Translations under genes and position numbers: made by a program
Notes under the pieces: generated by a model
Databases searched by the model: none
Seen by the model: the letters and a program-made list of their open reading frames with translations, nothing else
Told to the model about the DNA's origin: nothing
Part shown: one piece after another, positions 1 to 64,000 of the stretch
How positions within the stretch are numbered: the first letter of the stretch is position 1
Layout: every line of letters begins with the position of its first letter
Origin: Enterobacter sp. 10-1
Lineage (GTDB): Bacteria; Pseudomonadota; Gammaproteobacteria; Enterobacterales; Enterobacteriaceae
Direction: 5' to 3'
Length of the DNA stretch: 64,000 bases
Assembly (NCBI GenBank): GCA_002270295.1
Contig: NISF01000004.1
Coordinates: 310,001 to 374,000, forward strand

Positions 1-373
1 TCATCGCGTTGACGATGGTCGGCAGCGCCCAGGGCAGTATCACCAGCACCCGCAGGATATTCCGTCCGACAAAGCGCTGATTGAGCAACAGCGCGACCAG
101 CACGCCGATAACGCCTTCAATGGCGACGGAGACCACGGTAAAATAGAGCGTACGGGCAAAGGCGGCGCGAAAATCCGGGTCGGTCAGGGCATAGAGATAG
201 TTCTCCAGCCAGACGTAGTTCGTCGCCTCACCGTTTCCCACCAGCGCGGTATCGGTAAAACTTAGCCACAGGGTGCGCGCCAGCGGCCAGGCCGTCAGCA
301 GGAACATCGCCACCAGCATGGGCGCCAGCAGCACCCATGCCTGACGACGCTCGCGTTGTTGCAAACTCAGCAT
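1..373 (-). CDS. Sugar ABC transporter permease (N-terminal part; runs off the window)
   Basis: The ATG is on the minus strand at 373 and the frame stays open to base 1, so only about 124 N-terminal residues are present. They read as a MalF/UgpA-type permease: a short basic N-terminus, a hydrophobic first helix (LLAPMLVAMFLLTAWPLA), a periplasmic stretch, then a second membrane helix and the conserved 'ILPWALPTIVNAM' segment. It starts nine bases after the stop of the solute-binding gene and is the second gene of the same minus-strand operon. The substrate is unknown; a sugar is inferred from the binding protein and the ROK regulator alongside. Confidence 0.88.
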   Translation of the reverse strand, partial: MLSLQQRERRQAWVLLAPMLVAMFLLTAWPLARTLWLSFTDTALVGNGEATNYVWLENYLYALTDPDFRAAFARTLYFTVVSVAIEGVIGVLVALLLNQRFVGRNILRVLVILPWALPTIVNAM

Positions 374-382
374 CAAAAGTCC

Positions 383-1630
383 TTAACGCAGGCGGGCCGC
401 GCTTTTATCCACGGTCTGCATGGCGACTTCCGGGGTTTCTTTACCCTGAAGCACCGCCTGAAGCTGCTGCTGCAGGGTGTTGGAGAGCCGCGAATAGTCG
501 GCGGTTTCCGGGCGCGACAGCATGACGTTCAGCGATTTGTCCGCGGCGACGATCAGGCTCTCCTGGCCCTGAGCGACCGCCGGGTCGTGGTAGGAGGATT
601 TCCACACCGGCAGGCTGAGTTTGGCGTATTTATCCTGCACCGGCTGCGAGGTCAGGTAGTGGATATACTGCCACGCCTGCTCCGGGTGCTGGCTGGCTTT
701 AGCAATGCCTAAGCCCATCGAGCCGTTGACGGCGCCGGCTTTATCCGGGGTATCGCCGGGGGCAGGAATAATGCCGACGTCGCCGGCGACTTTACTCTGT
801 TTCGGGTCGTTGGCCATGTTGTACATATAGGTCCAGTTCAGCGCGAACGCCGCATCGCCGTTGGAGAAGGCTTTACGGACATCCTCTTCGAGATATTCGC
901 GCGAGGCGGGGTTGGTCAGGCCGTCGTCCAGCGATTTCTTCATCAGCGTAACCGCTTTCAGCGAAGCCGGCGTGGAGAAGTCGAGCTTGCCGTCCTGGTA
1001 GAACTTACCGCCGAAGCCGGAGACGAGGGTGGTGTAGTCGCAGACCAGCGCTTCCGCCTGGGACCAGCTCCACACCAGCGGGTATTTCACCACGCCTTTA
1101 TCTTTAAGAATTTTGGCGTCGTCCAGCACCTGTTGCCAGGTGGTCGGCACCTGCTTGATGCCGGCTTTTTCGAGCATGGCTTTGTTGTAGTAGAGATACT
1201 TGGTGTCGAGGATCCACGGCATCCCGAGGGTTTTGCCTTTGTAGACCACGGTATTCATTGCGCCAGGGAACACCTTTTCCCGCTCGTCGGCGGGGATCCG
1301 CGCCGAGACGTCCTGCAGCAGATCGAAGCGGCTAAACTCCGCCGGCCAGATGGCATCGAAGAGCACCACGTCATAGCCGTTACCGCCGGCACCGCGCGCC
1401 GCGACGATCTTGTCATGCAGCGCTTCATAGGGGACGAACTCAAGGTTGATTTTAATATCCGGATTTTGCTTTTCGAAGTCGGCGGTCATCGCACGAATAT
1501 CGTTTTCGCTGTACGCCGCCTGGGTCATAAACAGGGCGTTGACCTGGGTGGCGGCCGCGGCCGCGCTACCGCTGATGACGAGCATAGCCAACAGACCGGC
1601 CTTCACCCGAAGTGTGCTGTGGTATTTCAT
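383..1630 (-). CDS. Sugar ABC transporter substrate-binding protein (MalE/UgpB-like)
   Basis: This 415-residue protein starts with a Sec signal peptide (basic MKYHSTLRVK, hydrophobic core, alanine-rich cleavage region near residue 25). The mature part has the family 1 extracellular solute-binding fold, with an N-terminal 'NALFMTQAAYSENDIRAM' segment, the central 'WILDTKYLYYNKAMLEKAGI' type region and a C-terminal 'GINGSMGLGIAKASQ'-like lobe. The size is usual for oligosaccharide binders. It would bind a sugar in the periplasm and deliver it to the permease downstream. It is the first gene of the operon and faces the ROK regulator across a 223-base gap with a perfect palindrome. Family is clear; substrate is not. 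Confidence 0.92.
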   Translation of the reverse strand: MKYHSTLRVKAGLLAMLVISGSAAAAATQVNALFMTQAAYSENDIRAMTADFEKQNPDIKINLEFVPYEALHDKIVAARGAGGNGYDVVLFDAIWPAEFSRFDLLQDVSARIPADEREKVFPGAMNTVVYKGKTLGMPWILDTKYLYYNKAMLEKAGIKQVPTTWQQVLDDAKILKDKGVVKYPLVWSWSQAEALVCDYTTLVSGFGGKFYQDGKLDFSTPASLKAVTLMKKSLDDGLTNPASREYLEEDVRKAFSNGDAAFALNWTYMYNMANDPKQSKVAGDVGIIPAPGDTPDKAGAVNGSMGLGIAKASQHPEQAWQYIHYLTSQPVQDKYAKLSLPVWKSSYHDPAVAQGQESLIVAADKSLNVMLSRPETADYSRLSNTLQQQLQAVLQGKETPEVAMQTVDKSAARLR

Positions 1631-1669
1631 GTGGCTCTCCGCTGTACTGAGAAAAAGGGGTTATGATTT

Positions 1670-1694
1670 ATTAAATCAATTTGATTGATTTAAT
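1670..1694. promoter_or_regulatory. Perfect AT-rich inverted repeat, candidate ROK repressor operator
   Basis: Two 10-base arms, ATTAAATCAA at 1670-1679 and TTGATTTAAT at 1685-1694, are exact reverse complements around the 5-base spacer TTTGA. The repeat lies 40 bases upstream of the binding-protein ATG and in front of the divergent ROK gene. NagC/Mlc family repressors bind AT-rich palindromes, so operator function is a natural inference. Confidence 0.6.
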
Positions 1695-1853
1695 CGGGGC
1701 GACAATACAGCCGCAAGGTCATTCGTGGCCCTTGGCATAAGCGTAGCAAAGCCTGTGCCATGCGAAAGTCCGCCCGAGAATGTCGTTGCGGGATTTGTGA
1801 CGGCGGCTAGAATTGCAGCATCAGGCGCCTGGGAAAGGCAAGGAAGGGAAAGG

Positions 1854-3026
1854 ATGAAAACATCGGGAACAAACCTTGAGCACGCGCGGGTGCACAACCG
1901 GCGGGTGGTGATTGAAGCCGTGCGCCTGCATGGCAAATTAACCCGCGCGGAGCTGGCGCGCTTGACCGCGTTGACCCCGCAAACGGTCTCTAATATTGTC
2001 GCCGAGCTGCAGCAGATGGAGATCCTCACCAGCCACGCGCCGCGGCGGGCGGCGGGGCGCGGCCAGCCCGCGGTGCCGGTGAGCCTCAACCCTTCCAGCG
2101 CGTGGTCAATCGGCATTCATCTCGATCATCAAACGCTGATCGTGGTGCTGGTGGATCTCACCGGCGAGATCCATTTTCGCCGGCTCATTTTGGTGCAAAA
2201 GCCCCAGCCTGGTGCCACCTTTGCCCGCATTGGCGAAGTTATACAGGAGCTGCGTATGCTGCCGGGGCTCGACTGGGGCCGGGTGCTGGGAATTGGCGTG
2301 GTGATGCCCGGGCCCTTTGGCGTAGAGGGGATCTCCTCCACCGGGCCGACGACTCTGAACGGCTGGGAAGGCGTGGACGTCGAATCTGAACTGGCGCGGC
2401 TTAGCGGCCTGCCGGTCACCCTCGAAAACGACGCGACGGTGGCGGCCATCGGCGAGCGTTTTCACGGCGTTGCCCGCCATCTGAACTCCTTTGTCTATCT
2501 CTATATCGGTACCGGGCTGGGTGCCGGTATTTTTACCGACGGACATATTTATACCGGACATGCGCACAACGCCGGGGAGGTCGGGCATATCGTCGTCCAG
2601 CCGGGCGGCCGGACGTGCTACTGCGGCAATCAGGGCTGCCTTGAGCGCTATGTTTCGCTGCAGGCGGCCTACGAGTTCTGCGGCCTTGACCCCTATCGGG
2701 CGCTGCCAGAAGACCTGCTGGCGGTGGATGAAGCGCTGTTCGACCGCTGGATTGACAGCGCGCTGCCGCCGCTGCGCCAGGCGATCAATCTGCTGGAGTG
2801 CGTCTTTGATGCCGAAACGGTGGTGGTGGGCGGGACGATGCCGGCGCCGCTGCTGGAAAAAGTGCTGGCGCGCCTGCCGCCGCTGTATCAGTCGGTGCGC
2901 GGGCGCTACCTGACGGGGATGCGGGTGAAAATGGGGATGACCGGCACCGATACCGCCGCGCTCGGCGCCGCCGCGTTGCCTATTTTCGATGAGTTTAACC
3001 CGCAGTTCCAGGCGCTGATGAAGTAG
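1854..3026 (+). CDS. ROK-family transcriptional repressor (NagC/Mlc type)
   Basis: The 390-residue protein has a winged-helix N-terminus (about residues 15-70, 'KLTRAELARLTALTPQTVSNIV') fused to a ROK sugar-kinase-like fold. Visible ROK features are the 'GIGVVMPGPFG' stretch, 'LENDATVAAIGE', 'GTGLGAGI' and the zinc signature CYCGNQGC beginning at residue 255. The frame is open further upstream, but the ATG at 1854 has a strong purine-rich ribosome site (GGAAGGGAAAGG) directly before it, so it is chosen. It is divergent from the sugar ABC operon and probably represses it until an inducing sugar binds. Confidence 0.9.
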   Translation: MKTSGTNLEHARVHNRRVVIEAVRLHGKLTRAELARLTALTPQTVSNIVAELQQMEILTSHAPRRAAGRGQPAVPVSLNPSSAWSIGIHLDHQTLIVVLVDLTGEIHFRRLILVQKPQPGATFARIGEVIQELRMLPGLDWGRVLGIGVVMPGPFGVEGISSTGPTTLNGWEGVDVESELARLSGLPVTLENDATVAAIGERFHGVARHLNSFVYLYIGTGLGAGIFTDGHIYTGHAHNAGEVGHIVVQPGGRTCYCGNQGCLERYVSLQAAYEFCGLDPYRALPEDLLAVDEALFDRWIDSALPPLRQAINLLECVFDAETVVVGGTMPAPLLEKVLARLPPLYQSVRGRYLTGMRVKMGMTGTDTAALGAAALPIFDEFNPQFQALMK

Positions 3027-3172
3027 CCCGGCGGCCGCTATCGTGGCCGTCGGGACTAAGGCAGGGGATTGAGCAGGGCCTGCGCCGTCAGCTCGTCGGT
3101 GACTAGTGGAGCCCGGCTGCCCGCAGGCTCAGGGACTCGTCGCCGTCGGGAAGAGAGCTTAATTTCATCTTC

Positions 3173-3616
3173 TCAGGCTTTTGACAGCTGCAGACGATGG
3201 ATCTGCAGTACCGCCTTCGCCGCTTCCTGGCCCTTTTTCACGAAGTGCTCGCGATAAAAATCGATAAATTCGGCGGCGGGCTGGAAGTTGTGCGGCGTCA
3301 GAGAGACCGAGAACATCGGCACTTCCGTCGCCAGCTGCGCCTGCATCAGACCGCTGACCACGGCCTGGGCCACGAAGTCATGGCGATAGATCCCGCCGTC
3401 AACCACCAGCGCGGCGCAGACGATGGCATCATAGTTGCCGCTTTTCGCCAGCCGCTGGGCCAGCAGCGGCATTTCAAACGCCCCGGGGACATCCCAGCTA
3501 TCGACAGCGTATTCTGCCTGCTGACGATCCAGCTCCTGGCGGAAACCGGTCTCGGCCTGGCTGACGATTTCCGCGTGCCAGTTGGCTTTGATAAAGGCGA
3601 CTCTTAACGATGGCAT
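3173..3616 (-). CDS. ribH2: 6,7-dimethyl-8-ribityllumazine synthase, RibH2-type paralogue
   Basis: This 147-residue protein has the lumazine synthase core: 'SWDVPGAFEMPLLAQRLA' with the substrate-binding VPGAFE, and 'ALVVDGGIYRHDFVAQAV'. The VVDGGIYRH form, where the housekeeping RibH has an IRG...H motif, together with the C-terminal 'SVSLTPHNF' and 'HFVKKGQEAA' segments, matches the RibH2 subclass known from Brucella and rhizobia. The enzyme condenses a pyrimidinedione with 3,4-dihydroxy-2-butanone 4-phosphate, or may have a related activity. Enterobacteria normally carry RibH next to nusB, so this should be a second copy. Just upstream on the same strand is a degraded TIM-barrel sugar epimerase. 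Family confident, role uncertain. Confidence 0.85.
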   Translation of the reverse strand: MPSLRVAFIKANWHAEIVSQAETGFRQELDRQQAEYAVDSWDVPGAFEMPLLAQRLAKSGNYDAIVCAALVVDGGIYRHDFVAQAVVSGLMQAQLATEVPMFSVSLTPHNFQPAAEFIDFYREHFVKKGQEAAKAVLQIHRLQLSKA

Positions 3617-3665
3617 GACACACTCCTGTTAAACGGTCGGCATCAGGCGATGCGGACCCAATCAT

Positions 3666-4078
3666 TTAGACCTGCAGATCCTCGACTCCGCTATCGATGT
3701 CGGGGCCGAAAAGGCCACGCTTTCAGCGATATCGGCGACAACCTGGCTATCGGTCGGTTCGCGTTCTTTAAAACTGAGCTCAAGGCAGATCTCGTTATCC
3801 TCGGCGCCGCCGCGTATGAGCGCGCCGGGCAGCGGTTCGGGTTGGATCCGTCCGTTAACATTATACTGTAATGTAAACGGTCGATGCCCGCCTTTATCCA
3901 ACATGCTTTGTTTAATATGGATAATCGGCGAGTCGCGGGGGACGGTTTCGGCCCAGGCATAGGGGTCATAGTCGCGCGGGTCGGGGAGGTGACGTCTCCG
4001 CGGTCAATATCCGCCATCATCCGCATCGGCAGCGCCCTGCAAGCGCTTCGCCAAGCTCGCGGTTCTGGCAAAGCTAAG
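3666..4078 (-). pseudogene. Remnant of a TIM-barrel sugar-phosphate isomerase/epimerase
   Basis: Minus-strand translation gives a recognisable C-terminal half spread over several frames. One frame reads ADIDRGDVTSP. After a shift near a C-run around 3990 another reads 'DPRDYDPYAWAETVPRDS', 'IIHIKQSMLDKGGHRPFT' and onward to 'LELSFKEREPTDSQVVAD'. A further shift near 3715 leads to 'GPDIDSGVEDLQV' and a stop at 3666-3668. The pattern (aspartate-rich strand, PYAW, HIKQS, PFT, then an E-rich strand) resembles the xylose-isomerase-like TIM-barrel family that includes erythritol-pathway epimerases. The N-terminal half is gone. Together with RibH2 this accounts for the whole gap between the two flanking genes. 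Confidence 0.6.
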
Positions 4079-4159
4079 TGATTTAAATACTTTGTTATTC
4101 TCCGTGTTATCTCACATCTTCGAAGGATAAAAGATAACGCGGAAACGGTATTTGCAGTA

Positions 4160-5143
4160 ATGGCAAAAAAAACGTCTGTCTATTTGCACCCCCAGCAGCG
4201 CGACCTGATTCACCAGCTTTCACGCAGCCGCCTATGGCGCAGTGAACTTCCGACCTGGCTCCTGATTATCACCATCTACGGCGGCTGGTTCGCCACCCTC
4301 GCGTACTGGCAAACCCTGGGGCTGTTGCCGGCGACGCTGCTGCTGATCTGGTTTAGCGCCTGGTATATGTCTTTACAGCATGAGCTGATACACGGCCATC
4401 CGACGCGCTGGCCGCGGCTGAACCAGCTGCTGGGCATCCTGCCGCTGGCGGTGTGGTATCCCTACGGCCTGTACCGGGATTCGCATCTCGCGCACCACGA
4501 TAATCACCATCTCACGATACCGGTCGATGATCCCGAATCCTACTATTTTACCGCCGAGAGCTGGCGGCGTTTCGCGCCCTGGCAGCGCAAGGTGATTCAT
4601 CTGCGCAACACCTTTATCGGACGGCTGCTGCTGGCGCCGCTGCTGGATATTGCGCAAACGCTCGTCAGCGCATGGCGCGCTTTTCGCCTGCGTCAGAAGG
4701 CGGCGATGGCGATGTGGACTACGCACGGCCTGCTGCTGGCCGGCCTGTTTGCGCTGATGGCGCGCGTTGATTTTTCGCCACTCTATTTTGTCGCCGTCGT
4801 CAGCTATCCGGCGCTGGCGCTCACCAAGGTTCGCTCCTTCCTTGAGCATCGGGCCGCCGACGATCCGCTGGCGCGCTCGGTGATTAATGAAGCGGGGCTG
4901 CCGTGGCGCGTGCTGTTTCTTAACCTGAACTATCATTCAGTCCATCACGACCTGCCGGGGGTTCCCTGGTACGGATTGCGTAAACTTTATCTGCTCGAAC
5001 GGGAGAACTACCGGCAGCGTAACCACGGATTTCTGGTGCGCGGCTATGGCGAATGGCTGCGGCGCTTTTTGTTCCGTGCGGTAGAGGTGAACGCCCATCC
5101 CGGCGTTAAAAAGCAGAGCGGCGCGGGGGAGAACCATGAGTAA
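4160..5143 (+). CDS. Membrane fatty acid desaturase family protein
   Basis: The 327-residue integral membrane protein carries the three histidine clusters of the diiron desaturase/hydroxylase superfamily: HELIHGH at residue 74, HLAHHDNHH at residue 109 and HSVHHD at residue 259. Hydrophobic segments lie before the first cluster (about 28-70) and between the second and third (about 185-215). These histidines hold a di-iron centre facing the cytoplasm. The substrate cannot be read from sequence; fatty acyl chains, carotenoid-like lipids or alkanes are all possible in this family. Its last 8 bases overlap the start of the PhnD-like gene, indicating translational coupling. Confidence 0.88.
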   Translation: MAKKTSVYLHPQQRDLIHQLSRSRLWRSELPTWLLIITIYGGWFATLAYWQTLGLLPATLLLIWFSAWYMSLQHELIHGHPTRWPRLNQLLGILPLAVWYPYGLYRDSHLAHHDNHHLTIPVDDPESYYFTAESWRRFAPWQRKVIHLRNTFIGRLLLAPLLDIAQTLVSAWRAFRLRQKAAMAMWTTHGLLLAGLFALMARVDFSPLYFVAVVSYPALALTKVRSFLEHRAADDPLARSVINEAGLPWRVLFLNLNYHSVHHDLPGVPWYGLRKLYLLERENYRQRNHGFLVRGYGEWLRRFLFRAVEVNAHPGVKKQSGAGENHE

Positions 5144-5936
5144 CGTTGTCGATTTTCCCATGTATGCGGTTAATCATGAAGAGACGCGGGCGCTGTGGCT
5201 GGCGTTGCGCGAGATCCTCGCGGCCCGCGGGGTGGCGGTGGAGGACCTGCCGACGCGATGGCCCCGGGATGAGCTGCTGAACCACTGGCGCGATCCGCAG
5301 CTGCTGCTGAGCCAGACCTGCGGCTATCCGCTGGTGACCCTGCTCCCGGAGGTGCAGATCGTCGGCTGTTTTCACTACGCGGCGGCGGGGTGTGAAGGCG
5401 TGAACTACCGCAGCCTGCTGGTGAGCCAGGCTGTGAATCAGCATCGGACGCTGGCGGATTTTCGCCAGCGGCGGGCGGTCTGCAATTCGCCAGATTCGCA
5501 GTCCGGCTACAATGCGCTGCGGAACATGGTGGCTCCGCTGGCCGAGAGCGGCCGGTTTTTTTCCGCCGTGCGCTGGAGCGGCAGCCACCGCCAGTCGCTG
5601 ATTGAATTACAGCAGGGAACCGCCGATATTGCGGCAATTGACTGCGTCAGCTGGGCGCTGCTGCAGCGCCACGAACCGGCGCTGCTTGCCGGTCTGTGCG
5701 TTATCGGACGCAGCCCGTCGGCGCCGGGGCTGCCGCTGATAAGCAGCAAGGATACGCCGCCGGCGACGATTGCGCTCTTACGCGAGGCGCTGCATCAGCT
5801 GGTTAGCGGGGCGCAGTATCGGGATATTTGCGAGGCGCAGCTGATCGACGATTTTAGCGTCGTGACGCGCCAGCCGTATGCGCAGCTGCTGGCGTGGCGC
5901 GCCGAGGCGGCGACAAGGGGCGTGACCCGGCTGTAA
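5136..5936 (+). CDS. PhnD-like phosphonate/phosphite-type binding protein without signal peptide
   Basis: This 266-residue protein resembles the PhnD/SsuA/transferrin-type binding fold: 'LLSQTCGYPLVTLLPEVQIVGCFHY', 'VNQHRTLADFRQRRAVCNSPDSQSGYNALR' in part, and 'SLIELQQGTADIAAIDCVSW'. It begins MSNVVDFPMYAVNHEET and has no hydrophobic signal sequence or lipobox, so it is predicted cytoplasmic, unlike a transport binding protein. The start overlaps the end of the desaturase gene by 8 bases, so the two are probably co-translated and may work together. No permease or ATPase of the Phn type lies nearby. A perfect hairpin follows the stop. Fold call fairly sure, ligand unknown. Confidence 0.75.
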   Translation: MSNVVDFPMYAVNHEETRALWLALREILAARGVAVEDLPTRWPRDELLNHWRDPQLLLSQTCGYPLVTLLPEVQIVGCFHYAAAGCEGVNYRSLLVSQAVNQHRTLADFRQRRAVCNSPDSQSGYNALRNMVAPLAESGRFFSAVRWSGSHRQSLIELQQGTADIAAIDCVSWALLQRHEPALLAGLCVIGRSPSAPGLPLISSKDTPPATIALLREALHQLVSGAQYRDICEAQLIDDFSVVTRQPYAQLLAWRAEAATRGVTRL

Positions 5937-5942
5937 GTTTGT

Positions 5943-5963
5943 GAAGGAGGCCGGGCCTCCTTC
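5943..5963. terminator. Perfect hairpin between convergent genes
   Basis: GAAGGAGGC at 5943-5951 and GCCTCCTTC at 5955-5963 are exact reverse complements with a 3-base loop. The hairpin fills the 35-base gap between the stops of the convergent PhnD-like and monooxygenase genes. There is no clear T-run on either side, so termination is inferred from position and stability. Confidence 0.6.
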
Positions 5964-5971
5964 GGCGCGGG

Positions 5972-7312
5972 CTAGCGCGGATCGGCCGCAGCAAAGCGGT
6001 TTTCCGCCGCCGGTAGCCCGAGCTTCTCCCGCAGCGTGCCCGGCGGGTAGCTGGTGCGCATCGCGCCGTTACGCTGCAGAATCGGCACCACCTGGTCGAC
6101 AAAGCGATCGAAATCCCCCGGCAGCAGCGGGAACATCAGGTTAAATCCGTCCGCCGCTCCGGCGCGCCAGGTGGCGGTCAGCGCGTCGGCGACCTCCTCC
6201 GCGCTGCCGATCAGCAGCCAGCTGTCAGAGCTTTGCAGCAGCAGGCGGCCCAGCTGCAGAACGGTCAGGCTGGGATCGTAGTGGCGGATAAGCCGCAGCG
6301 CGGTGCGGATGCCGTCAAACGTCTCCTCGTCCGGCAGCGGCGGCAGGGGTTGGTCCGGCGAGTGGGCGCTTAAATCCATCCGCAGATAGGATGAGAGCAG
6401 ATCTATCGCCATCTGGTCGCTCATCAAACGCTCGTTCAGCCGCTGGCGCTCCTCCTTCTCGGCGTCGGAATTGACCACCACGGGCAGAACGCCGGCGATG
6501 ATTTTAAAGTGCGCCGGATCGCGCCCGTAGTCCCGCAGCCGCTGATTCATCTCCTGACGATAGGCCAGCCCCTCGGCAATGGATTGAATAAATACGAAGT
6601 GCATATCTGACCACGCCGCGGCGAGGTTTTTCCCCGCCTCGGAAGATCCCGCCTGGACCAGCACCGGATGACCCTGCGGCGGGCGCGGGACGTTGAGCGG
6701 CCCGCGAACGTTAAAGAACTCACCGCGATAGTTGAGGTGGTGCACCTTCGGCGCGTCGGCAAACAGGCCGCTCGCTTTGTCATACAGCACGGCATCGTCC
6801 TCCCAGGAGTCCCAAAGCCGGGTGACGACATCGATAAACTCCCCGGCGCGCTGGTAGCGGTTGCCGTGCTGCGGAAGCTGGTCGAGGCCGAAGTTCGCCG
6901 CTTCCTCTTCCAGCCACGAGGTGACCACGTTCCAGCTCGCCCGGCCGTTGCTGAGGAAGTCCAGCGAGGCGAAATAGCGGGCAAGGTTGTAAGGCTCGTT
7001 GTAGGAGGTGGAGGCGGTGCCCATCAGGCCAATATGTTCGGTCACGGCGGCGAGGGCGGCGAGCAGGGTAATGGGCTCCAGGCGCGCGTTCGCGTAGTGG
7101 GTTAAGCCGCTGGGTACCGTATCCCAGATGGCGATGTGATCGGCGATGAAAATGGCGTCAAGGGTGGCGGCCTCGGCCTTCTTCGCCAGCTCCGCGTAGT
7201 AGCCGAGGGTGAAAATTTCTTTGCCCGGCGCCTGCGGATGGCGCCATGAGAACCGGTAATCCCCCTGCGGATTAAAGAAAAACAGGTTCAGAATCATATG
7301 ATTTTCAGACAT
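5972..7312 (-). CDS. LLM-class FMN-dependent monooxygenase, NtaA/SnaA/DszA family
   Basis: The 446-residue protein matches the two-component flavin monooxygenase family that oxidises compounds such as nitrilotriacetate, sulfones and pristinamycin precursors using FMNH2 from a separate reductase. Visible signatures are 'NLFFFNPQGDYRFSWRHP' near the N-terminus, 'EPITLLAALAAVTEHIGLMG', 'GRASWNVVTSW' and 'GHPVLVQAGSSEAG'. The length is typical. It follows the osmolyte-type ABC genes on the same strand, 45 bases after the binding-protein gene, so it may be the last gene of that operon and act on the imported compound. No flavin reductase gene lies in the window. Substrate unknown. Confidence 0.88.
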   Translation of the reverse strand: MSENHMILNLFFFNPQGDYRFSWRHPQAPGKEIFTLGYYAELAKKAEAATLDAIFIADHIAIWDTVPSGLTHYANARLEPITLLAALAAVTEHIGLMGTASTSYNEPYNLARYFASLDFLSNGRASWNVVTSWLEEEAANFGLDQLPQHGNRYQRAGEFIDVVTRLWDSWEDDAVLYDKASGLFADAPKVHHLNYRGEFFNVRGPLNVPRPPQGHPVLVQAGSSEAGKNLAAAWSDMHFVFIQSIAEGLAYRQEMNQRLRDYGRDPAHFKIIAGVLPVVVNSDAEKEERQRLNERLMSDQMAIDLLSSYLRMDLSAHSPDQPLPPLPDEETFDGIRTALRLIRHYDPSLTVLQLGRLLLQSSDSWLLIGSAEEVADALTATWRAGAADGFNLMFPLLPGDFDRFVDQVVPILQRNGAMRTSYPPGTLREKLGLPAAENRFAAADPR

Positions 7313-7357
7313 TTTGCGGCTCGTTTCCTGTCATTGCCGATCCCTGGCATGGAGAGA

Positions 7358-8257
7358 TTAGTGGCTTGCCAGATGGGTATTAACCCACTGTTCGGCAACC
7401 GCTGCCGGGTCTTTATGCTGCAGATCGACCTGCTGATTGAGCTCAATCAGAGCGGCGTTATTCAGCTTGCCGGATACCTCGTTCAGCACCTTGCTCACCG
7501 TCGGCGTCAGGCTGGCTTTACGCACCAGCGGCACCACGTTCTGGCTCGGCTGCTCGTGCTTATCGTCGGCCAGCACCACCCAGTCCTCTTTCGCCAGGTT
7601 GCCCTGGGTGGAGATAACCGTCGCGACGTCGATTTTGCCGGAGTTGAGCGCCAGGCGGGTCAGCGGCCCGCCCATATCAAGAGACTTTACCGCCTTAAAT
7701 TCGATTCCATAGACGCGCTTAAGGCCCGGCAGGCCGAGCGCGCGTACCGCCAGCTCCGGCGGCCCGCCGATCGTCAGCTCATGAGCGATGGGCTGCAGAT
7801 CGGAAAGCTTACTCAAACCGTATTTTTTCGCCGTGTCGGCGCGAACGGCCCATGCGGTAATCGAGGTTGCCGGCGAAGGCGTCAGCAGCGCGAAGTCGGC
7901 GGGCAGGGCTTTAGCAAGCTCGGCGCTGACATCGCTCTGGCTGGTGGCCAGGGTTTTACCGTCGTAATAGTTAAGCAGGGCGCCAAGATACTCCGGCACA
8001 ATATCAATTTCGCCGCTCTTTAATGCCGGAATAATAATCTCGCGGTTGCCGAGATTAAGCCGCGTGCTGACCTCAATATTATTTTTCTTCAGCGCGCTGG
8101 CATAAATATTAGCGAGAATAGAGCTCTCGGTGAAATTAGCGCCGCCAATCGTGACGCTTTCCGCTAATGAGCTAAAGCTTAAGCTGAGTAAACCGACGGC
8201 TAACAGGGACAGGCGAAAACGGCGATGATGAAAAGGGAAAGCTAATATATTCTGCAT
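7358..8257 (-). CDS. Osmoprotectant-type ABC transporter substrate-binding protein (OsmF/OpuC-like)
   Basis: The protein is 299 residues with a clear signal peptide (basic FPFHHRRFR followed by a leucine/serine-rich core ending near ALA at about 33). The mature part starts 'SVTIGGANFTESSILANIYA', the hallmark of the OpuAC/YehZ (OsmF) family that binds glycine betaine, choline and other quaternary amines. 'LKSGEIDIVPEYLGALL' is also typical. It stands last in the transporter order, separated by about 100 bases from the upstream permease. The ligand could differ from betaine, given the neighbouring monooxygenase. Confidence 0.9.
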   Translation of the reverse strand: MQNILAFPFHHRRFRLSLLAVGLLSLSFSSLAESVTIGGANFTESSILANIYASALKKNNIEVSTRLNLGNREIIIPALKSGEIDIVPEYLGALLNYYDGKTLATSQSDVSAELAKALPADFALLTPSPATSITAWAVRADTAKKYGLSKLSDLQPIAHELTIGGPPELAVRALGLPGLKRVYGIEFKAVKSLDMGGPLTRLALNSGKIDVATVISTQGNLAKEDWVVLADDKHEQPSQNVVPLVRKASLTPTVSKVLNEVSGKLNNAALIELNQQVDLQHKDPAAVAEQWVNTHLASH

Positions 8258-8356
8258 AGTGCCTCGCTAAGTGTATAAATATCCGTGATGCGTTAAGCCA
8301 CGGGTACGCTGCGGCCCGGTTGAAATATTCGGGACGCCGCTACGGGTGATAAAAAA

Positions 8357-9025
8357 TTAATACTCCGGGGTGCTGACGGTATGGGTGAAGCGCCGGTCAA
8401 TGAATGAAAAGAGCAGCTCGCTGCCGATGGCCAGCAGCGATACCACCAGCGAGCCGGCGATCACCTGGGGAATATCGCGCTGGCCGAGTCCGTCGATCAG
8501 AAAGCGGCCGAGGCCGCCGAGCCCGGCATAGGCCGCGACGACGGCGGTGGCGATCAGCTGTACCAGCGCCGTGCGCATCCCGGCGAAAATAAGCGGCGCG
8601 GCCAGCGGGATCCGCAGTTGCCAAAGGCTTTGCAGCGGCGTCATGCCCAGCGCTTTCGCCGCATCGCATAGCTGGCGGTCGGCATGATAGATCCCGACCC
8701 AGGCGTTGGTGAGAATCGGCGGAACGGACATGGCGACCAGCGCGGCGAATAGCGGAATATCGTTAAAGCCAAATAAAAGAATGCACAGTAAAATTAATCC
8801 TAGCGCCGGAATAGCCCTGCCGATATTAAATAAGTTAATGATTATAAAGGCGCCTTTTCGCCAGTAGCCAAGAGCGATCCCCGTGGGCAGGGCAATGGCC
8901 GAGGCGATCAGCATGCTCAGCGTAACGTAATAAATATGCTCCCGCAGGCGCACCAGGATACCGCTGTCGGTGAGCCAGTGTTCGGGCTGTAAAAACCAGC
9001 CCAGCGTTGCCTGTATGATGTCCAT
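8357..9025 (-). CDS. Osmoprotectant-type ABC permease (YehY/OpuCB-like), second permease
   Basis: A 222-residue inner-membrane permease. It contains the BPD transport motif with 'NAWVGIYHADRQLCDAAKALGMTP' and 'QLRIPLAAPLIFAGMRTALV' (EAA-type loop). The frame is open to an earlier ATG at 9049, but the ATG at 9025 overlaps the stop of the upstream permease as TGATG, which fits coupled translation and gives the expected N-terminus (MDIIQATLGWF). It pairs with the other permease as a heterodimer in a four-gene importer of the OpuC/YehZYXW layout. Confidence 0.87.
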   Translation of the reverse strand: MDIIQATLGWFLQPEHWLTDSGILVRLREHIYYVTLSMLIASAIALPTGIALGYWRKGAFIIINLFNIGRAIPALGLILLCILLFGFNDIPLFAALVAMSVPPILTNAWVGIYHADRQLCDAAKALGMTPLQSLWQLRIPLAAPLIFAGMRTALVQLIATAVVAAYAGLGGLGRFLIDGLGQRDIPQVIAGSLVVSLLAIGSELLFSFIDRRFTHTVSTPEY

Positions 9026-9654
9026 CAGCGTGCCCAGGGCGTAATCCAATAGCCAACGCGGGCTATCAGAGAGTCAAATAACAGCGACAGCGCGAGGCTC
9101 AACGCCAGGCTGACAATGACAGGAGTGATAAAATCCTGGTTAAACCCCGCCAGCAGCAGCTGCCCCAGCCCGCCCTGGCCAATGAGCGCGGTCACCGTCA
9201 CCAGACCAACGAGGGTAACTGAGGCAATGCGCAGACCGGCAAAAAGCGACGGCGCCAGCAGATGCAGCTCAATATCGAAAAAACGATAGCCGCGGGTGTA
9301 GCCCAGCGCGCGGGCCGACTCCAGCACCGCCGCCGGCAGCTTCTCGATGCCGGCAAGGGTGTTGCGCAGCAGGATCAGCAGGGAATAGAGCGTCAGGCCG
9401 ATGACTGAGGTGGTCAGCGACAGGCCGGTAAACGGCAGCAGTAAAATGAACAGCGCCAGCGAGGGGATCGTAAACAGGACCCCGCAGAGATAGAGCAGTG
9501 GCTGTGCGGCCTTCGGCCAGCGCAGGGTCAGGATAATCAGTAATCCCGTCAGCAGGGTGCCAAAAAACAGCGAGATAACCACCAGCTGCGTATGCTGCCA
9601 CAGCAGCGCACCAATCATCATCCGGTTGTCGACGATCCACTGCCAGTCAACCAT
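9025..9654 (-). CDS. Osmoprotectant-type ABC permease (YehW/OpuCD-like), first permease
   Basis: The 209-residue permease starts at the ATG at 9654, which overlaps the end of the ATPase gene by 8 bases; an upstream in-frame ATG at 9786 would run through the ATPase coding region in another frame and is rejected. Five to six hydrophobic segments are visible, along with the EAA loop 'VLESARALGYTRGYRFFDIELHLLAPSLFAGLRI'-like region and 'ALIGQGGLGQLLLAGF', typical of betaine/choline importers. It ends in the TGATG junction with the second permease. Confidence 0.87.
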   Translation of the reverse strand: MVDWQWIVDNRMMIGALLWQHTQLVVISLFFGTLLTGLLIILTLRWPKAAQPLLYLCGVLFTIPSLALFILLLPFTGLSLTTSVIGLTLYSLLILLRNTLAGIEKLPAAVLESARALGYTRGYRFFDIELHLLAPSLFAGLRIASVTLVGLVTVTALIGQGGLGQLLLAGFNQDFITPVIVSLALSLALSLLFDSLIARVGYWITPWAR

Positions 9655-10735
9655 AACGACGAATTTCCACCAGACCATCCAGCACGTGCTGGAGCAACGA
9701 GTGCGAAATGGCGCCCTGATATTTTCCGCTGCTGTCGACATGCACCAGCACGCCGCCCGGCGCATCCAGCAGGGCGCTGTAGGCAAAACGCAGGCTATGC
9801 AGCGCGGCCAGCGGCTGGGTGACAGGCAGCGAGATTCGCCTGTGCGGGTCGAACCACTGCAGCGGGCGCTGGTGCTTATCGAGGATCAGCTGCAGCGAGC
9901 TGCTGAGCGTCGGGTGGCTGCTGGCGATAGGCGTATATTGCTCATCGACCAGCGCCACGTCATGGCGCGGAAGCTGGCCTACCTGAATCATGCCCAGCCG
10001 CTTGAGGTTGGGCTCGGGGCCAATAAAGCGGCGGACAAACTCGCTGGCCGGGTGCGATAAAATATGGTCAGGGGAGGCAAACTGCGCCAGCACGCCGCCC
10101 TCCTCGAAAATGGCAATTCTGTCGCCCAGGCGGATGGCCTCGTTAATATCGTGCGTCACCAGCACGATCGTTTTATGCAGGCGCTGCTGGAGCAGCAGAA
10201 GCTCGTCCTGGAGGCGCTCGCGCACCAGCGGGTCGATAGCGGCAAAGGGCTCATCCATCAGCAGCACCGGCGGGTCGGCCGCGAGCGCCCGGGCGATGGC
10301 GACGCGTCCCTGCTGCCCGCCGGAAAGCTGGTGCGGATAGCGCTCAAGGAGCAGGCGGTCCAGCGACATTAAATCGACCAGCTCGGCAATGCGCGCGCGG
10401 ATCTGCGTTTTGCTCCAGCCGAGCAGACGCGGCACCGTAGCGATATTTTGCGCCACCGTGCGGTGCGGAAATAACGCCGCGCTCTGCATCACAAAGCCAA
10501 TTTTGCGGCGCAGCTGGATAATATCGCTATCGGCTATTTTTACTCCCTGAACGTAGACGTGACCGGAGTCCGGTTTATCGAGCTGATTAATCATCCGTAA
10601 TAGGGTGGTTTTACCGCAGCCGCTGGGGCCAACGAAGGTGCACAGTTCGCCGCTATTAATCGTCAGGTTAAGATTGCTAATTGCCGCATGCGCGCTGCCG
10701 GGGTAGGTCTTATGGATATTTTCGAGTTTAATCAT
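9647..10735 (-). CDS. Osmoprotectant-type ABC transporter ATPase (YehX/OpuCA-like)
   Basis: This 362-residue cytoplasmic ATPase has Walker A GPSGCGKTT near residue 37, the Q-loop region 'IGFVMQSAALFPHRTV', the signature LSGGQQGR, Walker B VLLMDEPF and the switch histidine in 'VLVTHDINEA'. The usual signature in this subfamily is LSGGQQQR, so the glycine is a small departure. The last 110 residues beyond the ATPase core ('LILDKHQRPLQWFDPH', 'LLDAPGGVLVHVDSSGKYQG') look like a CBS-type regulatory region as in OpuCA. It is the first gene of the minus-strand operon ATPase-permease-permease-binding protein-monooxygenase. Confidence 0.9.
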   Translation of the reverse strand: MIKLENIHKTYPGSAHAAISNLNLTINSGELCTFVGPSGCGKTTLLRMINQLDKPDSGHVYVQGVKIADSDIIQLRRKIGFVMQSAALFPHRTVAQNIATVPRLLGWSKTQIRARIAELVDLMSLDRLLLERYPHQLSGGQQGRVAIARALAADPPVLLMDEPFAAIDPLVRERLQDELLLLQQRLHKTIVLVTHDINEAIRLGDRIAIFEEGGVLAQFASPDHILSHPASEFVRRFIGPEPNLKRLGMIQVGQLPRHDVALVDEQYTPIASSHPTLSSSLQLILDKHQRPLQWFDPHRRISLPVTQPLAALHSLRFAYSALLDAPGGVLVHVDSSGKYQGAISHSLLQHVLDGLVEIRRYG

Positions 10736-10883
10736 GTGCCGCCGTCGCGCCCTGAAGTTTATTTCATGGAAAGCATGAATAAACTACAAGCTACAGAGGC
10801 GGTGATTAACGAGCAAATATGATATTTGCATTTGCAATGCCGCTATTTGAATTTAACGCGTTGGGTAAAACTGATAATGAAAA

Positions 10884-10902
10884 GGCCACGCGGAGCGTGG
10901 CC
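10884..10902 (-). terminator. Intrinsic-type hairpin after azlD
   Basis: GGCCACGC at 10884-10891 pairs exactly with GCGTGGCC at 10895-10902 around a GGA loop. Read on the minus strand it sits 11 bases after the azlD stop and is followed by TTTTCATTATC, a weak T-run. Confidence 0.6.
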
Positions 10903-10913
10903 GAGGAGCAGAA

Positions 10914-11234
10914 TTAAAGCAGCAGGTAGCTCAGTGCGGAAAAAGCGACCATCCCCGCAATCACCGTGGCAAACAGACTACGGGTGAGTACACCGGCCAC
11001 CGTCGCGGCGGCGGCGGCCAGCAGCGAAATACTGATGCCCGAACCGCTCAGCGCCGGTTTGCCGAGCAGCTCCGCGGCGATAATTGCCGCCATAATGGCT
11101 GACGGAATAAAGCTCAGCCACTGCTGGAGAACCGGCGCCAGGCGAAATCGCGAAAGCAGTAACACAGGTACCGTGCGCATCAGCGCGGTGACCAGCGCGG
11201 AGGCGAGAATGGCAAGGATGATATTTCGTTCCAT
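10914..11234 (-). CDS. azlD: AzlD family protein, small subunit of a branched-chain amino acid exporter
   Basis: A 106-residue protein that is almost entirely hydrophobic with about four membrane segments. It has the AzlD features: an N-terminal 'LASALVTALMRTVPVLLLSRFRL', then 'WLSFIPSAIMAAIIAAELL' and a final 'VIAGMVAFSALSYLLL'. AzlD pairs with AzlC to export branched-chain amino acids or analogues (YgaZH in E. coli is the best-known pair). It begins one base after the azlC stop codon, so the two are clearly one operon. Confidence 0.88.
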   Translation of the reverse strand: MERNIILAILASALVTALMRTVPVLLLSRFRLAPVLQQWLSFIPSAIMAAIIAAELLGKPALSGSGISISLLAAAAATVAGVLTRSLFATVIAGMVAFSALSYLLL

Positions 11235-11235
11235 C

Positions 11236-11979
11236 TTATTTTTCCCCTTTAGACGACAGGCGCAGCCCGACCGTCGCCAGCGTTGCCGCGACCGATGCCG
11301 CCACGATGACCACCACGCTCATATCGGTGTGCCCGGCGGTGAACAGCGTGATGACCACCGCCGTCGCAATGCTGAAGGCCTCCAGCGCCTTGCGTCGGCT
11401 GGCAAACCAGATCATCAGCACCAGCCCGATAAACATCGACACCAGGCTGAAGCTCAGCCCCTCCATCAGCGACGGCGGAAGGGCGGAGGCTAATCCTGCG
11501 CCCACCACGCAGGCGAGGATCCAGTTCAGCCACGCGGCGACGTTAAGCCCGAGCATCCACGCGTAGGGCACTTTGTTGTGCGCGCTGCCGCGCTGGACCG
11601 CGACGCCGAAGGTTTCGTCGGTCAGCAGCAGCCCGCTGATAATTTTTTGCCCGGTGCTGTATTCCCGAAAGAATACGCTCATGGCGGAGCTCATCAGCAG
11701 ATAGCGGAGGTTCACCAGCAGCACGCTCAGCACCACCGAGGCGACTTCGGCGCCCGTGGCCCACAGCGAATAAAACAGGAACTGGGCGGAGCCCGCGTAC
11801 AGCGCGCTCGCCAGTAAAGCCGTCTGCGCGGTGGTGAACCCGGATAATGTGCCGATCGCTCCGGCGGCAAACCCAATGCTCCAGTAGCCGGGAATTGTGG
11901 GCAGGCAGGCGATAATGCCCGCGCGAAACTCCGCCGCTGCCTCATCCCTGGGCGAGGTCTTCTTATTCATCAACATCAA
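11236..11979 (-). CDS. azlC: AzlC family branched-chain amino acid export permease, large subunit
   Basis: The 247-residue membrane protein has the AzlC signature 'LPTIPGYWSIGFAAGAIGTLSGFTTAQT' in its first helices, 'ALYAGSAQFLFYSLW' and 'SVLLVNLRYLLMSSAMSVFFREYS', and a conserved 'TDETFGVAV'. Alternative ATGs lie at 11976 and 11970; MNKKTSPRDE at 11970 is a plausible true start. It is divergent from an AraC-type regulator with a short intergenic gap, which suggests that regulator controls the exporter. Confidence 0.9.
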   Translation of the reverse strand: MMLMNKKTSPRDEAAAEFRAGIIACLPTIPGYWSIGFAAGAIGTLSGFTTAQTALLASALYAGSAQFLFYSLWATGAEVASVVLSVLLVNLRYLLMSSAMSVFFREYSTGQKIISGLLLTDETFGVAVQRGSAHNKVPYAWMLGLNVAAWLNWILACVVGAGLASALPPSLMEGLSFSLVSMFIGLVLMIWFASRRKALEAFSIATAVVITLFTAGHTDMSVVVIVAASVAATLATVGLRLSSKGEK

Positions 11980-12095
11980 ATAGTCCCGAATTGTGCATCA
12001 CTGAATGATAATCTTAAGAAATCCCGAGGATCGCTATAGTAAAATCCTGCTCATTGATTGAAATAGCAATATTGCGCAATAAAAAGGGTACCGGC

Positions 12096-12932
12096 ATGGT
12101 GAAAGAGATGCGGGATGATATCAAGCTCTGGCGGGACAGCGAGCTTCACGGCGGGATGGAGATCCTCCGCGCCTCCTGCTACGAGCACAGCTATCCGCCG
12201 CACTTTCATAATGAATATGTGATCGCCGCTTTCGCCCGCGGGGCCCAGCGCACGCGCATCTGCCGGGAGCGCGGTATCGCGGCGGCGGGGACGGTGATGG
12301 TGATCATGCCCGGCGAAGTGCACACCGGCGAAGCGGTACAGCGCGATGAAGGCTGGGATTACTGCGCATTTTATCCTTCGGCGCAGCTGATTGATGAGGT
12401 GGCCGCAACGGTACTCACCGGCACCGGCGAGGTCCATTTTGGCGGCGAAGGGATGCGGCACGATCCGCTGATGGCCCGCAGCATGCTGCAGGCCTCCGCC
12501 GTGCTTGGCGCCAGCCGCGACCCGCTGGAAAAAGAGTGCCTGATGTACCAGGTGCTGAATATGCTGGTGGGGCGCTATGCCGGACGCAGCGCCCGCGGCG
12601 GCCGACGGGACGCGATCCGCGCCGATATTCGGCGCGCCATCGAGTTTTTACACTGTGCTTATCAGCAGCCGCTGGCGGTTAAGGAGATTGCCGAGGTTGC
12701 CGGGCTGAGCGAGTTCCATTTTATGCGCACCTTCCAGGCGCAGACCGGGCTATCGGTCCACCAGTACCTGACGCAGCTGCGCCTGGTCAGAGCCAAAGGG
12801 CTGCTGGCGAAAGGCTTCGGCGCCGCGCAGGTGGCGACGGACGTCGGATTTTACGATCAAAGCCACCTGATTAAATACTTCCGCCTGCATTTCGGCATCA
12901 CGCCCGGCGCCTTTGCGACCTCATCGATATAG
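12096..12932 (+). CDS. AraC-family transcriptional regulator
   Basis: About 278 residues. The N-terminal half is a cupin-like sensor ('SYPPHFHNEYVIAAFARG', 'VMVIMPGEVHTGEA') and the C-terminal 100 residues are the double helix-turn-helix: 'AVKEIAEVAGLSEFHFMRTFQ', partly quoted, and 'QVATDVGFYDQSHLIKYFR' with the usual FG-P ending (HFGITPGAF). The frame is open from 12054, but ATG 12096 with AAGGG upstream gives a better start; 12108 is another option. It is divergent from azlCD, as AraC regulators often are to AzlC exporters, and probably activates them. Confidence 0.88.
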   Translation: MVKEMRDDIKLWRDSELHGGMEILRASCYEHSYPPHFHNEYVIAAFARGAQRTRICRERGIAAAGTVMVIMPGEVHTGEAVQRDEGWDYCAFYPSAQLIDEVAATVLTGTGEVHFGGEGMRHDPLMARSMLQASAVLGASRDPLEKECLMYQVLNMLVGRYAGRSARGGRRDAIRADIRRAIEFLHCAYQQPLAVKEIAEVAGLSEFHFMRTFQAQTGLSVHQYLTQLRLVRAKGLLAKGFGAAQVATDVGFYDQSHLIKYFRLHFGITPGAFATSSI

Positions 12933-13055
12933 GCCACCTGTCAGACTCTCCCCGGCAAAGCGAATGATTTTGCGTATGCAACTAACATATCCGCATTTGC
13001 GCGACGGCGCCGATCGGTTATTTATTGCGGCTGGCATTCCCTGCAGGAGGCATTG

Positions 13056-13373
13056 ATGGAGATTAACTCTGTTTACCGGATCGCCGCCGGACTGGAGCAG
13101 GTCTGGCGCTCGCGGGTATTGGGAACGGTAGGCAATAGCGCAATAAAGGTCATAAAAATGGGCGGCGAGGGTATCGCCCCCGAAGCGCATGCTGATTTCG
13201 ACGAACTGCTGCTGGTGCTGGAAGGGGAGCTTCCGCTGGTTATTGACGGCACGCGGTTCAACCTCGCTGCCGGCGATTACTGCTTTGTGCCGAAGGGCGC
13301 CGTGCACCACGTACCGACCGGGAGTTTCGGTACGCTGCTGCTGGTTGATATCTGGGACGCGCCCCTGTCTTAA
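13056..13373 (+). CDS. Small cupin-domain protein
   Basis: A 105-residue single-domain cupin. It shows the two cupin motifs: 'GIAPEAHADFDELLLVLEGELPLVIDG' in part, then 'AAGDYCFVPKGAVHHVP'. Metal-binding histidines and glutamates are present in reduced form (H in PEAHADFDE, HH near the end). The ATG at 13056 sits five bases after a strong AGGAGG. It follows the AraC gene on the same strand by about 120 bases. Function unknown; such proteins can be metal-dependent enzymes or sensors. Confidence 0.8.
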   Translation: MEINSVYRIAAGLEQVWRSRVLGTVGNSAIKVIKMGGEGIAPEAHADFDELLLVLEGELPLVIDGTRFNLAAGDYCFVPKGAVHHVPTGSFGTLLLVDIWDAPLS

Positions 13374-13394
13374 TCGCTGCCGACCGGGCAGGTT

Positions 13395-14093
13395 TCAGAA
13401 CGGGCTGGCGCTGCTGGCGTTGATAAACTCTCCGCTGACCGGGTGAGTAAAACGCAGCTCGCTGGCGTGCAGCATCAGGCGCGGCGTGCTCTCGGTGCCC
13501 GGCAGCAGCAGGCCGCCGTAGAGATCGCAGCCTAGAATAGGGTGACCTGCAAGCTGACAGTGAATGCGCAGCTGATGGGTACGCCCGGTTTCCGGGGTCA
13601 GCTGCACCCGGGTCAGCGGCAGCTGAGTCCCGTCTTCCCGCAGGCGATACAGGCGCTCAAGCACCCGATAGCGGGAGCGGGCCGGCTTGCCGCGGGTGGC
13701 GCAAATGGTCATCAGCGGAAACAGCGCCGGGTCTTTCGCGATGGGGGCGTCTATCACGCCTTCATCATCGGCCAGGTGCCCGCACAGCAGCGCGCTGTAG
13801 ACCTTGCTCACCGCGCGCTGGCTAAACTGCTGGCAAAGGGCAGCGTTGATGGCCTTGCTGCGGGCGATCACCATCACTCCGGAAGTCCCGAAATCGAGAC
13901 GATGAACCAGGGTACAGCCGGGGAAAGTCTGGACTAACCGATGGTGCACCGAGTCGAGATTGCGCGGGTTTTTGCCCGAGAGGCTGAGCAGGCCGGCGGG
14001 TTTAGCGATCAGCAGCAGATGATCGTCCTGATAGAGGATCTCAATCTCTGCATGACACGGCGGGGCAATAAAGGTATCAACGATCGTGGACAT
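13395..14093 (-). CDS. RluA-family pseudouridine synthase
   Basis: The 232-residue protein has the RluA-family catalytic motif HRLDFGTSG with the essential aspartate, preceded by 'ILYQDDHLLLIAKPAGLLSL' and followed by 'LTPETGRTHQLRIHCQLAGHPILGCDLYG'. There is no N-terminal S4 domain, as in RluA itself (219 residues in E. coli), which modifies 23S rRNA position 746 and tRNA position 32. It could be RluA or an extra paralogue; E. coli rluA lies elsewhere, so a paralogue is more likely. It is flanked by accessory genes and convergent with the cupin gene. Confidence 0.88.
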   Translation of the reverse strand: MSTIVDTFIAPPCHAEIEILYQDDHLLLIAKPAGLLSLSGKNPRNLDSVHHRLVQTFPGCTLVHRLDFGTSGVMVIARSKAINAALCQQFSQRAVSKVYSALLCGHLADDEGVIDAPIAKDPALFPLMTICATRGKPARSRYRVLERLYRLREDGTQLPLTRVQLTPETGRTHQLRIHCQLAGHPILGCDLYGGLLLPGTESTPRLMLHASELRFTHPVSGEFINASSASPF

Positions 14094-14198
14094 CGGGCGG
14101 CACGCCTGGAAAAGGGGATGCGGATGATAGCGAATTTTCAGTCAGCTGGCGAATTCGTTATTTAACCGGCAATTCGCGCAAATCGCCGATTATGCTCC

Positions 14199-15092
14199 TC
14201 AGGCGTGCGGGGCGTTTCGGGATTTAATATGCTGCCAGAAGCGCTCGGCCGATTGGTTCAGCCGCGAGCCGGAACGATACATATATGCCCCGATCGGCAG
14301 CGAGAGGGTGGCGTCCATAATAGCCAGGCGGCCCTCATCGAGCTCGCGCTGGATAGAGTATTGCGGCAGCCAGCCCACGCCGTCGCCGTTGAGGATCATG
14401 CGTTTAAGCAGTTCACTCATCGAAGAGACGAAGGTTAGCGAGAAGGTGATCCCCGGCGTGCGGTCGATAACCTGATTGACCTGGCGCCCCATATAGCTAT
14501 CGTTGGCATACCTCATCAGCGGCAAGACGCCGCGGTGCAGATGAAAGAGCGGCCTGCCGCTATCATCGCAGGGCGAAACAAGATGTACCGAGGAGTCAAA
14601 TATTTTGTGGTTAATAAACGGATAGTTCATTAACTCCTCATTATAAAACGACAGAATAAAGTCGCTTTTGCCTTCCTTGAGGTTAAATACGGCCTCGTTA
14701 ACGTTAATCGATTCTACATGGAAGGTTTTATTTTTTATGTCGGTGTAGCCGGCAATTAATTCCGGAAGTACCAAAACTGAGAGCGACGGAGCGGCATCGA
14801 TTCTTATTTTCTGGGTGGTATTATTTAGCCCCTTAATGCGGCTAATCTGAAAATCCATGTCGTCCAGCATATTTCGCGCATAGCCGACGAAGATCTTTCC
14901 GCGGGTGGTGAGCTGCAGCGGGTTAACCCCGCGGTCGAAAATGCTGAAGCCCAGCGACGCTTCAAGCGCCTGAATCCTGCGGCTGAAGGAGGACTGCGAT
15001 ATATTTCTGGTTTTAGCCGCAAGAGTAAAGCTTCTGGACTCCTCCAGAGCAATGACATCGTACAGCCACTTCACTTCAAGATTCGCCAGCAC
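14199..15092 (-). CDS. LysR-family regulator, HypT (YjiE)-like
   Basis: The 297-residue protein starts with the LysR helix-turn-helix ('VKWLYDVIALEESRSFTLAA', 'RNISQSSFSRRIQALEASLG'). The effector domain reads 'IRIDAAPSLSVLVLPELIAGY', 'NVNEAVFNLKEGKSDFILSF', 'SYMGRQVNQVI' and 'VSSMSELLKRMILNGDGVGWLPQYSIQ'-like stretches, closely resembling HypT, the hypochlorite-responsive factor of E. coli. GTG at 15092 has TAAGGA eight bases upstream and aligns with HypT's start; the ATG at 15137 would put the start codon inside the palindromic repeats, so GTG is preferred. It is divergent from a PEP carboxykinase gene and probably controls it. Confidence 0.85.
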   Translation of the reverse strand: MLANLEVKWLYDVIALEESRSFTLAAKTRNISQSSFSRRIQALEASLGFSIFDRGVNPLQLTTRGKIFVGYARNMLDDMDFQISRIKGLNNTTQKIRIDAAPSLSVLVLPELIAGYTDIKNKTFHVESINVNEAVFNLKEGKSDFILSFYNEELMNYPFINHKIFDSSVHLVSPCDDSGRPLFHLHRGVLPLMRYANDSYMGRQVNQVIDRTPGITFSLTFVSSMSELLKRMILNGDGVGWLPQYSIQRELDEGRLAIMDATLSLPIGAYMYRSGSRLNQSAERFWQHIKSRNAPHA

Positions 15093-15117
15093 GGACCCGT
15101 TCCTTACGCTGTATTTA

Positions 15118-15159
15118 ATGCTATGCAATTTTAGCATAACGCATAGAAACTATGCAATT
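15118..15159. promoter_or_regulatory. Repeated and inverted operator-like sequences between lysR and pckA
   Basis: The 10-mer CTATGCAATT occurs twice in direct orientation, at 15121-15130 and 15150-15159. Two inverted repeats overlap them: ATGCTA (15118-15123) with TAGCAT (15132-15137), and GCATAG (15141-15146) with CTATGC (15150-15155). This is the layout expected of a LysR recognition site plus activation site. It lies upstream of the preferred lysR start and about 245 bases from the pckA ATG. Confidence 0.6.
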
Positions 15160-15404
15160 AACATAACCAATCACAGGTGTTAACATTTTTCTCAGATTTA
15201 GCGTATTCCTTAGTTGTAAATACGAGTATTAGTAAAGTACAGGCGATACCCTACGAGCACCGTTATAAAATCGCTGCTCCAGGCGGCTCATCCTGTTATT
15301 TCATTTTGCTGTGGATTTTTTCCAGAAGGGAATTTACAGAAGAACGCAATAGCGGGCTGAAATAATGAATACATCTTACTAGCCAGTTGTTTGTCAGGAG
15401 TTCC

Positions 15405-17048
15405 ATGCCACGTATTGAATTAGTAAAACAGGCTCTGCTGGAGCTTGGCATTAAGGATAGCAGCGAGTTATTTTATAACCCCGATTACGACCTGCTGATT
15501 GCCCATGAAACCAGCCCGGAACTCACCGGCGCAGCGCGCGGCGTGATGACCGCATCCGGCGCCGTAGCCGTTGATACCGGGATATTTACCGGACGTTCGC
15601 CGCGCGACAAATATATCGTCAGGGATGACCTGACCCGCGACACCGTCTGGTGGTCCGATGCCGGGCTTGGCCGCAACGACAATAAACCGTTAACGCCGGA
15701 GATTTGGACCAGCCTCAAAACGCGGGTTGCCGGACAGCTGAGCGGCAAAAAGCTGTATGTGGTTGATGCCTGGTGCGGGGCAAGCCCTGATACGCGCCTC
15801 GGCGTGCGCTTTGTCACCGAGGTGGCGTGGCAGGCTCATTTCGTCAAAAATATGTTTATCGTTCCCGACGCTGAGGAGCTGGAGCAGTTCACGCCGGACT
15901 TTGTCGTCCTCAACGGCGCGGGCTGCACCAACGACCAGTGGCAGGAGCAGGGCCTTAACTCTGAAAACTTTGTCGCATTTAACCTGAGCGAGAAAATTCA
16001 GCTCATTGGCGGCACCTGGTACGGCGGAGAGATGAAAAAAGGGCTCTTCTCGGTAATGAACTATCTGCTGCCGCAGCAGGGCATTGCCTCAATGCACTGC
16101 TCGGCTAACCGCGGTGAAGAGGGCGACGTGGCCCTGTTCTTTGGCCTTTCCGGTACCGGCAAAACGACCCTTTCCACCGATCCGCTGCGCCAGCTTATCG
16201 GCGACGATGAGCACGGCTGGGATGACGATGGCGTATTCAATTTTGAAGGCGGCTGCTACGCCAAAACCATCAATCTTGATCCGCAGGCGGAACCGGAAAT
16301 TTATCAGGCGATTCGCCGCAATGCGCTGCTGGAAAATGTGGTAGTCAGAGCTGACGGCACGGTGGATTATGCCGACGGCAGTAAGACCGAAAATACCCGC
16401 GTTTCATATCCGCTGTCGCATATCGAAAATATCGTCAAACCGGTATCTCGTGCCGGCCATCCGGCGCGGGTGATTTTCCTCGCCGCCGACGCTTTCGGCG
16501 TGCTGCCGCCGGTGTCACGTTTGACGACCGAACAGATGCAGTACCACTTCCTGTCGGGCTTCACCTCGAAGCTGGCCGGGACCGAGCGCGGTATCACCCA
16601 GCCGACGCCAACTTTCTCCGCCTGCTACGGCGCGGCGTTCCTGCTGCTACACCCAACGCAGTACGCCAGCGTGCTGGCCGCAAAAATGGCGGAAGCCGGC
16701 GCGGAAGCCTGGCTGGTTAATACCGGCTGGAACGGAGAAGGGAAACGCCTGTCGTTACGCGATACCCGCAGCATTATCAGCGCTATCTTAAACGATACCA
16801 CCGGCCCTCTGCGCCCCGAGACGATCCCGGTCTTTGGCCTGGCAATTCCTGAGAATATCCCGGGCGTTGACGGCGCGCTGCTCGATCCGCGCAGCGGGTG
16901 GAGCTCTGCCGACGGCTGGCAGGAGAAAGCCGAAAGTCTGGCCCAGCTGTTTATCGATAACTTCAGCCAATATAGCGATACCGAGGCCGGCGCGCGCCTG
17001 GCTCTGGCGGGCCCAAAACTTGAACCGTCCGCCGCTACGGCGAACTAA
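15405..17048 (+). CDS. pckA: Phosphoenolpyruvate carboxykinase (ATP), probable second copy
   Basis: This 547-residue enzyme converts oxaloacetate plus ATP to PEP, CO2 and ADP. It aligns along its whole length with E. coli PckA: '[21 protein letters not shown]', partly quoted, '[22 protein letters not shown]', P-loop GLSGTGKTT near residue 247 and the PEPCK-specific [12 protein letters not shown]. The start is ATG 15405 with AGGAG before it; the upstream in-frame ATG at 15387 has no site. E. coli pckA lies beside envZ/ompR, and here the gene is instead paired divergently with a HypT-like LysR gene, so it is probably a paralogue under its own regulator. A terminator follows directly. Confidence 0.93.
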
Positions 17049-17078
17049 TTGGCGCTGTAAATAGCGTAGCCCGCTCTA

Positions 17079-17116
17079 AACCCGGATGGCAAAGCGATTG
17101 CCGTCCGGGTTTTTTC
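17079..17116 (+). terminator. Rho-independent terminator of pckA
   Basis: AACCCGGATGGC pairs with GCCGTCCGGGTT around a 9-base loop, followed by a TTTTTC run. It is 30 bases after the pckA stop. Confidence 0.88.
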
Positions 17117-17121
17117 TTTTT

Positions 17122-17167
17122 TGAGGGCCGACTGACCGCGTTTTAGCGGTAAATGTCGGCCACCTCA
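17122..17167. repeat. Nested 46-base hairpin after the pckA terminator
   Basis: Three stacked stems can be paired by eye: TGAGG (17122-17126) with CCTCA (17163-17167), GCCGAC (17127-17132) with GTCGGC (17155-17160), and ACCGC (17135-17139) with GCGGT (17146-17150) around GTTTTA. No T-run follows, so it is not a second simple terminator. It may be a REP-like element or a structured RNA end; no second copy was noticed in the window. Confidence 0.45.
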
Positions 17168-17627
17168 GCTTTCGCTTGCCCGTTGACGCGATCCGTTAGC
17201 CTTAATGATCAGGGGCATCCTGCTGGCAGCTTGCCCGCCTTCAATCCAGCCGATTATTTTCATATATCAGCAGTAAATTAAACGATCTATGCCGCTTGTG
17301 ATTTTTTAAATGTCCAGTATTGGACTTGAAAAATAATGTTTTATTATTTCAGTTATTAATCGAATTGCCATTATTGCTGATGTGAATGTTATTTGTTTTA
17401 TGCTGCGTGGTTTTATTTCAAATAAACATTGACGGTCGGCGTCGTTCCAGGCCTGTTATGTCGGGCTTATGGCGCGGTGAGTTTTAATTAGCGGTTGCTG
17501 TTAAGGGTTATTTTAATTATTGATGCTTTACGTGGCGATAAATTTAGAGTAAAAACAAAAAAGCCACATCCGCTATGGTAACAATATTTAAGATTAAGTG
17601 ATTAATTTATTCAGGAGATAAGTATAT
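17168..17627. other. AT-rich intergenic region upstream of the T6SS operon
   Basis: About 460 bases with no supported gene. From roughly 17250 onward the composition turns markedly AT-rich, with runs such as AAATAATGTTTTATTATTT. It must carry the T6SS promoter. An AGGAG ribosome site lies at 17613-17617 before tssB. No specific promoter was assigned. Such AT-rich leaders are common H-NS targets, which is inference here. Confidence 0.6.
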
Positions 17628-18125
17628 ATGTCTGAATCATTTCAGAACGAAATACCTCGTGCGCGTGTAAATATAAAACTGGATCTTTTGACCGGGGGAG
17701 TCCAGAAGAAAGTAGAGCTACCGTTAAAGCTCCTGAGCGTGGGTGACTTCAGTAACGGCAAGGCAGAGGGCATGCTTTCTGAGCGCGATAAGATCGACAT
17801 CAACAAGAACAATTTTAACAGCGTCCTGGCTAATCTTAATCCCGAAGTAAATCTCACCGTTAAAAACACCCTCGCCAACGATGGTTCTGAAGAAGATGTG
17901 AAGCTGTATTTTCAGAATATGAAGGATTTTGAGCCGGAGGCGGTGGCACGTCAAATACCGCAGCTTCGGGCAATGCTCTCTATGCGCAATCTGCTGCGCG
18001 ATTTGAAATCAAATCTTCTTGATAATATGACTTTCCGGAAAGAGCTGGAAACCATATTAAAAGATCCCGCGCTTTCCGAAGAGTTGCGCAATGAGCTGAA
18101 TGCGCTTGCCCCGGCCCAGGATTAA
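17628..18125 (+). CDS. tssB: T6SS contractile sheath small subunit TssB (VipA)
   Basis: The 165-residue protein matches TssB: the opening 'ESFQNEIPRARVNIKLDL', 'VELPLKLLSVGDFSNG', and the central 'DINKNNFNSVLANLNPEVNLTVKNTL', quoted in part. The C-terminal helix 'LRDLKSNLLDNMTFRKELE' is the part that ClpV-type ATPases and TssC contact. TssB and TssC polymerise in the cytoplasm into the sheath that drives the Hcp tube outward. It is the first gene of the operon, 37 bases before tssC, with AGGAG upstream. Confidence 0.95.
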   Translation: MSESFQNEIPRARVNIKLDLLTGGVQKKVELPLKLLSVGDFSNGKAEGMLSERDKIDINKNNFNSVLANLNPEVNLTVKNTLANDGSEEDVKLYFQNMKDFEPEAVARQIPQLRAMLSMRNLLRDLKSNLLDNMTFRKELETILKDPALSEELRNELNALAPAQD

Positions 18126-18162
18126 TTACTGGAAGTTCTTTTCACGGAATAATGACGAGTAA

Positions 18163-19713
18163 ATGCTAATGTCAGTCAATAATGAATACCAGAATCTGGC
18201 GGGTGACGCCACTGTCGAAAAATACCTGCCTCAGGGTGGAGTATATGCCTCCCTGTTTGACAAAATTAATTTAACGCCGGTGGCTGAACTCGGTGATTTA
18301 AACGGTTTTGATGATACTACCGTGATGGCGGAAACCTCCGTTGATGCCCGCGTGACCGCCGCGGTGAAAGTATTTATGCAGTGTCTGCAAAAATCCGGGC
18401 ACAAAGTGGAGAAGCTGGATAAGACGATCCTCGACCAGCATATTGCGGAGCTGGATTTTCAGATCGGCCGTCAGCTTGATGAAGTCATGCATCACCCGGA
18501 TTTTCAGCGCACTGAGGGCATCTGGCGCGGGCTTAAATCGCTGGTTGATAAAACCGATTTTCGCCAGAACGTAAAGCTGGAATTACTCGATTTGTCTAAA
18601 GAGGAGCTGCGCCAGGACTTCGAGGACTTTCCGGAAATTATTCAGAGCGGGCTGTATAAGCAGACGTATATCGCGGAATACGACACCCCGGGCGGTGAAC
18701 CTGTTGCCGCGGTTATCTCCGCGTATGAGTTCGATGCATCCGCTCAGGATGTGGCGCTGATGCGTAATATATCAAAAGTCGCCGCCGCCGCGCACATGCC
18801 GTTTATTGGCTCTGCGGGACCGAAGTTCTTTTTAAAGGACAGCATGGAGCAGGTTGCGGCCATCAAAGATATCGGCAACTACTTCGATCGCGCCGAGTAT
18901 ATCAAATGGAAAAACTTCCGCGACACCGACGACTCTCGCTACATCGGTCTGGTGATGCCGCGCGTGCTGGGCCGCCTGCCGTATGGTCCGGATACCGTGC
19001 CGGTGCGCAGCTTCAACTACGTCGAAGAGGTGAAGGGGCCGCAACACGATAAATACCTGTGGACCAACGCCTCCTTCGCCTTTGCCGCAAATATGGTGAA
19101 AAGTTTCATCAACAACGGCTGGTGCGTGCAGATCCGAGGGCCGCAGGCCGGTGGCGCTGTGCAGGATCTGCCCATTCATCTGTATGACCTCGGCACCGGC
19201 AATCAGGTGAAAATTCCGTCAGAGGTGATGCTGCCGGAAACCCGCGAATTTGAGTTCGCCAGTCTCGGCTTTATTCCGCTTTCCTATTACAAGAACCGCG
19301 ATTACGCCTGCTTCTTCTCGGCCAACTCGGCCCAGAAACCGGCGCTGTACGACACTGCGGAAGCTACCGCAAACAGCCGGATTAACTCGCGCCTGCCCTA
19401 CATCTTCCTGCTGTCGCGTATCGCGCATTACCTGAAGCTTATTCAGCGTGAAAACATCGGCACCACCAAGGATCGTCGCCTGCTTGAGCTGGAGCTCAAC
19501 ACCTGGGTGCGTAGCCTGGTGACCGAAATGACCGATCCGGGCGATGAACTTCAGGCTTCACACCCGCTGCGCGATGCAAAAGTGGTAGTTGAGGATATAG
19601 AGGACAATCCGGGCTTCTTCCGCGTGAAGCTGTTTGCCGTGCCGCACTTCCAGGTCGAAGGCATGGACGTCAATCTGTCGCTGGTTTCCCAGATGCCGAA
19701 AGCGAAAGCGTAA
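18163..19713 (+). CDS. tssC: T6SS contractile sheath large subunit TssC (VipB)
   Basis: At 516 residues it has normal length and the typical TssC landmarks: 'ILDQHIAELDFQIGRQLDEVMHHPDFQ' in part, 'EGIWRGLKSLVDKTDF', 'PFIGSAGPKFF', and a C-terminal 'LRDAKVVVEDIEDNPGFFRVKL'-like strand that forms the sheath handshake with TssB. An alternative start two codons in (ATG 18169, MSVNNEYQ) is equally likely. The gene appears intact, in contrast to the decayed 3' end of the cluster. Confidence 0.95.
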   Translation: MLMSVNNEYQNLAGDATVEKYLPQGGVYASLFDKINLTPVAELGDLNGFDDTTVMAETSVDARVTAAVKVFMQCLQKSGHKVEKLDKTILDQHIAELDFQIGRQLDEVMHHPDFQRTEGIWRGLKSLVDKTDFRQNVKLELLDLSKEELRQDFEDFPEIIQSGLYKQTYIAEYDTPGGEPVAAVISAYEFDASAQDVALMRNISKVAAAAHMPFIGSAGPKFFLKDSMEQVAAIKDIGNYFDRAEYIKWKNFRDTDDSRYIGLVMPRVLGRLPYGPDTVPVRSFNYVEEVKGPQHDKYLWTNASFAFAANMVKSFINNGWCVQIRGPQAGGAVQDLPIHLYDLGTGNQVKIPSEVMLPETREFEFASLGFIPLSYYKNRDYACFFSANSAQKPALYDTAEATANSRINSRLPYIFLLSRIAHYLKLIQRENIGTTKDRRLLELELNTWVRSLVTEMTDPGDELQASHPLRDAKVVVEDIEDNPGFFRVKLFAVPHFQVEGMDVNLSLVSQMPKAKA

Positions 19714-19730
19714 CGTAAGGCAGGAAGCCG

Positions 19731-21071
19731 ATGAAAACGGAACAACCGTTGTGGGGCAGGGGCATCATGGTCTCTCCCCAGCACTTCCAGCAACAGGCTG
19801 CGTATGCGGCCTGGTCTGTGGAATGCATTGCCCGACTGGGACTCAATCATCCTTGGGGGGTGATTGAGTCGACCTTTGAACCGGACATACTGAAACTCGG
19901 TCGTCTTCAGGCCCGTAAGCTGCATGTCCGTTTTCAGGACGGTACGCTTATTGATACGGATAATGCCGATGCGCTGCCGCCGGTTCTGTCACTGGACGGC
20001 GAATCACATGACATCGTGGTGGTGCTGGCACTGCCCTTGCTACGGGCTAATGGCGGTAACTGCCTTAAATCCGATGAAGTGGCCGAACGTCCGGTACGTT
20101 ACCGCCAGTGCTGGCGGGACGTACGCAACCAGTATGATGTGGACACCCGCCAGATTGCGGTGCTGCAGCCCGAACTGACGCTACGCTTTGCTCATCAGAA
20201 CAACAGTGATTATCTGACCTGCCCGGTGGCCCGTCTGCAACAGGATTCGCAGGGTATCTGGGAGCTTGATGGCTGTTTCCTCCCGCCGCTGCTATCCGTA
20301 CAGAGCAGCCGCTGGCTGATGACCCAGCTCGAACAGCTGATGATCCAGCTGCGAGCCCGCCTGAGCCGTCTGATGGCCATGCGCCGGGAAAGCAATGCGC
20401 GGATGGCAGATTTTGCGGTGGCCGACGTGTCTCTTTTCTGGCTGCTAAATGCCCTGAACAGTGCGGAACCGGTACTCGGCCAGTTTCTGCGTTATCCGCA
20501 GAGCCCGGCTGAGCGTCTGTATCCAGAACTGGCGAGGCTTGCCGGCAGCCTGCTTACATTCTCCCTTGAGCATCAGGTCAGCGCTATTCCGCTCTGGCAT
20601 CACGAACGGCTGAGCGCCGTTTTTCCGCCGTTGTTTGACTTATTGAGCGACCTGCTGGAAGCAAGCCTGCCGTCACGGGTGGTGTCCGTTGAACTTGAGT
20701 ACGATAAGCGCCTGCATTTCTGGCAGGCGCGTCTGCACGATCCCCGTCTGCGCGAAAGTGCCGACTACTACTTATCTGTACGTTCCCGCATCCCGGTGGC
20801 GCAGTTGCAGGAACAGTTCCCGCGCCAGTGCAAGGTGGGCAGCCCGGATCACGTCCGGGGTATCGTCAATTCCTCGCGGGTAGGGGTGCCGTTGACACCG
20901 CTACGTCATGTACCGGCCGCTATTCCGTTGCGTCTGGAGAATCAGTATTTCAGCCTTGATGTATCCCATCCCCTGGCAATCGACATGCTCGAAGGCGGCT
21001 GCTGCATGTTTTATGTCCCGGGAATGCTCGGCGAGCCTGAACTTGAGCTCTTTGCGGTACTGAGAACATGA
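19731..21071 (+). CDS. tssK: T6SS baseplate protein TssK
   Basis: The 446-residue protein has the TssK N-terminus 'LWGRGIMVSPQHFQQQAAYA' and the shoulder and C-terminal domains ('SHPLAIDMLEGGCCMFYVPG'). TssK trimers link the baseplate to the TssJLM membrane complex. It starts 17 bases after tssC, and its stop overlaps the tssL start as ATGA, so the two are translationally coupled. Intact. Confidence 0.94.
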   Translation: MKTEQPLWGRGIMVSPQHFQQQAAYAAWSVECIARLGLNHPWGVIESTFEPDILKLGRLQARKLHVRFQDGTLIDTDNADALPPVLSLDGESHDIVVVLALPLLRANGGNCLKSDEVAERPVRYRQCWRDVRNQYDVDTRQIAVLQPELTLRFAHQNNSDYLTCPVARLQQDSQGIWELDGCFLPPLLSVQSSRWLMTQLEQLMIQLRARLSRLMAMRRESNARMADFAVADVSLFWLLNALNSAEPVLGQFLRYPQSPAERLYPELARLAGSLLTFSLEHQVSAIPLWHHERLSAVFPPLFDLLSDLLEASLPSRVVSVELEYDKRLHFWQARLHDPRLRESADYYLSVRSRIPVAQLQEQFPRQCKVGSPDHVRGIVNSSRVGVPLTPLRHVPAAIPLRLENQYFSLDVSHPLAIDMLEGGCCMFYVPGMLGEPELELFAVLRT

Positions 21072-21757
21072 GTGAGCGTAAACGCGGCGTTGCCGCGTCC
21101 ATCGATATTGATGCGCTGTTGCAGGATACCTGGCTGCAGGTTATCAGCCTGCGTTATGGCCCACAGTTTCAGGAAGGGGAAGGTCGATTACTCTGGGAGC
21201 GCTGTGTCGCTGACGTGGAGCGCGTACAGCGCGCGCTGAAGGAGAGCGAACTGGATGACGCCAGCTGCCAGCATATTCTCACAGCACAATGTGCCCTGCT
21301 TGATGAGGCGGTTAAAGGGCGCGGCATAGAGGATGACGCCTGCGTACAGTGGTATGACATTCCTCTGCAGGGGCACTTCCTCGGCACTATGGATGCCGGC
21401 GATACACTGTGTGACCGTATGCGCGACGTGCTGCGTGAGCCTGCACCTGACGATGCGGTGCTCACCTGCTTTCAGCGCGTCATGATGCTGGGGTTCCTCG
21501 GTGATTTTCGTTCGTTGAACGATCCCGAACGACAGAAACTGATACTGGCACTGAATGACCATACCTCCCCCTTCGGCTATCCACAGACCCATATGGTAAT
21601 GGCTGAAAGCCGGGCAGGGCGGTTTATGGGCGGCTGGCTGTCCTCATGGTCCGTACGCATCGGCATCAGCATTCTGGCGCTCGCTGGCCTGTGGTGGGTA
21701 CTGAGCTACTGGCTCGATCAGATGCTGGCAGCCCTGCTGCCTGGGACCGTGAAATGA
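21068..21757 (+). CDS. tssL: T6SS membrane-complex protein TssL (DotU family, short form)
   Basis: A 229-residue DotU-type protein: an N-terminal helical cytoplasmic domain ('IDALLQDTWLQVISLRYGP', 'CALLDEAVKGRGIEDD', 'MRDVLREPAPDDAVLTCFQRVMMLGFLG', in part) and one C-terminal membrane helix ('IGISILALAGLWWVLSYWL'). It lacks the peptidoglycan-binding OmpA extension that some TssL proteins carry; here that domain is on the next gene. It overlaps both neighbours by 4 bases (ATGA junctions). Confidence 0.93.
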   Translation: MSERKRGVAASIDIDALLQDTWLQVISLRYGPQFQEGEGRLLWERCVADVERVQRALKESELDDASCQHILTAQCALLDEAVKGRGIEDDACVQWYDIPLQGHFLGTMDAGDTLCDRMRDVLREPAPDDAVLTCFQRVMMLGFLGDFRSLNDPERQKLILALNDHTSPFGYPQTHMVMAESRAGRFMGGWLSSWSVRIGISILALAGLWWVLSYWLDQMLAALLPGTVK

Positions 21758-23466
21758 GTCCGGCGCAGCGGCGTGGACTTGCGCTGTGGGCGGCTCTGCT
21801 GACCGCCGTCGTGTGTCTGGGGTTTCTGCCGGCATCCCGACTGGTTTCCATTCTCATGCTGCTGGCTGGGCTGGGGCTAATTGCTGCAACTGGATATACC
21901 ACAAGGCGGCGCTGTGAGCAGGAAGTGCCCCTACGGCTGGATAATCTTCCTGAGGCCACGTATCGCCAGCCGGTAGTGCTGGTCTGCGGCGATCTGCCGC
22001 AGGTTTGGCCTGAGCAGTCTCAGGTGCTTACCGTCACACAGGGATGCTGGATCAGGGTCGACGAGAGTCAGAATCTGGAGCAGGTGGCCCGGCAGCTGTT
22101 ATGGCTGCGTCCGAACTGGGGGCGTCAGCTTTCGGTGATGGTTAGCATCTGTCCGCAGAAGCATGCGGACAGCGAAGCCCTGACCAGCCGTCTGCTGGCC
22201 CTGCGCTGGTTTATCAGCCAGCTGCGTCGCGATACCGGACATACCGTACCGCTGGTTTTGTGCGTCCGGGCCGGCAGCTCGATGATGAATGACATGCTCT
22301 GGCAGGTTGCTATTCCAGGGGAAGGGAGCCGCGTCTGGCGGGAGTCCTCAGCACCCGGTCCCGTTTCTGCATGGGTCACGACCGGTGGCACGGTGGTCAT
22401 GCAGCAGCAGGTGCTGATGAACAGCCTGATGACCTGGTCCCAAAGCCACGTCAACGCGGTGTTTACGGATAAGAATCCGGATATCCCGCAAATTGCGCCC
22501 GCCGCAATGTTATGGGGGATTGGGCCGACCCTCTCTGGCGGTCTCAGTTCTTCCCTCTGGAGCGCCTGGCTGACACGACACACCGCCATGCGGCACGTCG
22601 CGGGCTGGCTACCCGTGGAGGATGGCCCCAGGGGTGCGTCTCCGTTCCCGGACTTTGTCCTTCCGCACTTACCGGAAAGCCAGGGCCTCACGCCCCGCGG
22701 CCGCGCCTGGCGCTGTGCGCTCGGACTTTTCACCCTGGCGTCCGCTGCGGCTCTGCTCAGCAGCGGCTGGAACAATCGTGAGCTGTTGCACCGTCTGAGT
22801 TTCGATATAGCCCATTATTACCGACTTTCCATGGACGACTACGGGCCGAAAGCCGATGCGGTCAAGATCTTACGCCAGGATGCCGCTCAGCTGGACGGCT
22901 GGGCGCGTAACGGCGAACCGCTACGGATGAGGCTTGGCCTGTATCAGGGAGAAAGATTACGCGTGCCGGTGCTGAATGCGATCCGCTCTTATGTGCCGCC
23001 GCCATCGCCGCCAAAACCGAAGGCAAAGTCGGCGCCAATACCGAAAATTATCCGTCTCGACAGCATGTCGCTGTTCGATTCCGGCAGTTTCGCACTGAAA
23101 GCCGGCTCCACCAAAATGCTGGTCAATTCGCTGGTTGGCGTCAAGGCCAAGCCGGGCTGGCTGATCGTGGTCGCAGGGCACACCGATAACACCGGCAATC
23201 CACAACTCAATCAGACGCTGTCCCTGAAACGTGCCGAAGCGGTGCGGAACTGGATGCGGGATACCGGCGACGTGTCGGAAAGCTGTTTTGCGGTGCAGGG
23301 CTACGGCGCAAGCCGCCCAATAGCGACCAACGACACGCCGGAAGGCCGCGCGCTGAACCGCCGTGTCGAAATCAGTCTGGTACCGCAGGCGAACGCCTGC
23401 CAGATACCGGGCACCCCCCAGGCGCCATCGCCGGATGATGGCGCATCACAACACAATGGAGAGTAA
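21754..23466 (+). CDS. OmpA-domain inner-membrane protein of the T6SS cluster
   Basis: About 570 residues from the ATG at 21754, which overlaps the tssL stop; the longer in-frame ATG at 21646 lies inside tssL and is rejected. Two hydrophobic segments at the N-terminus ('LALWAALLTAVVCLGFLPA', 'LVSILMLLAGLGLIAATG') and one near the middle ('ALGLFTLASAAALLSS') anchor it. The C-terminal 130 residues are an OmpA-like peptidoglycan-binding domain ('IVVAGHTDNTGNPQLNQTLS', 'RAEAVRNWM', 'GYGASRPIATNDTPEGRALNRRVEI', in part). It presumably anchors the secretion machine to the wall in partnership with the short TssL. Confidence 0.9.
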   Translation: MSPAQRRGLALWAALLTAVVCLGFLPASRLVSILMLLAGLGLIAATGYTTRRRCEQEVPLRLDNLPEATYRQPVVLVCGDLPQVWPEQSQVLTVTQGCWIRVDESQNLEQVARQLLWLRPNWGRQLSVMVSICPQKHADSEALTSRLLALRWFISQLRRDTGHTVPLVLCVRAGSSMMNDMLWQVAIPGEGSRVWRESSAPGPVSAWVTTGGTVVMQQQVLMNSLMTWSQSHVNAVFTDKNPDIPQIAPAAMLWGIGPTLSGGLSSSLWSAWLTRHTAMRHVAGWLPVEDGPRGASPFPDFVLPHLPESQGLTPRGRAWRCALGLFTLASAAALLSSGWNNRELLHRLSFDIAHYYRLSMDDYGPKADAVKILRQDAAQLDGWARNGEPLRMRLGLYQGERLRVPVLNAIRSYVPPPSPPKPKAKSAPIPKIIRLDSMSLFDSGSFALKAGSTKMLVNSLVGVKAKPGWLIVVAGHTDNTGNPQLNQTLSLKRAEAVRNWMRDTGDVSESCFAVQGYGASRPIATNDTPEGRALNRRVEISLVPQANACQIPGTPQAPSPDDGASQHNGE

Positions 23467-23469
23467 TTC

Positions 23470-23961
23470 ATGGCAATTCCTGTTTATCTTTGGCTGAAAG
23501 ACGACGGCGGTGCGGATATTAAAGGTTCCGTCGACGTGAAAGATCGTGAAGGCAGCATCGAGGTGGTGGCGCAGGAGCACAACCTGTACATCCCGACCGA
23601 CAATAATACCGGCAAGCTGACCGGCACCCGCATTCACACGCCGTTCCTGTTCACCAAGGAGATCGACTCCTCCAGCCCGTATCTGTACAAGGCGGTGACT
23701 ACCGGCCAGACCCTGAAGTCCGCCGAATTCAGGTGGTACAAAATCAACGATGCGGGTCAGGAGGTGGAGTATTTCAACACCAAACTGGAAAACGTCAAGC
23801 TGGTGAAGGTCGCGCCGAAAATGCACGACATCAAGGATCCTGCCTACGAAAAGCATAACCACCTCGAGCAGATTGAGCTGCGTTACGAAAAAATCACCTG
23901 GACCTACAAAGACGGCAACATCATTCATTCCGACTCCTGGAACGAACGCGCCACCGCGTAA
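23470..23961 (+). CDS. hcp: T6SS tube protein Hcp (TssD)
   Basis: The 163-residue protein starts 'MAIPVYLWLKDDGGADIKGS' and contains 'GTRIHTPFLFTKEID', 'SPYLYKAVTTGQTLKSAEFR' and a C-terminal 'IELRYEKITWTYKDGNIIHSDSW', in part, all standard for Hcp. Hexamers stack into the inner tube that is expelled with VgrG at its tip. It follows the OmpA-domain gene with a 3-base gap and is followed by a 176-base spacer before clpV. Intact. Confidence 0.96.
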   Translation: MAIPVYLWLKDDGGADIKGSVDVKDREGSIEVVAQEHNLYIPTDNNTGKLTGTRIHTPFLFTKEIDSSSPYLYKAVTTGQTLKSAEFRWYKINDAGQEVEYFNTKLENVKLVKVAPKMHDIKDPAYEKHNHLEQIELRYEKITWTYKDGNIIHSDSWNERATA

Positions 23962-24137
23962 GCCTGATGCGGACGGGGCAACCTGTCCGCAGTTTTCCTG
24001 AGTATCTGCCCGACGGGTACTGAGTAAAACATCCCGTAAACGAGAAATCTGACCTGATGCGCTTTAGGTTCCTTACGACAAGGAAAAGCGATGGGCGGTA
24101 GCGTGCCCGAAGGTCCCCAGACAGCGAGTTCAAGAAC

Positions 24138-26789
24138 ATGGAAAATCCGGCAATCCTCCTGCGACGTCTCAACCCCTACTGCGCCCGTGCGCTGGAAGGG
24201 GCCGCCTCCCTGTGCCTCACGCGAGCGCATGCTGAAATTCTGCCGGAGCACTGGCTGCTGAAGCTGCTGGAGCAGGGCGAGGGTGACCTCATCGTACTGG
24301 CGCGTCGCTATGAATGGGATATGGACTCCCTGTGGCAGGATTTACTCGGCTGGCTGGATGCGCAGCCGCGCTCGGTACGCAGCCGCCCACAGCTGGCAGA
24401 GAGCACCCAGACCCTGATGCGCGAAGCCTGGATGCGGGCCTCGCTGGCCGGTGAAGAACGCATTCGCGGCGTGCATCTGCTGATGGCGCTGGTCGATAAG
24501 CCTAAGATGGCACGCTGCGACGGCCTGTGGCCGCTGCTGACGCTGGGGCAGAGCCAGCTGCAGCGCCTGCGCCCGCTGCTCGATACGCAGTCCGACGAAC
24601 GCCCGGAAGCCCAGCAGGACGCGGAGCTGGCGCAGAACGGCAGGGAGGTGCAGTTTGTTGGTCGCCCGGTCGGTGCCGGGATAAAAGAAGGTGAGCTTAA
24701 TCCGGCGCTACAAAATGCGTTGGATAAATATACCCTCGACGTCACCGCCAAAGCGCGCGAAGGCGGCATCGATCCGGTATTTGGTCGCGATACGGAAATC
24801 CGCCAGATGGTGGATATTCTCTCCAGACGCCGCAAGAATAACCCGATCCTGGTCGGCGAACCGGGCGTCGGCAAAACGGCCCTGGTGGAAGGCCTGGGGC
24901 TGCGCATCGCCGAAGGTAATGTACCGGAGTCGCTGAAAGCCGTCAGCCTGCACACTCTCGACCTCGGCCTGCTGCAGGCGGGGGCGGGCGTCAAAGGTGA
25001 ATTCGAACAGCGGCTGAAAAACGTCATCGATGCCGTGCAGCAGTCACCGGTACCGATTCTGCTGTTTATCGACGAAGCGCACACTATCATCGGCGCCGGC
25101 AATCAGGCGGGCGGCGCCGATGCGGCCAATCTGCTCAAGCCCGCGCTGGCGAGGGGGGAGCTGCGCACCATCGCCGCCACGACATGGAGCGAATACAAAC
25201 AGTATTTTGAACGCGATGCGGCGCTTGAGCGCCGTTTCCAGATGGTGAAAGTTGATGAGCCGGATGACGAAACCGCCTGCCTGATGCTGCGCGGCCTGAA
25301 ATCCCGCTATGCCGAACATCACAACGTCCACATTACCGATGACGCGGTACGCGCTGCGGTTACCCTGTCGCGGCGCTATCTGACCGGCCGCCAGCTGCCG
25401 GACAAAGCGGTCGATCTGCTGGATACCGCGAGCGCCCGCGTGCGTATGAGCCTCGATATCCTACCGGAGCAATTTACCCGTATCCGCATGAAGCTCACCG
25501 CGCTGGAGATGGAAAAACAGGCGCTGCTGGAGGATATCGCCGTCGGGAATCGCGCTGATGGTGAACGCCTGATCATGATTGAGCAGGAAGAGGTGCGCCT
25601 GATTGTCGAACTTGATGAGCGGGAAACCCGGTACGGCCAGGAGCTCACGCTTACGGAGCAACTGCTGGAGAGCCGTCAGGATATCTCCCGTCAGGGTGAG
25701 ACACGCGAACTGCAGCAGCGGCTGCAGGACATTCAGCAAAGCAGTCCGCTGCTTTCGGTTGATGTGGATGTTCGCACCGTCGCTAACGTGATTGCCGACT
25801 GGACCGGCGTCCCGCTCTCCTCGCTGATGAAGGACGAGCAGACCGAACTGCTGAATCTTGAAGGCGAAATCGGTAAACGCGTGGTGGGGCAGAGTGCGGC
25901 CCTCAACGCCATCGCCCGACGCCTGCGGGCCGCCAAAACCGGGCTGACGTCTGAAAACGGTCCACAGGGCGTATACCTGCTGGTGGGCCCCAGCGGCGTT
26001 GGCAAAACCGAGACCGCGCTAGCGCTGGCGGACGCGCTGTACGGCGGTGAAAAATCCCTTATCACTCTCAATTTGTCCGAATACCAGGAGCCGCACACCG
26101 TTTCCCAACTGAAGGGGTCACCTCCGGGATACGTGGGCTACGGCCAGGGCGGCATTCTGACCGAAGCGGTACGCAAGCGCCCGTACAGCGTGGTGCTGCT
26201 CGATGAGGTGGAGAAAGCCCACCGCGACGTGATGAATCTGTTCTATCAGGTGTTCGACCGCGGCTTTATGCGCGACGGCGAAGGGCGCGAAATCGACTTT
26301 CGCAACACCGTGATTCTGATGACATCTAACCTCGGCGGCGACCCTATCATGCAGCTGCTGGACGAACGGCCGGAAGCTACCGAAGTCGATTTACATGAAC
26401 TGCTGCGCCCCATTTTGCGCGACCATTTCCAGCCAGCGCTGCTGGCCCGCTTTCAGACGGTGATTTATCGCCCTCTGAGCGAGCCTGCAATGCGCACCAT
26501 TGTGGAATTGAAGCTTAAGCAGGTAAGCCAGCGGTTGCAGCGCCACTACGGCCTGGAAACTCATATCGGCGAGAGCCTGTATGACGCGCTTACCGCGGCC
26601 TGCCTGCTGCCGGATACCGGTGCGCGCAACATTGACAGCCTGCTCAATCAGCAGATTTTGCCGGTGCTGAGCCAGCAACTGCTGGCTCATATGGCGGCGA
26701 AGCAGCAGCCAACATCGCTGACGTTAGGCTGGAGTGAGGATGGCGGTATTGCACTGGAGTTCAGCGGAGCCAGAGGAGAGGCATCATGA
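24138..26789 (+). CDS. clpV: T6SS sheath-recycling AAA+ ATPase ClpV (TssH)
   Basis: 883 residues with the Clp N-domain repeat region (1-160), Walker A GEPGVGKTAL near residue 240, Walker B 'ILLFIDEAHTIIGAG', a middle coiled-coil domain (about 430-550), and a second Walker A GPSGVGKTETAL near residue 617 with 'SVVLLDEVEKAH'. ClpV disassembles contracted TssBC sheath for reuse. The length is typical. Its stop overlaps the vgrG start by 4 bases (ATGA). Intact. Confidence 0.95.
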   Translation: MENPAILLRRLNPYCARALEGAASLCLTRAHAEILPEHWLLKLLEQGEGDLIVLARRYEWDMDSLWQDLLGWLDAQPRSVRSRPQLAESTQTLMREAWMRASLAGEERIRGVHLLMALVDKPKMARCDGLWPLLTLGQSQLQRLRPLLDTQSDERPEAQQDAELAQNGREVQFVGRPVGAGIKEGELNPALQNALDKYTLDVTAKAREGGIDPVFGRDTEIRQMVDILSRRRKNNPILVGEPGVGKTALVEGLGLRIAEGNVPESLKAVSLHTLDLGLLQAGAGVKGEFEQRLKNVIDAVQQSPVPILLFIDEAHTIIGAGNQAGGADAANLLKPALARGELRTIAATTWSEYKQYFERDAALERRFQMVKVDEPDDETACLMLRGLKSRYAEHHNVHITDDAVRAAVTLSRRYLTGRQLPDKAVDLLDTASARVRMSLDILPEQFTRIRMKLTALEMEKQALLEDIAVGNRADGERLIMIEQEEVRLIVELDERETRYGQELTLTEQLLESRQDISRQGETRELQQRLQDIQQSSPLLSVDVDVRTVANVIADWTGVPLSSLMKDEQTELLNLEGEIGKRVVGQSAALNAIARRLRAAKTGLTSENGPQGVYLLVGPSGVGKTETALALADALYGGEKSLITLNLSEYQEPHTVSQLKGSPPGYVGYGQGGILTEAVRKRPYSVVLLDEVEKAHRDVMNLFYQVFDRGFMRDGEGREIDFRNTVILMTSNLGGDPIMQLLDERPEATEVDLHELLRPILRDHFQPALLARFQTVIYRPLSEPAMRTIVELKLKQVSQRLQRHYGLETHIGESLYDALTAACLLPDTGARNIDSLLNQQILPVLSQQLLAHMAAKQQPTSLTLGWSEDGGIALEFSGARGEAS

Positions 26790-29275
26790 GTACAAATCCA
26801 AAAATCAGATTCAGCCATAACCACCACCAGCTGGCGATTAAAGGATGTAAGCCCGCGCTGGACGTGCTGGCCTTTGAAGGCGAGGAAGCCCTGAGCCAGC
26901 CGTTCAGCTACCGCATTGAGTTCACAAGCGCCGAGCATGCCATCAGCAAAGAGATGATGCTGATTAAGGCCGGTTCTCTGACGCTGCAGGCCCCGGTGGA
27001 TCAGGGTTTTGGTATTAAGCTGCAGCAGCCAGTGCGGGTGATTCAGGGCGTGGTCAGCGGCTTCGAACGGCTCGGTACCTCGGCGGATGAAACCCACTAC
27101 GCGTTGACGCTCCAGCCGCGTCTGGCGCTGCTCTCTCGTTCACGCCAGAACGCCATCTACCAGGACATGTCGGTCCCGCAGATCGTCGAAAAAATCCTGC
27201 GTGAACGGCATAACTTCAAAGGCCAGGACTTTCTGTTTTCACTGAGTAAAGAGTACCCGCGCCGGGAGCAGGTGATGCAGTACGGCGAAGATGACCTGCA
27301 CTTTATCACCCGCCTGCTGGGCGAGGTGGGGATCTGGTTTCGCTTTACCGCCGACACGCGCCTGAACATCGACGTGGTGGCGTTTTACGACAGCCAGCAG
27401 GGCTACGAGAAAGGCCTGACGTTGCCATCGGTACCGCTGTCGGGCCAGCATTCGAAAGGGGTGGACTCGGTCTGGGAGATGGAATGTCATCACAACGTGG
27501 TGCAGCGGCAGGTCAGCACCCGCGACTACAACTACCGTCAGGCTAATGAGGATATGAATGCGCAGGTGGATGTCACCAGCGGGGATACGACCACCTACGG
27601 CGATGCGTATCACTATGCTGATAACTACCTGACGCAAGGTAGCACGTTCGACCGCAGCCCGGACCCGGAGTCCGGGGCGTTTTACGCCCGTATCCGCCAT
27701 GAACGCTATCTGAACGGCCAGACGCAGGCCCGGGCTATTACCAGCTGCCCGACGCTCGCACCGGGCCAGGTGCTGAAGGTCACCGGTGGCTATGAAGTGG
27801 CGGAGACGTTCAGCCAGGGCGTGGTGATAACCGCGATCGCCAGCTTCGCCCGTCGCGATCGGGATTTTGAGCTGCACTTCAGCGGTATCCCGGACAGCAG
27901 TGATTTTGGTTTTCGCCCGGAGCCCGGCACGCGGCCGGTGATGGCGGGCACGCTGCCCGCACGCGTAACCAGCACCAGTGAAAATGATATCTACGGCCAT
28001 ATCGATAAAGATGGCCGCTATCGGGTGAATATGCTGTTCGACCGCGATAGCTGGGAGACCGGGTTTGAAAGCCTGTGGGTGCGTCAGTCCCGCCCGTACG
28101 CAGGCGACACTTACGGCCTGCACCTGCCGCTGCTGGCGGGCACCGAAGTGGCAATTGGATTTGAGGACGGCAACCCGGACCGGCCGTATATCTCCGGCGT
28201 GCTGCACGACTCGACCCACGGCGACCACGTCACCATTCGCAACTACAAACGCAACGTCCTGCGGACGCCTGCGAATAATAAAATCCGCCTCGACGATGAG
28301 CGCGGAAAAGAGCATATCAAGGTCTCGACGGAGTACGGCGGAAAGAGCCAGCTGAATCTCGGCCATCTTGTCGACAGCGAGAAGCAACAGCGCGGGGAAG
28401 GCTTTGAGCTACGCACGGATTCATGGGGCGCCATCCGGGCGCAGAAAGGGATATTTATCAGCGCCGACGGCCAGGCGAAGGCGCAAGGGCAGGTGCTGGA
28501 GATGGGGGCGGCGCTGGCAAGGCTTTCCGTCGCCTTAGTGGAAATGCAGTCTCTGGCGGCCAGCGCGCAGCAGGCTCATGCGCTGGCGGCGGATGTCGGT
28601 CGTCAGCAAAAACTCCTGAAGCAGAAAATAGAACAACTGCATGAAGAGGTTATCTTAGGCAGTGCGCCAGAAGGAATGGCACTGGTGAGCGGCGAAGATA
28701 TGCAGCTATCAGCCAGCGATAATCTGACGCTGACAGCAGGTAAGCAACTGGATGTAGGGGCGCAAAAAGACTTCACTCTGGCCGCGGGTAAGCAACTCAG
28801 CCTGTACAGCCGTGAAGGGGCAAAACTGTTCAGCTCTCAAAATGATATTGATATTCAGGCTCAGGGCGGAGATATCACCACCTGGTCCACACAGGACACA
28901 CATATTTCGAGTGGCAAGAATCTGGTCGTTACAGCCCAGGATGAACTGACGCTGATATGCGGCGGTGGTTATATCAAAATCAAAGGCGGGAATGTTGAGA
29001 TTGGTGGGCCTGGCAAACTGCTTATAAAGAATGCGGGAATAAAGAAGGCCGGCTCCGGCAGTATGCAGGGTGTGATGAAGTCGTTTGAGCCATCAACGTT
29101 TGATGAGAAATTTGTTATTACTCATCCCGTATCAGGAAAGCCTCTCGCAAATCAGAACTATGACATTTATATGCCTGATGGGAGCATGTTGTCCGGAATA
29201 ACAGACAGTTTAGGGCATTCATCACTCATATCATCAAAAGCCGTTGATGGGCTAAAAATAGTTTTAAAAAAATAA
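26786..29275 (+). CDS. vgrG: T6SS spike protein VgrG (TssI) with C-terminal transthyretin-like extension
   Basis: The 829-residue protein has the gp27/gp5-like VgrG core (residues about 1-480: 'FRFTADTRLNIDVVAFYDS', 'SLWVRQSRPYAGDTYGLHLPL', 'GTEVAIGFEDGNPDRPYISG', in part). A repetitive beta-helical DUF2345-type needle follows (about 520-740, with repeats like 'LTAGKQLDVGAQKDFTLAAGKQL'). The last 58 residues from about 772 ('FDEKFVITHPVSGKPLANQN', 'YDIYMPDGSMLSG') look like a transthyretin-like domain. In enteroaggregative E. coli a similar VgrG tail recruits the lipase Tle1, so this tail probably binds the lipase encoded two genes on. AT content rises toward the 3' end. Confidence 0.93.
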   Translation: MSTNPKIRFSHNHHQLAIKGCKPALDVLAFEGEEALSQPFSYRIEFTSAEHAISKEMMLIKAGSLTLQAPVDQGFGIKLQQPVRVIQGVVSGFERLGTSADETHYALTLQPRLALLSRSRQNAIYQDMSVPQIVEKILRERHNFKGQDFLFSLSKEYPRREQVMQYGEDDLHFITRLLGEVGIWFRFTADTRLNIDVVAFYDSQQGYEKGLTLPSVPLSGQHSKGVDSVWEMECHHNVVQRQVSTRDYNYRQANEDMNAQVDVTSGDTTTYGDAYHYADNYLTQGSTFDRSPDPESGAFYARIRHERYLNGQTQARAITSCPTLAPGQVLKVTGGYEVAETFSQGVVITAIASFARRDRDFELHFSGIPDSSDFGFRPEPGTRPVMAGTLPARVTSTSENDIYGHIDKDGRYRVNMLFDRDSWETGFESLWVRQSRPYAGDTYGLHLPLLAGTEVAIGFEDGNPDRPYISGVLHDSTHGDHVTIRNYKRNVLRTPANNKIRLDDERGKEHIKVSTEYGGKSQLNLGHLVDSEKQQRGEGFELRTDSWGAIRAQKGIFISADGQAKAQGQVLEMGAALARLSVALVEMQSLAASAQQAHALAADVGRQQKLLKQKIEQLHEEVILGSAPEGMALVSGEDMQLSASDNLTLTAGKQLDVGAQKDFTLAAGKQLSLYSREGAKLFSSQNDIDIQAQGGDITTWSTQDTHISSGKNLVVTAQDELTLICGGGYIKIKGGNVEIGGPGKLLIKNAGIKKAGSGSMQGVMKSFEPSTFDEKFVITHPVSGKPLANQNYDIYMPDGSMLSGITDSLGHSSLISSKAVDGLKIVLKK

Positions 29276-29291
29276 AGAAAGGAACAGGGTT

Positions 29292-30073
29292 ATGATAAAT
29301 CTGATTATGCGGTTCTGCTTTATATATGTTGTTTTTGTTCTGAGTGGTTGTGTAGCTGGCCCTTATGGCGGGGGTGTTGCCTTGGTTAATCCTTTTTCTG
29401 CGATGAATGATACGCAGAAAGAGCCGGGCAGCCTGAGGTTTATGGTCCGCCGCAGATAATTTATCGCATTGATAAAGAACGTTACTTTACGCTGGAAGAG
29501 TATACCCGCTGCGAAAACGGGAAAACGTTTTATAACAACAAGGCTAAAGGAATTCATACACAGATAGCACCCTCATCAGGTTATTTATTTAAAGGACGGC
29601 TGTTCTGGCTATCAAACCGGGATGACTATTTAGCCTTTCCAATCACAGCCAATGATAATAAGGCAGCATGTAAGGGATCGGATAAAGGGTGCCTGAATGT
29701 TGTTTCGGTGACAACCGATGGTGGGAAAACCGTGCACTCAGTGACTTACGGATCAAATACACAGGATCCTAATGGTGACACAAAAGACTACGATATGCTG
29801 GTGACTAATGACAGTTTTTATCTGATTTATTATCGGGGAAAGGGAAGAGTATACCCTGTTGTAGATAGATGGGATCTTGATAAAGAAAACTGGCTGGGTG
29901 TGGTTAAATCTGAGGATGAATATAGTTTACTCAGGCCTGGAGAAGAAAAACCTGTTGGGGGCTTTTTTAAAATAGATATGTCAAAGTTTTACCCAAAAAA
30001 AGGAGAGAGTGAAATGCAGTGTGATCGGCAGTTGGAACCAGTACAACCCACAGGAAGGATTTCAGATGAATAA
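29292..30073 (+). pseudogene. Frameshifted lipoprotein gene, probable immunity protein of the lipase effector
   Basis: The ATG at 29292 opens a lipoprotein: a hydrophobic leader ending in the lipobox LSGC at residues 17-20, then 'VAGPYGGGVALVNPFSAMND'. The frame stops at 29457. A second frame takes over from about 29440: 'YGPPQIIYRIDKERYFTLEE', 'GYLFKGRLFWLSNRDDYLAF', 'VTTDGGKTVHSVTYGSN', 'FKIDMSKFYPKKGESEMQC', ending at 30073. Joining the frames needs one extra base in the T-run near 29431-29434 (RF-YGPP in place of RFMVRR). The position between vgrG and the lipase, with an 8-base overlap onto the lipase, is the usual one for periplasmic Tli immunity lipoproteins. Identity as immunity is inference. 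Confidence 0.72.
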
Positions 30074-31559
30074 TCAAACATCTCCCACACGGAAAGTCGA
30101 TGTTCAGATGACAGATAACGGGACGCCGTTTGCTCATTCAATAACCTCGCATAAAAATATTCATGTGAATGCTGAAGTTCAGCCGCCATTACAATTTCCT
30201 GGATTAGTTATCTTTGTACATGGAGTTAACTCGGAAGGTGAGTGGTATAATGACGCTGAAAAATCATTATGTGAGGGATTAAATCAGCGGTTGGGTCTTA
30301 ATGGTGAGCATGTTCTTGTAGAAAATCAATATGCCGAAGGCTACTGGGAACCCTGTGATAAAAATAGTCCTGAATGGAGAGGATGTTATAGTGATATGTA
30401 TGATGAGAAGAAACAGAAATGGGTTCCTCCGCCCAGGGAAATAAAAGAAGAAGGCCGTTCTCCCGTCATTCGGTTTTACTGGGGCTATCGTGCCGCTGAT
30501 AATGAAACCGATAAATATGCCATTCCGCTTAAAAATAAGCAGGGAGATAATTATTACGACCTGACGCCTGAACAACGAAAAAGCAAAGGCCCTTTTTACT
30601 GGGGAGGTGGCCCTTTCCAGAACGGTTGTAATCAGTTAGTCAGTCTTTGGAGCGAAAAAGGGTTTGATAAGTGGCCGTCAGCGCTGGGCATTCCGGTGCC
30701 ATTCAGCACTCAGCTATTGAACGGAGAACGTGACAGGCTTCTGACAGCAGCACCTCCACGTCATTATTATGCTCATGCAGCAGGCCGTCTGGCAAAGCTC
30801 ATTAAAACCATTCGTGATAAACATCCCGAGGATACAGTGACGGTGCTGTCCCACAGTCAGGGAACGATGGTTGCCCTGGCCGCTGCTGCAATCGAAGCGC
30901 CGGATGCACTGTTTGTGATGAATTCGCCCTATGCGCTGGATAATGAAATGACAACCTATATTTCGTATCCCATGAATGAAATCATCAGCAAAGAGGCCAG
31001 AGAAGCGACATTTGCCGATATTGTAAAAAAAGTGGCTGAAAATAAAACACGTTTACAAAAGCAAGGGTGTGAAAGATTACTTGCAGGAGCCAGCAGTGAT
31101 GGTGAAAGTTGGTCACCGGCCGGGAAAACGCACGGTGGTGTGCCAGAGCGTGATAACCATGGAACAACCTGGATTTACTGCAACCCTCACGACCGGGTAA
31201 TGGGCTCTGCCCCTTTACGCAGTATTGGATGGCAGGGACTGCCCAATACGGAAACCAGCCGTTTTACAGAACCCCATCCCCTGTTTAAGGCAGCGGGAGA
31301 CACGCTGTACGTGCGTATGCTCGGGCGGAACACGCCATGCGGCGTTGAACCCAGCACGCAGACCCACTTTAGCGATCTTGATGATGGGAAACCATTCTGG
31401 GACAGCACCACAACCCTAATGCAGAAGATGACCTGGCCCGCGCCGGTAAAAGAGCAAAAGCTGACGATTAATGCGCCTCTTGTGCCTGACCCCTTGTCTG
31501 CTGAAGAATTAAAGGATTTTGACCAGGATTATCGCAGCAGGGATATGGAGGTTGGTTGA
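30066..31559 (+). CDS. T6SS lipase effector (alpha/beta hydrolase, Tle3-like)
   Basis: 497 residues starting at ATG 30066, with AGGAAGG seven bases upstream; the earlier in-frame ATG at 30009 lies within the lipoprotein gene. An alpha/beta hydrolase core is visible: 'GLVIFVHGVNSEGEWYNDAE' (oxyanion strand with HG), then 'VTVLSHSQGTMVALA' with the GxSxG nucleophile Ser264. A later 'NPHDRVMGSAPLRSIGW' supplies a likely catalytic Asp, and 'THFSDLDDGKPFW' holds candidate His residues. The start 'NNQTSPTRKVDVQMTDNG' has no signal peptide, fitting delivery on the VgrG tail. Family assignment to Tle3 (DUF3274-type) is from memory of motifs and moderately sure; lipase activity is inferred. Confidence 0.78.
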   Translation: MNNQTSPTRKVDVQMTDNGTPFAHSITSHKNIHVNAEVQPPLQFPGLVIFVHGVNSEGEWYNDAEKSLCEGLNQRLGLNGEHVLVENQYAEGYWEPCDKNSPEWRGCYSDMYDEKKQKWVPPPREIKEEGRSPVIRFYWGYRAADNETDKYAIPLKNKQGDNYYDLTPEQRKSKGPFYWGGGPFQNGCNQLVSLWSEKGFDKWPSALGIPVPFSTQLLNGERDRLLTAAPPRHYYAHAAGRLAKLIKTIRDKHPEDTVTVLSHSQGTMVALAAAAIEAPDALFVMNSPYALDNEMTTYISYPMNEIISKEAREATFADIVKKVAENKTRLQKQGCERLLAGASSDGESWSPAGKTHGGVPERDNHGTTWIYCNPHDRVMGSAPLRSIGWQGLPNTETSRFTEPHPLFKAAGDTLYVRMLGRNTPCGVEPSTQTHFSDLDDGKPFWDSTTTLMQKMTWPAPVKEQKLTINAPLVPDPLSAEELKDFDQDYRSRDMEVG

Positions 31560-32373
31560 TGGGTTGGTCTCTTCCGGAGGTGCCTGAAAAAGAGCAGGCA
31601 CCATCCTGGTCATCGTGGGTTTGCCTGTTGATTATTTTTCTCGGTCTTTTCATTGGGTTACTTGTTGCTGTACTGAAATCACCGACGACAGGGTTACCTT
31701 CATTAAGCAGTGGGGCCTGGCTACCACTGACGGCCTGGACATTTGCGGGCATTTCGGCAACCATCGCGGTTTACAGCTTCTGGTGGGAAACGCTGGCAAT
31801 CCGTGTCTGGAACTGGAATGAGTGGTGCCGGAGCATGCGTCTGATGTGGCGCAGGCGCGCGCATCAACATCTTGTCATTCTCAGCCATGCTTTCATTGCT
31901 GCAGATCCGGGATTGCTGTCTCGTCTTGCACATACACAGGAACTGGCGGTGTCATTGATTATGACAGTGCATGCGTTCGGTATGGCGGTCTTGCTGGCTG
32001 GGCAATGATTGGGGCTGCGGCTGAGATGGCTGCTTACGGCCCTGCCTGCCAGTGGCTTTTTCTTGAAGGTGAGACTGATGCCTGGGCAGTGACGCTCGGA
32101 AACGCCGCCCCCGCAGTCGGGCACGATCATTTCGTTATTCAGCCACCCTTTCCCGGGGGCTCTGTTCTGATGGCATTGCTGCTGAATGTCGGGCTGTACA
32201 GCCTGATGATCCATTACTTCCCATCAACTGCATTCTCCTGGTTGGGGGTAACTCTTCTTCTGCTGTCACTGATAGTGACATTGCCTGGGCTGGCCATTTT
32301 GCTGAAACGAATTACAGCCCGTCTTCAGCGCCCAGGATTTATCAGGGTTGCACGACACTCCGGAAAGGAATAA
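31559..32373 (+). pseudogene. Membrane protein of the effector cassette, disrupted by an internal deletion
   Basis: The ATG at 31559 overlaps the lipase stop by one base. The first frame gives two membrane helices ('WVCLLIIFLGLFIGLLVAVL', 'LTAWTFAGISATIAVYSFWW') and a basic loop to 'FIAADPGLLSRLAHT', then runs out at 32008 in nonsense. A different frame from about 31930 continues with sensible protein: 'GGVIDYDSACVRYGGLAGWA', 'AAEMAAYGPACQWLFLEGE', and two more helices ('LNVGLYSLMIHYFPSTAFSW', 'LGVTLLLLSLIVTLPGLAIL') to 32373. The two parts look like the ends of one longer T6SS-linked protein whose soluble middle has been lost, with a frame mismatch at the join near 31925-31940. Confidence 0.68.
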
Positions 32374-32378
32374 CCGGT

Positions 32379-33602
32379 ATGAAAAAGGTTTCAAAGCCCC
32401 TGGGAGCTGGATTACTCATTGTGGCAGTTCTGCTGATGGTGCTCTTTGTTCTTGCACAGACAACGCAGTTGCCCTCTGACAATAATGACGATAATTTCTG
32501 GTATGTGCTGTCTGGTTTTATCACTCTCACTGCCGCGCTGTGCACCATGGTCTTTTTTACGTTGTTCAGGCAGCAAAATCCTTCTCCCGTTACGCCTGAT
32601 GGCGAAAATAATCACGCTCAAGAAAAATCGCCGGATCATTATGATTTTACTGCACTAAGCAAATATCTCAGAAGACGTTACTCGTCGTTCTGGCGGCGCA
32701 AGGTTCGTCTGCTGCTGGTCACCGGCGATGAGGCGGCAATCGAACTGCTGGTTCCAGGCCTGCAGGAAAACCAGTGGCTTGAAGGCAACCGTACCGTTCT
32801 GATTTACGGCGGCAGTCTGACTGCTGAGCCCGATAAGGAAAAATACACCGCGCTGCGTAAACTGCGTCGCGGGCGCCCACTGGACGGGATTGTCCGGATC
32901 ATGCCTCAGTCGCTTAATCTGACCCCGCAAATCAGTGACAGCGACCTTCGCGGGCTGGAAAAAATCAGTGAATTGCTGCATTACTCAGCACCTGTCTGGC
33001 TGTGGCAGTTGTGTGACAGCAAATGGGCGCAGACAACGCGCACTGAGCAGGCGGTCGGGGCAACGTTCCCGCTGCGTGCAAAAGCTGATGATATTGCCCG
33101 TCAGCTCAAGCTGATGCTGTCGTCCCTGCGAACGCAGGGAGTGAGCCAGATCGCGGAAAACAACAGTCATGACTTCCTGCTGCGCCTGGGCCAGCACTTT
33201 AAAGACGGTGGCATCGCTCGCTGGGCTCAGCAACTGCTGCCATGGCTGGCCGCCTCCCAGCAACGCGTTCCGCTGCGTGGCCTGATGTTCAGTCTGCCAG
33301 GGTATAAACCTGTCGATACGTCAGAGGAAACAGCCGGTGCTGAGACATTTATCCCTGAGTCACAGCGCCATGCGCTGACCCTGCCGTTAACCTGGCAGGG
33401 CATTGTGGATGACTGTACCCGCGTGCGTGGCCGTCGTGTCGGTATGGCATGGGGAGCTTTCTGCGCTGCCGCCGGACTGGAATCTTCGCGCCGGCCAGGA
33501 TCTGATAAACCAGGCTCACGCGCTGTGGCCGGGGCTTTCCGGGGCCGAACAGTTGGGCACTCAGTGGCAGCAAAAGCTTGCCCTGAACGGGACTCCGGAT
33601 GA
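32379..33602 (+). pseudogene. tssM: Truncated tssM (icmF/vasK-like): N-terminal part only
   Basis: The frame begins with two membrane helices ('LGAGLLIVAVLLMVLFVLA', 'FWYVLSGFITLTAALCTMVF') and a cytoplasmic domain ('FWRRKVRLLLVTGDEAAIE', 'VLIYGGSLTAEPDKEKY', 'IARWAQQLLPWLAASQQRVP') as in Klebsiella-type TssM. The nucleotide-binding loop is the degenerate VTGDEAAIE rather than GxxxxGKT. Coherence ends after 'CTRVRGRRVGMAW' near 33450; the remaining 50 residues are an out-of-frame reading of another gene. A full TssM exceeds 1,100 residues and has a large periplasmic domain, so about two thirds are missing. Confidence 0.75.
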
Positions 33603-33888
33603 TTCGCTCGCAGGCTGGCATCAGGGCATGCTTAAACTTCAGAGCCTGAGCGAACAGCTCAACGCCCTGGATGGGCAGAAGGGGAAATACATGACCGTCA
33701 GCGAGCTGAAATCGCAGGTGTTTGCCGCCATTCAGGCATTTAATAAATCCGTGCCGGTGGAGGAGCAGCTCCGTCAGATATCGGAGCGGCAAGAGCCAGG
33801 GATGATCCCGCAGGCGCAGAAGCTTCAGGTGGAGCAGCACTTACAGCAGCTCATCACCCGATACTCGGCGCTAACCAACCGGGAATAG
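33455..33888 (+). pseudogene. C-terminal remnant of a vasL/tssA-like (ImpA-related) gene
   Basis: From about 33455 a new frame reads 'LSALPPDWNLRAGQDLINQA', 'WQQKLALNGTPDDSLAGWHQ', 'GQKGKYMTVSELKSQVFAA' and ends 'LITRYSALTNRE' at the stop 33886-33888. This resembles the C-terminal domain of VasL/ImpA-related proteins, which lie at the far end of such T6SS clusters. It has no start of its own and is fused out of frame behind the truncated tssM. A terminator about 100 bases on probably ended the original operon. Confidence 0.65.
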
Positions 33889-33988
33889 CACTCCTGGCCG
33901 GGCAGTTTGTTTGCACTGCAACCGCGCTGAATAGTCATGTGAAAAAGCGCCTAAGGGCATTTTTTCGCGCTGCGGCAGCGTCAGATAC

Positions 33989-34018
33989 AAAAAACCACGC
34001 AGTTGCGTGGTTTTTTTA
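33989..34018. terminator. Bidirectional intrinsic terminator between T6SS remnant and ychF
   Basis: CCACGC (33995-34000) pairs with GCGTGG (34005-34010) around AGTT. It is flanked by an A-run before and a TTTTTTT run after, so it can serve both the plus-strand T6SS transcript and the minus-strand ychF. Confidence 0.88.
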
Positions 34019-34074
34019 TGCTGTCTTCCAGCTGTCATGAGATTCCGTGAAGCCCCATGAGCCAACGGCAACTC

Positions 34075-35166
34075 TTAGACGTTGAACAGGAAGTTCATTA
34101 CGTCGCCATCTTTAACGATGTAGTCTTTGCCTTCGGCGCGCATCTTACCGGCTTCTTTCGCGCCTTGTTCGCCTTTGTAAGCGATAAAGTCTTCATAGGC
34201 GATAGTCTGAGCGCGGATAAAGCCTTTTTCGAAATCGGTGTGAATTTTACCCGCCGCCTGCGGCGCGGTCGCGCCGACAGGGATCGTCCACGCGCGGACT
34301 TCTTTAACGCCGGCGGTGAAGTAGGTTTGCAGGTTCAGCAGCTCGTAGCCTGCGCGGATAACTCGGTTCAGGCCCGGCTCTTCCAGGCCCAGTTCGGCCA
34401 TAAACTCATCGCGGTCAGCGTCGTCAAGTTCCGCAATATCGGATTCAACGGCGGCGCAGACGGCAACCACCACTGAGCCTTCGGCGGCAGCGATTTCGCG
34501 GACTTTATCGAGATACGGGTTGTTCTCGAAGCCGTCTTCGTTGACGTTAGCGATGTACATGGTTGGCTTCAGGGTCAGGAAGCTCAGGTATTTGATGGCG
34601 GCTTTATCTTCGTCCGTCAGCGCCAGCGCGCGCAGCATGCCGGCGTTTTCGAGCTGCGGCAGACATTTTTCCAGCGCGACCAGTTCAGCTTTCGCGTCTT
34701 TATCGCCGCCTTTTGCCTTCTTCTGTACGCGATGAATTGCGCGTTCGCAGGTATCAAGATCGGACAGCGCCAGCTCGGTGTTGATAACGTCGATATCGTC
34801 AGCCGGGTCCACTTTGTTGTTCACGTGGATGATGTTGTCGTTTTCAAAGCAGCGAACAACGTGGCCGATAGCTTCGGTTTCGCGAATGTTGGTCAGGAAC
34901 TGGTTACCCAGGCCTTCGCCCTTGGATGCGCCTTTTACCAGGCCCGCGATGTCGACGAATTCCATGGTAGTCGGCAGGATGCGCTGTGGTTTAACGATTT
35001 CGGCCAGCTTATCCAGACGCGGATCGGGCATCGGTACGACACCGGTGTTCGGCTCAATAGTACAGAAGGGGAAGTTGGCCGCTTCAATACCCGCTTTGGT
35101 GAGCGCATTGAACAGGGTGGATTTGCCGACGTTGGGCAAACCGACGATACCGCATTTGAATCCCAT
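34075..35166 (-). CDS. ychF: Ribosome-binding ATPase YchF (EngD)
   Basis: The 363-residue Obg-family protein has the G1 motif [10 protein letters not shown] near residue 8. Its G4 motif is NVNED rather than NKxD, which explains the family's preference for ATP over GTP. The TGS domain is at the C-terminus ('[20 protein letters not shown]', '[13 protein letters not shown]', '[17 protein letters not shown]'). It associates with ribosomes and has roles in translation and oxidative stress response. It follows pth on the minus strand, as in E. coli. Confidence 0.97.
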
Positions 35167-35283
35167 GATTTAAATCACCTTAATCTTTGGATAATCAACC
35201 TGTTACATTGAACAGATTGTAGAAAAGTAAATAGCTTCGCCTATTATACACGGTGTGCGGCAAAAATTCCGCACGTCGGCCGG

Positions 35284-35868
35284 TTATTGCGCTTTAAATG
35301 CGTGTAAACGGTTGGTCGCTTTGGTCAGGCCTTCTTTCAGCCAGACTTCCGTGCAGCGCGCGGCTTCATCAACGGCCTCATCAATCAGTTTCTGCTCGCT
35401 AAGCGGCGGTTTACCTAATACAAAGCCGACAACTTTGTTTTTATCGCCCGGATGGCCGATTCCGACGCGTAAGCGATGAAAGTTCGGGTTATTGCCCAGT
35501 TTGCTGATGATATCCTTCAGGCCGTTATGCCCGCCGTGGCCGCCGCCGAGCTTAAATTTCGCCACGCCGGGCGGTAAATCCAGCTCATCGTGCGCGACCA
35601 GGATCTCATCGGGATTAATCCGGTAAAAGGTGGCCATCGCCGCCACGGCTTTACCGCTGAGGTTCATAAAGGTGGTCGGCACCAGCAGACGGACATCCTC
35701 GCCGGCAAAGTTAATCCGCGAGGTGTAGCCGTAGAATTTGCTCTCTTCGCGCAGCGGGGCGCGGTGGCGGTCGGCCAGGAGGTCTACATACCAGGCGCCC
35801 GCGTTATGGCGTGTTGCCGCGTATTCCGCACCGGGGTTAGCCAGGCCGACAATCAATTTTATCGTCAC
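35284..35868 (-). CDS. pth: Peptidyl-tRNA hydrolase
   Basis: 194 residues, the E. coli length, if translation starts at the GTG at 35868 ([13 protein letters not shown]); the longer in-frame ATGs at 35883 and 35931 add a tail absent from the family. Key residues are visible: '[14 protein letters not shown]' with the catalytic histidine, '[10 protein letters not shown]' and '[10 protein letters not shown]' with the catalytic aspartate. It frees tRNA from prematurely released peptidyl-tRNA. It lies upstream of ychF in the same direction. Confidence 0.95.
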
Positions 35869-36139
35869 TTTTATATCCTGCATGGGTCGTTCTCTGGCGC
35901 GTAGTGTACTGTCTGCGAGCGCGCTTGACAAAATTCTGCCAGCGCAGCGCTATCGCCACGATAATTTCGCCGGTGAACCATTAGAATTTGATGTTGTTCA
36001 GTAAGTTATTTGTAAACTTTTGTTGGTTTGATGTTCGCTAATGTGATCGCCAACGCAATCACTCTTCTGCCCGTTGTCTATACTAGACCTATAAGTTCTG
36101 AGGGTACTCTCAGATAACCCAAGGTTCCGGAGGTGACAT

Positions 36140-36415
36140 ATGAAACGCAGAAACGCTTCGTTACTCGGTAATATACTGATGGGTTTAGGGTTGGTCGTCA
36201 TGGTTGTTGGCGTCGGCTACTCCATTTTAAACCAGCTTCCGCAGCTTGACCTGCCGCAGTTTTTCGCGCACGGCGCAATTCTAAGCATCTTCGTCGGTGC
36301 CGTTCTTTGGCTTGCCGGCGCGCGCATCGGCGGTCATGAACAGGTCGGCGACAGATACTGGTGGGTGCGTCACTACGACAAACGCTGCCGTCGCGACCAG
36401 CATCGCCACAGCTAA
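36140..36415 (+). CDS. ychH: Stress-induced small membrane protein YchH
   Basis: A 91-residue protein with two membrane helices ('NILMGLGLVVMVVGVGYSIL', 'AILSIFVGAVLWLAGARIGG') and a charged C-terminal tail 'DRYWWVRHYDKRCRRDQHRH'. It matches E. coli YchH, a DUF2583 inner-membrane protein induced by stress. It is divergent from pth as in E. coli, with AGGT-type site just upstream. Confidence 0.93.
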   Translation: MKRRNASLLGNILMGLGLVVMVVGVGYSILNQLPQLDLPQFFAHGAILSIFVGAVLWLAGARIGGHEQVGDRYWWVRHYDKRCRRDQHRHS

Positions 36416-36582
36416 GTCAGTCCGTTGCCTGCACCTGTCGCCAGGCGGGTGCAATTTTGTGAACTTATCCGCACTGCCGCCAGCCGCGATCTAACCGGCT
36501 GGCTGACTATGTTACTCCTGCTTATTTTACTCCCGCAACGCCCGTCCCGCTGATATTGTTGCCCCAGTTGATAAATATGCGC

Positions 36583-36613
36583 TTGACCCTGACGTAACGT
36601 CAGGCTGCAGAGT
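36583..36613 (+). promoter_or_regulatory. MerR-type long-spacer promoter with perfect palindromic operator
   Basis: A near-consensus -35 TTGACC (36583-36588) is followed 19 bases later by a weak -10 CAGAGT (36608-36613). Within the spacer is a perfect palindrome: CCTGACGT (36588-36595), one central A, then ACGTCAGG (36597-36604). MerR-family activators act on 19-base spacers with the operator between the hexamers, so the downstream regulator probably controls itself here. Confidence 0.7.
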
Positions 36614-36642
36614 AGCGCCACTGGCAGACAAAAGGAGCAGTC

Positions 36643-37686
36643 ATGTTAATTCAGGTGGGGGAACTGGCGAAACGCGCCGGAATGACCGTCCGTACGCTGC
36701 ATCACTATGAACAAACCGGGCTGCTGACGCCTTCGGCCAGAAGCGCGGCGGGTTATCGGCTGTACGATCTGGCGGCCGTTCAGCGGCTGCATATGATTAA
36801 GGCGCTGGCACAGGCCGGGCTGGAACTCGCCGCTATTAAGGAGCATCTCGATCGCGGTTCGCTTTCGTTATCCGATTTGCTGGTGCAGCAAATTGCCACC
36901 CTTGATACGCAGCTGCGCACTATTTCAACGCTGCGCGAAAGGCTGGCGCTGCTCCGCGATGAGCTGGGTAGCGGGCATGAACCCGATCTGGAGTCCTGGC
37001 TACAAACCCTGGAGCTTATGAAAATGTACGATCGTTGGTTTAGTCCGCAGGAGCTACAGACGCTGCCGTTCGCAGAACAGGATGAACAGCGCAATCAAAT
37101 CTGGCAGGCGCTGGTCATTGAAGCGCGGCAGCTGATGCAGGAGAACTGCTCGCCTGATTCGCCGTCGGCGATGGCGCTGGCTACCCGCTGGATGGAGCGC
37201 CTGGAGCTTGACACCGCCGGGCGGCCGGAGTTTCTCACCCGCCTCAATGAGATGCACGCTGCGGAACCGCAAATGCGCGCGCAAACCGGTATCACGCCCG
37301 AGGTCGTGGACTACATTACCCACGCCTTTGCGCAAAGTAAGCTGGCGATTTGGGCGCGCTATCTGAACGCCGACGAGCTGGCGTTTACCCGTGAGCACTA
37401 CTTCGATCGGCTGATGGAGTGGCCGGGGCTGGTATCGGCGCTGCATCAGGCCTGCGCTGAGCAGACCGATCCGGCATCCGAGGCGGGGCAAAATCTTGCG
37501 CGGCAGTGGCTGGCGCTGTTCCAGTCGTATGCCGGCACCAGCCCGCAGACCCAGCAAAAGTTTCGCCACGCGATGGAGCGCGAACCGCATCTGATGAAGG
37601 GGACGTGGATGACGCCGCCGGTGCTCGGCTGGCTCCAGCAGGCGATAGGCGTGATGATGCAGGCGCGAACGCCCGCATCCCGCTAG
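36643..37686 (+). CDS. albA: MerR-family regulator with albicidin-binding (AlbA/TipAS-like) domain
   Basis: 347 residues. The N-terminal 70 are a MerR helix-turn-helix ('[20 protein letters not shown]'), followed by a dimerisation coiled coil (about 75-115) and a TipAS-type ligand-binding domain (about 128-345: '[20 protein letters not shown]', '[20 protein letters not shown]', '[15 protein letters not shown]'-like). The C-terminal part closely resembles the albicidin resistance protein AlbA of K. oxytoca, which binds and sequesters the gyrase-inhibiting antibiotic. An internal start at 37024 would yield just that domain. The gene ends at 37686, directly abutting the convergent dauA stop with no spacer. 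Confidence 0.88.
37011..37026 (+). promoter_or_regulatory. Internal ribosome binding site and start for a short AlbA form
   Basis: GGAG at 37011-37014 lies nine bases before an in-frame ATG at 37024 (MYDRWFSPQ). Translation from here gives 220 residues lacking the DNA-binding domain, close to the size and start of the originally described K. oxytoca AlbA. TipA-type genes are known to make long and short forms this way. Confidence 0.65.
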
Positions 37687-39366
37687 TTAAATATCCGCCA
37701 GCGCGGCGTTGCGATCGGGGTAGAAGCTCAGGCGTCCGGCAATGGGCTGGACTCCGGCGCGCGCCAGGGTACGCAGCGGCTGAAACTCCAGATTAGACAC
37801 CCGCAGCTCGCAGCCTTCCGGCAGCTTTTTCACGAAGCGCTGGAAGGCATCCAGGCCGCCGGCGTCCAGCACCGGCACCGCATCCCATTTCAGCACCACG
37901 ATCCGCTTACCCTCAATCCGCGTTTCCAGATCGTTAAACAGCCCCTCGGCGGCGGCGAAGAACAGCGGGCCGATAACCCGCAGCACCAGCACGTCGTCGG
38001 GCACGTCTACGTTGACCGGGGCCAGGCGCGTCATGCGGGCGATACGGCGCATAAACAGCAGCGAAGCCAGCACGATACCGACGCTAATCGCGATGACCAT
38101 ATCAAACAGCACCGTCAGCGACATGCACATCAGCATGACCACGATGTCGTCTTTTGGCGCGTAGCGCAGCAAATTCACCACCTTGTGCGCTTCGCTCATA
38201 TTCCACGCCACCATCAGCAGCAGCGCCGCCATCGCCGAAAGCGGCAGCCAGGAGAGCAGCGGGGCAAGGATCAGCAGCGCCATGATCACCAGCAGCGCAT
38301 GGATCACCGCGGAGATCGGTGAGGTCGCCCCGGCGCGCACGTTTGCCGCCGAGCGGGCAATCGCCGCGGTCGCGGTAATGCCGCCGAAGAAAGGCGCGAC
38401 GATATTGCCCAGACCCTGACCAATCAGCTCGCTGTTAGCCTTATGCTTGGTGCCGGTCATACCATCCAGCACCACCGCGCACAGCAGCGATTCAATGGCG
38501 CCGAGCATCGCCATTGAGAATGCCGCCGGCAGCAGCGCCTGCAGCGAAGCCCAGCTGAGGGTGAAATCAGAGCCCGGCATATCCCAGGGCAGCACCAGCT
38601 GCGGCAGCAGCTGCGGAATGCCGCTTCCCTGGCTGCCGTCGGCGAGCGTGTAGTGGAACTGGGAGCCGATGGTAGCGACGTGGCCGCCCAACAGGGTGAC
38701 AACCGCCATCACCGCACAGCCCGCCAGCAGCGCGGGAAGATGACCCGGCAGGCGGATCCCAAGGCGCGGCCAGATGATGAGGATTGCAAGCGTCACGATG
38801 CCAATCGCGGCGTCGCCAACGTTGATCGTCGGCAGCGCCATAATCAGTGCGGAGACTTTCTGCAAATAGTGCTCCGGCACGTGCGCCATCTGCAGGCCAA
38901 GGAAGTCCTTAATCTGCATGGTACCGATAGTAATCCCGATACCTGAGGTAAACCCGAGGGTCACCGAGAGCGGGATATATTCAATCAGCCGCCCGAAGCG
39001 GGCCAGGCCGAAGAGAATTAAAAAAATACCGGACATCAGCGTCGCGACCAGCAGCCCGGCGAGGCCAAACTGCTGCGATACCGGGTAGAGGATCACCACA
39101 AAGGCGGCGGTCGGGCCGGAAACGCTAAAGCGCGAGCCGCCGGTCAGCGCAATGATGATCCCGGCGACGGCGGAGGTATAGAGTCCGTACTGCGGCGCTA
39201 CGCCGCTGCCAATTGCCAGAGCCATTGCCAGCGGAATGGCAATAATCCCCACCGTTATCCCGGCAATCAGGTCGCGGGTGAAGCGCGAAGCGGTATATTT
39301 TTCTTTCCAGCAGGCGTCGATGAGAGCGCGGAAAGGCATCACGTGTGAGGAGAATAATCTGTTCAC
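37687..39366 (-). CDS. dauA: C4-dicarboxylate transporter DauA (SulP family)
   Basis: The 559-residue protein is a SLC26/SulP transporter with 10-12 membrane segments (for example '[20 protein letters not shown]', the SulP signature '[20 protein letters not shown]', in part) and a C-terminal cytoplasmic STAS domain (about 440-550, '[19 protein letters not shown]'). E. coli DauA (YchM) imports succinate and related dicarboxylic acids at low pH. Position upstream of prs is conserved. An earlier in-frame methionine choice changes little. Confidence 0.94.
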
Positions 39367-39457
39367 GATAATGTTTCATCCATGGGCATGGGCGCATCAT
39401 CTGTCAACTAAATGGCAGGTGAAGGAGGCAATAGTCATACAAATTGGTTTGAGAGAC

Positions 39458-39482
39458 AAAAAAACCCGCCTCAGCGGGTTTC
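39458..39482 (-). terminator. Rho-independent terminator of prs
   Basis: AAACCCGC (39462-39469) pairs with GCGGGTTT (39474-39481) around CTCA. On the minus strand the hairpin is followed by a run of seven T residues (39464-39458), shortly after the prs stop. Confidence 0.88.
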
Positions 39483-39498
39483 TTTGGGCCGTGCTCGA

Positions 39499-40530
<1,032 letters not shown>

Positions 40531-40628
40531 TTAAAGAGAGCGATGCAACGTCTGGAACAGGGTGACGTTGTCACCGTAACTCAATTTGCCCGGCGTACTT
40601 ATCGTTGCTCACGCTAAAACGGAGCAAC

Positions 40629-41480
40629 TTAGAGTAGGGCTAGCCTGAGCGGCGAGATGTTAACTCCTCGCGCAACAAAGCCTTGTAGCCATTCCGGGGC
40701 TTTCTCCAGCACCTGACGAGCGGCAGATTCGGTGTCAAATTCAGCAAAGACACACGCTCCTGTGCCAGTCAGGCGCGACGGCGCATATTCTAACAGCCAG
40801 GAAAGCGCCGCATCAACCTCGCGAAAACGTTTTCTTGCGATAACCTCGCAATCGTTGCGAAATTCACATTTTAGCAACGTATTTATTGACCTGATTGGGG
40901 TATCTCGTGGTAGCTCGGGGTCGCGAAAGATGATCGGAGTAGGAATGCTGACGCCAGGGTGGGCGACGAGGTACCACTTTTCCTGCGGTTCGACCGGGGT
41001 CAGAATTTCGCCGATGCCTTCGGCAAAGGCCGCATGACCGCGGACGAAAACCGGCACATCGGCGCCGAGCTGCAGCCCGAGCGTTGCCAGCTGGTCTTCA
41101 GACAGCCCGCAGCCCCAAAGCTGATTCAGCGCTACCAGCACCGTGGCGGCGTTGGACGAACCGCCGCCCAGCCCGCCGCCCATCGGCAGGCGCTTCTCGA
41201 TGCTGATATCGGCGCCGCTGCCGGCTGCCAGCCGCCCGCGTTCTGCCGCCGCCTGCATCAGCAGCCTGGCGGCGCGAATAATCAAATTCTCTTCATTCGG
41301 CACGCCGTCCACCGGCGTCAGCAGGCGCAGTTCGCCGTCATCGCGCGCTTCTATGGTTAACGTATCGCCATAATCGAGAAACTGGAACAGCGTCTGCAGC
41401 TGGTGATAACCGTCGGCGCGCTGCCCGGTAATATATAAAAACAGGTTCAGCTTCGCGGGAGAGGGCCAGCGGGTCATCAT
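40629..41480 (-). CDS. ispE: 4-(cytidine 5'-diphospho)-2-C-methyl-D-erythritol kinase
   Basis: 283 residues of the GHMP kinase family. It phosphorylates CDP-methylerythritol in the MEP isoprenoid pathway. The ATP loop '[18 protein letters not shown]' and the N-terminal '[20 protein letters not shown]' with catalytic lysine are visible, as is the C-terminal '[12 protein letters not shown]' glycine motif. Its start overlaps the lolB stop by 4 bases. Confidence 0.96.
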
Positions 41481-42088
41481 TTCACAATCCAGTTATCCAT
41501 TTTCAGCTTGATGCGCTGACTGCCGTTGTTGAGCTCCATATTGGCCGGCAGCGATGGCGTGGTATCGCTGGTATATCCGCCGTAGGTGACGCGCCAGGTT
41601 TTGCCGTTTTGCGTATAGTTCAGGGTGCTCAAACGATACTGCTGATCGAGGGTGTAGTCGGTCGCATCCCCCGGCAGGCCGACGATCCACTGACGCAGGC
41701 TGTTCAGCGGGATCGGCATTCCGGTCAGACGGCCAATCATCTCTTCCGCGTCGGTTGCGGTGTAGGTCTGACCCTTGTTATCGATCAGCGTCACGCTACC
41801 CGGCTGCGCGGTGAGCGACAGCTCGGTGCTGCCCAGCGGGTTGGTCAGCAGCAGGCGGTAGCGATCCTGACCGGTCTGCTGCCAGAAGAAACGGGCGTAA
41901 ACCTTTTGCTCGTCTGAAAGATAAGCAAAGGCGCCGCGGGTCTGGAACTGGCTAAGATTGCGGACATCCTGCTGGTGCTGACGCCACTGCGGCGAGTCCG
42001 GGCTTTTACCGGGGCCTTTCGGGGCGTTGAGCGTACAGGCGGTCAGGACCAGGCTTGCCAGGGGCAACAGGCGGAGCAGTCGATTCAT
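41477..42088 (-). CDS. lolB: Outer-membrane lipoprotein receptor LolB
   Basis: 203 residues with a lipoprotein signal: '[16 protein letters not shown]' with Cys18 as the lipidated residue, then '[17 protein letters not shown]'. LolB takes lipoproteins from LolA and inserts them into the outer membrane. It starts the lolB-ispE-prs operon and is divergent from hemA across a 271-base gap, the conserved enterobacterial layout. Confidence 0.95.
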
Positions 42089-42359
42089 AATGATGACAAA
42101 TCCTTGATGTCTACAGTGAAATCCGGCGAAGAGTGAATACGCACACGATTTGTGTAGCGGGTTACAATAATAACCTTTAATGCTAGCGTTGCCCGGCGGT
42201 AGCGTCTACGTTCAAATTGTCTGAAATCAAAAAATTACCGTTAGTGGCTGTTACGCATTGGCTATTACTCCAAAAGGGGAGCGTCTCTTTTATTGATTCC
42301 GCGCATCCTGTATGATGCGCTCAGACTAACCTTAGCAACGCTGGTACTACTCCCTCACA

Positions 42360-43616
42360 ATGACCCTTTTAGCTCTTGGCATTAATCACAAAACAGCCCC
42401 GATAGCGCTGCGAGAACGCGTAACGTTTTCGCCGGACACGCTCGATGAGGCGCTGGAGAGCTTGCTGGCTCAGCCAATGGTGCAGGGAGGTGTGGTGCTG
42501 TCGACCTGTAACCGCACGGAGCTCTATCTCAGCGTTGAGGAGCAGGATAATCTGCAGGAAGTGCTCATCCGCTGGCTGTGTGATTACCACCATCTTAATG
42601 AAGACGATCTGCGAAACAGCCTCTACTGGCACCAGGATAACGATGCGGTCAGCCATCTGATGCGCGTCGCCAGCGGCCTGGATTCGCTGGTGCTCGGCGA
42701 GCCGCAGATCCTCGGCCAGGTTAAAAAAGCCTTTGCTGATTCCAGCCGCGGGCATCTCAACGTCAGCGAGCTGGAGCGGATGTTCCAGAAGTCATTCTCC
42801 GTTGCTAAGCGCGTGCGGACCGAGACGGACATTGGCGCCAGCGCGGTCTCCGTCGCATTCGCCGCCTGTACGCTGGCGCGACAAATCTTTGAATCGCTGT
42901 CGAGCGTTACCGTACTGCTGGTTGGCGCCGGGGAGACCATCGAACTGGTGGCCCGCCACCTGCGCGAGCACCACGTACGCAAAATGGTCATTGCCAACCG
43001 CACCCGTGAACGCGCCCAGGTGCTGGCTGATGAAGTCGGCGCTGAGGTTATCGCCTTGAGCGACATCGATGAACGGCTGAAAGACGCCGATATTATTATC
43101 ACTTCCACCGCCAGCCCGCTGCCGATAATTGGCAAAGGGATGGTGGAACGTGCGCTGAAGGCGCGCCGCAATCAGCCGATGCTGCTGGTCGATATCGCGG
43201 TGCCCCGCGACGTCGAGCCTGAAGTGGGCAAGCTGGCGAACGCCTATCTCTACAGCGTGGACGACCTGCAAAACATCATTCAGCACAACCTGGCGCAGCG
43301 TAAAGCCGCCGCGGTGCAGGCGGAATCGATCGTCGAGCAGGAAACCAGCGAATTTATGGCTTGGCTGCGCGCCCAGAGCGCGAGCGAGACTATCCGCGAA
43401 TATCGCTCCCAGTCCGAACAGGTCCGCGAGGAGCTGACGCTAAAAGCGCTGGCGGCGCTGGAGCAGGGCGGCGATGCCCAGGAAATCATGCAGGACCTGG
43501 CGCGTAAGCTGACTAACCGCCTGATCCACGCGCCAACCAAATCTCTTCAGCAGGCTGCCCGTGACGGGGACGATGAACGTCTGCATATTCTGCGCAACAG
43601 CCTCGGGCTGGAATAG
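42360..43616 (+). CDS. hemA: Glutamyl-tRNA reductase
   Basis: 418 residues, same as E. coli. It reduces glutamyl-tRNA to glutamate 1-semialdehyde, the first committed step of haem synthesis. '[19 protein letters not shown]' opens the protein; the catalytic cysteine is in '[13 protein letters not shown]' (about residue 50). The NADPH fold carries '[18 protein letters not shown]' and a dimerisation helix ends the protein. The 271-base gap to lolB holds the promoters of both genes; no riboswitch was recognised there. Confidence 0.97.
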
Positions 43617-43658
43617 CGCCATTTCTCTCTTTTTTCAGGACAGGGTTAATTCACACCT

Positions 43659-44741
43659 ATGAAGCCTTCTATTGTTGCCAAACTGGAAGCTCTGTACGAA
43701 CGCCATGAGGAAGTTCAGGCGCTGCTGGGGGATGCTGCGACCATCGCCGATCAGGATCGGTTCCGCGCGCTGTCGCGCGAGTACGCGCAGCTGAGCGACG
43801 TTGCACGCTGTTACACCGAATGGCGCCAGGTGCAGGATGATATTGAAACCGCGCAGATGATGCTTGACGATCCGGAGATGCGCGAAATGGCGCAGGAAGA
43901 GCTGCGCGACGCCAAAGATAAGAGCGAAGAGATGGAGCAGCAGCTGCAGGTTCTGCTGCTGCCGAAAGATCCGGACGATGAGCGTAACGCCTTTGTCGAA
44001 GTCCGCGCCGGTACCGGCGGGGACGAAGCGGCGCTGTTTGCCGGGGATCTGTTCCGCATGTACAGCCGCTATGCGGAAGCCCGCCGCTGGCGCGTGGAGA
44101 TCCTCAGCGCCAACGAAGGCGAGCACGGCGGCTATAAAGAAGTGATTGCTAAAATCAGCGGCGACGGCGTCTACGGCCGGCTGAAGTTCGAGTCCGGCGG
44201 CCACCGCGTACAGCGCGTGCCGGCGACCGAATCCCAGGGGCGTATCCACACTTCCGCCTGTACCGTCGCGGTGATGCCGGAGCTGCCGGAAGCCGAAATG
44301 CCGGACATCAACCCGGCCGATCTGCGTATCGACACCTTCCGCTCCTCCGGGGCGGGCGGGCAGCACGTTAACACCACCGATTCCGCTATTCGTATTACCC
44401 ACTTACCGACCGGTATCGTCGTTGAGTGCCAGGACGAACGCTCCCAGCACAAAAACAAAGCGAAAGCGCTGTCGGTGCTGGGTTCGCGCATTCGCGCCGC
44501 GGAAGTGGCCAAGCGTCAGCAGGCGGAAGCGTCTACCCGACGTAACCTGCTGGGCAGCGGCGATCGTAGCGATCGTAACCGCACCTATAACTTCCCGCAG
44601 GGCCGCGTGACCGACCACCGCATCAACCTGACGCTCTACCGTCTGGATGAAACGATGGAAGGTAAGCTGGATATGCTCATTGAGCCGATTGTCCAGGAGT
44701 ACCAGGCCGATCAGCTGGCAGCGCTTTCCGAGCAGGAATGA
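43659..44741 (+). CDS. prfA: Peptide chain release factor 1
   Basis: 360 residues. It releases peptides at UAA and UAG. The catalytic GGQ loop is at residues 233-235 within '[16 protein letters not shown]', and the stop-reading PAT motif lies in '[17 protein letters not shown]'. It starts 42 bases after hemA, and its stop overlaps the prmC ATG as ATGA. The glutamine of GGQ is methylated by PrmC, its operon neighbour. Confidence 0.98.
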
Positions 44742-45595
44742 TGATTTTTCAACAGTGGCTGGCGCAGGCGATTGCCCGACTGAGCGACAGCGAAAGCCCG
44801 CGCCGCGACGCGGAGATCCTGCTGGGACACGTGACCGGCAGGGCGCGGACCTGGCTCCTCGCCTTTGGCGAAACGGCGCTCACTGACGACCAGCTGGCCG
44901 AGCTGGAGGCGCTGCTGAGCCGCCGTCAGCGCGGCGAGCCGATCGCGCATCTGGTGGGGCAGCGCGAATTCTGGTCGCTGCCGCTGCTGGTGTCACCGGC
45001 GACCCTGATCCCGCGTCCGGACACCGAGTGTCTCGTCGAGCAGGCGCTGGCGCGGCTGCCGGCGACGCCGTGTCGGATCCTCGATTTAGGTACCGGCACC
45101 GGCGCGATTGCGCTGGCGTTAGCCAGCGAGCGTCCGGACTGCCGGGTGACGGCGGTCGATTTTATGCCCGACGCCGCCGCGTTAGCCGCGCGCAACGTGG
45201 CTCAGCTCGGCATCACCAACGTGACGGTGCTGCAGAGCAACTGGTTCAGCGCGCTGGCGGGCCAGCAGTTTGAAGCCATCGTCAGCAACCCGCCCTATAT
45301 CGACGAAACCGACCCGCATCTTGCGCAAGGCGACGTTCGCTTCGAGCCGAAAACGGCGCTTGTCGCCGCCGATAACGGTCTGGCCGATCTGGCGCACATC
45401 GTTCGCCAGGGGCGTCATTTCCTGACGCCTGATGGCATAATGCTGCTGGAGCATGGCTGGACGCAGGGCGCCGCGGTGCGCGGGCTGTTCCACGACGCGG
45501 GATATATTGATGTTGTGACCTGCCGCGATTACGGCGATAACGACCGCCTGACGTTAGGACGTTTCCCGGCTACGGATAAGAAGGTTGACGTATGA
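44738..45595 (+). CDS. prmC: Release factor glutamine methyltransferase PrmC (HemK)
   Basis: 285 residues. The SAM-binding motif '[16 protein letters not shown]' and the substrate motif NPPY (residues 184-187) are present, with an N-terminal helical domain that recognises release factors. It methylates the GGQ glutamine of RF1 and RF2. Overlap with prfA (ATGA) and with sirB2 (4 bases) shows tight coupling. ATG 44741 directly after the first is an alternative start. Confidence 0.96.
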
Positions 45596-45984
45596 ATCTG
45601 TTTAACGCGGTGCTGTATCTGCATATCGCGGCGGTGGTCGTGTCGGTCAGCCTGTTCGCGTTACGCTACTGGTGGAGCTACAGCGGCAGCCCGTGGCTTA
45701 ATCGGCGCTGGGTACGTATCGTCCCGCACTGTAGCGACACGCTACTATTTCTTAGCGGCGCCGGATTAATGGCAATAACGCACTATCTGCCGTTTACTGA
45801 AGACGGCACATGGCTGACTGAGAAGCTGTTTGGCGTTATTATTTACATTGCATTGGGTTTTATCGCGCTGGGCCGTCGGCGTCCGCGCAGCCAGCAGAGC
45901 AGGTTTATCGCTTTCCTGCTGGCTTTGGTGGTGTTGTTCATCATCATACAACTCGCCATCACAAGAACACCGTTACTGGGGTAA
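45592..45984 (+). CDS. sirB2: SirB2 family inner-membrane protein
   Basis: 130 residues with four hydrophobic segments ('AVLYLHIAAVVVSVSLFALR', 'IVPHCSDTLLFLSGAGLMAI', 'LFGVIIYIALGFIALG', 'FIAFLLALVVLFIIIQLAI'). It matches SirB2 (YchQ). The name comes from a past link to Salmonella invasion gene expression; molecular function is unknown. It overlaps prmC by 4 bases and is followed by sirB1 after 3 bases. Confidence 0.93.
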   Translation: MNLFNAVLYLHIAAVVVSVSLFALRYWWSYSGSPWLNRRWVRIVPHCSDTLLFLSGAGLMAITHYLPFTEDGTWLTEKLFGVIIYIALGFIALGRRRPRSQQSRFIAFLLALVVLFIIIQLAITRTPLLG

Positions 45985-45987
45985 GTC

Positions 45988-46800
45988 ATGAGGTCACTAG
46001 CTGATTTCGAATTTAATAAAGCGCCACTGTGCGATGGAATGGTCCTCATTTCTGAATTGATCCGCGACGACTTTCCAACAGGTTACGTGCAGGACGAGCT
46101 GGAGCGGCTGCTGAGCCTGGCGCAGGAAGAGATCGCGACCTCGTGGGATCAGGAGCGTCAGCTGGAGCGGCTGCTGGAGCTTTTCTATCATGAATGGGGC
46201 TTCAGAGACTCCCACGGCGTCTACCGGCTGTCCGATGCCCTGTGGATTGATAAGGTATTGATTAACCGTCAGGGGAGCGCCGCGTCGCTGGGGGCGATCG
46301 TGCTGTGGATTGCCCAGCGCATGTCTCTGCCGGTGGTGCCGGTGATTTTCCCGACGCAGATGCTGCTGCGCGCAGACCCTGAAACCAGCGAAGAGATGTG
46401 GCTGATTAACCCGTTCAACGGGGAAACGCTGAACGAGCACACGCTGGAAGTGTGGCTGAAGGGCAATATTAGCCCGGTGGCCGAGCTGTTCAATGAGGAT
46501 CTTGATGAAGCGGATAACGCGGAAGTGATCCACAAGCTGCTCGACACCTTAAAATCGGCGCTAATGGAAGAGCGGCAGATGGAGCTGGCCCTGCGCGCCA
46601 GCGAAGCGCTGCTGCAGTTCAATCCGGAAGACCCGTACGAGATCCGCGACCGCGGGCTGATTTACGCCCAGCTCGAGTGCGACCACGTTGCGCTGCTGGA
46701 TCTGAACTATTTCGTCGAACAGTGCCCTGAAGACCCGATCAGCGAAATGATCCGCGCGCAAATCAACACGATTTCGCACAAACAAATTACATTGCATTAG
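45988..46800 (+). CDS. sirB1: SirB1 (YchA) family protein with transglutaminase-like and TPR regions
   Basis: 270 residues, soluble. The N-terminal part carries a transglutaminase-like core typical of the family ('FYHEWGFRDSHGVYRLSDAL'), and the C-terminal 70 residues have helical repeat character ('ALRASEALLQFNPEDPYEIR', 'RGLIYAQLECDHVALLDLNY'). Conserved in the prmC-sirB2-sirB1-kdsA order; function is unknown. Confidence 0.93.
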   Translation: MRSLADFEFNKAPLCDGMVLISELIRDDFPTGYVQDELERLLSLAQEEIATSWDQERQLERLLELFYHEWGFRDSHGVYRLSDALWIDKVLINRQGSAASLGAIVLWIAQRMSLPVVPVIFPTQMLLRADPETSEEMWLINPFNGETLNEHTLEVWLKGNISPVAELFNEDLDEADNAEVIHKLLDTLKSALMEERQMELALRASEALLQFNPEDPYEIRDRGLIYAQLECDHVALLDLNYFVEQCPEDPISEMIRAQINTISHKQITLH

Positions 46801-46815
46801 TCGATATACGCGAAT

Positions 46816-46837
46816 ACGCCGCGCTGAGGCGGCGTTT
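46816..46837 (+). terminator. Weak hairpin between sirB1 and kdsA
   Basis: ACGCCGC (46816-46822) pairs with GCGGCGT (46829-46835) around GCTGAG, followed by only TTT. It may act as a partial terminator inside the operon. Confidence 0.5.
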
Positions 46838-46885
46838 ACGTATGACGCGTATTTATCTGGAATGATTCCGGTTACACCCTGATAA

Positions 46886-47749
<864 letters not shown>

Positions 47750-47765
47750 CGGCCCCTGATAAGAC

Positions 47766-47801
47766 AAAAGCCTGTCGGTTGCAAAACCGGCAGGCTTTTT
47801 T
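47766..47801. terminator. Rho-independent terminator of kdsA
   Basis: AAAAGCCTGTCGGTT pairs with AACCGGCAGGCTTTT around GCAA and is followed by a T-run. The symmetric A- and T-runs allow it also to end the convergent chaA transcript. Confidence 0.9.
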
Positions 47802-47846
47802 ATGCGGCAGACCGCAGCGAATCTCCCCCGGCCGGGGGGCGGTGAA

Positions 47847-48947
47847 TCAGGCAAAAATGGTCATCAGATAGGCGGCGAATAGCGCCAGGTGCGCCGCGCC
47901 GTTCAGCACGTTCGTCCGTCCGGTCGAGAAAGATATCTGGCACAGCAGCAGCGAGGCGACCATCACCACCATTTCCGGCGCGCCGAGGCCAAAGTGCAGC
48001 TCATTGCCGGTTAAAAAGGCAATCAGGGTCACTACCGGTACGGTCAGAGAAATGGTGGCCAGCACCGAACCGAAGAACAGATTCATCGCGCGCTGCACCT
48101 GATTGTTTAACACCGCCTTCAGGGCGCCCAGGCCTTCCGGCGAGAGGATCAGCAGCGCCACCAGGAAACCGGTAAAGGCCACCGGCGCGTTCATGCTGGT
48201 CAGGAGCGTCTCCAGCGGGTTGGCGTTCATCTTAGTTACCGCAATCACGGCAATCAGGTGAATGAGCAGCCAGACGGTGTGCCAGCCGCTGCTGTGCGCC
48301 GACGGCTTACCGTGATGCGGGTCATCGTCATCGCCGTCATCTTCATGCTCATAAATAAACAGGCTCTGGTGCGTTTTGGTCTGAATCAACAGGAACACGC
48401 CGTACATGGCCGCAGAAATAAGCGCCACCAGCAGCGCCTGGCCGGTCGAGAAATTGGCGCCAGGCAGGGCCATTGGAAACACCAGCACGATAATCGCCAG
48501 CGGGAACAGGGCGATTAAATACTGCTTAATACCGAACAGATTCATATACTGCGTGGCGAATTTACGCCCGCCCAGCAGCAGCGAGAAGCCGACCAGGCCG
48601 CCGGTAACGATCATGATGATGGAATACAGGGTATCGCGCATCAGCGTCGGCGCGGCGTCGCCGGTAGCCATCAGCGCGGAAATCAGGCTGACTTCAAGAA
48701 TAACCACCGACAGGCTTAAAATTAACGATCCGTACGGCTCGCCCAGGCGGTGGGCCAGCACGTCCGCGTGGCGTACTACGCTGAATGCGCTACTGAGAAT
48801 ACCGACTAACGCCAGAATATTAATCGCAATAACCACTGGCAGTGACTGGCTACTTCCGAAGAAGAAAAGCACCGCCAGTGCCAGCAGCGGAAATACGAGG
48901 GACGTCTCCTTGTGGCGGGTTTTTACCGCCTCATGTGCATGGGTCAT
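47847..48947 (-). CDS. chaA: Sodium-potassium/proton antiporter ChaA
   Basis: 366 residues from ATG 48947 (MTHAHEAVKTRHKETSLVFP), matching E. coli ChaA length; the longer in-frame ATG at 49013 adds an unrelated tail. About eleven membrane helices of the CaCA cation/proton antiporter family are present with the two alpha-repeat motifs around 'RLGEPYGSLILSLSVVILEV' and 'TGFLVALLILSPEGLGALKA', and an acidic loop 'YEHEDDGDDDDPHHGK'. It exports sodium, potassium and calcium at alkaline pH. Confidence 0.96.
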   Translation of the reverse strand: MTHAHEAVKTRHKETSLVFPLLALAVLFFFGSSQSLPVVIAINILALVGILSSAFSVVRHADVLAHRLGEPYGSLILSLSVVILEVSLISALMATGDAAPTLMRDTLYSIIMIVTGGLVGFSLLLGGRKFATQYMNLFGIKQYLIALFPLAIIVLVFPMALPGANFSTGQALLVALISAAMYGVFLLIQTKTHQSLFIYEHEDDGDDDDPHHGKPSAHSSGWHTVWLLIHLIAVIAVTKMNANPLETLLTSMNAPVAFTGFLVALLILSPEGLGALKAVLNNQVQRAMNLFFGSVLATISLTVPVVTLIAFLTGNELHFGLGAPEMVVMVASLLLCQISFSTGRTNVLNGAAHLALFAAYLMTIFA

Positions 48948-49212
48948 GAACCATCTCCATATTGTGCAGGTGTTATAATTATAGATACTGTAAGTTGATA
49001 AAATAACAGACATTACGGAAATTGATTTGTTTTTTTACTTAAATTTACCGCTATCAACCACTAATGGTGTTAGATTGCTATAACCTGCTGTTATTATGCT
49101 TTTATATTTACTATTCAGATAATTACTAAAGTCCACTTCTCACTCCCTCGCGCCTTGCGTAGCGCAATATTGCGTTCCAGACTTAAATTCCAGCCCCTTT
49201 CTGGAGAACACT

Positions 49213-49443
49213 ATGCCTTATCACAGTAAAAAAGACCTACCCGACAGCGTCCGCCACGTCCTGCCTGAACATGCCCAGGAGATTTATAAAGAAGCCTTTA
49301 ATAGCGCCTGGGACCAGTACAAGCATAGCGAGGACCGTCGGGGCGACGCCAGCCGCGAAGAGACGGCGCATAAAGTGGCCTGGGCGGCGGTAAAACATGA
49401 CTATCAAAAAGGAGACGATGACCGCTGGCACAGGAAGTCATAG
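49213..49443 (+). CDS. chaB: ChaB family small protein
   Basis: 76 residues: 'MPYHSKKDLPDSVRHVLPEH' then 'YKEAFNSAWDQYKHSEDRRG' and 'AHKVAWAAVKHDYQKG'. This is the ChaB fold, proposed to regulate cation transport. A GGAGAA-type site precedes it. It is divergent from chaA and upstream of chaC, as in E. coli. Confidence 0.94.
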   Translation: MPYHSKKDLPDSVRHVLPEHAQEIYKEAFNSAWDQYKHSEDRRGDASREETAHKVAWAAVKHDYQKGDDDRWHRKS

Positions 49444-49594
49444 CCGATCCTGCTACCCGCGCGGCGCCTGAGCGGCGTTAATTGCTAATTGCCAAATAAA
49501 GCTGGATAATAATTCAGCAATGTTTCACAAGAATGTTTCACAGGGATGGCATCAGATAAACGCCGGGAAGCGGGCAGTGGCGGAGGTAGTAGAA

Positions 49595-50275
49595 GTGTTA
49601 ACACGTGATTTCTTAATCAATGCGGATTGTAAAACGGCGTTTGGCGCTATTGAGGAATCGCTACTCTGGTCGGCAGAGCAACGGGCGGCCTCGCTGGCGG
49701 CCACGTTAGCCTGTCGTCCGGATGCGGGATCGGTCTGGATTTTTGGCTACGGTTCGCTGATGTGGAACCCGGCTCTGGAGTATCGCGAGTCCTGTACCGG
49801 TACGCTGCCGGGCTGGCACCGCGCCTTTTGTCTGCGACTCACCGCCGGGCGCGGAAGCGCGCATCAGCCCGGACGCATGCTGGCGCTGAAAGAGGGCGGG
49901 CGCACCACCGGCGTCGCCTATCGCCTGCCTGACTGCACGCTGGAAGAAGAGCTAACCCTGCTCTGGAAGCGGGAGATGATCACCGGCTGCTATCTGCCGA
50001 CCTGGTGCAAGCTGGAGCTTGACGACGGCAGGACGGTCAACGCGCTGGTCTTTATTATGGATCCGCGCCATCCGCTGTTCGAAGCCGATACCAGCGCCCA
50101 GGTGATCGCGCCGCTGATCGCCAAAGCCAGCGGTCCGCTAGGCACTAACGCTCAGTACCTTTTCTCGCTGGAGCAGGAGCTGCGCAAGCTCGGCATGCAC
50201 GATGATTGCCTCGACGAGCTGGTCGGCAAGGTGCGAAACCTGCTGGGTGATAGCAGCCAGCCGGGGCTGGCCTGA
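49595..50275 (+). CDS. chaC: Glutathione-specific gamma-glutamylcyclotransferase ChaC
   Basis: 226 residues from the GTG at 49595 (VLTRDFLINADCKTAFGAIEE), which aligns with the E. coli start and has GGAG nine bases upstream; the ATG at 49520 adds an unrelated tail. The substrate motif 'VWIFGYGSLMWNPALEY' (YGSL) and the catalytic glutamate region 'GVAYRLPDCTLEEELTLLWK' are visible. It degrades glutathione to 5-oxoproline and cysteinyl-glycine. Confidence 0.92.
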   Translation: MLTRDFLINADCKTAFGAIEESLLWSAEQRAASLAATLACRPDAGSVWIFGYGSLMWNPALEYRESCTGTLPGWHRAFCLRLTAGRGSAHQPGRMLALKEGGRTTGVAYRLPDCTLEEELTLLWKREMITGCYLPTWCKLELDDGRTVNALVFIMDPRHPLFEADTSAQVIAPLIAKASGPLGTNAQYLFSLEQELRKLGMHDDCLDELVGKVRNLLGDSSQPGLA

Positions 50276-50278
50276 GAA

Positions 50279-50299
50279 ATGCCCGGGAAACCCGGGCAT
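50279..50299. terminator. Perfect 9-base inverted repeat between convergent genes
   Basis: ATGCCCGGG (50279-50287) and CCCGGGCAT (50291-50299) are exact reverse complements around AAA. It lies just after chaC and before the convergent DUF1883 gene. No T-run follows. Confidence 0.6.
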
Positions 50300-50344
50300 G
50301 AAGACGCGTTTGAATCTGTAGTCAGAACGAGCTCAGCGGATGCC

Positions 50345-50587
50345 TCAGGCGGGAACGTAGCTGATTGAGTGCTCCAGCGACTGGCTGTGGCTGTCGATAA
50401 GCACGTTCCAGGTTCCGCTGTAGGGCACGGTCATATACGCGCTGTCCCGGTCCTGCACGCTCAGCACATCCGCGTGGCTGTCGCCTGGAACCTTTGCGCT
50501 CATCAGGTGAATATGGCAGCGCTCTGAACAACGAACCACCAGCGTATCACCGCCAAACAACGTCAAACTTGCTTTTACCATTGCCAT
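50345..50587 (-). CDS. Small DUF1883-like protein
   Basis: 80 residues: 'MVKASLTLFGGDTLVVRCSE', 'RCHIHLMSAKVPGDSHADVL', 'AYMTVPYSGTWNVLIDSHS'. The alternating hydrophobic pattern suggests a small beta protein, and the sequence fits the DUF1883 family as I remember it. No signal peptide or membrane helix. Start could be residue 1 (50587) or 3. It sits between chaC and ychN; about 240 bases upstream hold no supported gene. Function unknown. Confidence 0.72.
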   Translation of the reverse strand: MAMVKASLTLFGGDTLVVRCSERCHIHLMSAKVPGDSHADVLSVQDRDSAYMTVPYSGTWNVLIDSHSQSLEHSISYVPA

Positions 50588-50827
50588 TTTCCTACCCCGT
50601 ATTTGTCAGTCCACAGCATCCTGCCCGTTCAATCCTGTGCGTGATATTGTTCACACTTTGCTCATGGCATAACACCAAATGGGGAAGGTACGGATGATGA
50701 TTTTGATCAAAAAAAAGGATAAAGATTAAACAAAAATGATGTTGTTCCTGAAAGCATTCAGCTGGCATATTTTTTAACGCAATAAACGCTGCCAGCCTGA
50801 CATTTAATCCTGCTAAAGAGGGTTAAC

Positions 50828-51181
50828 TCAGAAGGTCAGGACTTTATCCGCCGCCAGCGTCCACTGCGCCAGCTCAACCAGCGTACCGATCTCGACGCCC
50901 TCAATCAGCGGCAGGGAGGTTATCCCGCGGCCGTCGGTGCAGGTTTTGCACAGCTTCACCGGCACATTCTGCGCGGTGAGGATCTCCAGCATCTGCTGAA
51001 TGTTATAGCCTTCCGCCGGTTTTTGACCGCGCAGCCCCGCGGTGACCGCATCGGACATTAAAAACACCTTCAGCACCAGTTCGGACTGCTGTTCACGCAG
51101 GGCAATCGCCAGGCGCAGGCTGTTGAACAGGGATTCGCTACCGTAGGCAGCGCCGTTGGCGATAAGCACAATACTTTGCAT
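50828..51181 (-). CDS. ychN: DsrE/F-like protein YchN
   Basis: 117 residues of the DsrE/DsrF sulfur-relay fold: 'MQSIVLIANGAAYGSESLFN', 'VLKVFLMSDAVTAGLRGQ' and the cysteine pair region 'VPVKLCKTCTDGRGI'. E. coli YchN forms a homohexamer with conserved cysteine. Function is unproven. It is divergent from nasR and is the last core gene before the nas cluster. Confidence 0.93.
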   Translation of the reverse strand: MQSIVLIANGAAYGSESLFNSLRLAIALREQQSELVLKVFLMSDAVTAGLRGQKPAEGYNIQQMLEILTAQNVPVKLCKTCTDGRGITSLPLIEGVEIGTLVELAQWTLAADKVLTF

Positions 51182-51249
51182 AAGGACTCCTTTGTATAAG
51201 GCACGGTTATTGCTTAGCTGAAGTATAAAGCGTTAACCCGGGAGGGGGT

Positions 51250-52446
51250 ATGAATAATACGGCTGGCACTGTGCCTGAAGCAAACGACTGGTTCCAACAT
51301 GCGCGTCAGCTCCAGAAGCAGCAGCTGCGTCAGCTGGCGCAGCAGGGAGCGCTGGCCAATCAGATCAGCGCCCTGGTGCATATGCTGCAGTGCGAGCGCG
51401 GGGCGTCCAATATCTGGCTGTGCTCCGGCGGCCGGCTCTACGCCGCGGAGTGTCGCGCCGGCGGGGCGCTGGTGAATGAACAGCTGGTCGCCTTTCGCCT
51501 GGCGCTGGAGCCGGCGCGCAGCAGCGCCAGCAGCGCCCTGTGCTGGCGTATCGCCAGCGCGGTGTGGTATCTCGGGCAGCTTCCCGCCCTGCGCGAATCC
51601 GTAGGCCTTCGCACCATTGCCGCCGAAGAGGCGACCGGCCAGTTCAGCCGCATTATCCGGCATCTGCTGAATATCGTCCCGCAGCTGAATGACAGCATCG
51701 ACGATCCGCAGATAGCCGGAGGGATGGTGGCGCTCTACAGCTTTATGCAGGGCAAGGAGCTGGTGGGGCAGGAGCGCGCGCTGGGGGCGTCAGGCTTTGC
51801 CCGCGGTCAGTTCAGCGACGAGCTGCGCCAGCTGCTGGTGGACCGAATCGACGGGCAGCAGCCGTGCTTTGACAGCTTTCTGGCCCTGGCCGACGCCGCG
51901 CAGACCGCGCTGTTTAATGAGCAGTGCCAGGCCGGCCTCGAAATAGAGCAGCTTCGGCGCATCGCCTGCACCCGTCTGCCCTCGGCGGATAGCGGCGAGA
52001 CGGCGCTGCGCTGGTTCTGCGCCCAGACGCAGCGGCTGGAGCTGATGCGCGGTCTGGAAGAGCGGCTGATTAGCGATCTGCTCGATGCCGCCGATCGGCT
52101 GCTGCAGGGGAGCGGACCGGAGATGCCCCCCGACCGGTGGCCGGAAGAAGAGGGCGGCGATGACGTTGCGCGACGGCTGGACAGGCAGCTGCTGCCGCTG
52201 GTGCGCCGGCAGGCGTATGAGCTGCAGCAGCTCTCCGGCCAGCTGGCGTCGCTAAAAGATAGCCTCGAAGAGCGCAAGGTCATTGAGAAGGCCAAAAGCG
52301 TCCTGATGTCCCATCAGGGAATGAACGAAGAGCAGGCCTGGCAGGCGCTGCGCAAGATGGCGATGGATAAGAATCAGCGGATGGTGGAAATCGCCCGCGC
52401 CCTGCTGATTGTGAAGTCATTATGGCCGCTAACCCCAAAGGAGTAG
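51250..52446 (+). CDS. nasR: Nitrate-responsive transcription antiterminator NasR
   Basis: 398 residues. An N-terminal nitrate/nitrite-sensing NIT domain (about 30-300, opening 'LHMLQCERGASNIWLCSGG' with 'AQQGALANQISALVH' before it) is followed by a C-terminal ANTAR RNA-binding domain (about 325-390: 'RKVIEKAKSVLMSHQGMNEE', 'AWQALRKMAMDKNQRMVEIA'). In K. oxytoca NasR binds nitrate or nitrite, then the nasF leader RNA, preventing termination. A strong GGAGGGGGT precedes the ATG. It lies directly upstream of the operon it controls. Confidence 0.95.
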   Translation: MNNTAGTVPEANDWFQHARQLQKQQLRQLAQQGALANQISALVHMLQCERGASNIWLCSGGRLYAAECRAGGALVNEQLVAFRLALEPARSSASSALCWRIASAVWYLGQLPALRESVGLRTIAAEEATGQFSRIIRHLLNIVPQLNDSIDDPQIAGGMVALYSFMQGKELVGQERALGASGFARGQFSDELRQLLVDRIDGQQPCFDSFLALADAAQTALFNEQCQAGLEIEQLRRIACTRLPSADSGETALRWFCAQTQRLELMRGLEERLISDLLDAADRLLQGSGPEMPPDRWPEEEGGDDVARRLDRQLLPLVRRQAYELQQLSGQLASLKDSLEERKVIEKAKSVLMSHQGMNEEQAWQALRKMAMDKNQRMVEIARALLIVKSLWPLTPKE

Positions 52447-52447
52447 G

Positions 52448-52486
52448 TGCACAATGAGTGGGCATTCTCTGCCTGTAGACGGTGCA
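52448..52486 (+). promoter_or_regulatory. Two NtrC-like enhancer sites upstream of nasF
   Basis: Two 17-base matches to the NtrC pattern TGCAC-N7-GTGCA lie at 52448-52464 (TGCAC....TGGGCA) and 52470-52486 (TGC....GGTGCA), roughly 90-125 bases before the predicted start site. This is standard enhancer spacing for nitrogen-limited activation. Confidence 0.7.
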
Positions 52487-52548
52487 ATTTTGGCCCTGAC
52501 CGCCGCCGCAGCAGGGGGAAAACCGGCAAAAACGGCCATATGGAAAAC

Positions 52549-52564
52549 TGGCATCCCGTTTGCA
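52549..52564 (+). promoter_or_regulatory. Sigma-54 promoter of the nasFEDCBA operon
   Basis: TGGCAT-CCCGT-TTGCA matches the -24/-12 consensus, with GG at 52550-52551 and GC at 52562-52563, exactly ten bases between. Transcription should begin near 52575. This fits Ntr control of nitrate assimilation. Confidence 0.9.
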
Positions 52565-52574
52565 TTAGATAAAT

Positions 52575-52694
52575 CGAGTTAGTTCATCATTTTTGGGCAG
52601 CAGGCCAACGGCGGCATGCGGGTCCATGGATAAAGGCGTCCTGCAGTGCGTAAGCACTGTCGGGCGCTTTTTTTTTGCGCGTTCTGGAGCGGGT
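52575..52694 (+). promoter_or_regulatory. nasF transcribed leader with NasR-controlled terminator
   Basis: A 120-base leader between the predicted start site and the nasF ATG contains an intrinsic terminator (stem 52636-52667, apex around GTAA, then nine T residues at 52668-52676). Upstream sequence (52595-52635) is GC-rich and can fold, the place where NasR would bind in the known system. In K. oxytoca nitrate-bound NasR lets polymerase pass this terminator. Confidence 0.85.
52636..52676 (+). terminator. Intrinsic terminator in the nasF leader (attenuator)
   Basis: GCGTCCTGCAGTGC and GCACTGTCGGGCGC form a long imperfect stem around GTAA, followed by an unbroken run of nine T. It lies before, not after, the coding region, which marks it as an attenuator. 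Confidence 0.9.
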
Positions 52695-53951
52695 ATGGGC
52701 GATAAGATTTCGATAACACGGCGGCGTTTTCTACAGGCAGGGGCCGCGCTTGGCGGCGCGATGCTGCTGCCTGGGGTGATGCAGTCAGCGTGGGCGGCAG
52801 GCTCCGATAAGCCGGAGCAAACCACCGTGCGGGTGGGCTTTATTCCGCTAACCGACTGCGCGCCTTTGGCGATCGCATCGCTGAAAGGCTTTGATAAAAA
52901 ATACGGCATTACTCTTGTGCCGACCAAAGAGGCCAGTTGGGCGGCGGTGCGCGACAAGCTGATCTCCGGCGAGCTGGATGCGGCGCATATCCTCTACGGC
53001 CTGCTGTACGGCCTCGAGCTGGGTATTGCCAGCAAACCGCAGTCAATGGCCAACCTGATGACCCTCAACCGCAACGGGCAGGCCATCACCTTGTCGCGCG
53101 ATCTGCAGGACAAAGGCGTCACCGATCTTGCCGCACTGAAGCGGCTGGTTAGCCAGAGCGCGCCGGGCAGCTACACCTTTGCCCATACCTTTCCTACCGG
53201 CACCCACGCGATGTGGCTCTATTACTGGCTGGCCAGCGGCGGCATCAATCCGTTTGATGATGTGCGCACCGTCGTCGTGCCGCCGCCGCAGATGGTGATG
53301 AACATGCGGATCGGCAACATGGTGGGCTTCTGCGTCGGTGAGCCGTGGAACGCGCGGGCCATCAACGATCGCATCGGTTTTACCGCCGCGACGTCGCAGG
53401 AGATCTGGCCGGATCATCCGGAAAAAATTCTCGGCACCCGCAGCGAGTGGGTGGAGCGTAACCCGAACACCGCCCGGGCGCTGGTTGCGGCGGTGCTGGA
53501 GGCTTCGCGCTGGATAGAGGCTTCGCCAGACAACACCCGCGAGACGGCGCGCATCCTGGCGAAGCGCGCGTGGCTGAATACCAAAGAGCAGTACCTCACC
53601 GGGCGGATGCTGGGTGAATACGACAACGGATTGGGGCGCCGCTGGCAGGACGCGCACCCGATTCGTTTCTACGATCGCGGCGAAGTCAGCTTCCCGTGGC
53701 TGTCGGATGGCATGTGGTTTATGACCCAGTTCCGACGCTGGGGGCTGCTCAAAGCGGCGCCGGATTATCAGGCGGTGGCGCAGCGTATTAACCGGATTGA
53801 CGTCTGGAAAGAGGCGGCGCAGGCCGTTGGCGGCATCAGCGCGCCGGGTCAGGTGATGCGTAGCAGCACATTGATGGACGGAACGGTCTGGACGGGGGCC
53901 GATCCTGAAGGCTACGCCCGCGGCTTTGCGATTCAACGTAAGGGGGCATGA
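52695..53951 (+). CDS. nasF: Nitrate ABC transporter substrate-binding protein NasF
   Basis: 418 residues from ATG 52695 (GGAG upstream); an earlier in-frame ATG at 52593 lies in the leader and is rejected. It begins with a twin-arginine-type signal ('ITRRRFLQAGAALGGAML') ending near AWA. The mature part is of the NrtA/NasF family ('VRVGFIPLTDCAPLAIASL', 'GTHAMWLYYWLASGGINP', 'GFCVGEPWNARAINDR'). It binds nitrate or nitrite in the periplasm. First gene of the operon. Confidence 0.96.
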   Translation: MGDKISITRRRFLQAGAALGGAMLLPGVMQSAWAAGSDKPEQTTVRVGFIPLTDCAPLAIASLKGFDKKYGITLVPTKEASWAAVRDKLISGELDAAHILYGLLYGLELGIASKPQSMANLMTLNRNGQAITLSRDLQDKGVTDLAALKRLVSQSAPGSYTFAHTFPTGTHAMWLYYWLASGGINPFDDVRTVVVPPPQMVMNMRIGNMVGFCVGEPWNARAINDRIGFTAATSQEIWPDHPEKILGTRSEWVERNPNTARALVAAVLEASRWIEASPDNTRETARILAKRAWLNTKEQYLTGRMLGEYDNGLGRRWQDAHPIRFYDRGEVSFPWLSDGMWFMTQFRRWGLLKAAPDYQAVAQRINRIDVWKEAAQAVGGISAPGQVMRSSTLMDGTVWTGADPEGYARGFAIQRKGA

Positions 53952-53952
53952 G

Positions 53953-54846
53953 ATGAAACACGCGCAAAAAAATAGTACCCAACCGGCAGTAGCCCGCGCT
54001 GAAAACGCGCCGGGCGAAGTGATTATCCTGCCTCCGGTGCAGGTCCGGCGCCCAACGCCCGCCGTCAGGCGCTGGCTGCGCGAAAGCGTCCAGCGGGTGC
54101 TGCCGCCGCTGCTGGGGCTAGGGCTGCTCCTGCTCTGCTGGCAGCTGGCGGCGATCAACGGCAAAGGTTTTCCAACGCCGCTCAGCACGCTTGATTCGGC
54201 GCTGACGCTGTTTGCCGATCCGTTTTATCAGGATGGTCCTAACGATATGGGCATCGGCTGGAACGTGCTGGCATCGCTGCAGCGCGTGGCGGTTGGCTTC
54301 GGTCTCGCGGCGCTGGTCGGCATTCCGCTCGGCTTCCTGATTGGCCGTTCGCTGTTCTTTGCCCGCATGTTTAATCCGCTGATCGCGCTGCTGCGTCCGG
54401 TCAGCCCGCTGGCCTGGCTGCCAATCGGCCTGCTGCTGTTCCAGAAAGCCGAACCCGCGTCGAGCTGGACCATTTTTATCTGCTCCATCTGGCCGATGGT
54501 GATAAATACCGCCGAAGGCGTACGACGTATCCCGCAGGACTACCTCAACGTAGCGCGCGTTTTGCAGCTCTCCGAATGGACGGTGATGCGCCGCATTCTC
54601 TTCCCGGCGGTGCTGCCCGCGGTGCTGACCGGGGTGCGCCTGTCGATAGGCATTGCCTGGCTGGTGATTGTCGCCGCCGAGATGCTCACCGGCGGTCTGG
54701 GGATTGGGTTCTGGATCTGGAACGAATGGAACAACCTCAACGTGGAAAACATCATTATCGCCATCGTCATTATCGGCGTCGTCGGCCTGCTGCTTGAGCA
54801 GGGCCTCATGCTTATCGCCCGCCGCTTCAGCTGGCAGGAAAAATAG
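53953..54846 (+). CDS. nasE: Nitrate ABC transporter permease NasE
   Basis: 297 residues from ATG 53953, one base after the nasF stop. A cytoplasmic N-terminus of about 55 residues is followed by about six membrane helices, with the permease loop 'YLNVARVLQLSEWTVMRRIL' and 'GIAWLVIVAAEMLTGGLGIG', in part, typical of the NrtB/SsuC family. It forms the membrane channel for nitrate with NasF and NasD. Confidence 0.95.
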   Translation: MKHAQKNSTQPAVARAENAPGEVIILPPVQVRRPTPAVRRWLRESVQRVLPPLLGLGLLLLCWQLAAINGKGFPTPLSTLDSALTLFADPFYQDGPNDMGIGWNVLASLQRVAVGFGLAALVGIPLGFLIGRSLFFARMFNPLIALLRPVSPLAWLPIGLLLFQKAEPASSWTIFICSIWPMVINTAEGVRRIPQDYLNVARVLQLSEWTVMRRILFPAVLPAVLTGVRLSIGIAWLVIVAAEMLTGGLGIGFWIWNEWNNLNVENIIIAIVIIGVVGLLLEQGLMLIARRFSWQEK

Positions 54847-54855
54847 GGAGTCGTT

Positions 54856-55644
54856 ATGAAACCACTAATTCAGGTACAGGCCGTCAGCCAGCGTTTCAAT
54901 ACTGCCAGCGGCGAGTTTCTGGCTCTGCAAAACGTCTCCTTCGATATCTACGAAGGGGAAACCGTCAGCCTGATTGGCCACTCCGGCTGCGGCAAATCGA
55001 CGCTGCTGAATCTGATTGCCGGGATCGCGCTGCCGACGGAAGGGGGCCTGCTGTGTGATAACCGCGAAATCGCCGGGCCGGGACCGGAGCGGGCGGTGGT
55101 GTTTCAAAACCACTCCCTGCTGCCGTGGCTGACCTGCTTTGACAACGTGGCGCTGGCGGTGGATCGGGTCTTTCGCCGCACCATGAACAAGGCCGAGCGC
55201 AGGGAGTGGATTGAGCACAACCTCGATCGGGTGCAGATGGGCCATGCGCTGCACAAGCGCCCGGGGGAGATTTCCGGGGGAATGAAGCAGCGCGTGGGGA
55301 TCGCCAGGGCGCTGGCGATGAAGCCAAAGGTGCTGCTGCTGGATGAACCGTTCGGTGCGCTCGACGCCTTGACCCGCGCCCATCTGCAGGACGCGGTCAT
55401 GCAAATTCAGCAGGCGCTGAACACCACCATCGTGATGATTACCCACGACGTTGATGAGGCGGTGCTGCTGTCGGATCGGGTAATGATGATGACCAACGGC
55501 CCGGCGGCGACGGTCGGTGAAATCCTCGATATCAATCTGCCCCGGCCGCGCAATCGCGTGCAGCTGGCGGACGATAGCCGCTATCACCACCTGCGCCAGC
55601 AGATCCTGCATTTCCTCTACGAAAAACAGCCGAAAGCGGCGTAG
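54856..55644 (+). CDS. nasD: Nitrate ABC transporter ATPase NasD
   Basis: 262 residues. Walker A GHSGCGKST near residue 41, the Q-loop 'RAVVFQNHSLLPWLTC', signature ISGGMKQR, Walker B VLLLDEPFGALD and the switch histidine in 'VMITHDVDEAVLL' are all present. It energises NasEF uptake. Starts nine bases after nasE with GGGAG before it. Confidence 0.96.
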   Translation: MKPLIQVQAVSQRFNTASGEFLALQNVSFDIYEGETVSLIGHSGCGKSTLLNLIAGIALPTEGGLLCDNREIAGPGPERAVVFQNHSLLPWLTCFDNVALAVDRVFRRTMNKAERREWIEHNLDRVQMGHALHKRPGEISGGMKQRVGIARALAMKPKVLLLDEPFGALDALTRAHLQDAVMQIQQALNTTIVMITHDVDEAVLLSDRVMMMTNGPAATVGEILDINLPRPRNRVQLADDSRYHHLRQQILHFLYEKQPKAA

Positions 55645-55653
55645 GGGGCGGCG

Positions 55654-58600
55654 ATGAAGCGGCAACTGGTGATTATCGGCAACGGGATGGCGGCCACCCG
55701 ATTAGCGGAAACGCTGGCGGCGCGGGCGGACGGCGCGTTTCACATCACGATTATCGGGGATGAACCTTGCCAGGCCTATAACCGCATCCAGCTGTCGCCG
55801 GTGCTCGGGGGGGAGAAAACGCTGGCCCAGACGCTGCTGCTGCCCGCGCAGTGGTATCAGCAGCACGACGTGACGGTACGGACCGGGGAGACGGTTGAGG
55901 CCGTCGACGTGCGGGCGCAAACCCTGCGCACCACCCGGGGCGAGCTGCGCTGGGATGAGCTGATTTTCGCCACCGGCTCGCAGGCAGTGATTCCGCCGCT
56001 GGCGGGCGCCGGGCTGCCGCACGTTTACGCCTTTCGCACGCTTGCCGACGTCGAGGGCATTCTGGCGACCGGCGGCCCGGCGGTGGTGATTGGCGGCGGC
56101 GTGCTGGGCGTTGAGGCCGCCGCCGCCCTGCGTCGTTCTGGTGATGAGGTCACTTTACTGCACCGCGGCGAGTGGCTGATGGAGCAGCAAACCGATCGGT
56201 TTGCCGGCCAGCAGCTGCAGAGCCAGCTGGAGGCGCGGGGAATTGGCTGCGTGACGGCGTGTCGTATCGCGGCTATTGGCGAGCGCGACGTGGTGCTGGA
56301 GGACGGCAGAACCTTTGCCGCCAGCCGCGTGGTGCTGGCAACCGGCGTCCGTCCCAATATTCAGCTGGCGCAGCGCAGCGGCCTCGACTGCCGGCGCGGA
56401 ATTGTCGTCGATCGCCAGATGGCTACCGCGCTGCCGGGCGTCAGCGCGATTGGCGAATGTTGTGAAATAGACGGCCGCACCTGGGGGCTGGTGGCGCCCT
56501 GCCTGCGCCAGGCCGAAGTGCTGGCCGCGAGGCTGTGCGCAACGCCGGAGGCGGACTTTAGCTGGCAGGACAGCGGGACCCGCCTGAAGGTGACCGGTAT
56601 TGAGCTGTTCAGCGCCGGCGAGCTGCGGGCCGAGGAGCGGGATGAGCAGTGGACCAGCTGGGATCCGCTGGCCCAACACTACCGCCGGCTGCTGCTGAGA
56701 GACGGCAAGCTGCGCGGCGTTTTATTGCTCGGCGACTGCGCGAACGCGGCGCCGCTGACGGCACAGCTGGGAACCAGCGCGCCGCCGGAATGGCTTTTTG
56801 ATCCTTCTTCAACGCAGCCGCGCGCTGCAGGACAAATCACTATGACAAAACCTGTTTTGGTGCTGATCGGACACGGCATGGTCGGCCACCACTTTCTTGA
56901 GCAATGCGTCAGCCGGAACCTGCATCAACAGTATCGTATCGTGGTGTTTTGCGAAGAGCGCTACGCCGCCTATGACCGGGTGCATCTGTCGGAATATTTC
57001 GCCGGCCGCAGCGCAGAATCGCTGTCGCTGGTGGCGGGGGACTTCTTTACCGATCACGGGATCGAGCTGCGCCTGAGCGAGCCGGTTGCCGCCATTGACC
57101 GCGAGGCGCGGGTGGTTCGCGATGCCCGCGGCCACGAAACCCACTGGGACAAGCTGGTGCTGGCTACCGGCTCTTACCCCTTCGTCCCGCCGGTACCGGG
57201 CCACGATCTTGACGGCTGCTTCGTCTACCGCACGCTGGACGATCTCGACCGGATCGCCGCCAGCGCCAGCGGGGCGAAGCGCGGAGTGGTGATTGGCGGC
57301 GGCCTGCTGGGGCTGGAGGCCGCCAATGCGCTCAAGCAGCTGGGGCTGGAAACCCACGTGGTGGAGTTTGCGCCGAACCTGATGGCGGTGCAGCTGGACG
57401 GCCCGGGGGCGGCGATGCTGCGGGAGAAAATTAGCGATATTGGCGTCGGAGTGCATACCAGCAAAGCGACCCAGGCCATCGTGCGCGATGCCGGGGGGCT
57501 GACGCTTAATTTCGCCGACGGCGGCTCGCTCGGTACCGATATGGTGGTGTTCTCCGCCGGCATCCGCCCGCAGGATGCGCTGGCGCGCAGCGGCGGGCTG
57601 GCGGTAGGTGAGCGGGGCGGTATCTGCATCGACGATCGCTGCCGTACCTCCGACCCGGACGTGCTGGCTATCGGCGAGTGCGCCCTGTGGGAGAATAAAA
57701 TTTACGGACTGGTGGCACCGGGCTATCAGATGGCGAGAACGGCGGCGGCGAACCTCGCCGGAGAGGAGGCGCGCTTCAGCGGGGCGGACATGAGCACTAA
57801 GCTCAAGCTGCTGGGCATCGACGTCGCCTCCTTCGGCGACGCTCAGGGGCGCACGCCCGGTAGCCAGAGCTATCAGTGGACCCACGGGCCGGAGCAGATC
57901 TATAAAAAAATCGTCGTCAGCAAAGATGGCAAAACGCTGCTTGGCGGCGTGCTGGTCGGCGACGCCAGCGATTACTCCACGCTGCTGCAGATGATGCTCA
58001 ACGACATGGCGCTGCCGGCGCGCCCGGAAAGCCTGATCCTGCCCGCTCTCGAAGGGAGCGCACCGAAAGCGCTCGGCGTAGCGGCGCTGCCGGACAGCGC
58101 GCAAATCTGCTCCTGCCACAACGTCAGCAAAGGCGATATTTGCCAGGCGGTCAGCGGCGGCGCGGGCGACATGGCGGCGATCAAAAGCTGTACCAAAGCC
58201 GCTACCGGCTGCGGCGGCTGTAGCGCGCTGGTCAAGCAGGTGATGGAGTATCAGCTCTCCGCCCAGGGCGTCGAGGTCAAAAAAGATATCTGCGAGCACT
58301 TCCCGTGGTCGCGGCAGGAGATTTATCACCTGGTGCGCGTGAACCACATTCGCACCTTTGAACAGCTGATTGCCCGCTACGGACAGGGGCACGGCTGCGA
58401 AATCTGTAAACCGCTGGTGGCCTCGGTGCTGGCTTCCTGCTGGAACGAATATCTGCTGAAGCCGGCGCATTTGCCGCTGCAGGATACCAACGACCGCTAC
58501 TTCGCCAACATCCAGAAGGACGGCACCTATTCGGTGGTTCCGCGGATGGCGGCCGGAGAGGTGACGCCGGATGGCCTGATTGCCATTGGGCAGATTGCCA

Positions 58601-59715
58601 AACGCTATCAGCTGTACAGCAAAATTACCGGCGGCCAGCGTATCGATCTCTTCGGCGCCCGCCTGGAGGAGCTGCCGGCTATCTGGCGCGAACTGGCGGA
58701 GGCCGGGTTTGAAACCGGCCACGCCTACGGGAAATCCTTGCGCACGGTGAAGTCCTGCGTCGGCTCCACCTGGTGTCGCTACGGCGTGCAGGATTCGACC
58801 GGCCTGGCGGTGACGCTGGAGCATCGCTACAAGGGCCTGCGCGCGCCGCATAAGATCAAAATGGCGGTCTCCGGCTGTACGCGGGAGTGCGCCGAGGCGC
58901 AGGGCAAAGATATTGGGGTGATCGCTACCGAGAAGGGCTGGAATCTTTACGTCTGCGGCAACGGCGGCATGAAGCCGCGCCATGCGGATCTGTTTGCCAG
59001 CGATATCGACGACGCGATGCTGATCCGCACCGTCGACCGCCTGCTGATGTTCTATATCCGCACCGCCGATCGCCTGCAGCGCACCAGCACCTGGCTGGAT
59101 AACCTTGAGGGCGGCATCGGCTATCTGCGCGAGGTGATCCTCGAGGATAGCCTCGGGATCGGCGAGGAGCTGGAGCAGGAGATGGCGCGGGTGGTGGAGA
59201 GCTATCAGTGCGAGTGGCAAACCACCCTTAACGATCCGCAGCGACTGGAGCTGTTCCGCTCTTACGTCAACAGCGAGCAGCCGGATGACGCGGTGCAGCG
59301 CCGGTCGCTCCGCGGCCAGCCGCAGCCGGTGACGGCGCCCGTGCTGCACGAAGGCGCGCCTTCGGCCCGCCCGTGGCAGGCGATTTGCGATCTCGAAGCG
59401 ATCCCCGCCGAGGCCGGGATCGGCGCGCGGCTCGGCGAGCGGCAGATCGCGCTGTTCCGCTTTGGCGAGCAGATTTACGCGCTCGATAACCTTGAGCCGG
59501 GCAGCGACGCCAACGTGCTGTCGCGGGGGATCCTCGGCGACGCCGGAGGAGAGCCGATCGTTATCTCCCCGCTTTACAAACAGCGTATTCGCCTGCGCGA
59601 CGGCCGCGCCTGCGATGGCGGCGAGCAGGCGGTACGCGCCTGGCCGGTAAAAGTTGAGAACGGTAAAGTGTGGGTGGGCAACCAGGTTCTGCTGGCGCGG
59701 GCGGAGGCTTCCTGA
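55654..59715 (+). CDS. nasB: Fused NasC-NasB: NADH-dependent assimilatory nitrite/nitrate reductase components
   Basis: One open frame of 1,353 residues spans both nasC and nasB. Residues 1-396 are an FAD/NAD oxidoreductase (GNGMAATRLAE; 'VVIGGGVLGVEAAAALRRSG') as in NasC, which passes electrons to NasA. Residues 397-1353 (957, from 'MTKPVLVLIGHGMVGHHFLE') are NasB, the nitrite reductase: a second oxidoreductase unit, BFD-type [2Fe-2S] region (Cys819 onward, 'CSCHNVSKGDICQAV', 'CGGC'), then siroheme/[4Fe-4S] cysteines C1035, C1041, C1075, C1079, and a C-terminal NirD-like Rieske fold without the Rieske cysteines. No stop separates the halves. An internal ATG at 56842 has AGGA nine bases upstream, so NasB may also be made alone. 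Confidence 0.92.
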   Translation: MKRQLVIIGNGMAATRLAETLAARADGAFHITIIGDEPCQAYNRIQLSPVLGGEKTLAQTLLLPAQWYQQHDVTVRTGETVEAVDVRAQTLRTTRGELRWDELIFATGSQAVIPPLAGAGLPHVYAFRTLADVEGILATGGPAVVIGGGVLGVEAAAALRRSGDEVTLLHRGEWLMEQQTDRFAGQQLQSQLEARGIGCVTACRIAAIGERDVVLEDGRTFAASRVVLATGVRPNIQLAQRSGLDCRRGIVVDRQMATALPGVSAIGECCEIDGRTWGLVAPCLRQAEVLAARLCATPEADFSWQDSGTRLKVTGIELFSAGELRAEERDEQWTSWDPLAQHYRRLLLRDGKLRGVLLLGDCANAAPLTAQLGTSAPPEWLFDPSSTQPRAAGQITMTKPVLVLIGHGMVGHHFLEQCVSRNLHQQYRIVVFCEERYAAYDRVHLSEYFAGRSAESLSLVAGDFFTDHGIELRLSEPVAAIDREARVVRDARGHETHWDKLVLATGSYPFVPPVPGHDLDGCFVYRTLDDLDRIAASASGAKRGVVIGGGLLGLEAANALKQLGLETHVVEFAPNLMAVQLDGPGAAMLREKISDIGVGVHTSKATQAIVRDAGGLTLNFADGGSLGTDMVVFSAGIRPQDALARSGGLAVGERGGICIDDRCRTSDPDVLAIGECALWENKIYGLVAPGYQMARTAAANLAGEEARFSGADMSTKLKLLGIDVASFGDAQGRTPGSQSYQWTHGPEQIYKKIVVSKDGKTLLGGVLVGDASDYSTLLQMMLNDMALPARPESLILPALEGSAPKALGVAALPDSAQICSCHNVSKGDICQAVSGGAGDMAAIKSCTKAATGCGGCSALVKQVMEYQLSAQGVEVKKDICEHFPWSRQEIYHLVRVNHIRTFEQLIARYGQGHGCEICKPLVASVLASCWNEYLLKPAHLPLQDTNDRYFANIQKDGTYSVVPRMAAGEVTPDGLIAIGQIAKRYQLYSKITGGQRIDLFGARLEELPAIWRELAEAGFETGHAYGKSLRTVKSCVGSTWCRYGVQDSTGLAVTLEHRYKGLRAPHKIKMAVSGCTRECAEAQGKDIGVIATEKGWNLYVCGNGGMKPRHADLFASDIDDAMLIRTVDRLLMFYIRTADRLQRTSTWLDNLEGGIGYLREVILEDSLGIGEELEQEMARVVESYQCEWQTTLNDPQRLELFRSYVNSEQPDDAVQRRSLRGQPQPVTAPVLHEGAPSARPWQAICDLEAIPAEAGIGARLGERQIALFRFGEQIYALDNLEPGSDANVLSRGILGDAGGEPIVISPLYKQRIRLRDGRACDGGEQAVRAWPVKVENGKVWVGNQVLLARAEAS
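56829..56844 (+). promoter_or_regulatory. Internal ribosome site and ATG at the nasC/nasB boundary
   Basis: AGGA at 56829-56832 and ATG at 56842, nine bases apart, precede the sequence MTKPVLVLIGHG that opens NasB proteins. The reading frame from nasC passes straight through. Confidence 0.7.
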
Positions 59716-62315
59716 TGGCGGAGACGCGAACTACCTGCCCCTATTGCGGAGTGGGCTGCGGCGTGCTGGCTGAAGTCGATGCCGGGGGCCAGGTCAGCGT
59801 GCGGGGCGATGCCGAACATCCGGCTAACCTCGGACGCCTGTGCGTAAAGGGCGCGGCGCTCGGGGAAACCACCGCCCTGGCCGGACGGCTGCTGACGCCG
59901 GAGCTGGATGATAAACCCGTCGGGTGGCCGCAGGCGCTGGCCGCCGCCGGTTCACGGCTGCGGGAGATCATCGACCGCTACGGTCCGCAGGCGGTGGCGT
60001 TCTATGCCTCAGGCCAGCTGCTGACCGAGGACTATTACGCCGCCAACAAGCTGATGAAGGGCTTTATCGGCGCGGCCAATATCGATACCAACTCGCGGCT
60101 GTGTATGTCCTCGGCGGTGACGGGCTACAAGCGGGCCTTTGGCGCCGACGTGGTTCCGTGCAGCTACGAAGACGTTGAGAACAGCGATCTGGTGGTGCTG
60201 GTGGGCTCGAATGCCGCCTGGGCGCATCCGGTGCTTTATCAACGTCTGGCGCAGGCAAAGCGCGACAACCCGCAGCTGCGGGTGGTGGTTATCGATCCTC
60301 GACGCACCGCCACCTGCGATATCGCCGATGTGCACCTGGCGCTGGCGCCCGGCAGCGACGGCGGTCTGTTTGTCGGCCTGCTGAACGCCATTGCCGGCGC
60401 CGGGCCGCTGGCCGGCCATTTTAGCGATCAGCAGCAGGCGCTGGCGGCGGCGCAGGAGTGGGATGTGGCAACCGTCGCCGAATTCTGCGGCCTTGAGCCG
60501 CAGCAGGTTGCCGATTTCTATCGTGACTTTATCGCCGCGCCGCGCGCCGTCACCCTCTACACCATGGGGATTAACCAGTCGGCCAGCGGCAGCGATAAGT
60601 GCAACGCCATTATTAATGTTCACCTGGCGAGCGGTAAATATGGCCGCTGCGGATGCGGGCCGTTTTCGCTGACCGGACAGCCAAATGCGATGGGCGGTCG
60701 CGAAGTGGGCGGGCTGGCAACCATGCTGGCGGCGCATATGAACTTCGAAGCGCAGGATTTACATCGCCTCTCGCGCTTCTGGGGTACCGAACGGCTGGCG
60801 CAGACGCCGGGGCTGACGGCGGTCGATCTGTTTGCCGCCATCGGGCGCGGGGAGGTGAAAGCGGTATGGATCATGGGCACCAACCCGGTGGTTTCGCTGC
60901 CGGATAGCCACGCGGTGAGCCAGGCGCTGGCCGCCTGTCCGCTGGTTATCGTCTCCGACGTTGCCGCTGACACCGATACCGGCCGCTTTGCCCATATCCG
61001 TTTTCCGGCGCTGGCGTGGGGCGAAAAGAACGGCACCGTCACCAACTCGGAGCGCCGTATCTCCCGCCAGCGCAGCTTTCTGCCGCCGCCGGGCGAGGCG
61101 AGGGCCGACTGGTGGATCATCTCCCGCGTCGCGGCTGAGCTGGGCTTTGGCGAAGCCTTTTGCTGGCAGCATGCGCACGACGTCTTCAGCGAACACGCCG
61201 CGCTTTCAGGGTTCGAGAATGACGGCCAGCGGGCGTTTGATATCGGCGGGCTGGCCAGCCTTAGCCGCGAGGAGTGGGACGGCCTGGCGCCGGTATGCTG
61301 GCCGGTCAGCCGCAGCGGAGCCGCGCTGAACCTGCACCAGGGCTGGCACCGCGATGGCAAGCTGCGCATGGTGCCGGTGACGCCGCAGGGCACCCGCGCC
61401 GAAACCGACGCCTTCTATCCGCTGATCCTCAACAGCGGGCGCATCCGCGATCAGTGGCACACCATGACCCGCACCGGAACCGTGCCGCGTCTGATGCAGC
61501 ATATTGCCGAACCGGTGGTGGAGGTGGCTCCGGCGGATGCCCGGCGCTGGCAGCTGCAGAACGGCGAGCTGGCGCGGATCTGGTCGCGCAATGGCGTCAT
61601 GGTCGCCAAAGTGCTTATCAGCGACGGGCAGCGCTGCGGCTCGCTGTTTGTGCCGATGCACTGGAATAATCAGTTTGCCCGCCAGGGACGGGTGAATAAT
61701 CTGCTGGCCGCGGTGACCGACCCGCACTCCGGCCAGCCGGAAAGCAAGCAGGTGGCGGTGGCGATCGCCGCCTGGCTTCCGGCATGGCACGGCGAGCTGT
61801 TCTGTCGTCAGCCGGTTCCGCTACCGGAATGGCTCCACTGGCGGCGGCGGGCGGCGGTGGGGGTAACGCACCTTTCTCTGGCCGGGGATAAAAGCCCGCG
61901 CGCCTGGCTTACCGACTGGTGCCAGCGCCAGGGCTGGCAGGTACAAGTCGCTCAGGCCGGGGCGCTGTGGAATCTGCTGGCGTGGCATGAGGGCGCCCTG
62001 ATGCTGGGCTGGTGGAGCGACGCGCGCGAACCCGTCGTGGAAAGCGAATGGATTATCGCGGCCTTTAGTTCCCCGCCGCCGACGGCCGAGCTTCGCCACG
62101 CGCTGCTGAGCGGCAGAAAAGGGGGCGAAGTCGCGCCGCGCGGGCGGATCATCTGCAGCTGCTTTAGCGTCGGCGAACGGGCGATTAGCGACGCTATCGC
62201 CGGGGGCTGCCGCACGCCGGCCGAGCTGGGGGAGAAGTTAAAATGCGGCACCAACTGCGGCTCCTGTATCCCGGAACTGAAAGCGCTGTTAATGGAAAAT
62301 AAGGCCCAGGCATAA
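59715..62315 (+). CDS. nasA: Assimilatory nitrate reductase catalytic subunit NasA
   Basis: 866 residues from ATG 59715, which shares one base with the nasB stop (TGATG). The molybdopterin oxidoreductase fold starts with a [4Fe-4S] motif ('TTCPYCGVGCGVLAEV' and a later 'GRLCVKGAAL'), then the Mo-bis-MGD region 'NTNSRLCMSSAV'-like segment, 'WIMGTNPVVSLPDS' and the dinucleotide-binding C-terminal domain 'LNSGRIRDQWHTMTRTG'. A final BFD-like [2Fe-2S] module follows ('IICSCFSVGERAISDAI', 'CGTNCGSCIPEL', about 812-860). It reduces nitrate to nitrite in the cytoplasm using electrons from NasC. Last gene of the operon. Confidence 0.96.
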   Translation: MAETRTTCPYCGVGCGVLAEVDAGGQVSVRGDAEHPANLGRLCVKGAALGETTALAGRLLTPELDDKPVGWPQALAAAGSRLREIIDRYGPQAVAFYASGQLLTEDYYAANKLMKGFIGAANIDTNSRLCMSSAVTGYKRAFGADVVPCSYEDVENSDLVVLVGSNAAWAHPVLYQRLAQAKRDNPQLRVVVIDPRRTATCDIADVHLALAPGSDGGLFVGLLNAIAGAGPLAGHFSDQQQALAAAQEWDVATVAEFCGLEPQQVADFYRDFIAAPRAVTLYTMGINQSASGSDKCNAIINVHLASGKYGRCGCGPFSLTGQPNAMGGREVGGLATMLAAHMNFEAQDLHRLSRFWGTERLAQTPGLTAVDLFAAIGRGEVKAVWIMGTNPVVSLPDSHAVSQALAACPLVIVSDVAADTDTGRFAHIRFPALAWGEKNGTVTNSERRISRQRSFLPPPGEARADWWIISRVAAELGFGEAFCWQHAHDVFSEHAALSGFENDGQRAFDIGGLASLSREEWDGLAPVCWPVSRSGAALNLHQGWHRDGKLRMVPVTPQGTRAETDAFYPLILNSGRIRDQWHTMTRTGTVPRLMQHIAEPVVEVAPADARRWQLQNGELARIWSRNGVMVAKVLISDGQRCGSLFVPMHWNNQFARQGRVNNLLAAVTDPHSGQPESKQVAVAIAAWLPAWHGELFCRQPVPLPEWLHWRRRAAVGVTHLSLAGDKSPRAWLTDWCQRQGWQVQVAQAGALWNLLAWHEGALMLGWWSDAREPVVESEWIIAAFSSPPPTAELRHALLSGRKGGEVAPRGRIICSCFSVGERAISDAIAGGCRTPAELGEKLKCGTNCGSCIPELKALLMENKAQA

Positions 62316-62419
62316 GATTCAGCATATTCCTGAAATTGGCCAAAGGGCTGCGGGCGATGGCAAAAAACGGTAAACTTAGGTTCTGTTGCCATCCTTCGCG
62401 AGCCTATGTCATCCGTTTA

Positions 62420-63796
62420 ATGCCTTTGCCATTCCGCCTTACGCCACTCCTCCCCGTACTCCTGCTGCTGGCCGGCGCACCGGTTTGTGCCCTGCAGGGA
62501 AGCAACGCTTTTAGCGAGAAACAGACGACGCTGCCCGATCTTGGCATCGCTCCCCAGCTTGATGAAGATGCGCAGCATTTTGCCGAAATGGCGAAAAAGT
62601 TCGGCGAGGCCAGCATGAGCGATAATGGTCTTACTACCGGCGAGCAGGCGCGGATGTTTGCGATCGGCAAGATTGGCACCGAGGTCAGCCAGCAGCTGGA
62701 AAGCTGGCTATCGCCGTGGGGCAACGCCAACGTTGATTTGCTGGTGGATAAGGAGGGCCGCTTTACCGGCAGCAAGGGCAGCTGGTTTGTGCCGCTGCAG
62801 GATAACGGCGACTTCCTCACCTGGAACCAGTATGCGGTGACCCAGCGCGATAGCGGCCTGGTGGGCAATATCGGCCTGGGGCAGCGCTGGCGGGTCGGAA
62901 CATGGCTGCTGGGCTATAACTCATTTTACGATAAGGTGCTGGATGAAAGCCTGGCGCGCGGCAGCATCGGGGCCGAGGCGTGGGGAGAGTCGATACGCCT
63001 GTCGGCTAATTACTACCATCCGCTGGGCGGCTGGCAGCAGGGTGAGAGCCTGGCCCAGGAGCAGCGCATGGCAAGCGGCTACGACGTTACGGCCCAGGCG
63101 CGGCTGCCCTTTTACCAGCATATTAATACCAGCGTCAGCGTCGAGCAGTATTTCGGCGACAGCGTTGATCTGTTCCATTCGGGCACCGGCTACCATAATC
63201 CGGTGGCGGTCTCGGTGGGGCTCAACTACACCCCGGTTCCGCTGGTGACGGTTACGGCAAAGCATAAGCAGGGCGAAAGCGGACTCAGTCAGAACAACGT
63301 CGGGCTGAATCTGAACTATCGCTTCGGCGTGCCGTTAAAACAGCAGCTGGCGGCCGACGAGGTGGCGATCAGCCGCTCCCTGCGCGGCAGCCGCTACGAC
63401 AGCCCGGAGCGCGATAATCTGCCGGTGGTTGAGTATCGTCAGCGCAAATCGCTGTCGGCCTATCTGGCTACGCCGCCGTGGGATCTGCAGTCCGGGGAAA
63501 CGGTACAGCTTAAGCTGCAGGTTCGTAGCCTGCATGGGATTAAATCGCTGAAATGGCAGGGGGATACGCAGCTGCTGAGTTTGACATCGCCCGTGGATGC
63601 CAGCAGCCCTGACGGCTGGAGCGTGATTTTGCCGGCCTGGAGCGGTGAGCCGGGCGCGACCAACCTGTGGCATCTGTCGGTGGTGGTAGAAGATAAAACG
63701 GGTCAGCGCGTCTCTTCCAATGAGATCGCACTGGCGCTGACCGAGCCGCTGGTAAAATTCTCGGCCCAGGGCGTATCCTGGCGGGAACTGCCCTAG
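62420..63796 (+). CDS. ychO: Inverse autotransporter / invasin-family beta-barrel protein YchO
   Basis: 458 residues from ATG 62420, which begins a clean signal peptide ([20 protein letters not shown], cleavage near VCA); in-frame ATGs at 62336 and 62357 would add a non-signal tail. The barrel domain shows the intimin/invasin family features '[20 protein letters not shown]', '[20 protein letters not shown]' and '[21 protein letters not shown]', in part, with a single C-terminal Ig-like domain ('[20 protein letters not shown]', '[13 protein letters not shown]'). It closely follows E. coli YchO along its length. Outer membrane location is inferred; function unclear. Convergent with narL, sharing the CTAG. 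Confidence 0.88.
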
Positions 63797-64000
63797 AAAA
63801 CTCGCTCCTGGTGTACCCAGACCGCGGCTTCGACGCGCGATTTCAGCTTCATTTTCTTCAGCATATGCTTAACGTGTACCTTGACGGTACTTTCGGTGAT
63901 CTCAAGACGGCGCGCGATCATTTTGTTCGGCAGGCCCTGGGCGATAAGCTTGAGAATATCGCGCTCGCGCGGGGTCAGCTGGCTGATATCGCGGTCCGAG
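63793..64000 (-). CDS. narL: Nitrate/nitrite response regulator NarL (C-terminal part; runs off the window)
   Basis: The visible 68 residues are the LuxR-type DNA-binding domain: '[20 protein letters not shown]', '[20 protein letters not shown]', ending '[16 protein letters not shown]'. This matches E. coli NarL. The stop codon (CTA on the plus strand, 63793-63795) overlaps the ychO stop inside a single CTAG. NarL regulates respiratory nitrate genes with NarX. Confidence 0.95.

What the first reader, a model, noticed from the sequence alone, without database searches (positions are those of the whole stretch)
32379..33900. T6SS cluster ends in a deletion junction joining tssM to a vasL/tssA-like 3' end
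The tssM-type frame makes sense up to 'VRGRRVGMAW' near 33450. Within a few bases a different frame starts that reads as the C-terminus of a VasL/ImpA-related protein and stops at 33888. Everything expected in between is gone: the tssM periplasmic domain and whatever genes lay between. None of tssA, tssE, tssF, tssG and tssJ occurs anywhere in the window. The sheath, tube, ClpV and VgrG genes are intact, so the system would be unable to fire unless a second cluster supplies the missing parts. The sheath and Hcp genes may then be retained for another reason.
Basis: partly seen in the sequence, partly recalled or inferred. Interest (0 to 1): 0.75.

Follow-up and report, generated by a model that had tools for sequence, protein, structure and literature searches.

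The report
T6SS cluster broken by 9-kb deletion
This bacterium carries the broken remains of a protein-injection machine: one deletion removed about a third of its genes, a second copy elsewhere is broken too, and nothing shows that the leftover parts do something new.

Summary
At 33453 the type VI secretion (T6SS) gene tssM is cut after codon 358, and the last 143 codons of a VasL gene follow in another frame. Raoultella terrigena NBRC 14941, the closest relative with that part of the locus, has the same site (PEPCK-like gene - T6SS - ychF); there tssM, tssA, tssF, tssG, tssJ, tssE and vasL are open full-length frames. One 9,051-bp deletion, ends sharing a single base, accounts for everything missing. 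The rest of the genome does not make up for it: no TssM, TssF or TssA match was found. A second T6SS locus on another contig has also collapsed (partial tssB, partial tssG, tssJ, broken tssE). Two more lesions lie in the window: a 616-bp deletion in the gene before tssM and a frameshift in the Tle3 immunity gene. R. terrigena has lost a largely complementary part of the same locus (tssC 3' end to vgrG). The retained genes show no clear relaxed selection, but neither does the severed tssM fragment, so the deletion is too young to say anything about retention. Partly deleted T6SS clusters are already known, for example in Enterobacter bugandensis. This is a recent pseudo-cluster, well resolved but ordinary.

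The parts
15387..17048 (+). ATP-dependent PEP carboxykinase-like gene, left neighbour of the T6SS in this genome and in R. terrigena
   Evidence: PEPCK_ATP E 6e-200; 98% identical in L025/L070
17628..18125 (+). tssB (VipA), full length
   Evidence: PF05591; full-length match to R. planticola
18163..19713 (+). tssC (VipB sheath), full length
   Evidence: PF05943 + PF18945; only VipB match in the genome
19731..21071 (+). tssK, full length
   Evidence: PF05936; only TssK match in the genome
21068..21757 (+). tssL (DotU)
   Evidence: PF09850 E 1.3e-25
21646..23466 (+). TagL-like gene with OmpA domain
   Evidence: PF00691; the name TagL rests on PMC12469244 and recall
23470..23961 (+). hcp (tssD)
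   Evidence: PF05638
24138..26789 (+). clpV (tssH)
   Evidence: AAA_2, AAA_lid_9, ClpB_D2-small; 86% identical to the R. planticola gene at the same place
26786..29275 (+). vgrG (tssI)
   Evidence: Phage_GPD, T6SS_Vgr, DUF2345
29292..30073 (+). Tle3 immunity (Tli3-type) gene, frame broken in its first quarter
   Evidence: Tli3 match in the downstream frame (E 4.3e-5, below the curated cut-off); frames read by eye
30009..31559 (+). tle3-type phospholipase effector gene, frame open
   Evidence: PF24322 E 3.6e-107
31556..32373 (+). gene of unknown family before tssM, broken by an internal deletion (616 bp relative to L019) around 31939-31942
   Evidence: Lonsdalea quercina (L019) has it as one 492-aa frame; no Pfam match; breakpoint
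32379..33453 (+). tssM remnant: first 358 codons plus one base (codon 357 is residue 381 of 1157 in R. terrigena)
   Evidence: the Pfam TssM domains of L025 begin at residue 433
33453..33454 (.). deletion junction; ungapped, base 33453 fits both sides; 9,051 bp missing relative to R. terrigena
33453..33888 (+). vasL remnant: last 143 codons (counterpart of residues 324-466 of 466) and stop
   Evidence: PF12486 E 2.5e-36; 87% identical to L025 19857-20285
34075..35166 (-). ychF, right neighbour, also in R. terrigena
   Evidence: the name ychF is recalled

Best explanation
An inherited T6SS locus between a PEPCK-like gene and ychF lost about 9.05 kb in one illegitimate recombination event (the ends share a single base when aligned without gaps). 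The event removed the C-terminal two thirds of tssM, all of tssA, tssF, tssG, tssJ and tssE, and most of vasL. Shown: the junction, the gene order of that stretch in the sister species, and no TssM, TssF or TssA match elsewhere in the genome. Inferred: without TssM-TssJ there is no membrane complex, and without TssF-TssG-TssE no complete baseplate, so Hcp cannot be fired. The remaining genes are a young pseudo-cluster, and further lesions nearby (the gene before tssM, the Tle3 immunity gene) fit ongoing decay. Sister R. terrigena is decaying at the same locus through a different deletion.
For: Same flanks and same gene order in R. terrigena L025. Sharp breakpoints with identity dropping to chance on the far side. 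Of 392 family genomes, 26 have any match to the 111 bases around the junction, and only the window's own covers all of it. No PF06761, TssF or ImpA_N match in the own genome, while the E. coli control and, for ImpA_N, 4 of 4 compared relatives ring. One VipB and one TssK match, both in the window. TssG, TssJ and TssE occur only as a collapsed second remnant, apart from one GPW_gp25 match that lies among phage tail genes. Contig 553,695 bases long; no N in 31000-34200.
Against: No reads were seen, and only one genome per species is held, so a misassembly or a single-isolate event cannot be excluded. The genome is in 37 contigs. The eight retained genes are open and show dN/dS close to that of intact loci, as a working system would.
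Confidence: 0.92

Rival explanations
1. Assembly artefact: the true genome has the intact locus and the assembler skipped 9 kb.
For: No reads available; draft assembly of 37 contigs.
Against: The two ends share only one base, so there is no repeat to collapse. No TssF, TssM or ImpA_N match on any contig, so the missing 9 kb is not merely misplaced. Independent lesions lie nearby. Completeness is listed as 100.
Confidence: 0.05
2. The retained sheath, Hcp, ClpV, TssK, TssL and VgrG genes are kept for a purpose other than contact-dependent firing.
For: All eight genes from tssB to vgrG are open; dN/dS 0.05-0.22 against R. planticola; tssB and tssC(1-407) against R. terrigena 0.075 and 0.085.
Against: The severed tssM fragment shows dN/dS about the same as its R. 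terrigena homologue against four outgroups (0.15-0.20 against 0.14-0.19), so the values reflect the time before the deletion. Sister R. terrigena has itself lost tssC 3' end to vgrG at this locus, so these genes are not kept throughout the lineage.
Confidence: 0.03
3. The remaining genes work with parts supplied in trans by another cluster in the genome.
For: A second locus on contig C31 has a TssJ gene and pieces of TssG and TssE.
Against: No TssM, TssF or TssA match on any contig; the C31 TssG lacks the counterpart of its first 65 residues (and its Pfam match contains a TGA), and TssE is split over two frames.
Confidence: 0.02

Closest known systems
Incomplete T6SS i2-iii cluster of Enterobacter bugandensis E104107 (PMC10763514, passages seen)
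   Same: Keeps tssB, C, D, H, K, L and lacks baseplate genes tssE, F, G and membrane genes tssJ, M; authors infer a deletion event; a further tssBC remnant elsewhere in the genome.
   Different: It keeps tssA and lacks vgrG, and that genome has a complete primary T6SS; here vgrG is kept, tssA is lost, and no complete T6SS was found in the genome.
T6SS locus of Raoultella terrigena NBRC 14941 at the same site (L025, L070, L071)
   Same: Same flanking genes, same order; 91-99% protein identity at the PEPCK-like gene, tssB, tssC(1-407), tssM fragment and ychF, 87% at the vasL piece.
   Different: Keeps tssM to vasL but has lost the tssC 3' end, tssK, tssL, tagL, hcp, clpV and vgrG at this locus: a largely complementary deletion.
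T6SS of Raoultella planticola ATCC 33531 (L037, L072, L073)
   Same: Same gene order tssB-C-K-L-tagL-hcp-clpV-vgrG ... tssM-A-F-G-J-E-vasL, each matched over most or all of its length.
   Different: Appears complete, and not beside ychF (ychF is on another contig).
T6SS kleb1 and kleb2 loci of Klebsiella (PMC12469244, abstract and one section read)
   Same: i2-type TssB; loci that are not complete are common (860 and 1,472 of 4,434 genomes by that paper; these equal all genomes without a complete locus, so they seem to include absence).
   Different: The section gives counts, not this deletion; Raoultella is not named in it.

Membership tests
T6SS gene cluster | Sheath genes tssB and tssC | tested here: met
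   PF05591, PF05943, PF18945, full length
T6SS gene cluster | Tube, spike, recycling ATPase (hcp, vgrG, clpV) | tested here: met
   clpV named by synteny and 86% identity to R. planticola
T6SS gene cluster | Membrane complex TssJ-TssL-TssM | tested here: not met
   TssL present; TssM cut after codon 358 and no PF06761 in the genome; TssJ only in the C31 remnant
T6SS gene cluster | Baseplate TssE-TssF-TssG-TssK | tested here: not met
   TssK present; no TssF; TssG and TssE only as broken pieces on C31
T6SS gene cluster | TssA cap | tested here: not met
   no ImpA_N match in the genome; 2 each in 4 of 4 compared relatives
T6SS subtype i2 | TssB in the i2 clade | not tested
   no tree built; i2 is what PMC12469244 reports for Klebsiella TssB in general
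Partly deleted T6SS cluster (pseudo-cluster) | Same site and order as a fuller locus, with a contiguous block missing and gene ends at both edges | tested here: met

The most novel reading that the evidence does not exclude
The TssB-TssC sheath, Hcp, ClpV, TssK, TssL and VgrG set is maintained as a particle without complete baseplate or membrane complex, with its own job in this lineage. A milder reading also stands: both T6SS loci are being lost by independent deletions in this species and in R. terrigena, so loss itself may be selected.
Probability: 0.04. Interest if true: 0.75.

Novelty: new member of a known kind. Interest (0 to 1): 0.25.

Why it matters
It indicates that this genome has no working T6SS although it carries full-length sheath, tube, ClpV and VgrG genes. 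Annotation by marker genes such as hcp, clpV or dotU would call it T6SS-positive. Two sister species losing largely complementary parts of one locus, and different parts of a second locus, makes a small natural case for repeated T6SS loss.

Tried and rejected
Assembly artefact: considered; no repeat at the ends and the missing genes match on no contig, so unlikely but not closed without reads. Trans-supply by a second cluster: found a second locus, but it is itself collapsed. The second GPW_gp25 (TssE-like) match at C32:270747 lies among phage baseplate and tail genes by PHROGs, so I do not count it as TssE. Overlap at the junction: I first took it as two bases (GC at 33456-33457); on rechecking the ungapped alignment ends the tssM side at 33453 in three relatives, and only base 33453 fits both sides. 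Size of the deletion in the gene before tssM: first taken as 613 bp, 616 bp on rechecking. Selection tests: polarised changes on the window branch were tssB 13 silent and 4 replacing, tssC(1-407) 12 and 8, tssM fragment 9 and 9; R. terrigena branch 6 and 2, 14 and 3, 15.8 and 16.2; not polarised 10 and 3, 31 and 7, 14.9 and 7.1. tssC has more replacing changes on the window branch than on the other (8 against 3), which could hint at relaxation; numbers are too small to say and no statistical test was made. Other isolates of the species could not be looked up: the held set has one genome per species, and the named scan may leave out near records.

Full report
What is there. The window carries, on the + strand, tssB, tssC, tssK, tssL (DotU), an OmpA-domain gene (TagL-like), hcp, clpV, vgrG, a Tli3-type immunity gene, a Tle3-type phospholipase gene, a gene of unknown family, the first 358 codons of tssM and the last 143 codons of vasL; then ychF follows on the other strand. 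The eight genes from tssB to vgrG match R. planticola over 165/165, 516/516, 446/446, 229/229, 606/606, 163/163, 880/883 and, for vgrG, 748/829 residues.

The junction. The tssM fragment is recognised by relatives rather than by Pfam: IcmF-related_N scores only E 0.092, but the full-length TssM proteins of L025 and L019 also show no hit to that N-terminal model. The fragment is 50-91% identical (best segment) to the 51 loci returned. Of the 17 places besides its own that one search found in the genus, 14 have open frames of 1017-1175 aa; the other three (117, 161 and 186 aa) all lie in one genome, G010. Against R. terrigena, without gaps, the tssM side matches 97 of 100 columns at 33354-33453 and 25 of 100 after; the vasL side matches 80 of 100 at 33453-33552 and 30 of 100 before. 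L019 and L073 also stop matching at 33453 (87 and 83 of 100 before, 28 and 26 of 100 after). The tssM frame runs out of register to 33602 and the vasL frame is a different one, so no fusion protein is encoded.

One deletion explains everything missing. R. terrigena NBRC 14941 (L025; taken as the same contig as G018:C6 because length and sequence agree) has the same flanks: the PEPCK-like gene at 98% and ychF at 99% identity. Its order after tssM is tssA (VasJ/ImpA_N), tssF, tssG, tssJ, tssE, vasL, each confirmed by Pfam, then ychF. Window position 33453 aligns to G018:C6:173365 on the tssM side and to 182416 on the vasL side, a difference of 9,051 bp. So about two thirds of TssM, TssA, TssF, TssG, TssJ, TssE and VasL residues 1-323 went in one step.

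Nothing replaces the parts. In the own genome (6,095,309 bases, 37 contigs, completeness listed 100) PF06761 gives 0 matches, TssF 0, ImpA_N 0, VipB 1 and TssK 1, both in the window. In the 4 compared relatives ImpA_N gives 2 matches each. TssG and TssJ each give one match, and TssE one of its two, on contig C31. That stretch (L076) holds tssB residues 1-95, tssG from residue 66, a TssJ frame of 193 aa and a TssE split over two frames. The other TssE-family match, C32:270747, sits among PHROGs baseplate and tail genes.

Other lesions. The gene before tssM is one 492-aa frame in Lonsdalea quercina L019. In the window it has lost 616 bp relative to L019 around 31939-31942: the left side matches 94 of 103 columns and the right side 91 of 100. 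The Tle3 immunity gene changes frame in its first quarter (read by eye), and only its downstream part matches Tli3, below the curated cut-off (24.3 against 27 bits). The Tle3 frame is open. An open toxin with a broken immunity gene fits a toxin that is no longer delivered (inference).

The sister species. R. terrigena's tssC stops matching at residue 407, and a lipase effector gene and a Tli4 immunity gene follow, the first 62 bases on; tssK, tssL, tagL, hcp, clpV and vgrG have no match in its locus. Its only TssK match is a 132-position piece on another contig; its 5 Hcp matches lie on other contigs. That TssK piece lies in a second remnant (L104): tssB 1-95, tssK 1-125, a scrap of tssE. L104 positions 1-1116 match the C31 remnant of the window's genome at 90.9%. 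So the two species share an old tssB-tssK joint in the second locus and appear to have lost different parts of it since, as they have of the first.

How widespread. Of 20 genomes of the genus (own included), 12 have a VipB match. I read 20 kb on the T6SS side of ychF in 18 of 20 and the other two as above. T6SS genes are there in 3 of the 18 (L090, L094, L097; TssM 44-45%, TssF 59% identical to R. terrigena, so a different cluster) and in the window's genome and R. terrigena. The 111 bases around the junction match 26 of 392 family genomes, drawn evenly from a larger group; only the window's own covers all of them. The other 25 match mostly up to base 54 (window 33453); one (G218) runs from 9 to 72 at 83%, past the junction, and one (G104) matches 64-100 only; neither was followed up. 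One genome per species is held, so other isolates of this species were not tested.

Selection. Against R. planticola dN/dS is tssB 0.069, tssC 0.068, tssK 0.089, tssL 0.107, tagL 0.221, hcp 0.052, clpV 0.095, vgrG(1-748) 0.186. Against R. terrigena: tssB 0.075, tssC(1-407) 0.085, tssM(92-357) 0.254, vasL piece 0.122; the neighbours PEPCK-like 0.043, ychF 0.028, pth 0.015, SulP-like 0.038. The tssM value is not a clear sign of decay in the window: against four outgroups the fragment gives 0.181, 0.201, 0.150, 0.168 for the window and 0.167, 0.189, 0.160, 0.136 for R. terrigena. Among five loci compared, mean dN/dS of tssL is higher in the window (0.114 against 0.077-0.095); tssK, tagL, clpV, vgrG and (four loci) tssC lie within the range of the others, hcp just below it. 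On polarised changes tssC(1-407) has 8 replacing of 20 on the window branch and 3 of 17 on the R. terrigena branch, a weak hint of relaxation, untested. The deletion is therefore recent on this scale, and intactness of the retained genes is no evidence for a second function.

Known cases. Enterobacter bugandensis E104107 has a cluster with tssABCDHKL but no tssEFG, vgrG or tssJM, with a deletion inferred, and tssBC remnants elsewhere (PMC10763514, passages seen). A Klebsiella survey counts 860 and 1,472 of 4,434 genomes without a complete kleb1 or kleb2 locus (PMC12469244, abstract and one section). S. flexneri is said to keep only T6SS remnants (PMC10924462, passage seen). PMC11096500 (passages seen) reports T6SS genes in R. 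scottia, names Hcp, ClpV and DotU, and gives ANI 94.1 between R. scottia and R. terrigena; the window's long blocks are 91.5-96.4% identical to R. terrigena. This is a lead to the species, not an identification: the window's genome (6.10 Mb) is larger than the 4.39-5.93 Mbp reported there. Six paper searches were made. The two that name Raoultella with tssM or R. terrigena with T6SS listed 3 papers each; of these six I saw passages of two, and no description of this deletion in those passages.

Verdict. Observation confirmed; deletion well supported and loss of function a strong inference from missing parts; the idea of retention for another reason has no support. A new, well-resolved member of a known kind.

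Noticed in passing
G000:C31:191909-194221 (L076 1909-4221) and L104 648-1996: A second T6SS locus is collapsed in both the window's genome and R. terrigena: they share a partial tssB joined to the start of tssK and then differ in later losses.
   Followed up: partly
L070 11893-11955 (R. terrigena, G018:C6): R. terrigena's tssC is cut at residue 407 and is followed directly by a lipase effector and Tli4 immunity gene; the tssK-vgrG block has no match in the locus.
   Followed up: partly
window 29292-30073: The immunity gene of the Tle3-type effector is frameshifted while the effector frame stays open.
   Followed up: partly
window 31556-32373: The gene before tssM (unknown family, one 492-aa frame in Lonsdalea quercina) carries its own internal deletion; this stretch and the tssM start are 85-87% identical in DNA to L. 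quercina, against 80% of the core genes to R. planticola and 93% of the later tssM part to R. terrigena.
   Followed up: partly
window 15387-17048: A PEPCK-like gene sits beside the T6SS; an about 91% identical copy (protein) lies within 20 kb of ychF in 3 of 18 other genomes of the genus, without T6SS matches in that stretch (L089, L091, L092).
   Followed up: no
G000:C35:85229, C22:433235, C6:462: Of 6 Hcp-family matches in the genome three contain internal stops, so orphan hcp genes may be decaying too.
   Followed up: no
G000:C32:268446-274928 (L077): Phage baseplate and tail genes (four tested with PHROGs; the order looks P2-like from recall), likely a prophage about 35 kb left of the window.
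   Followed up: partly
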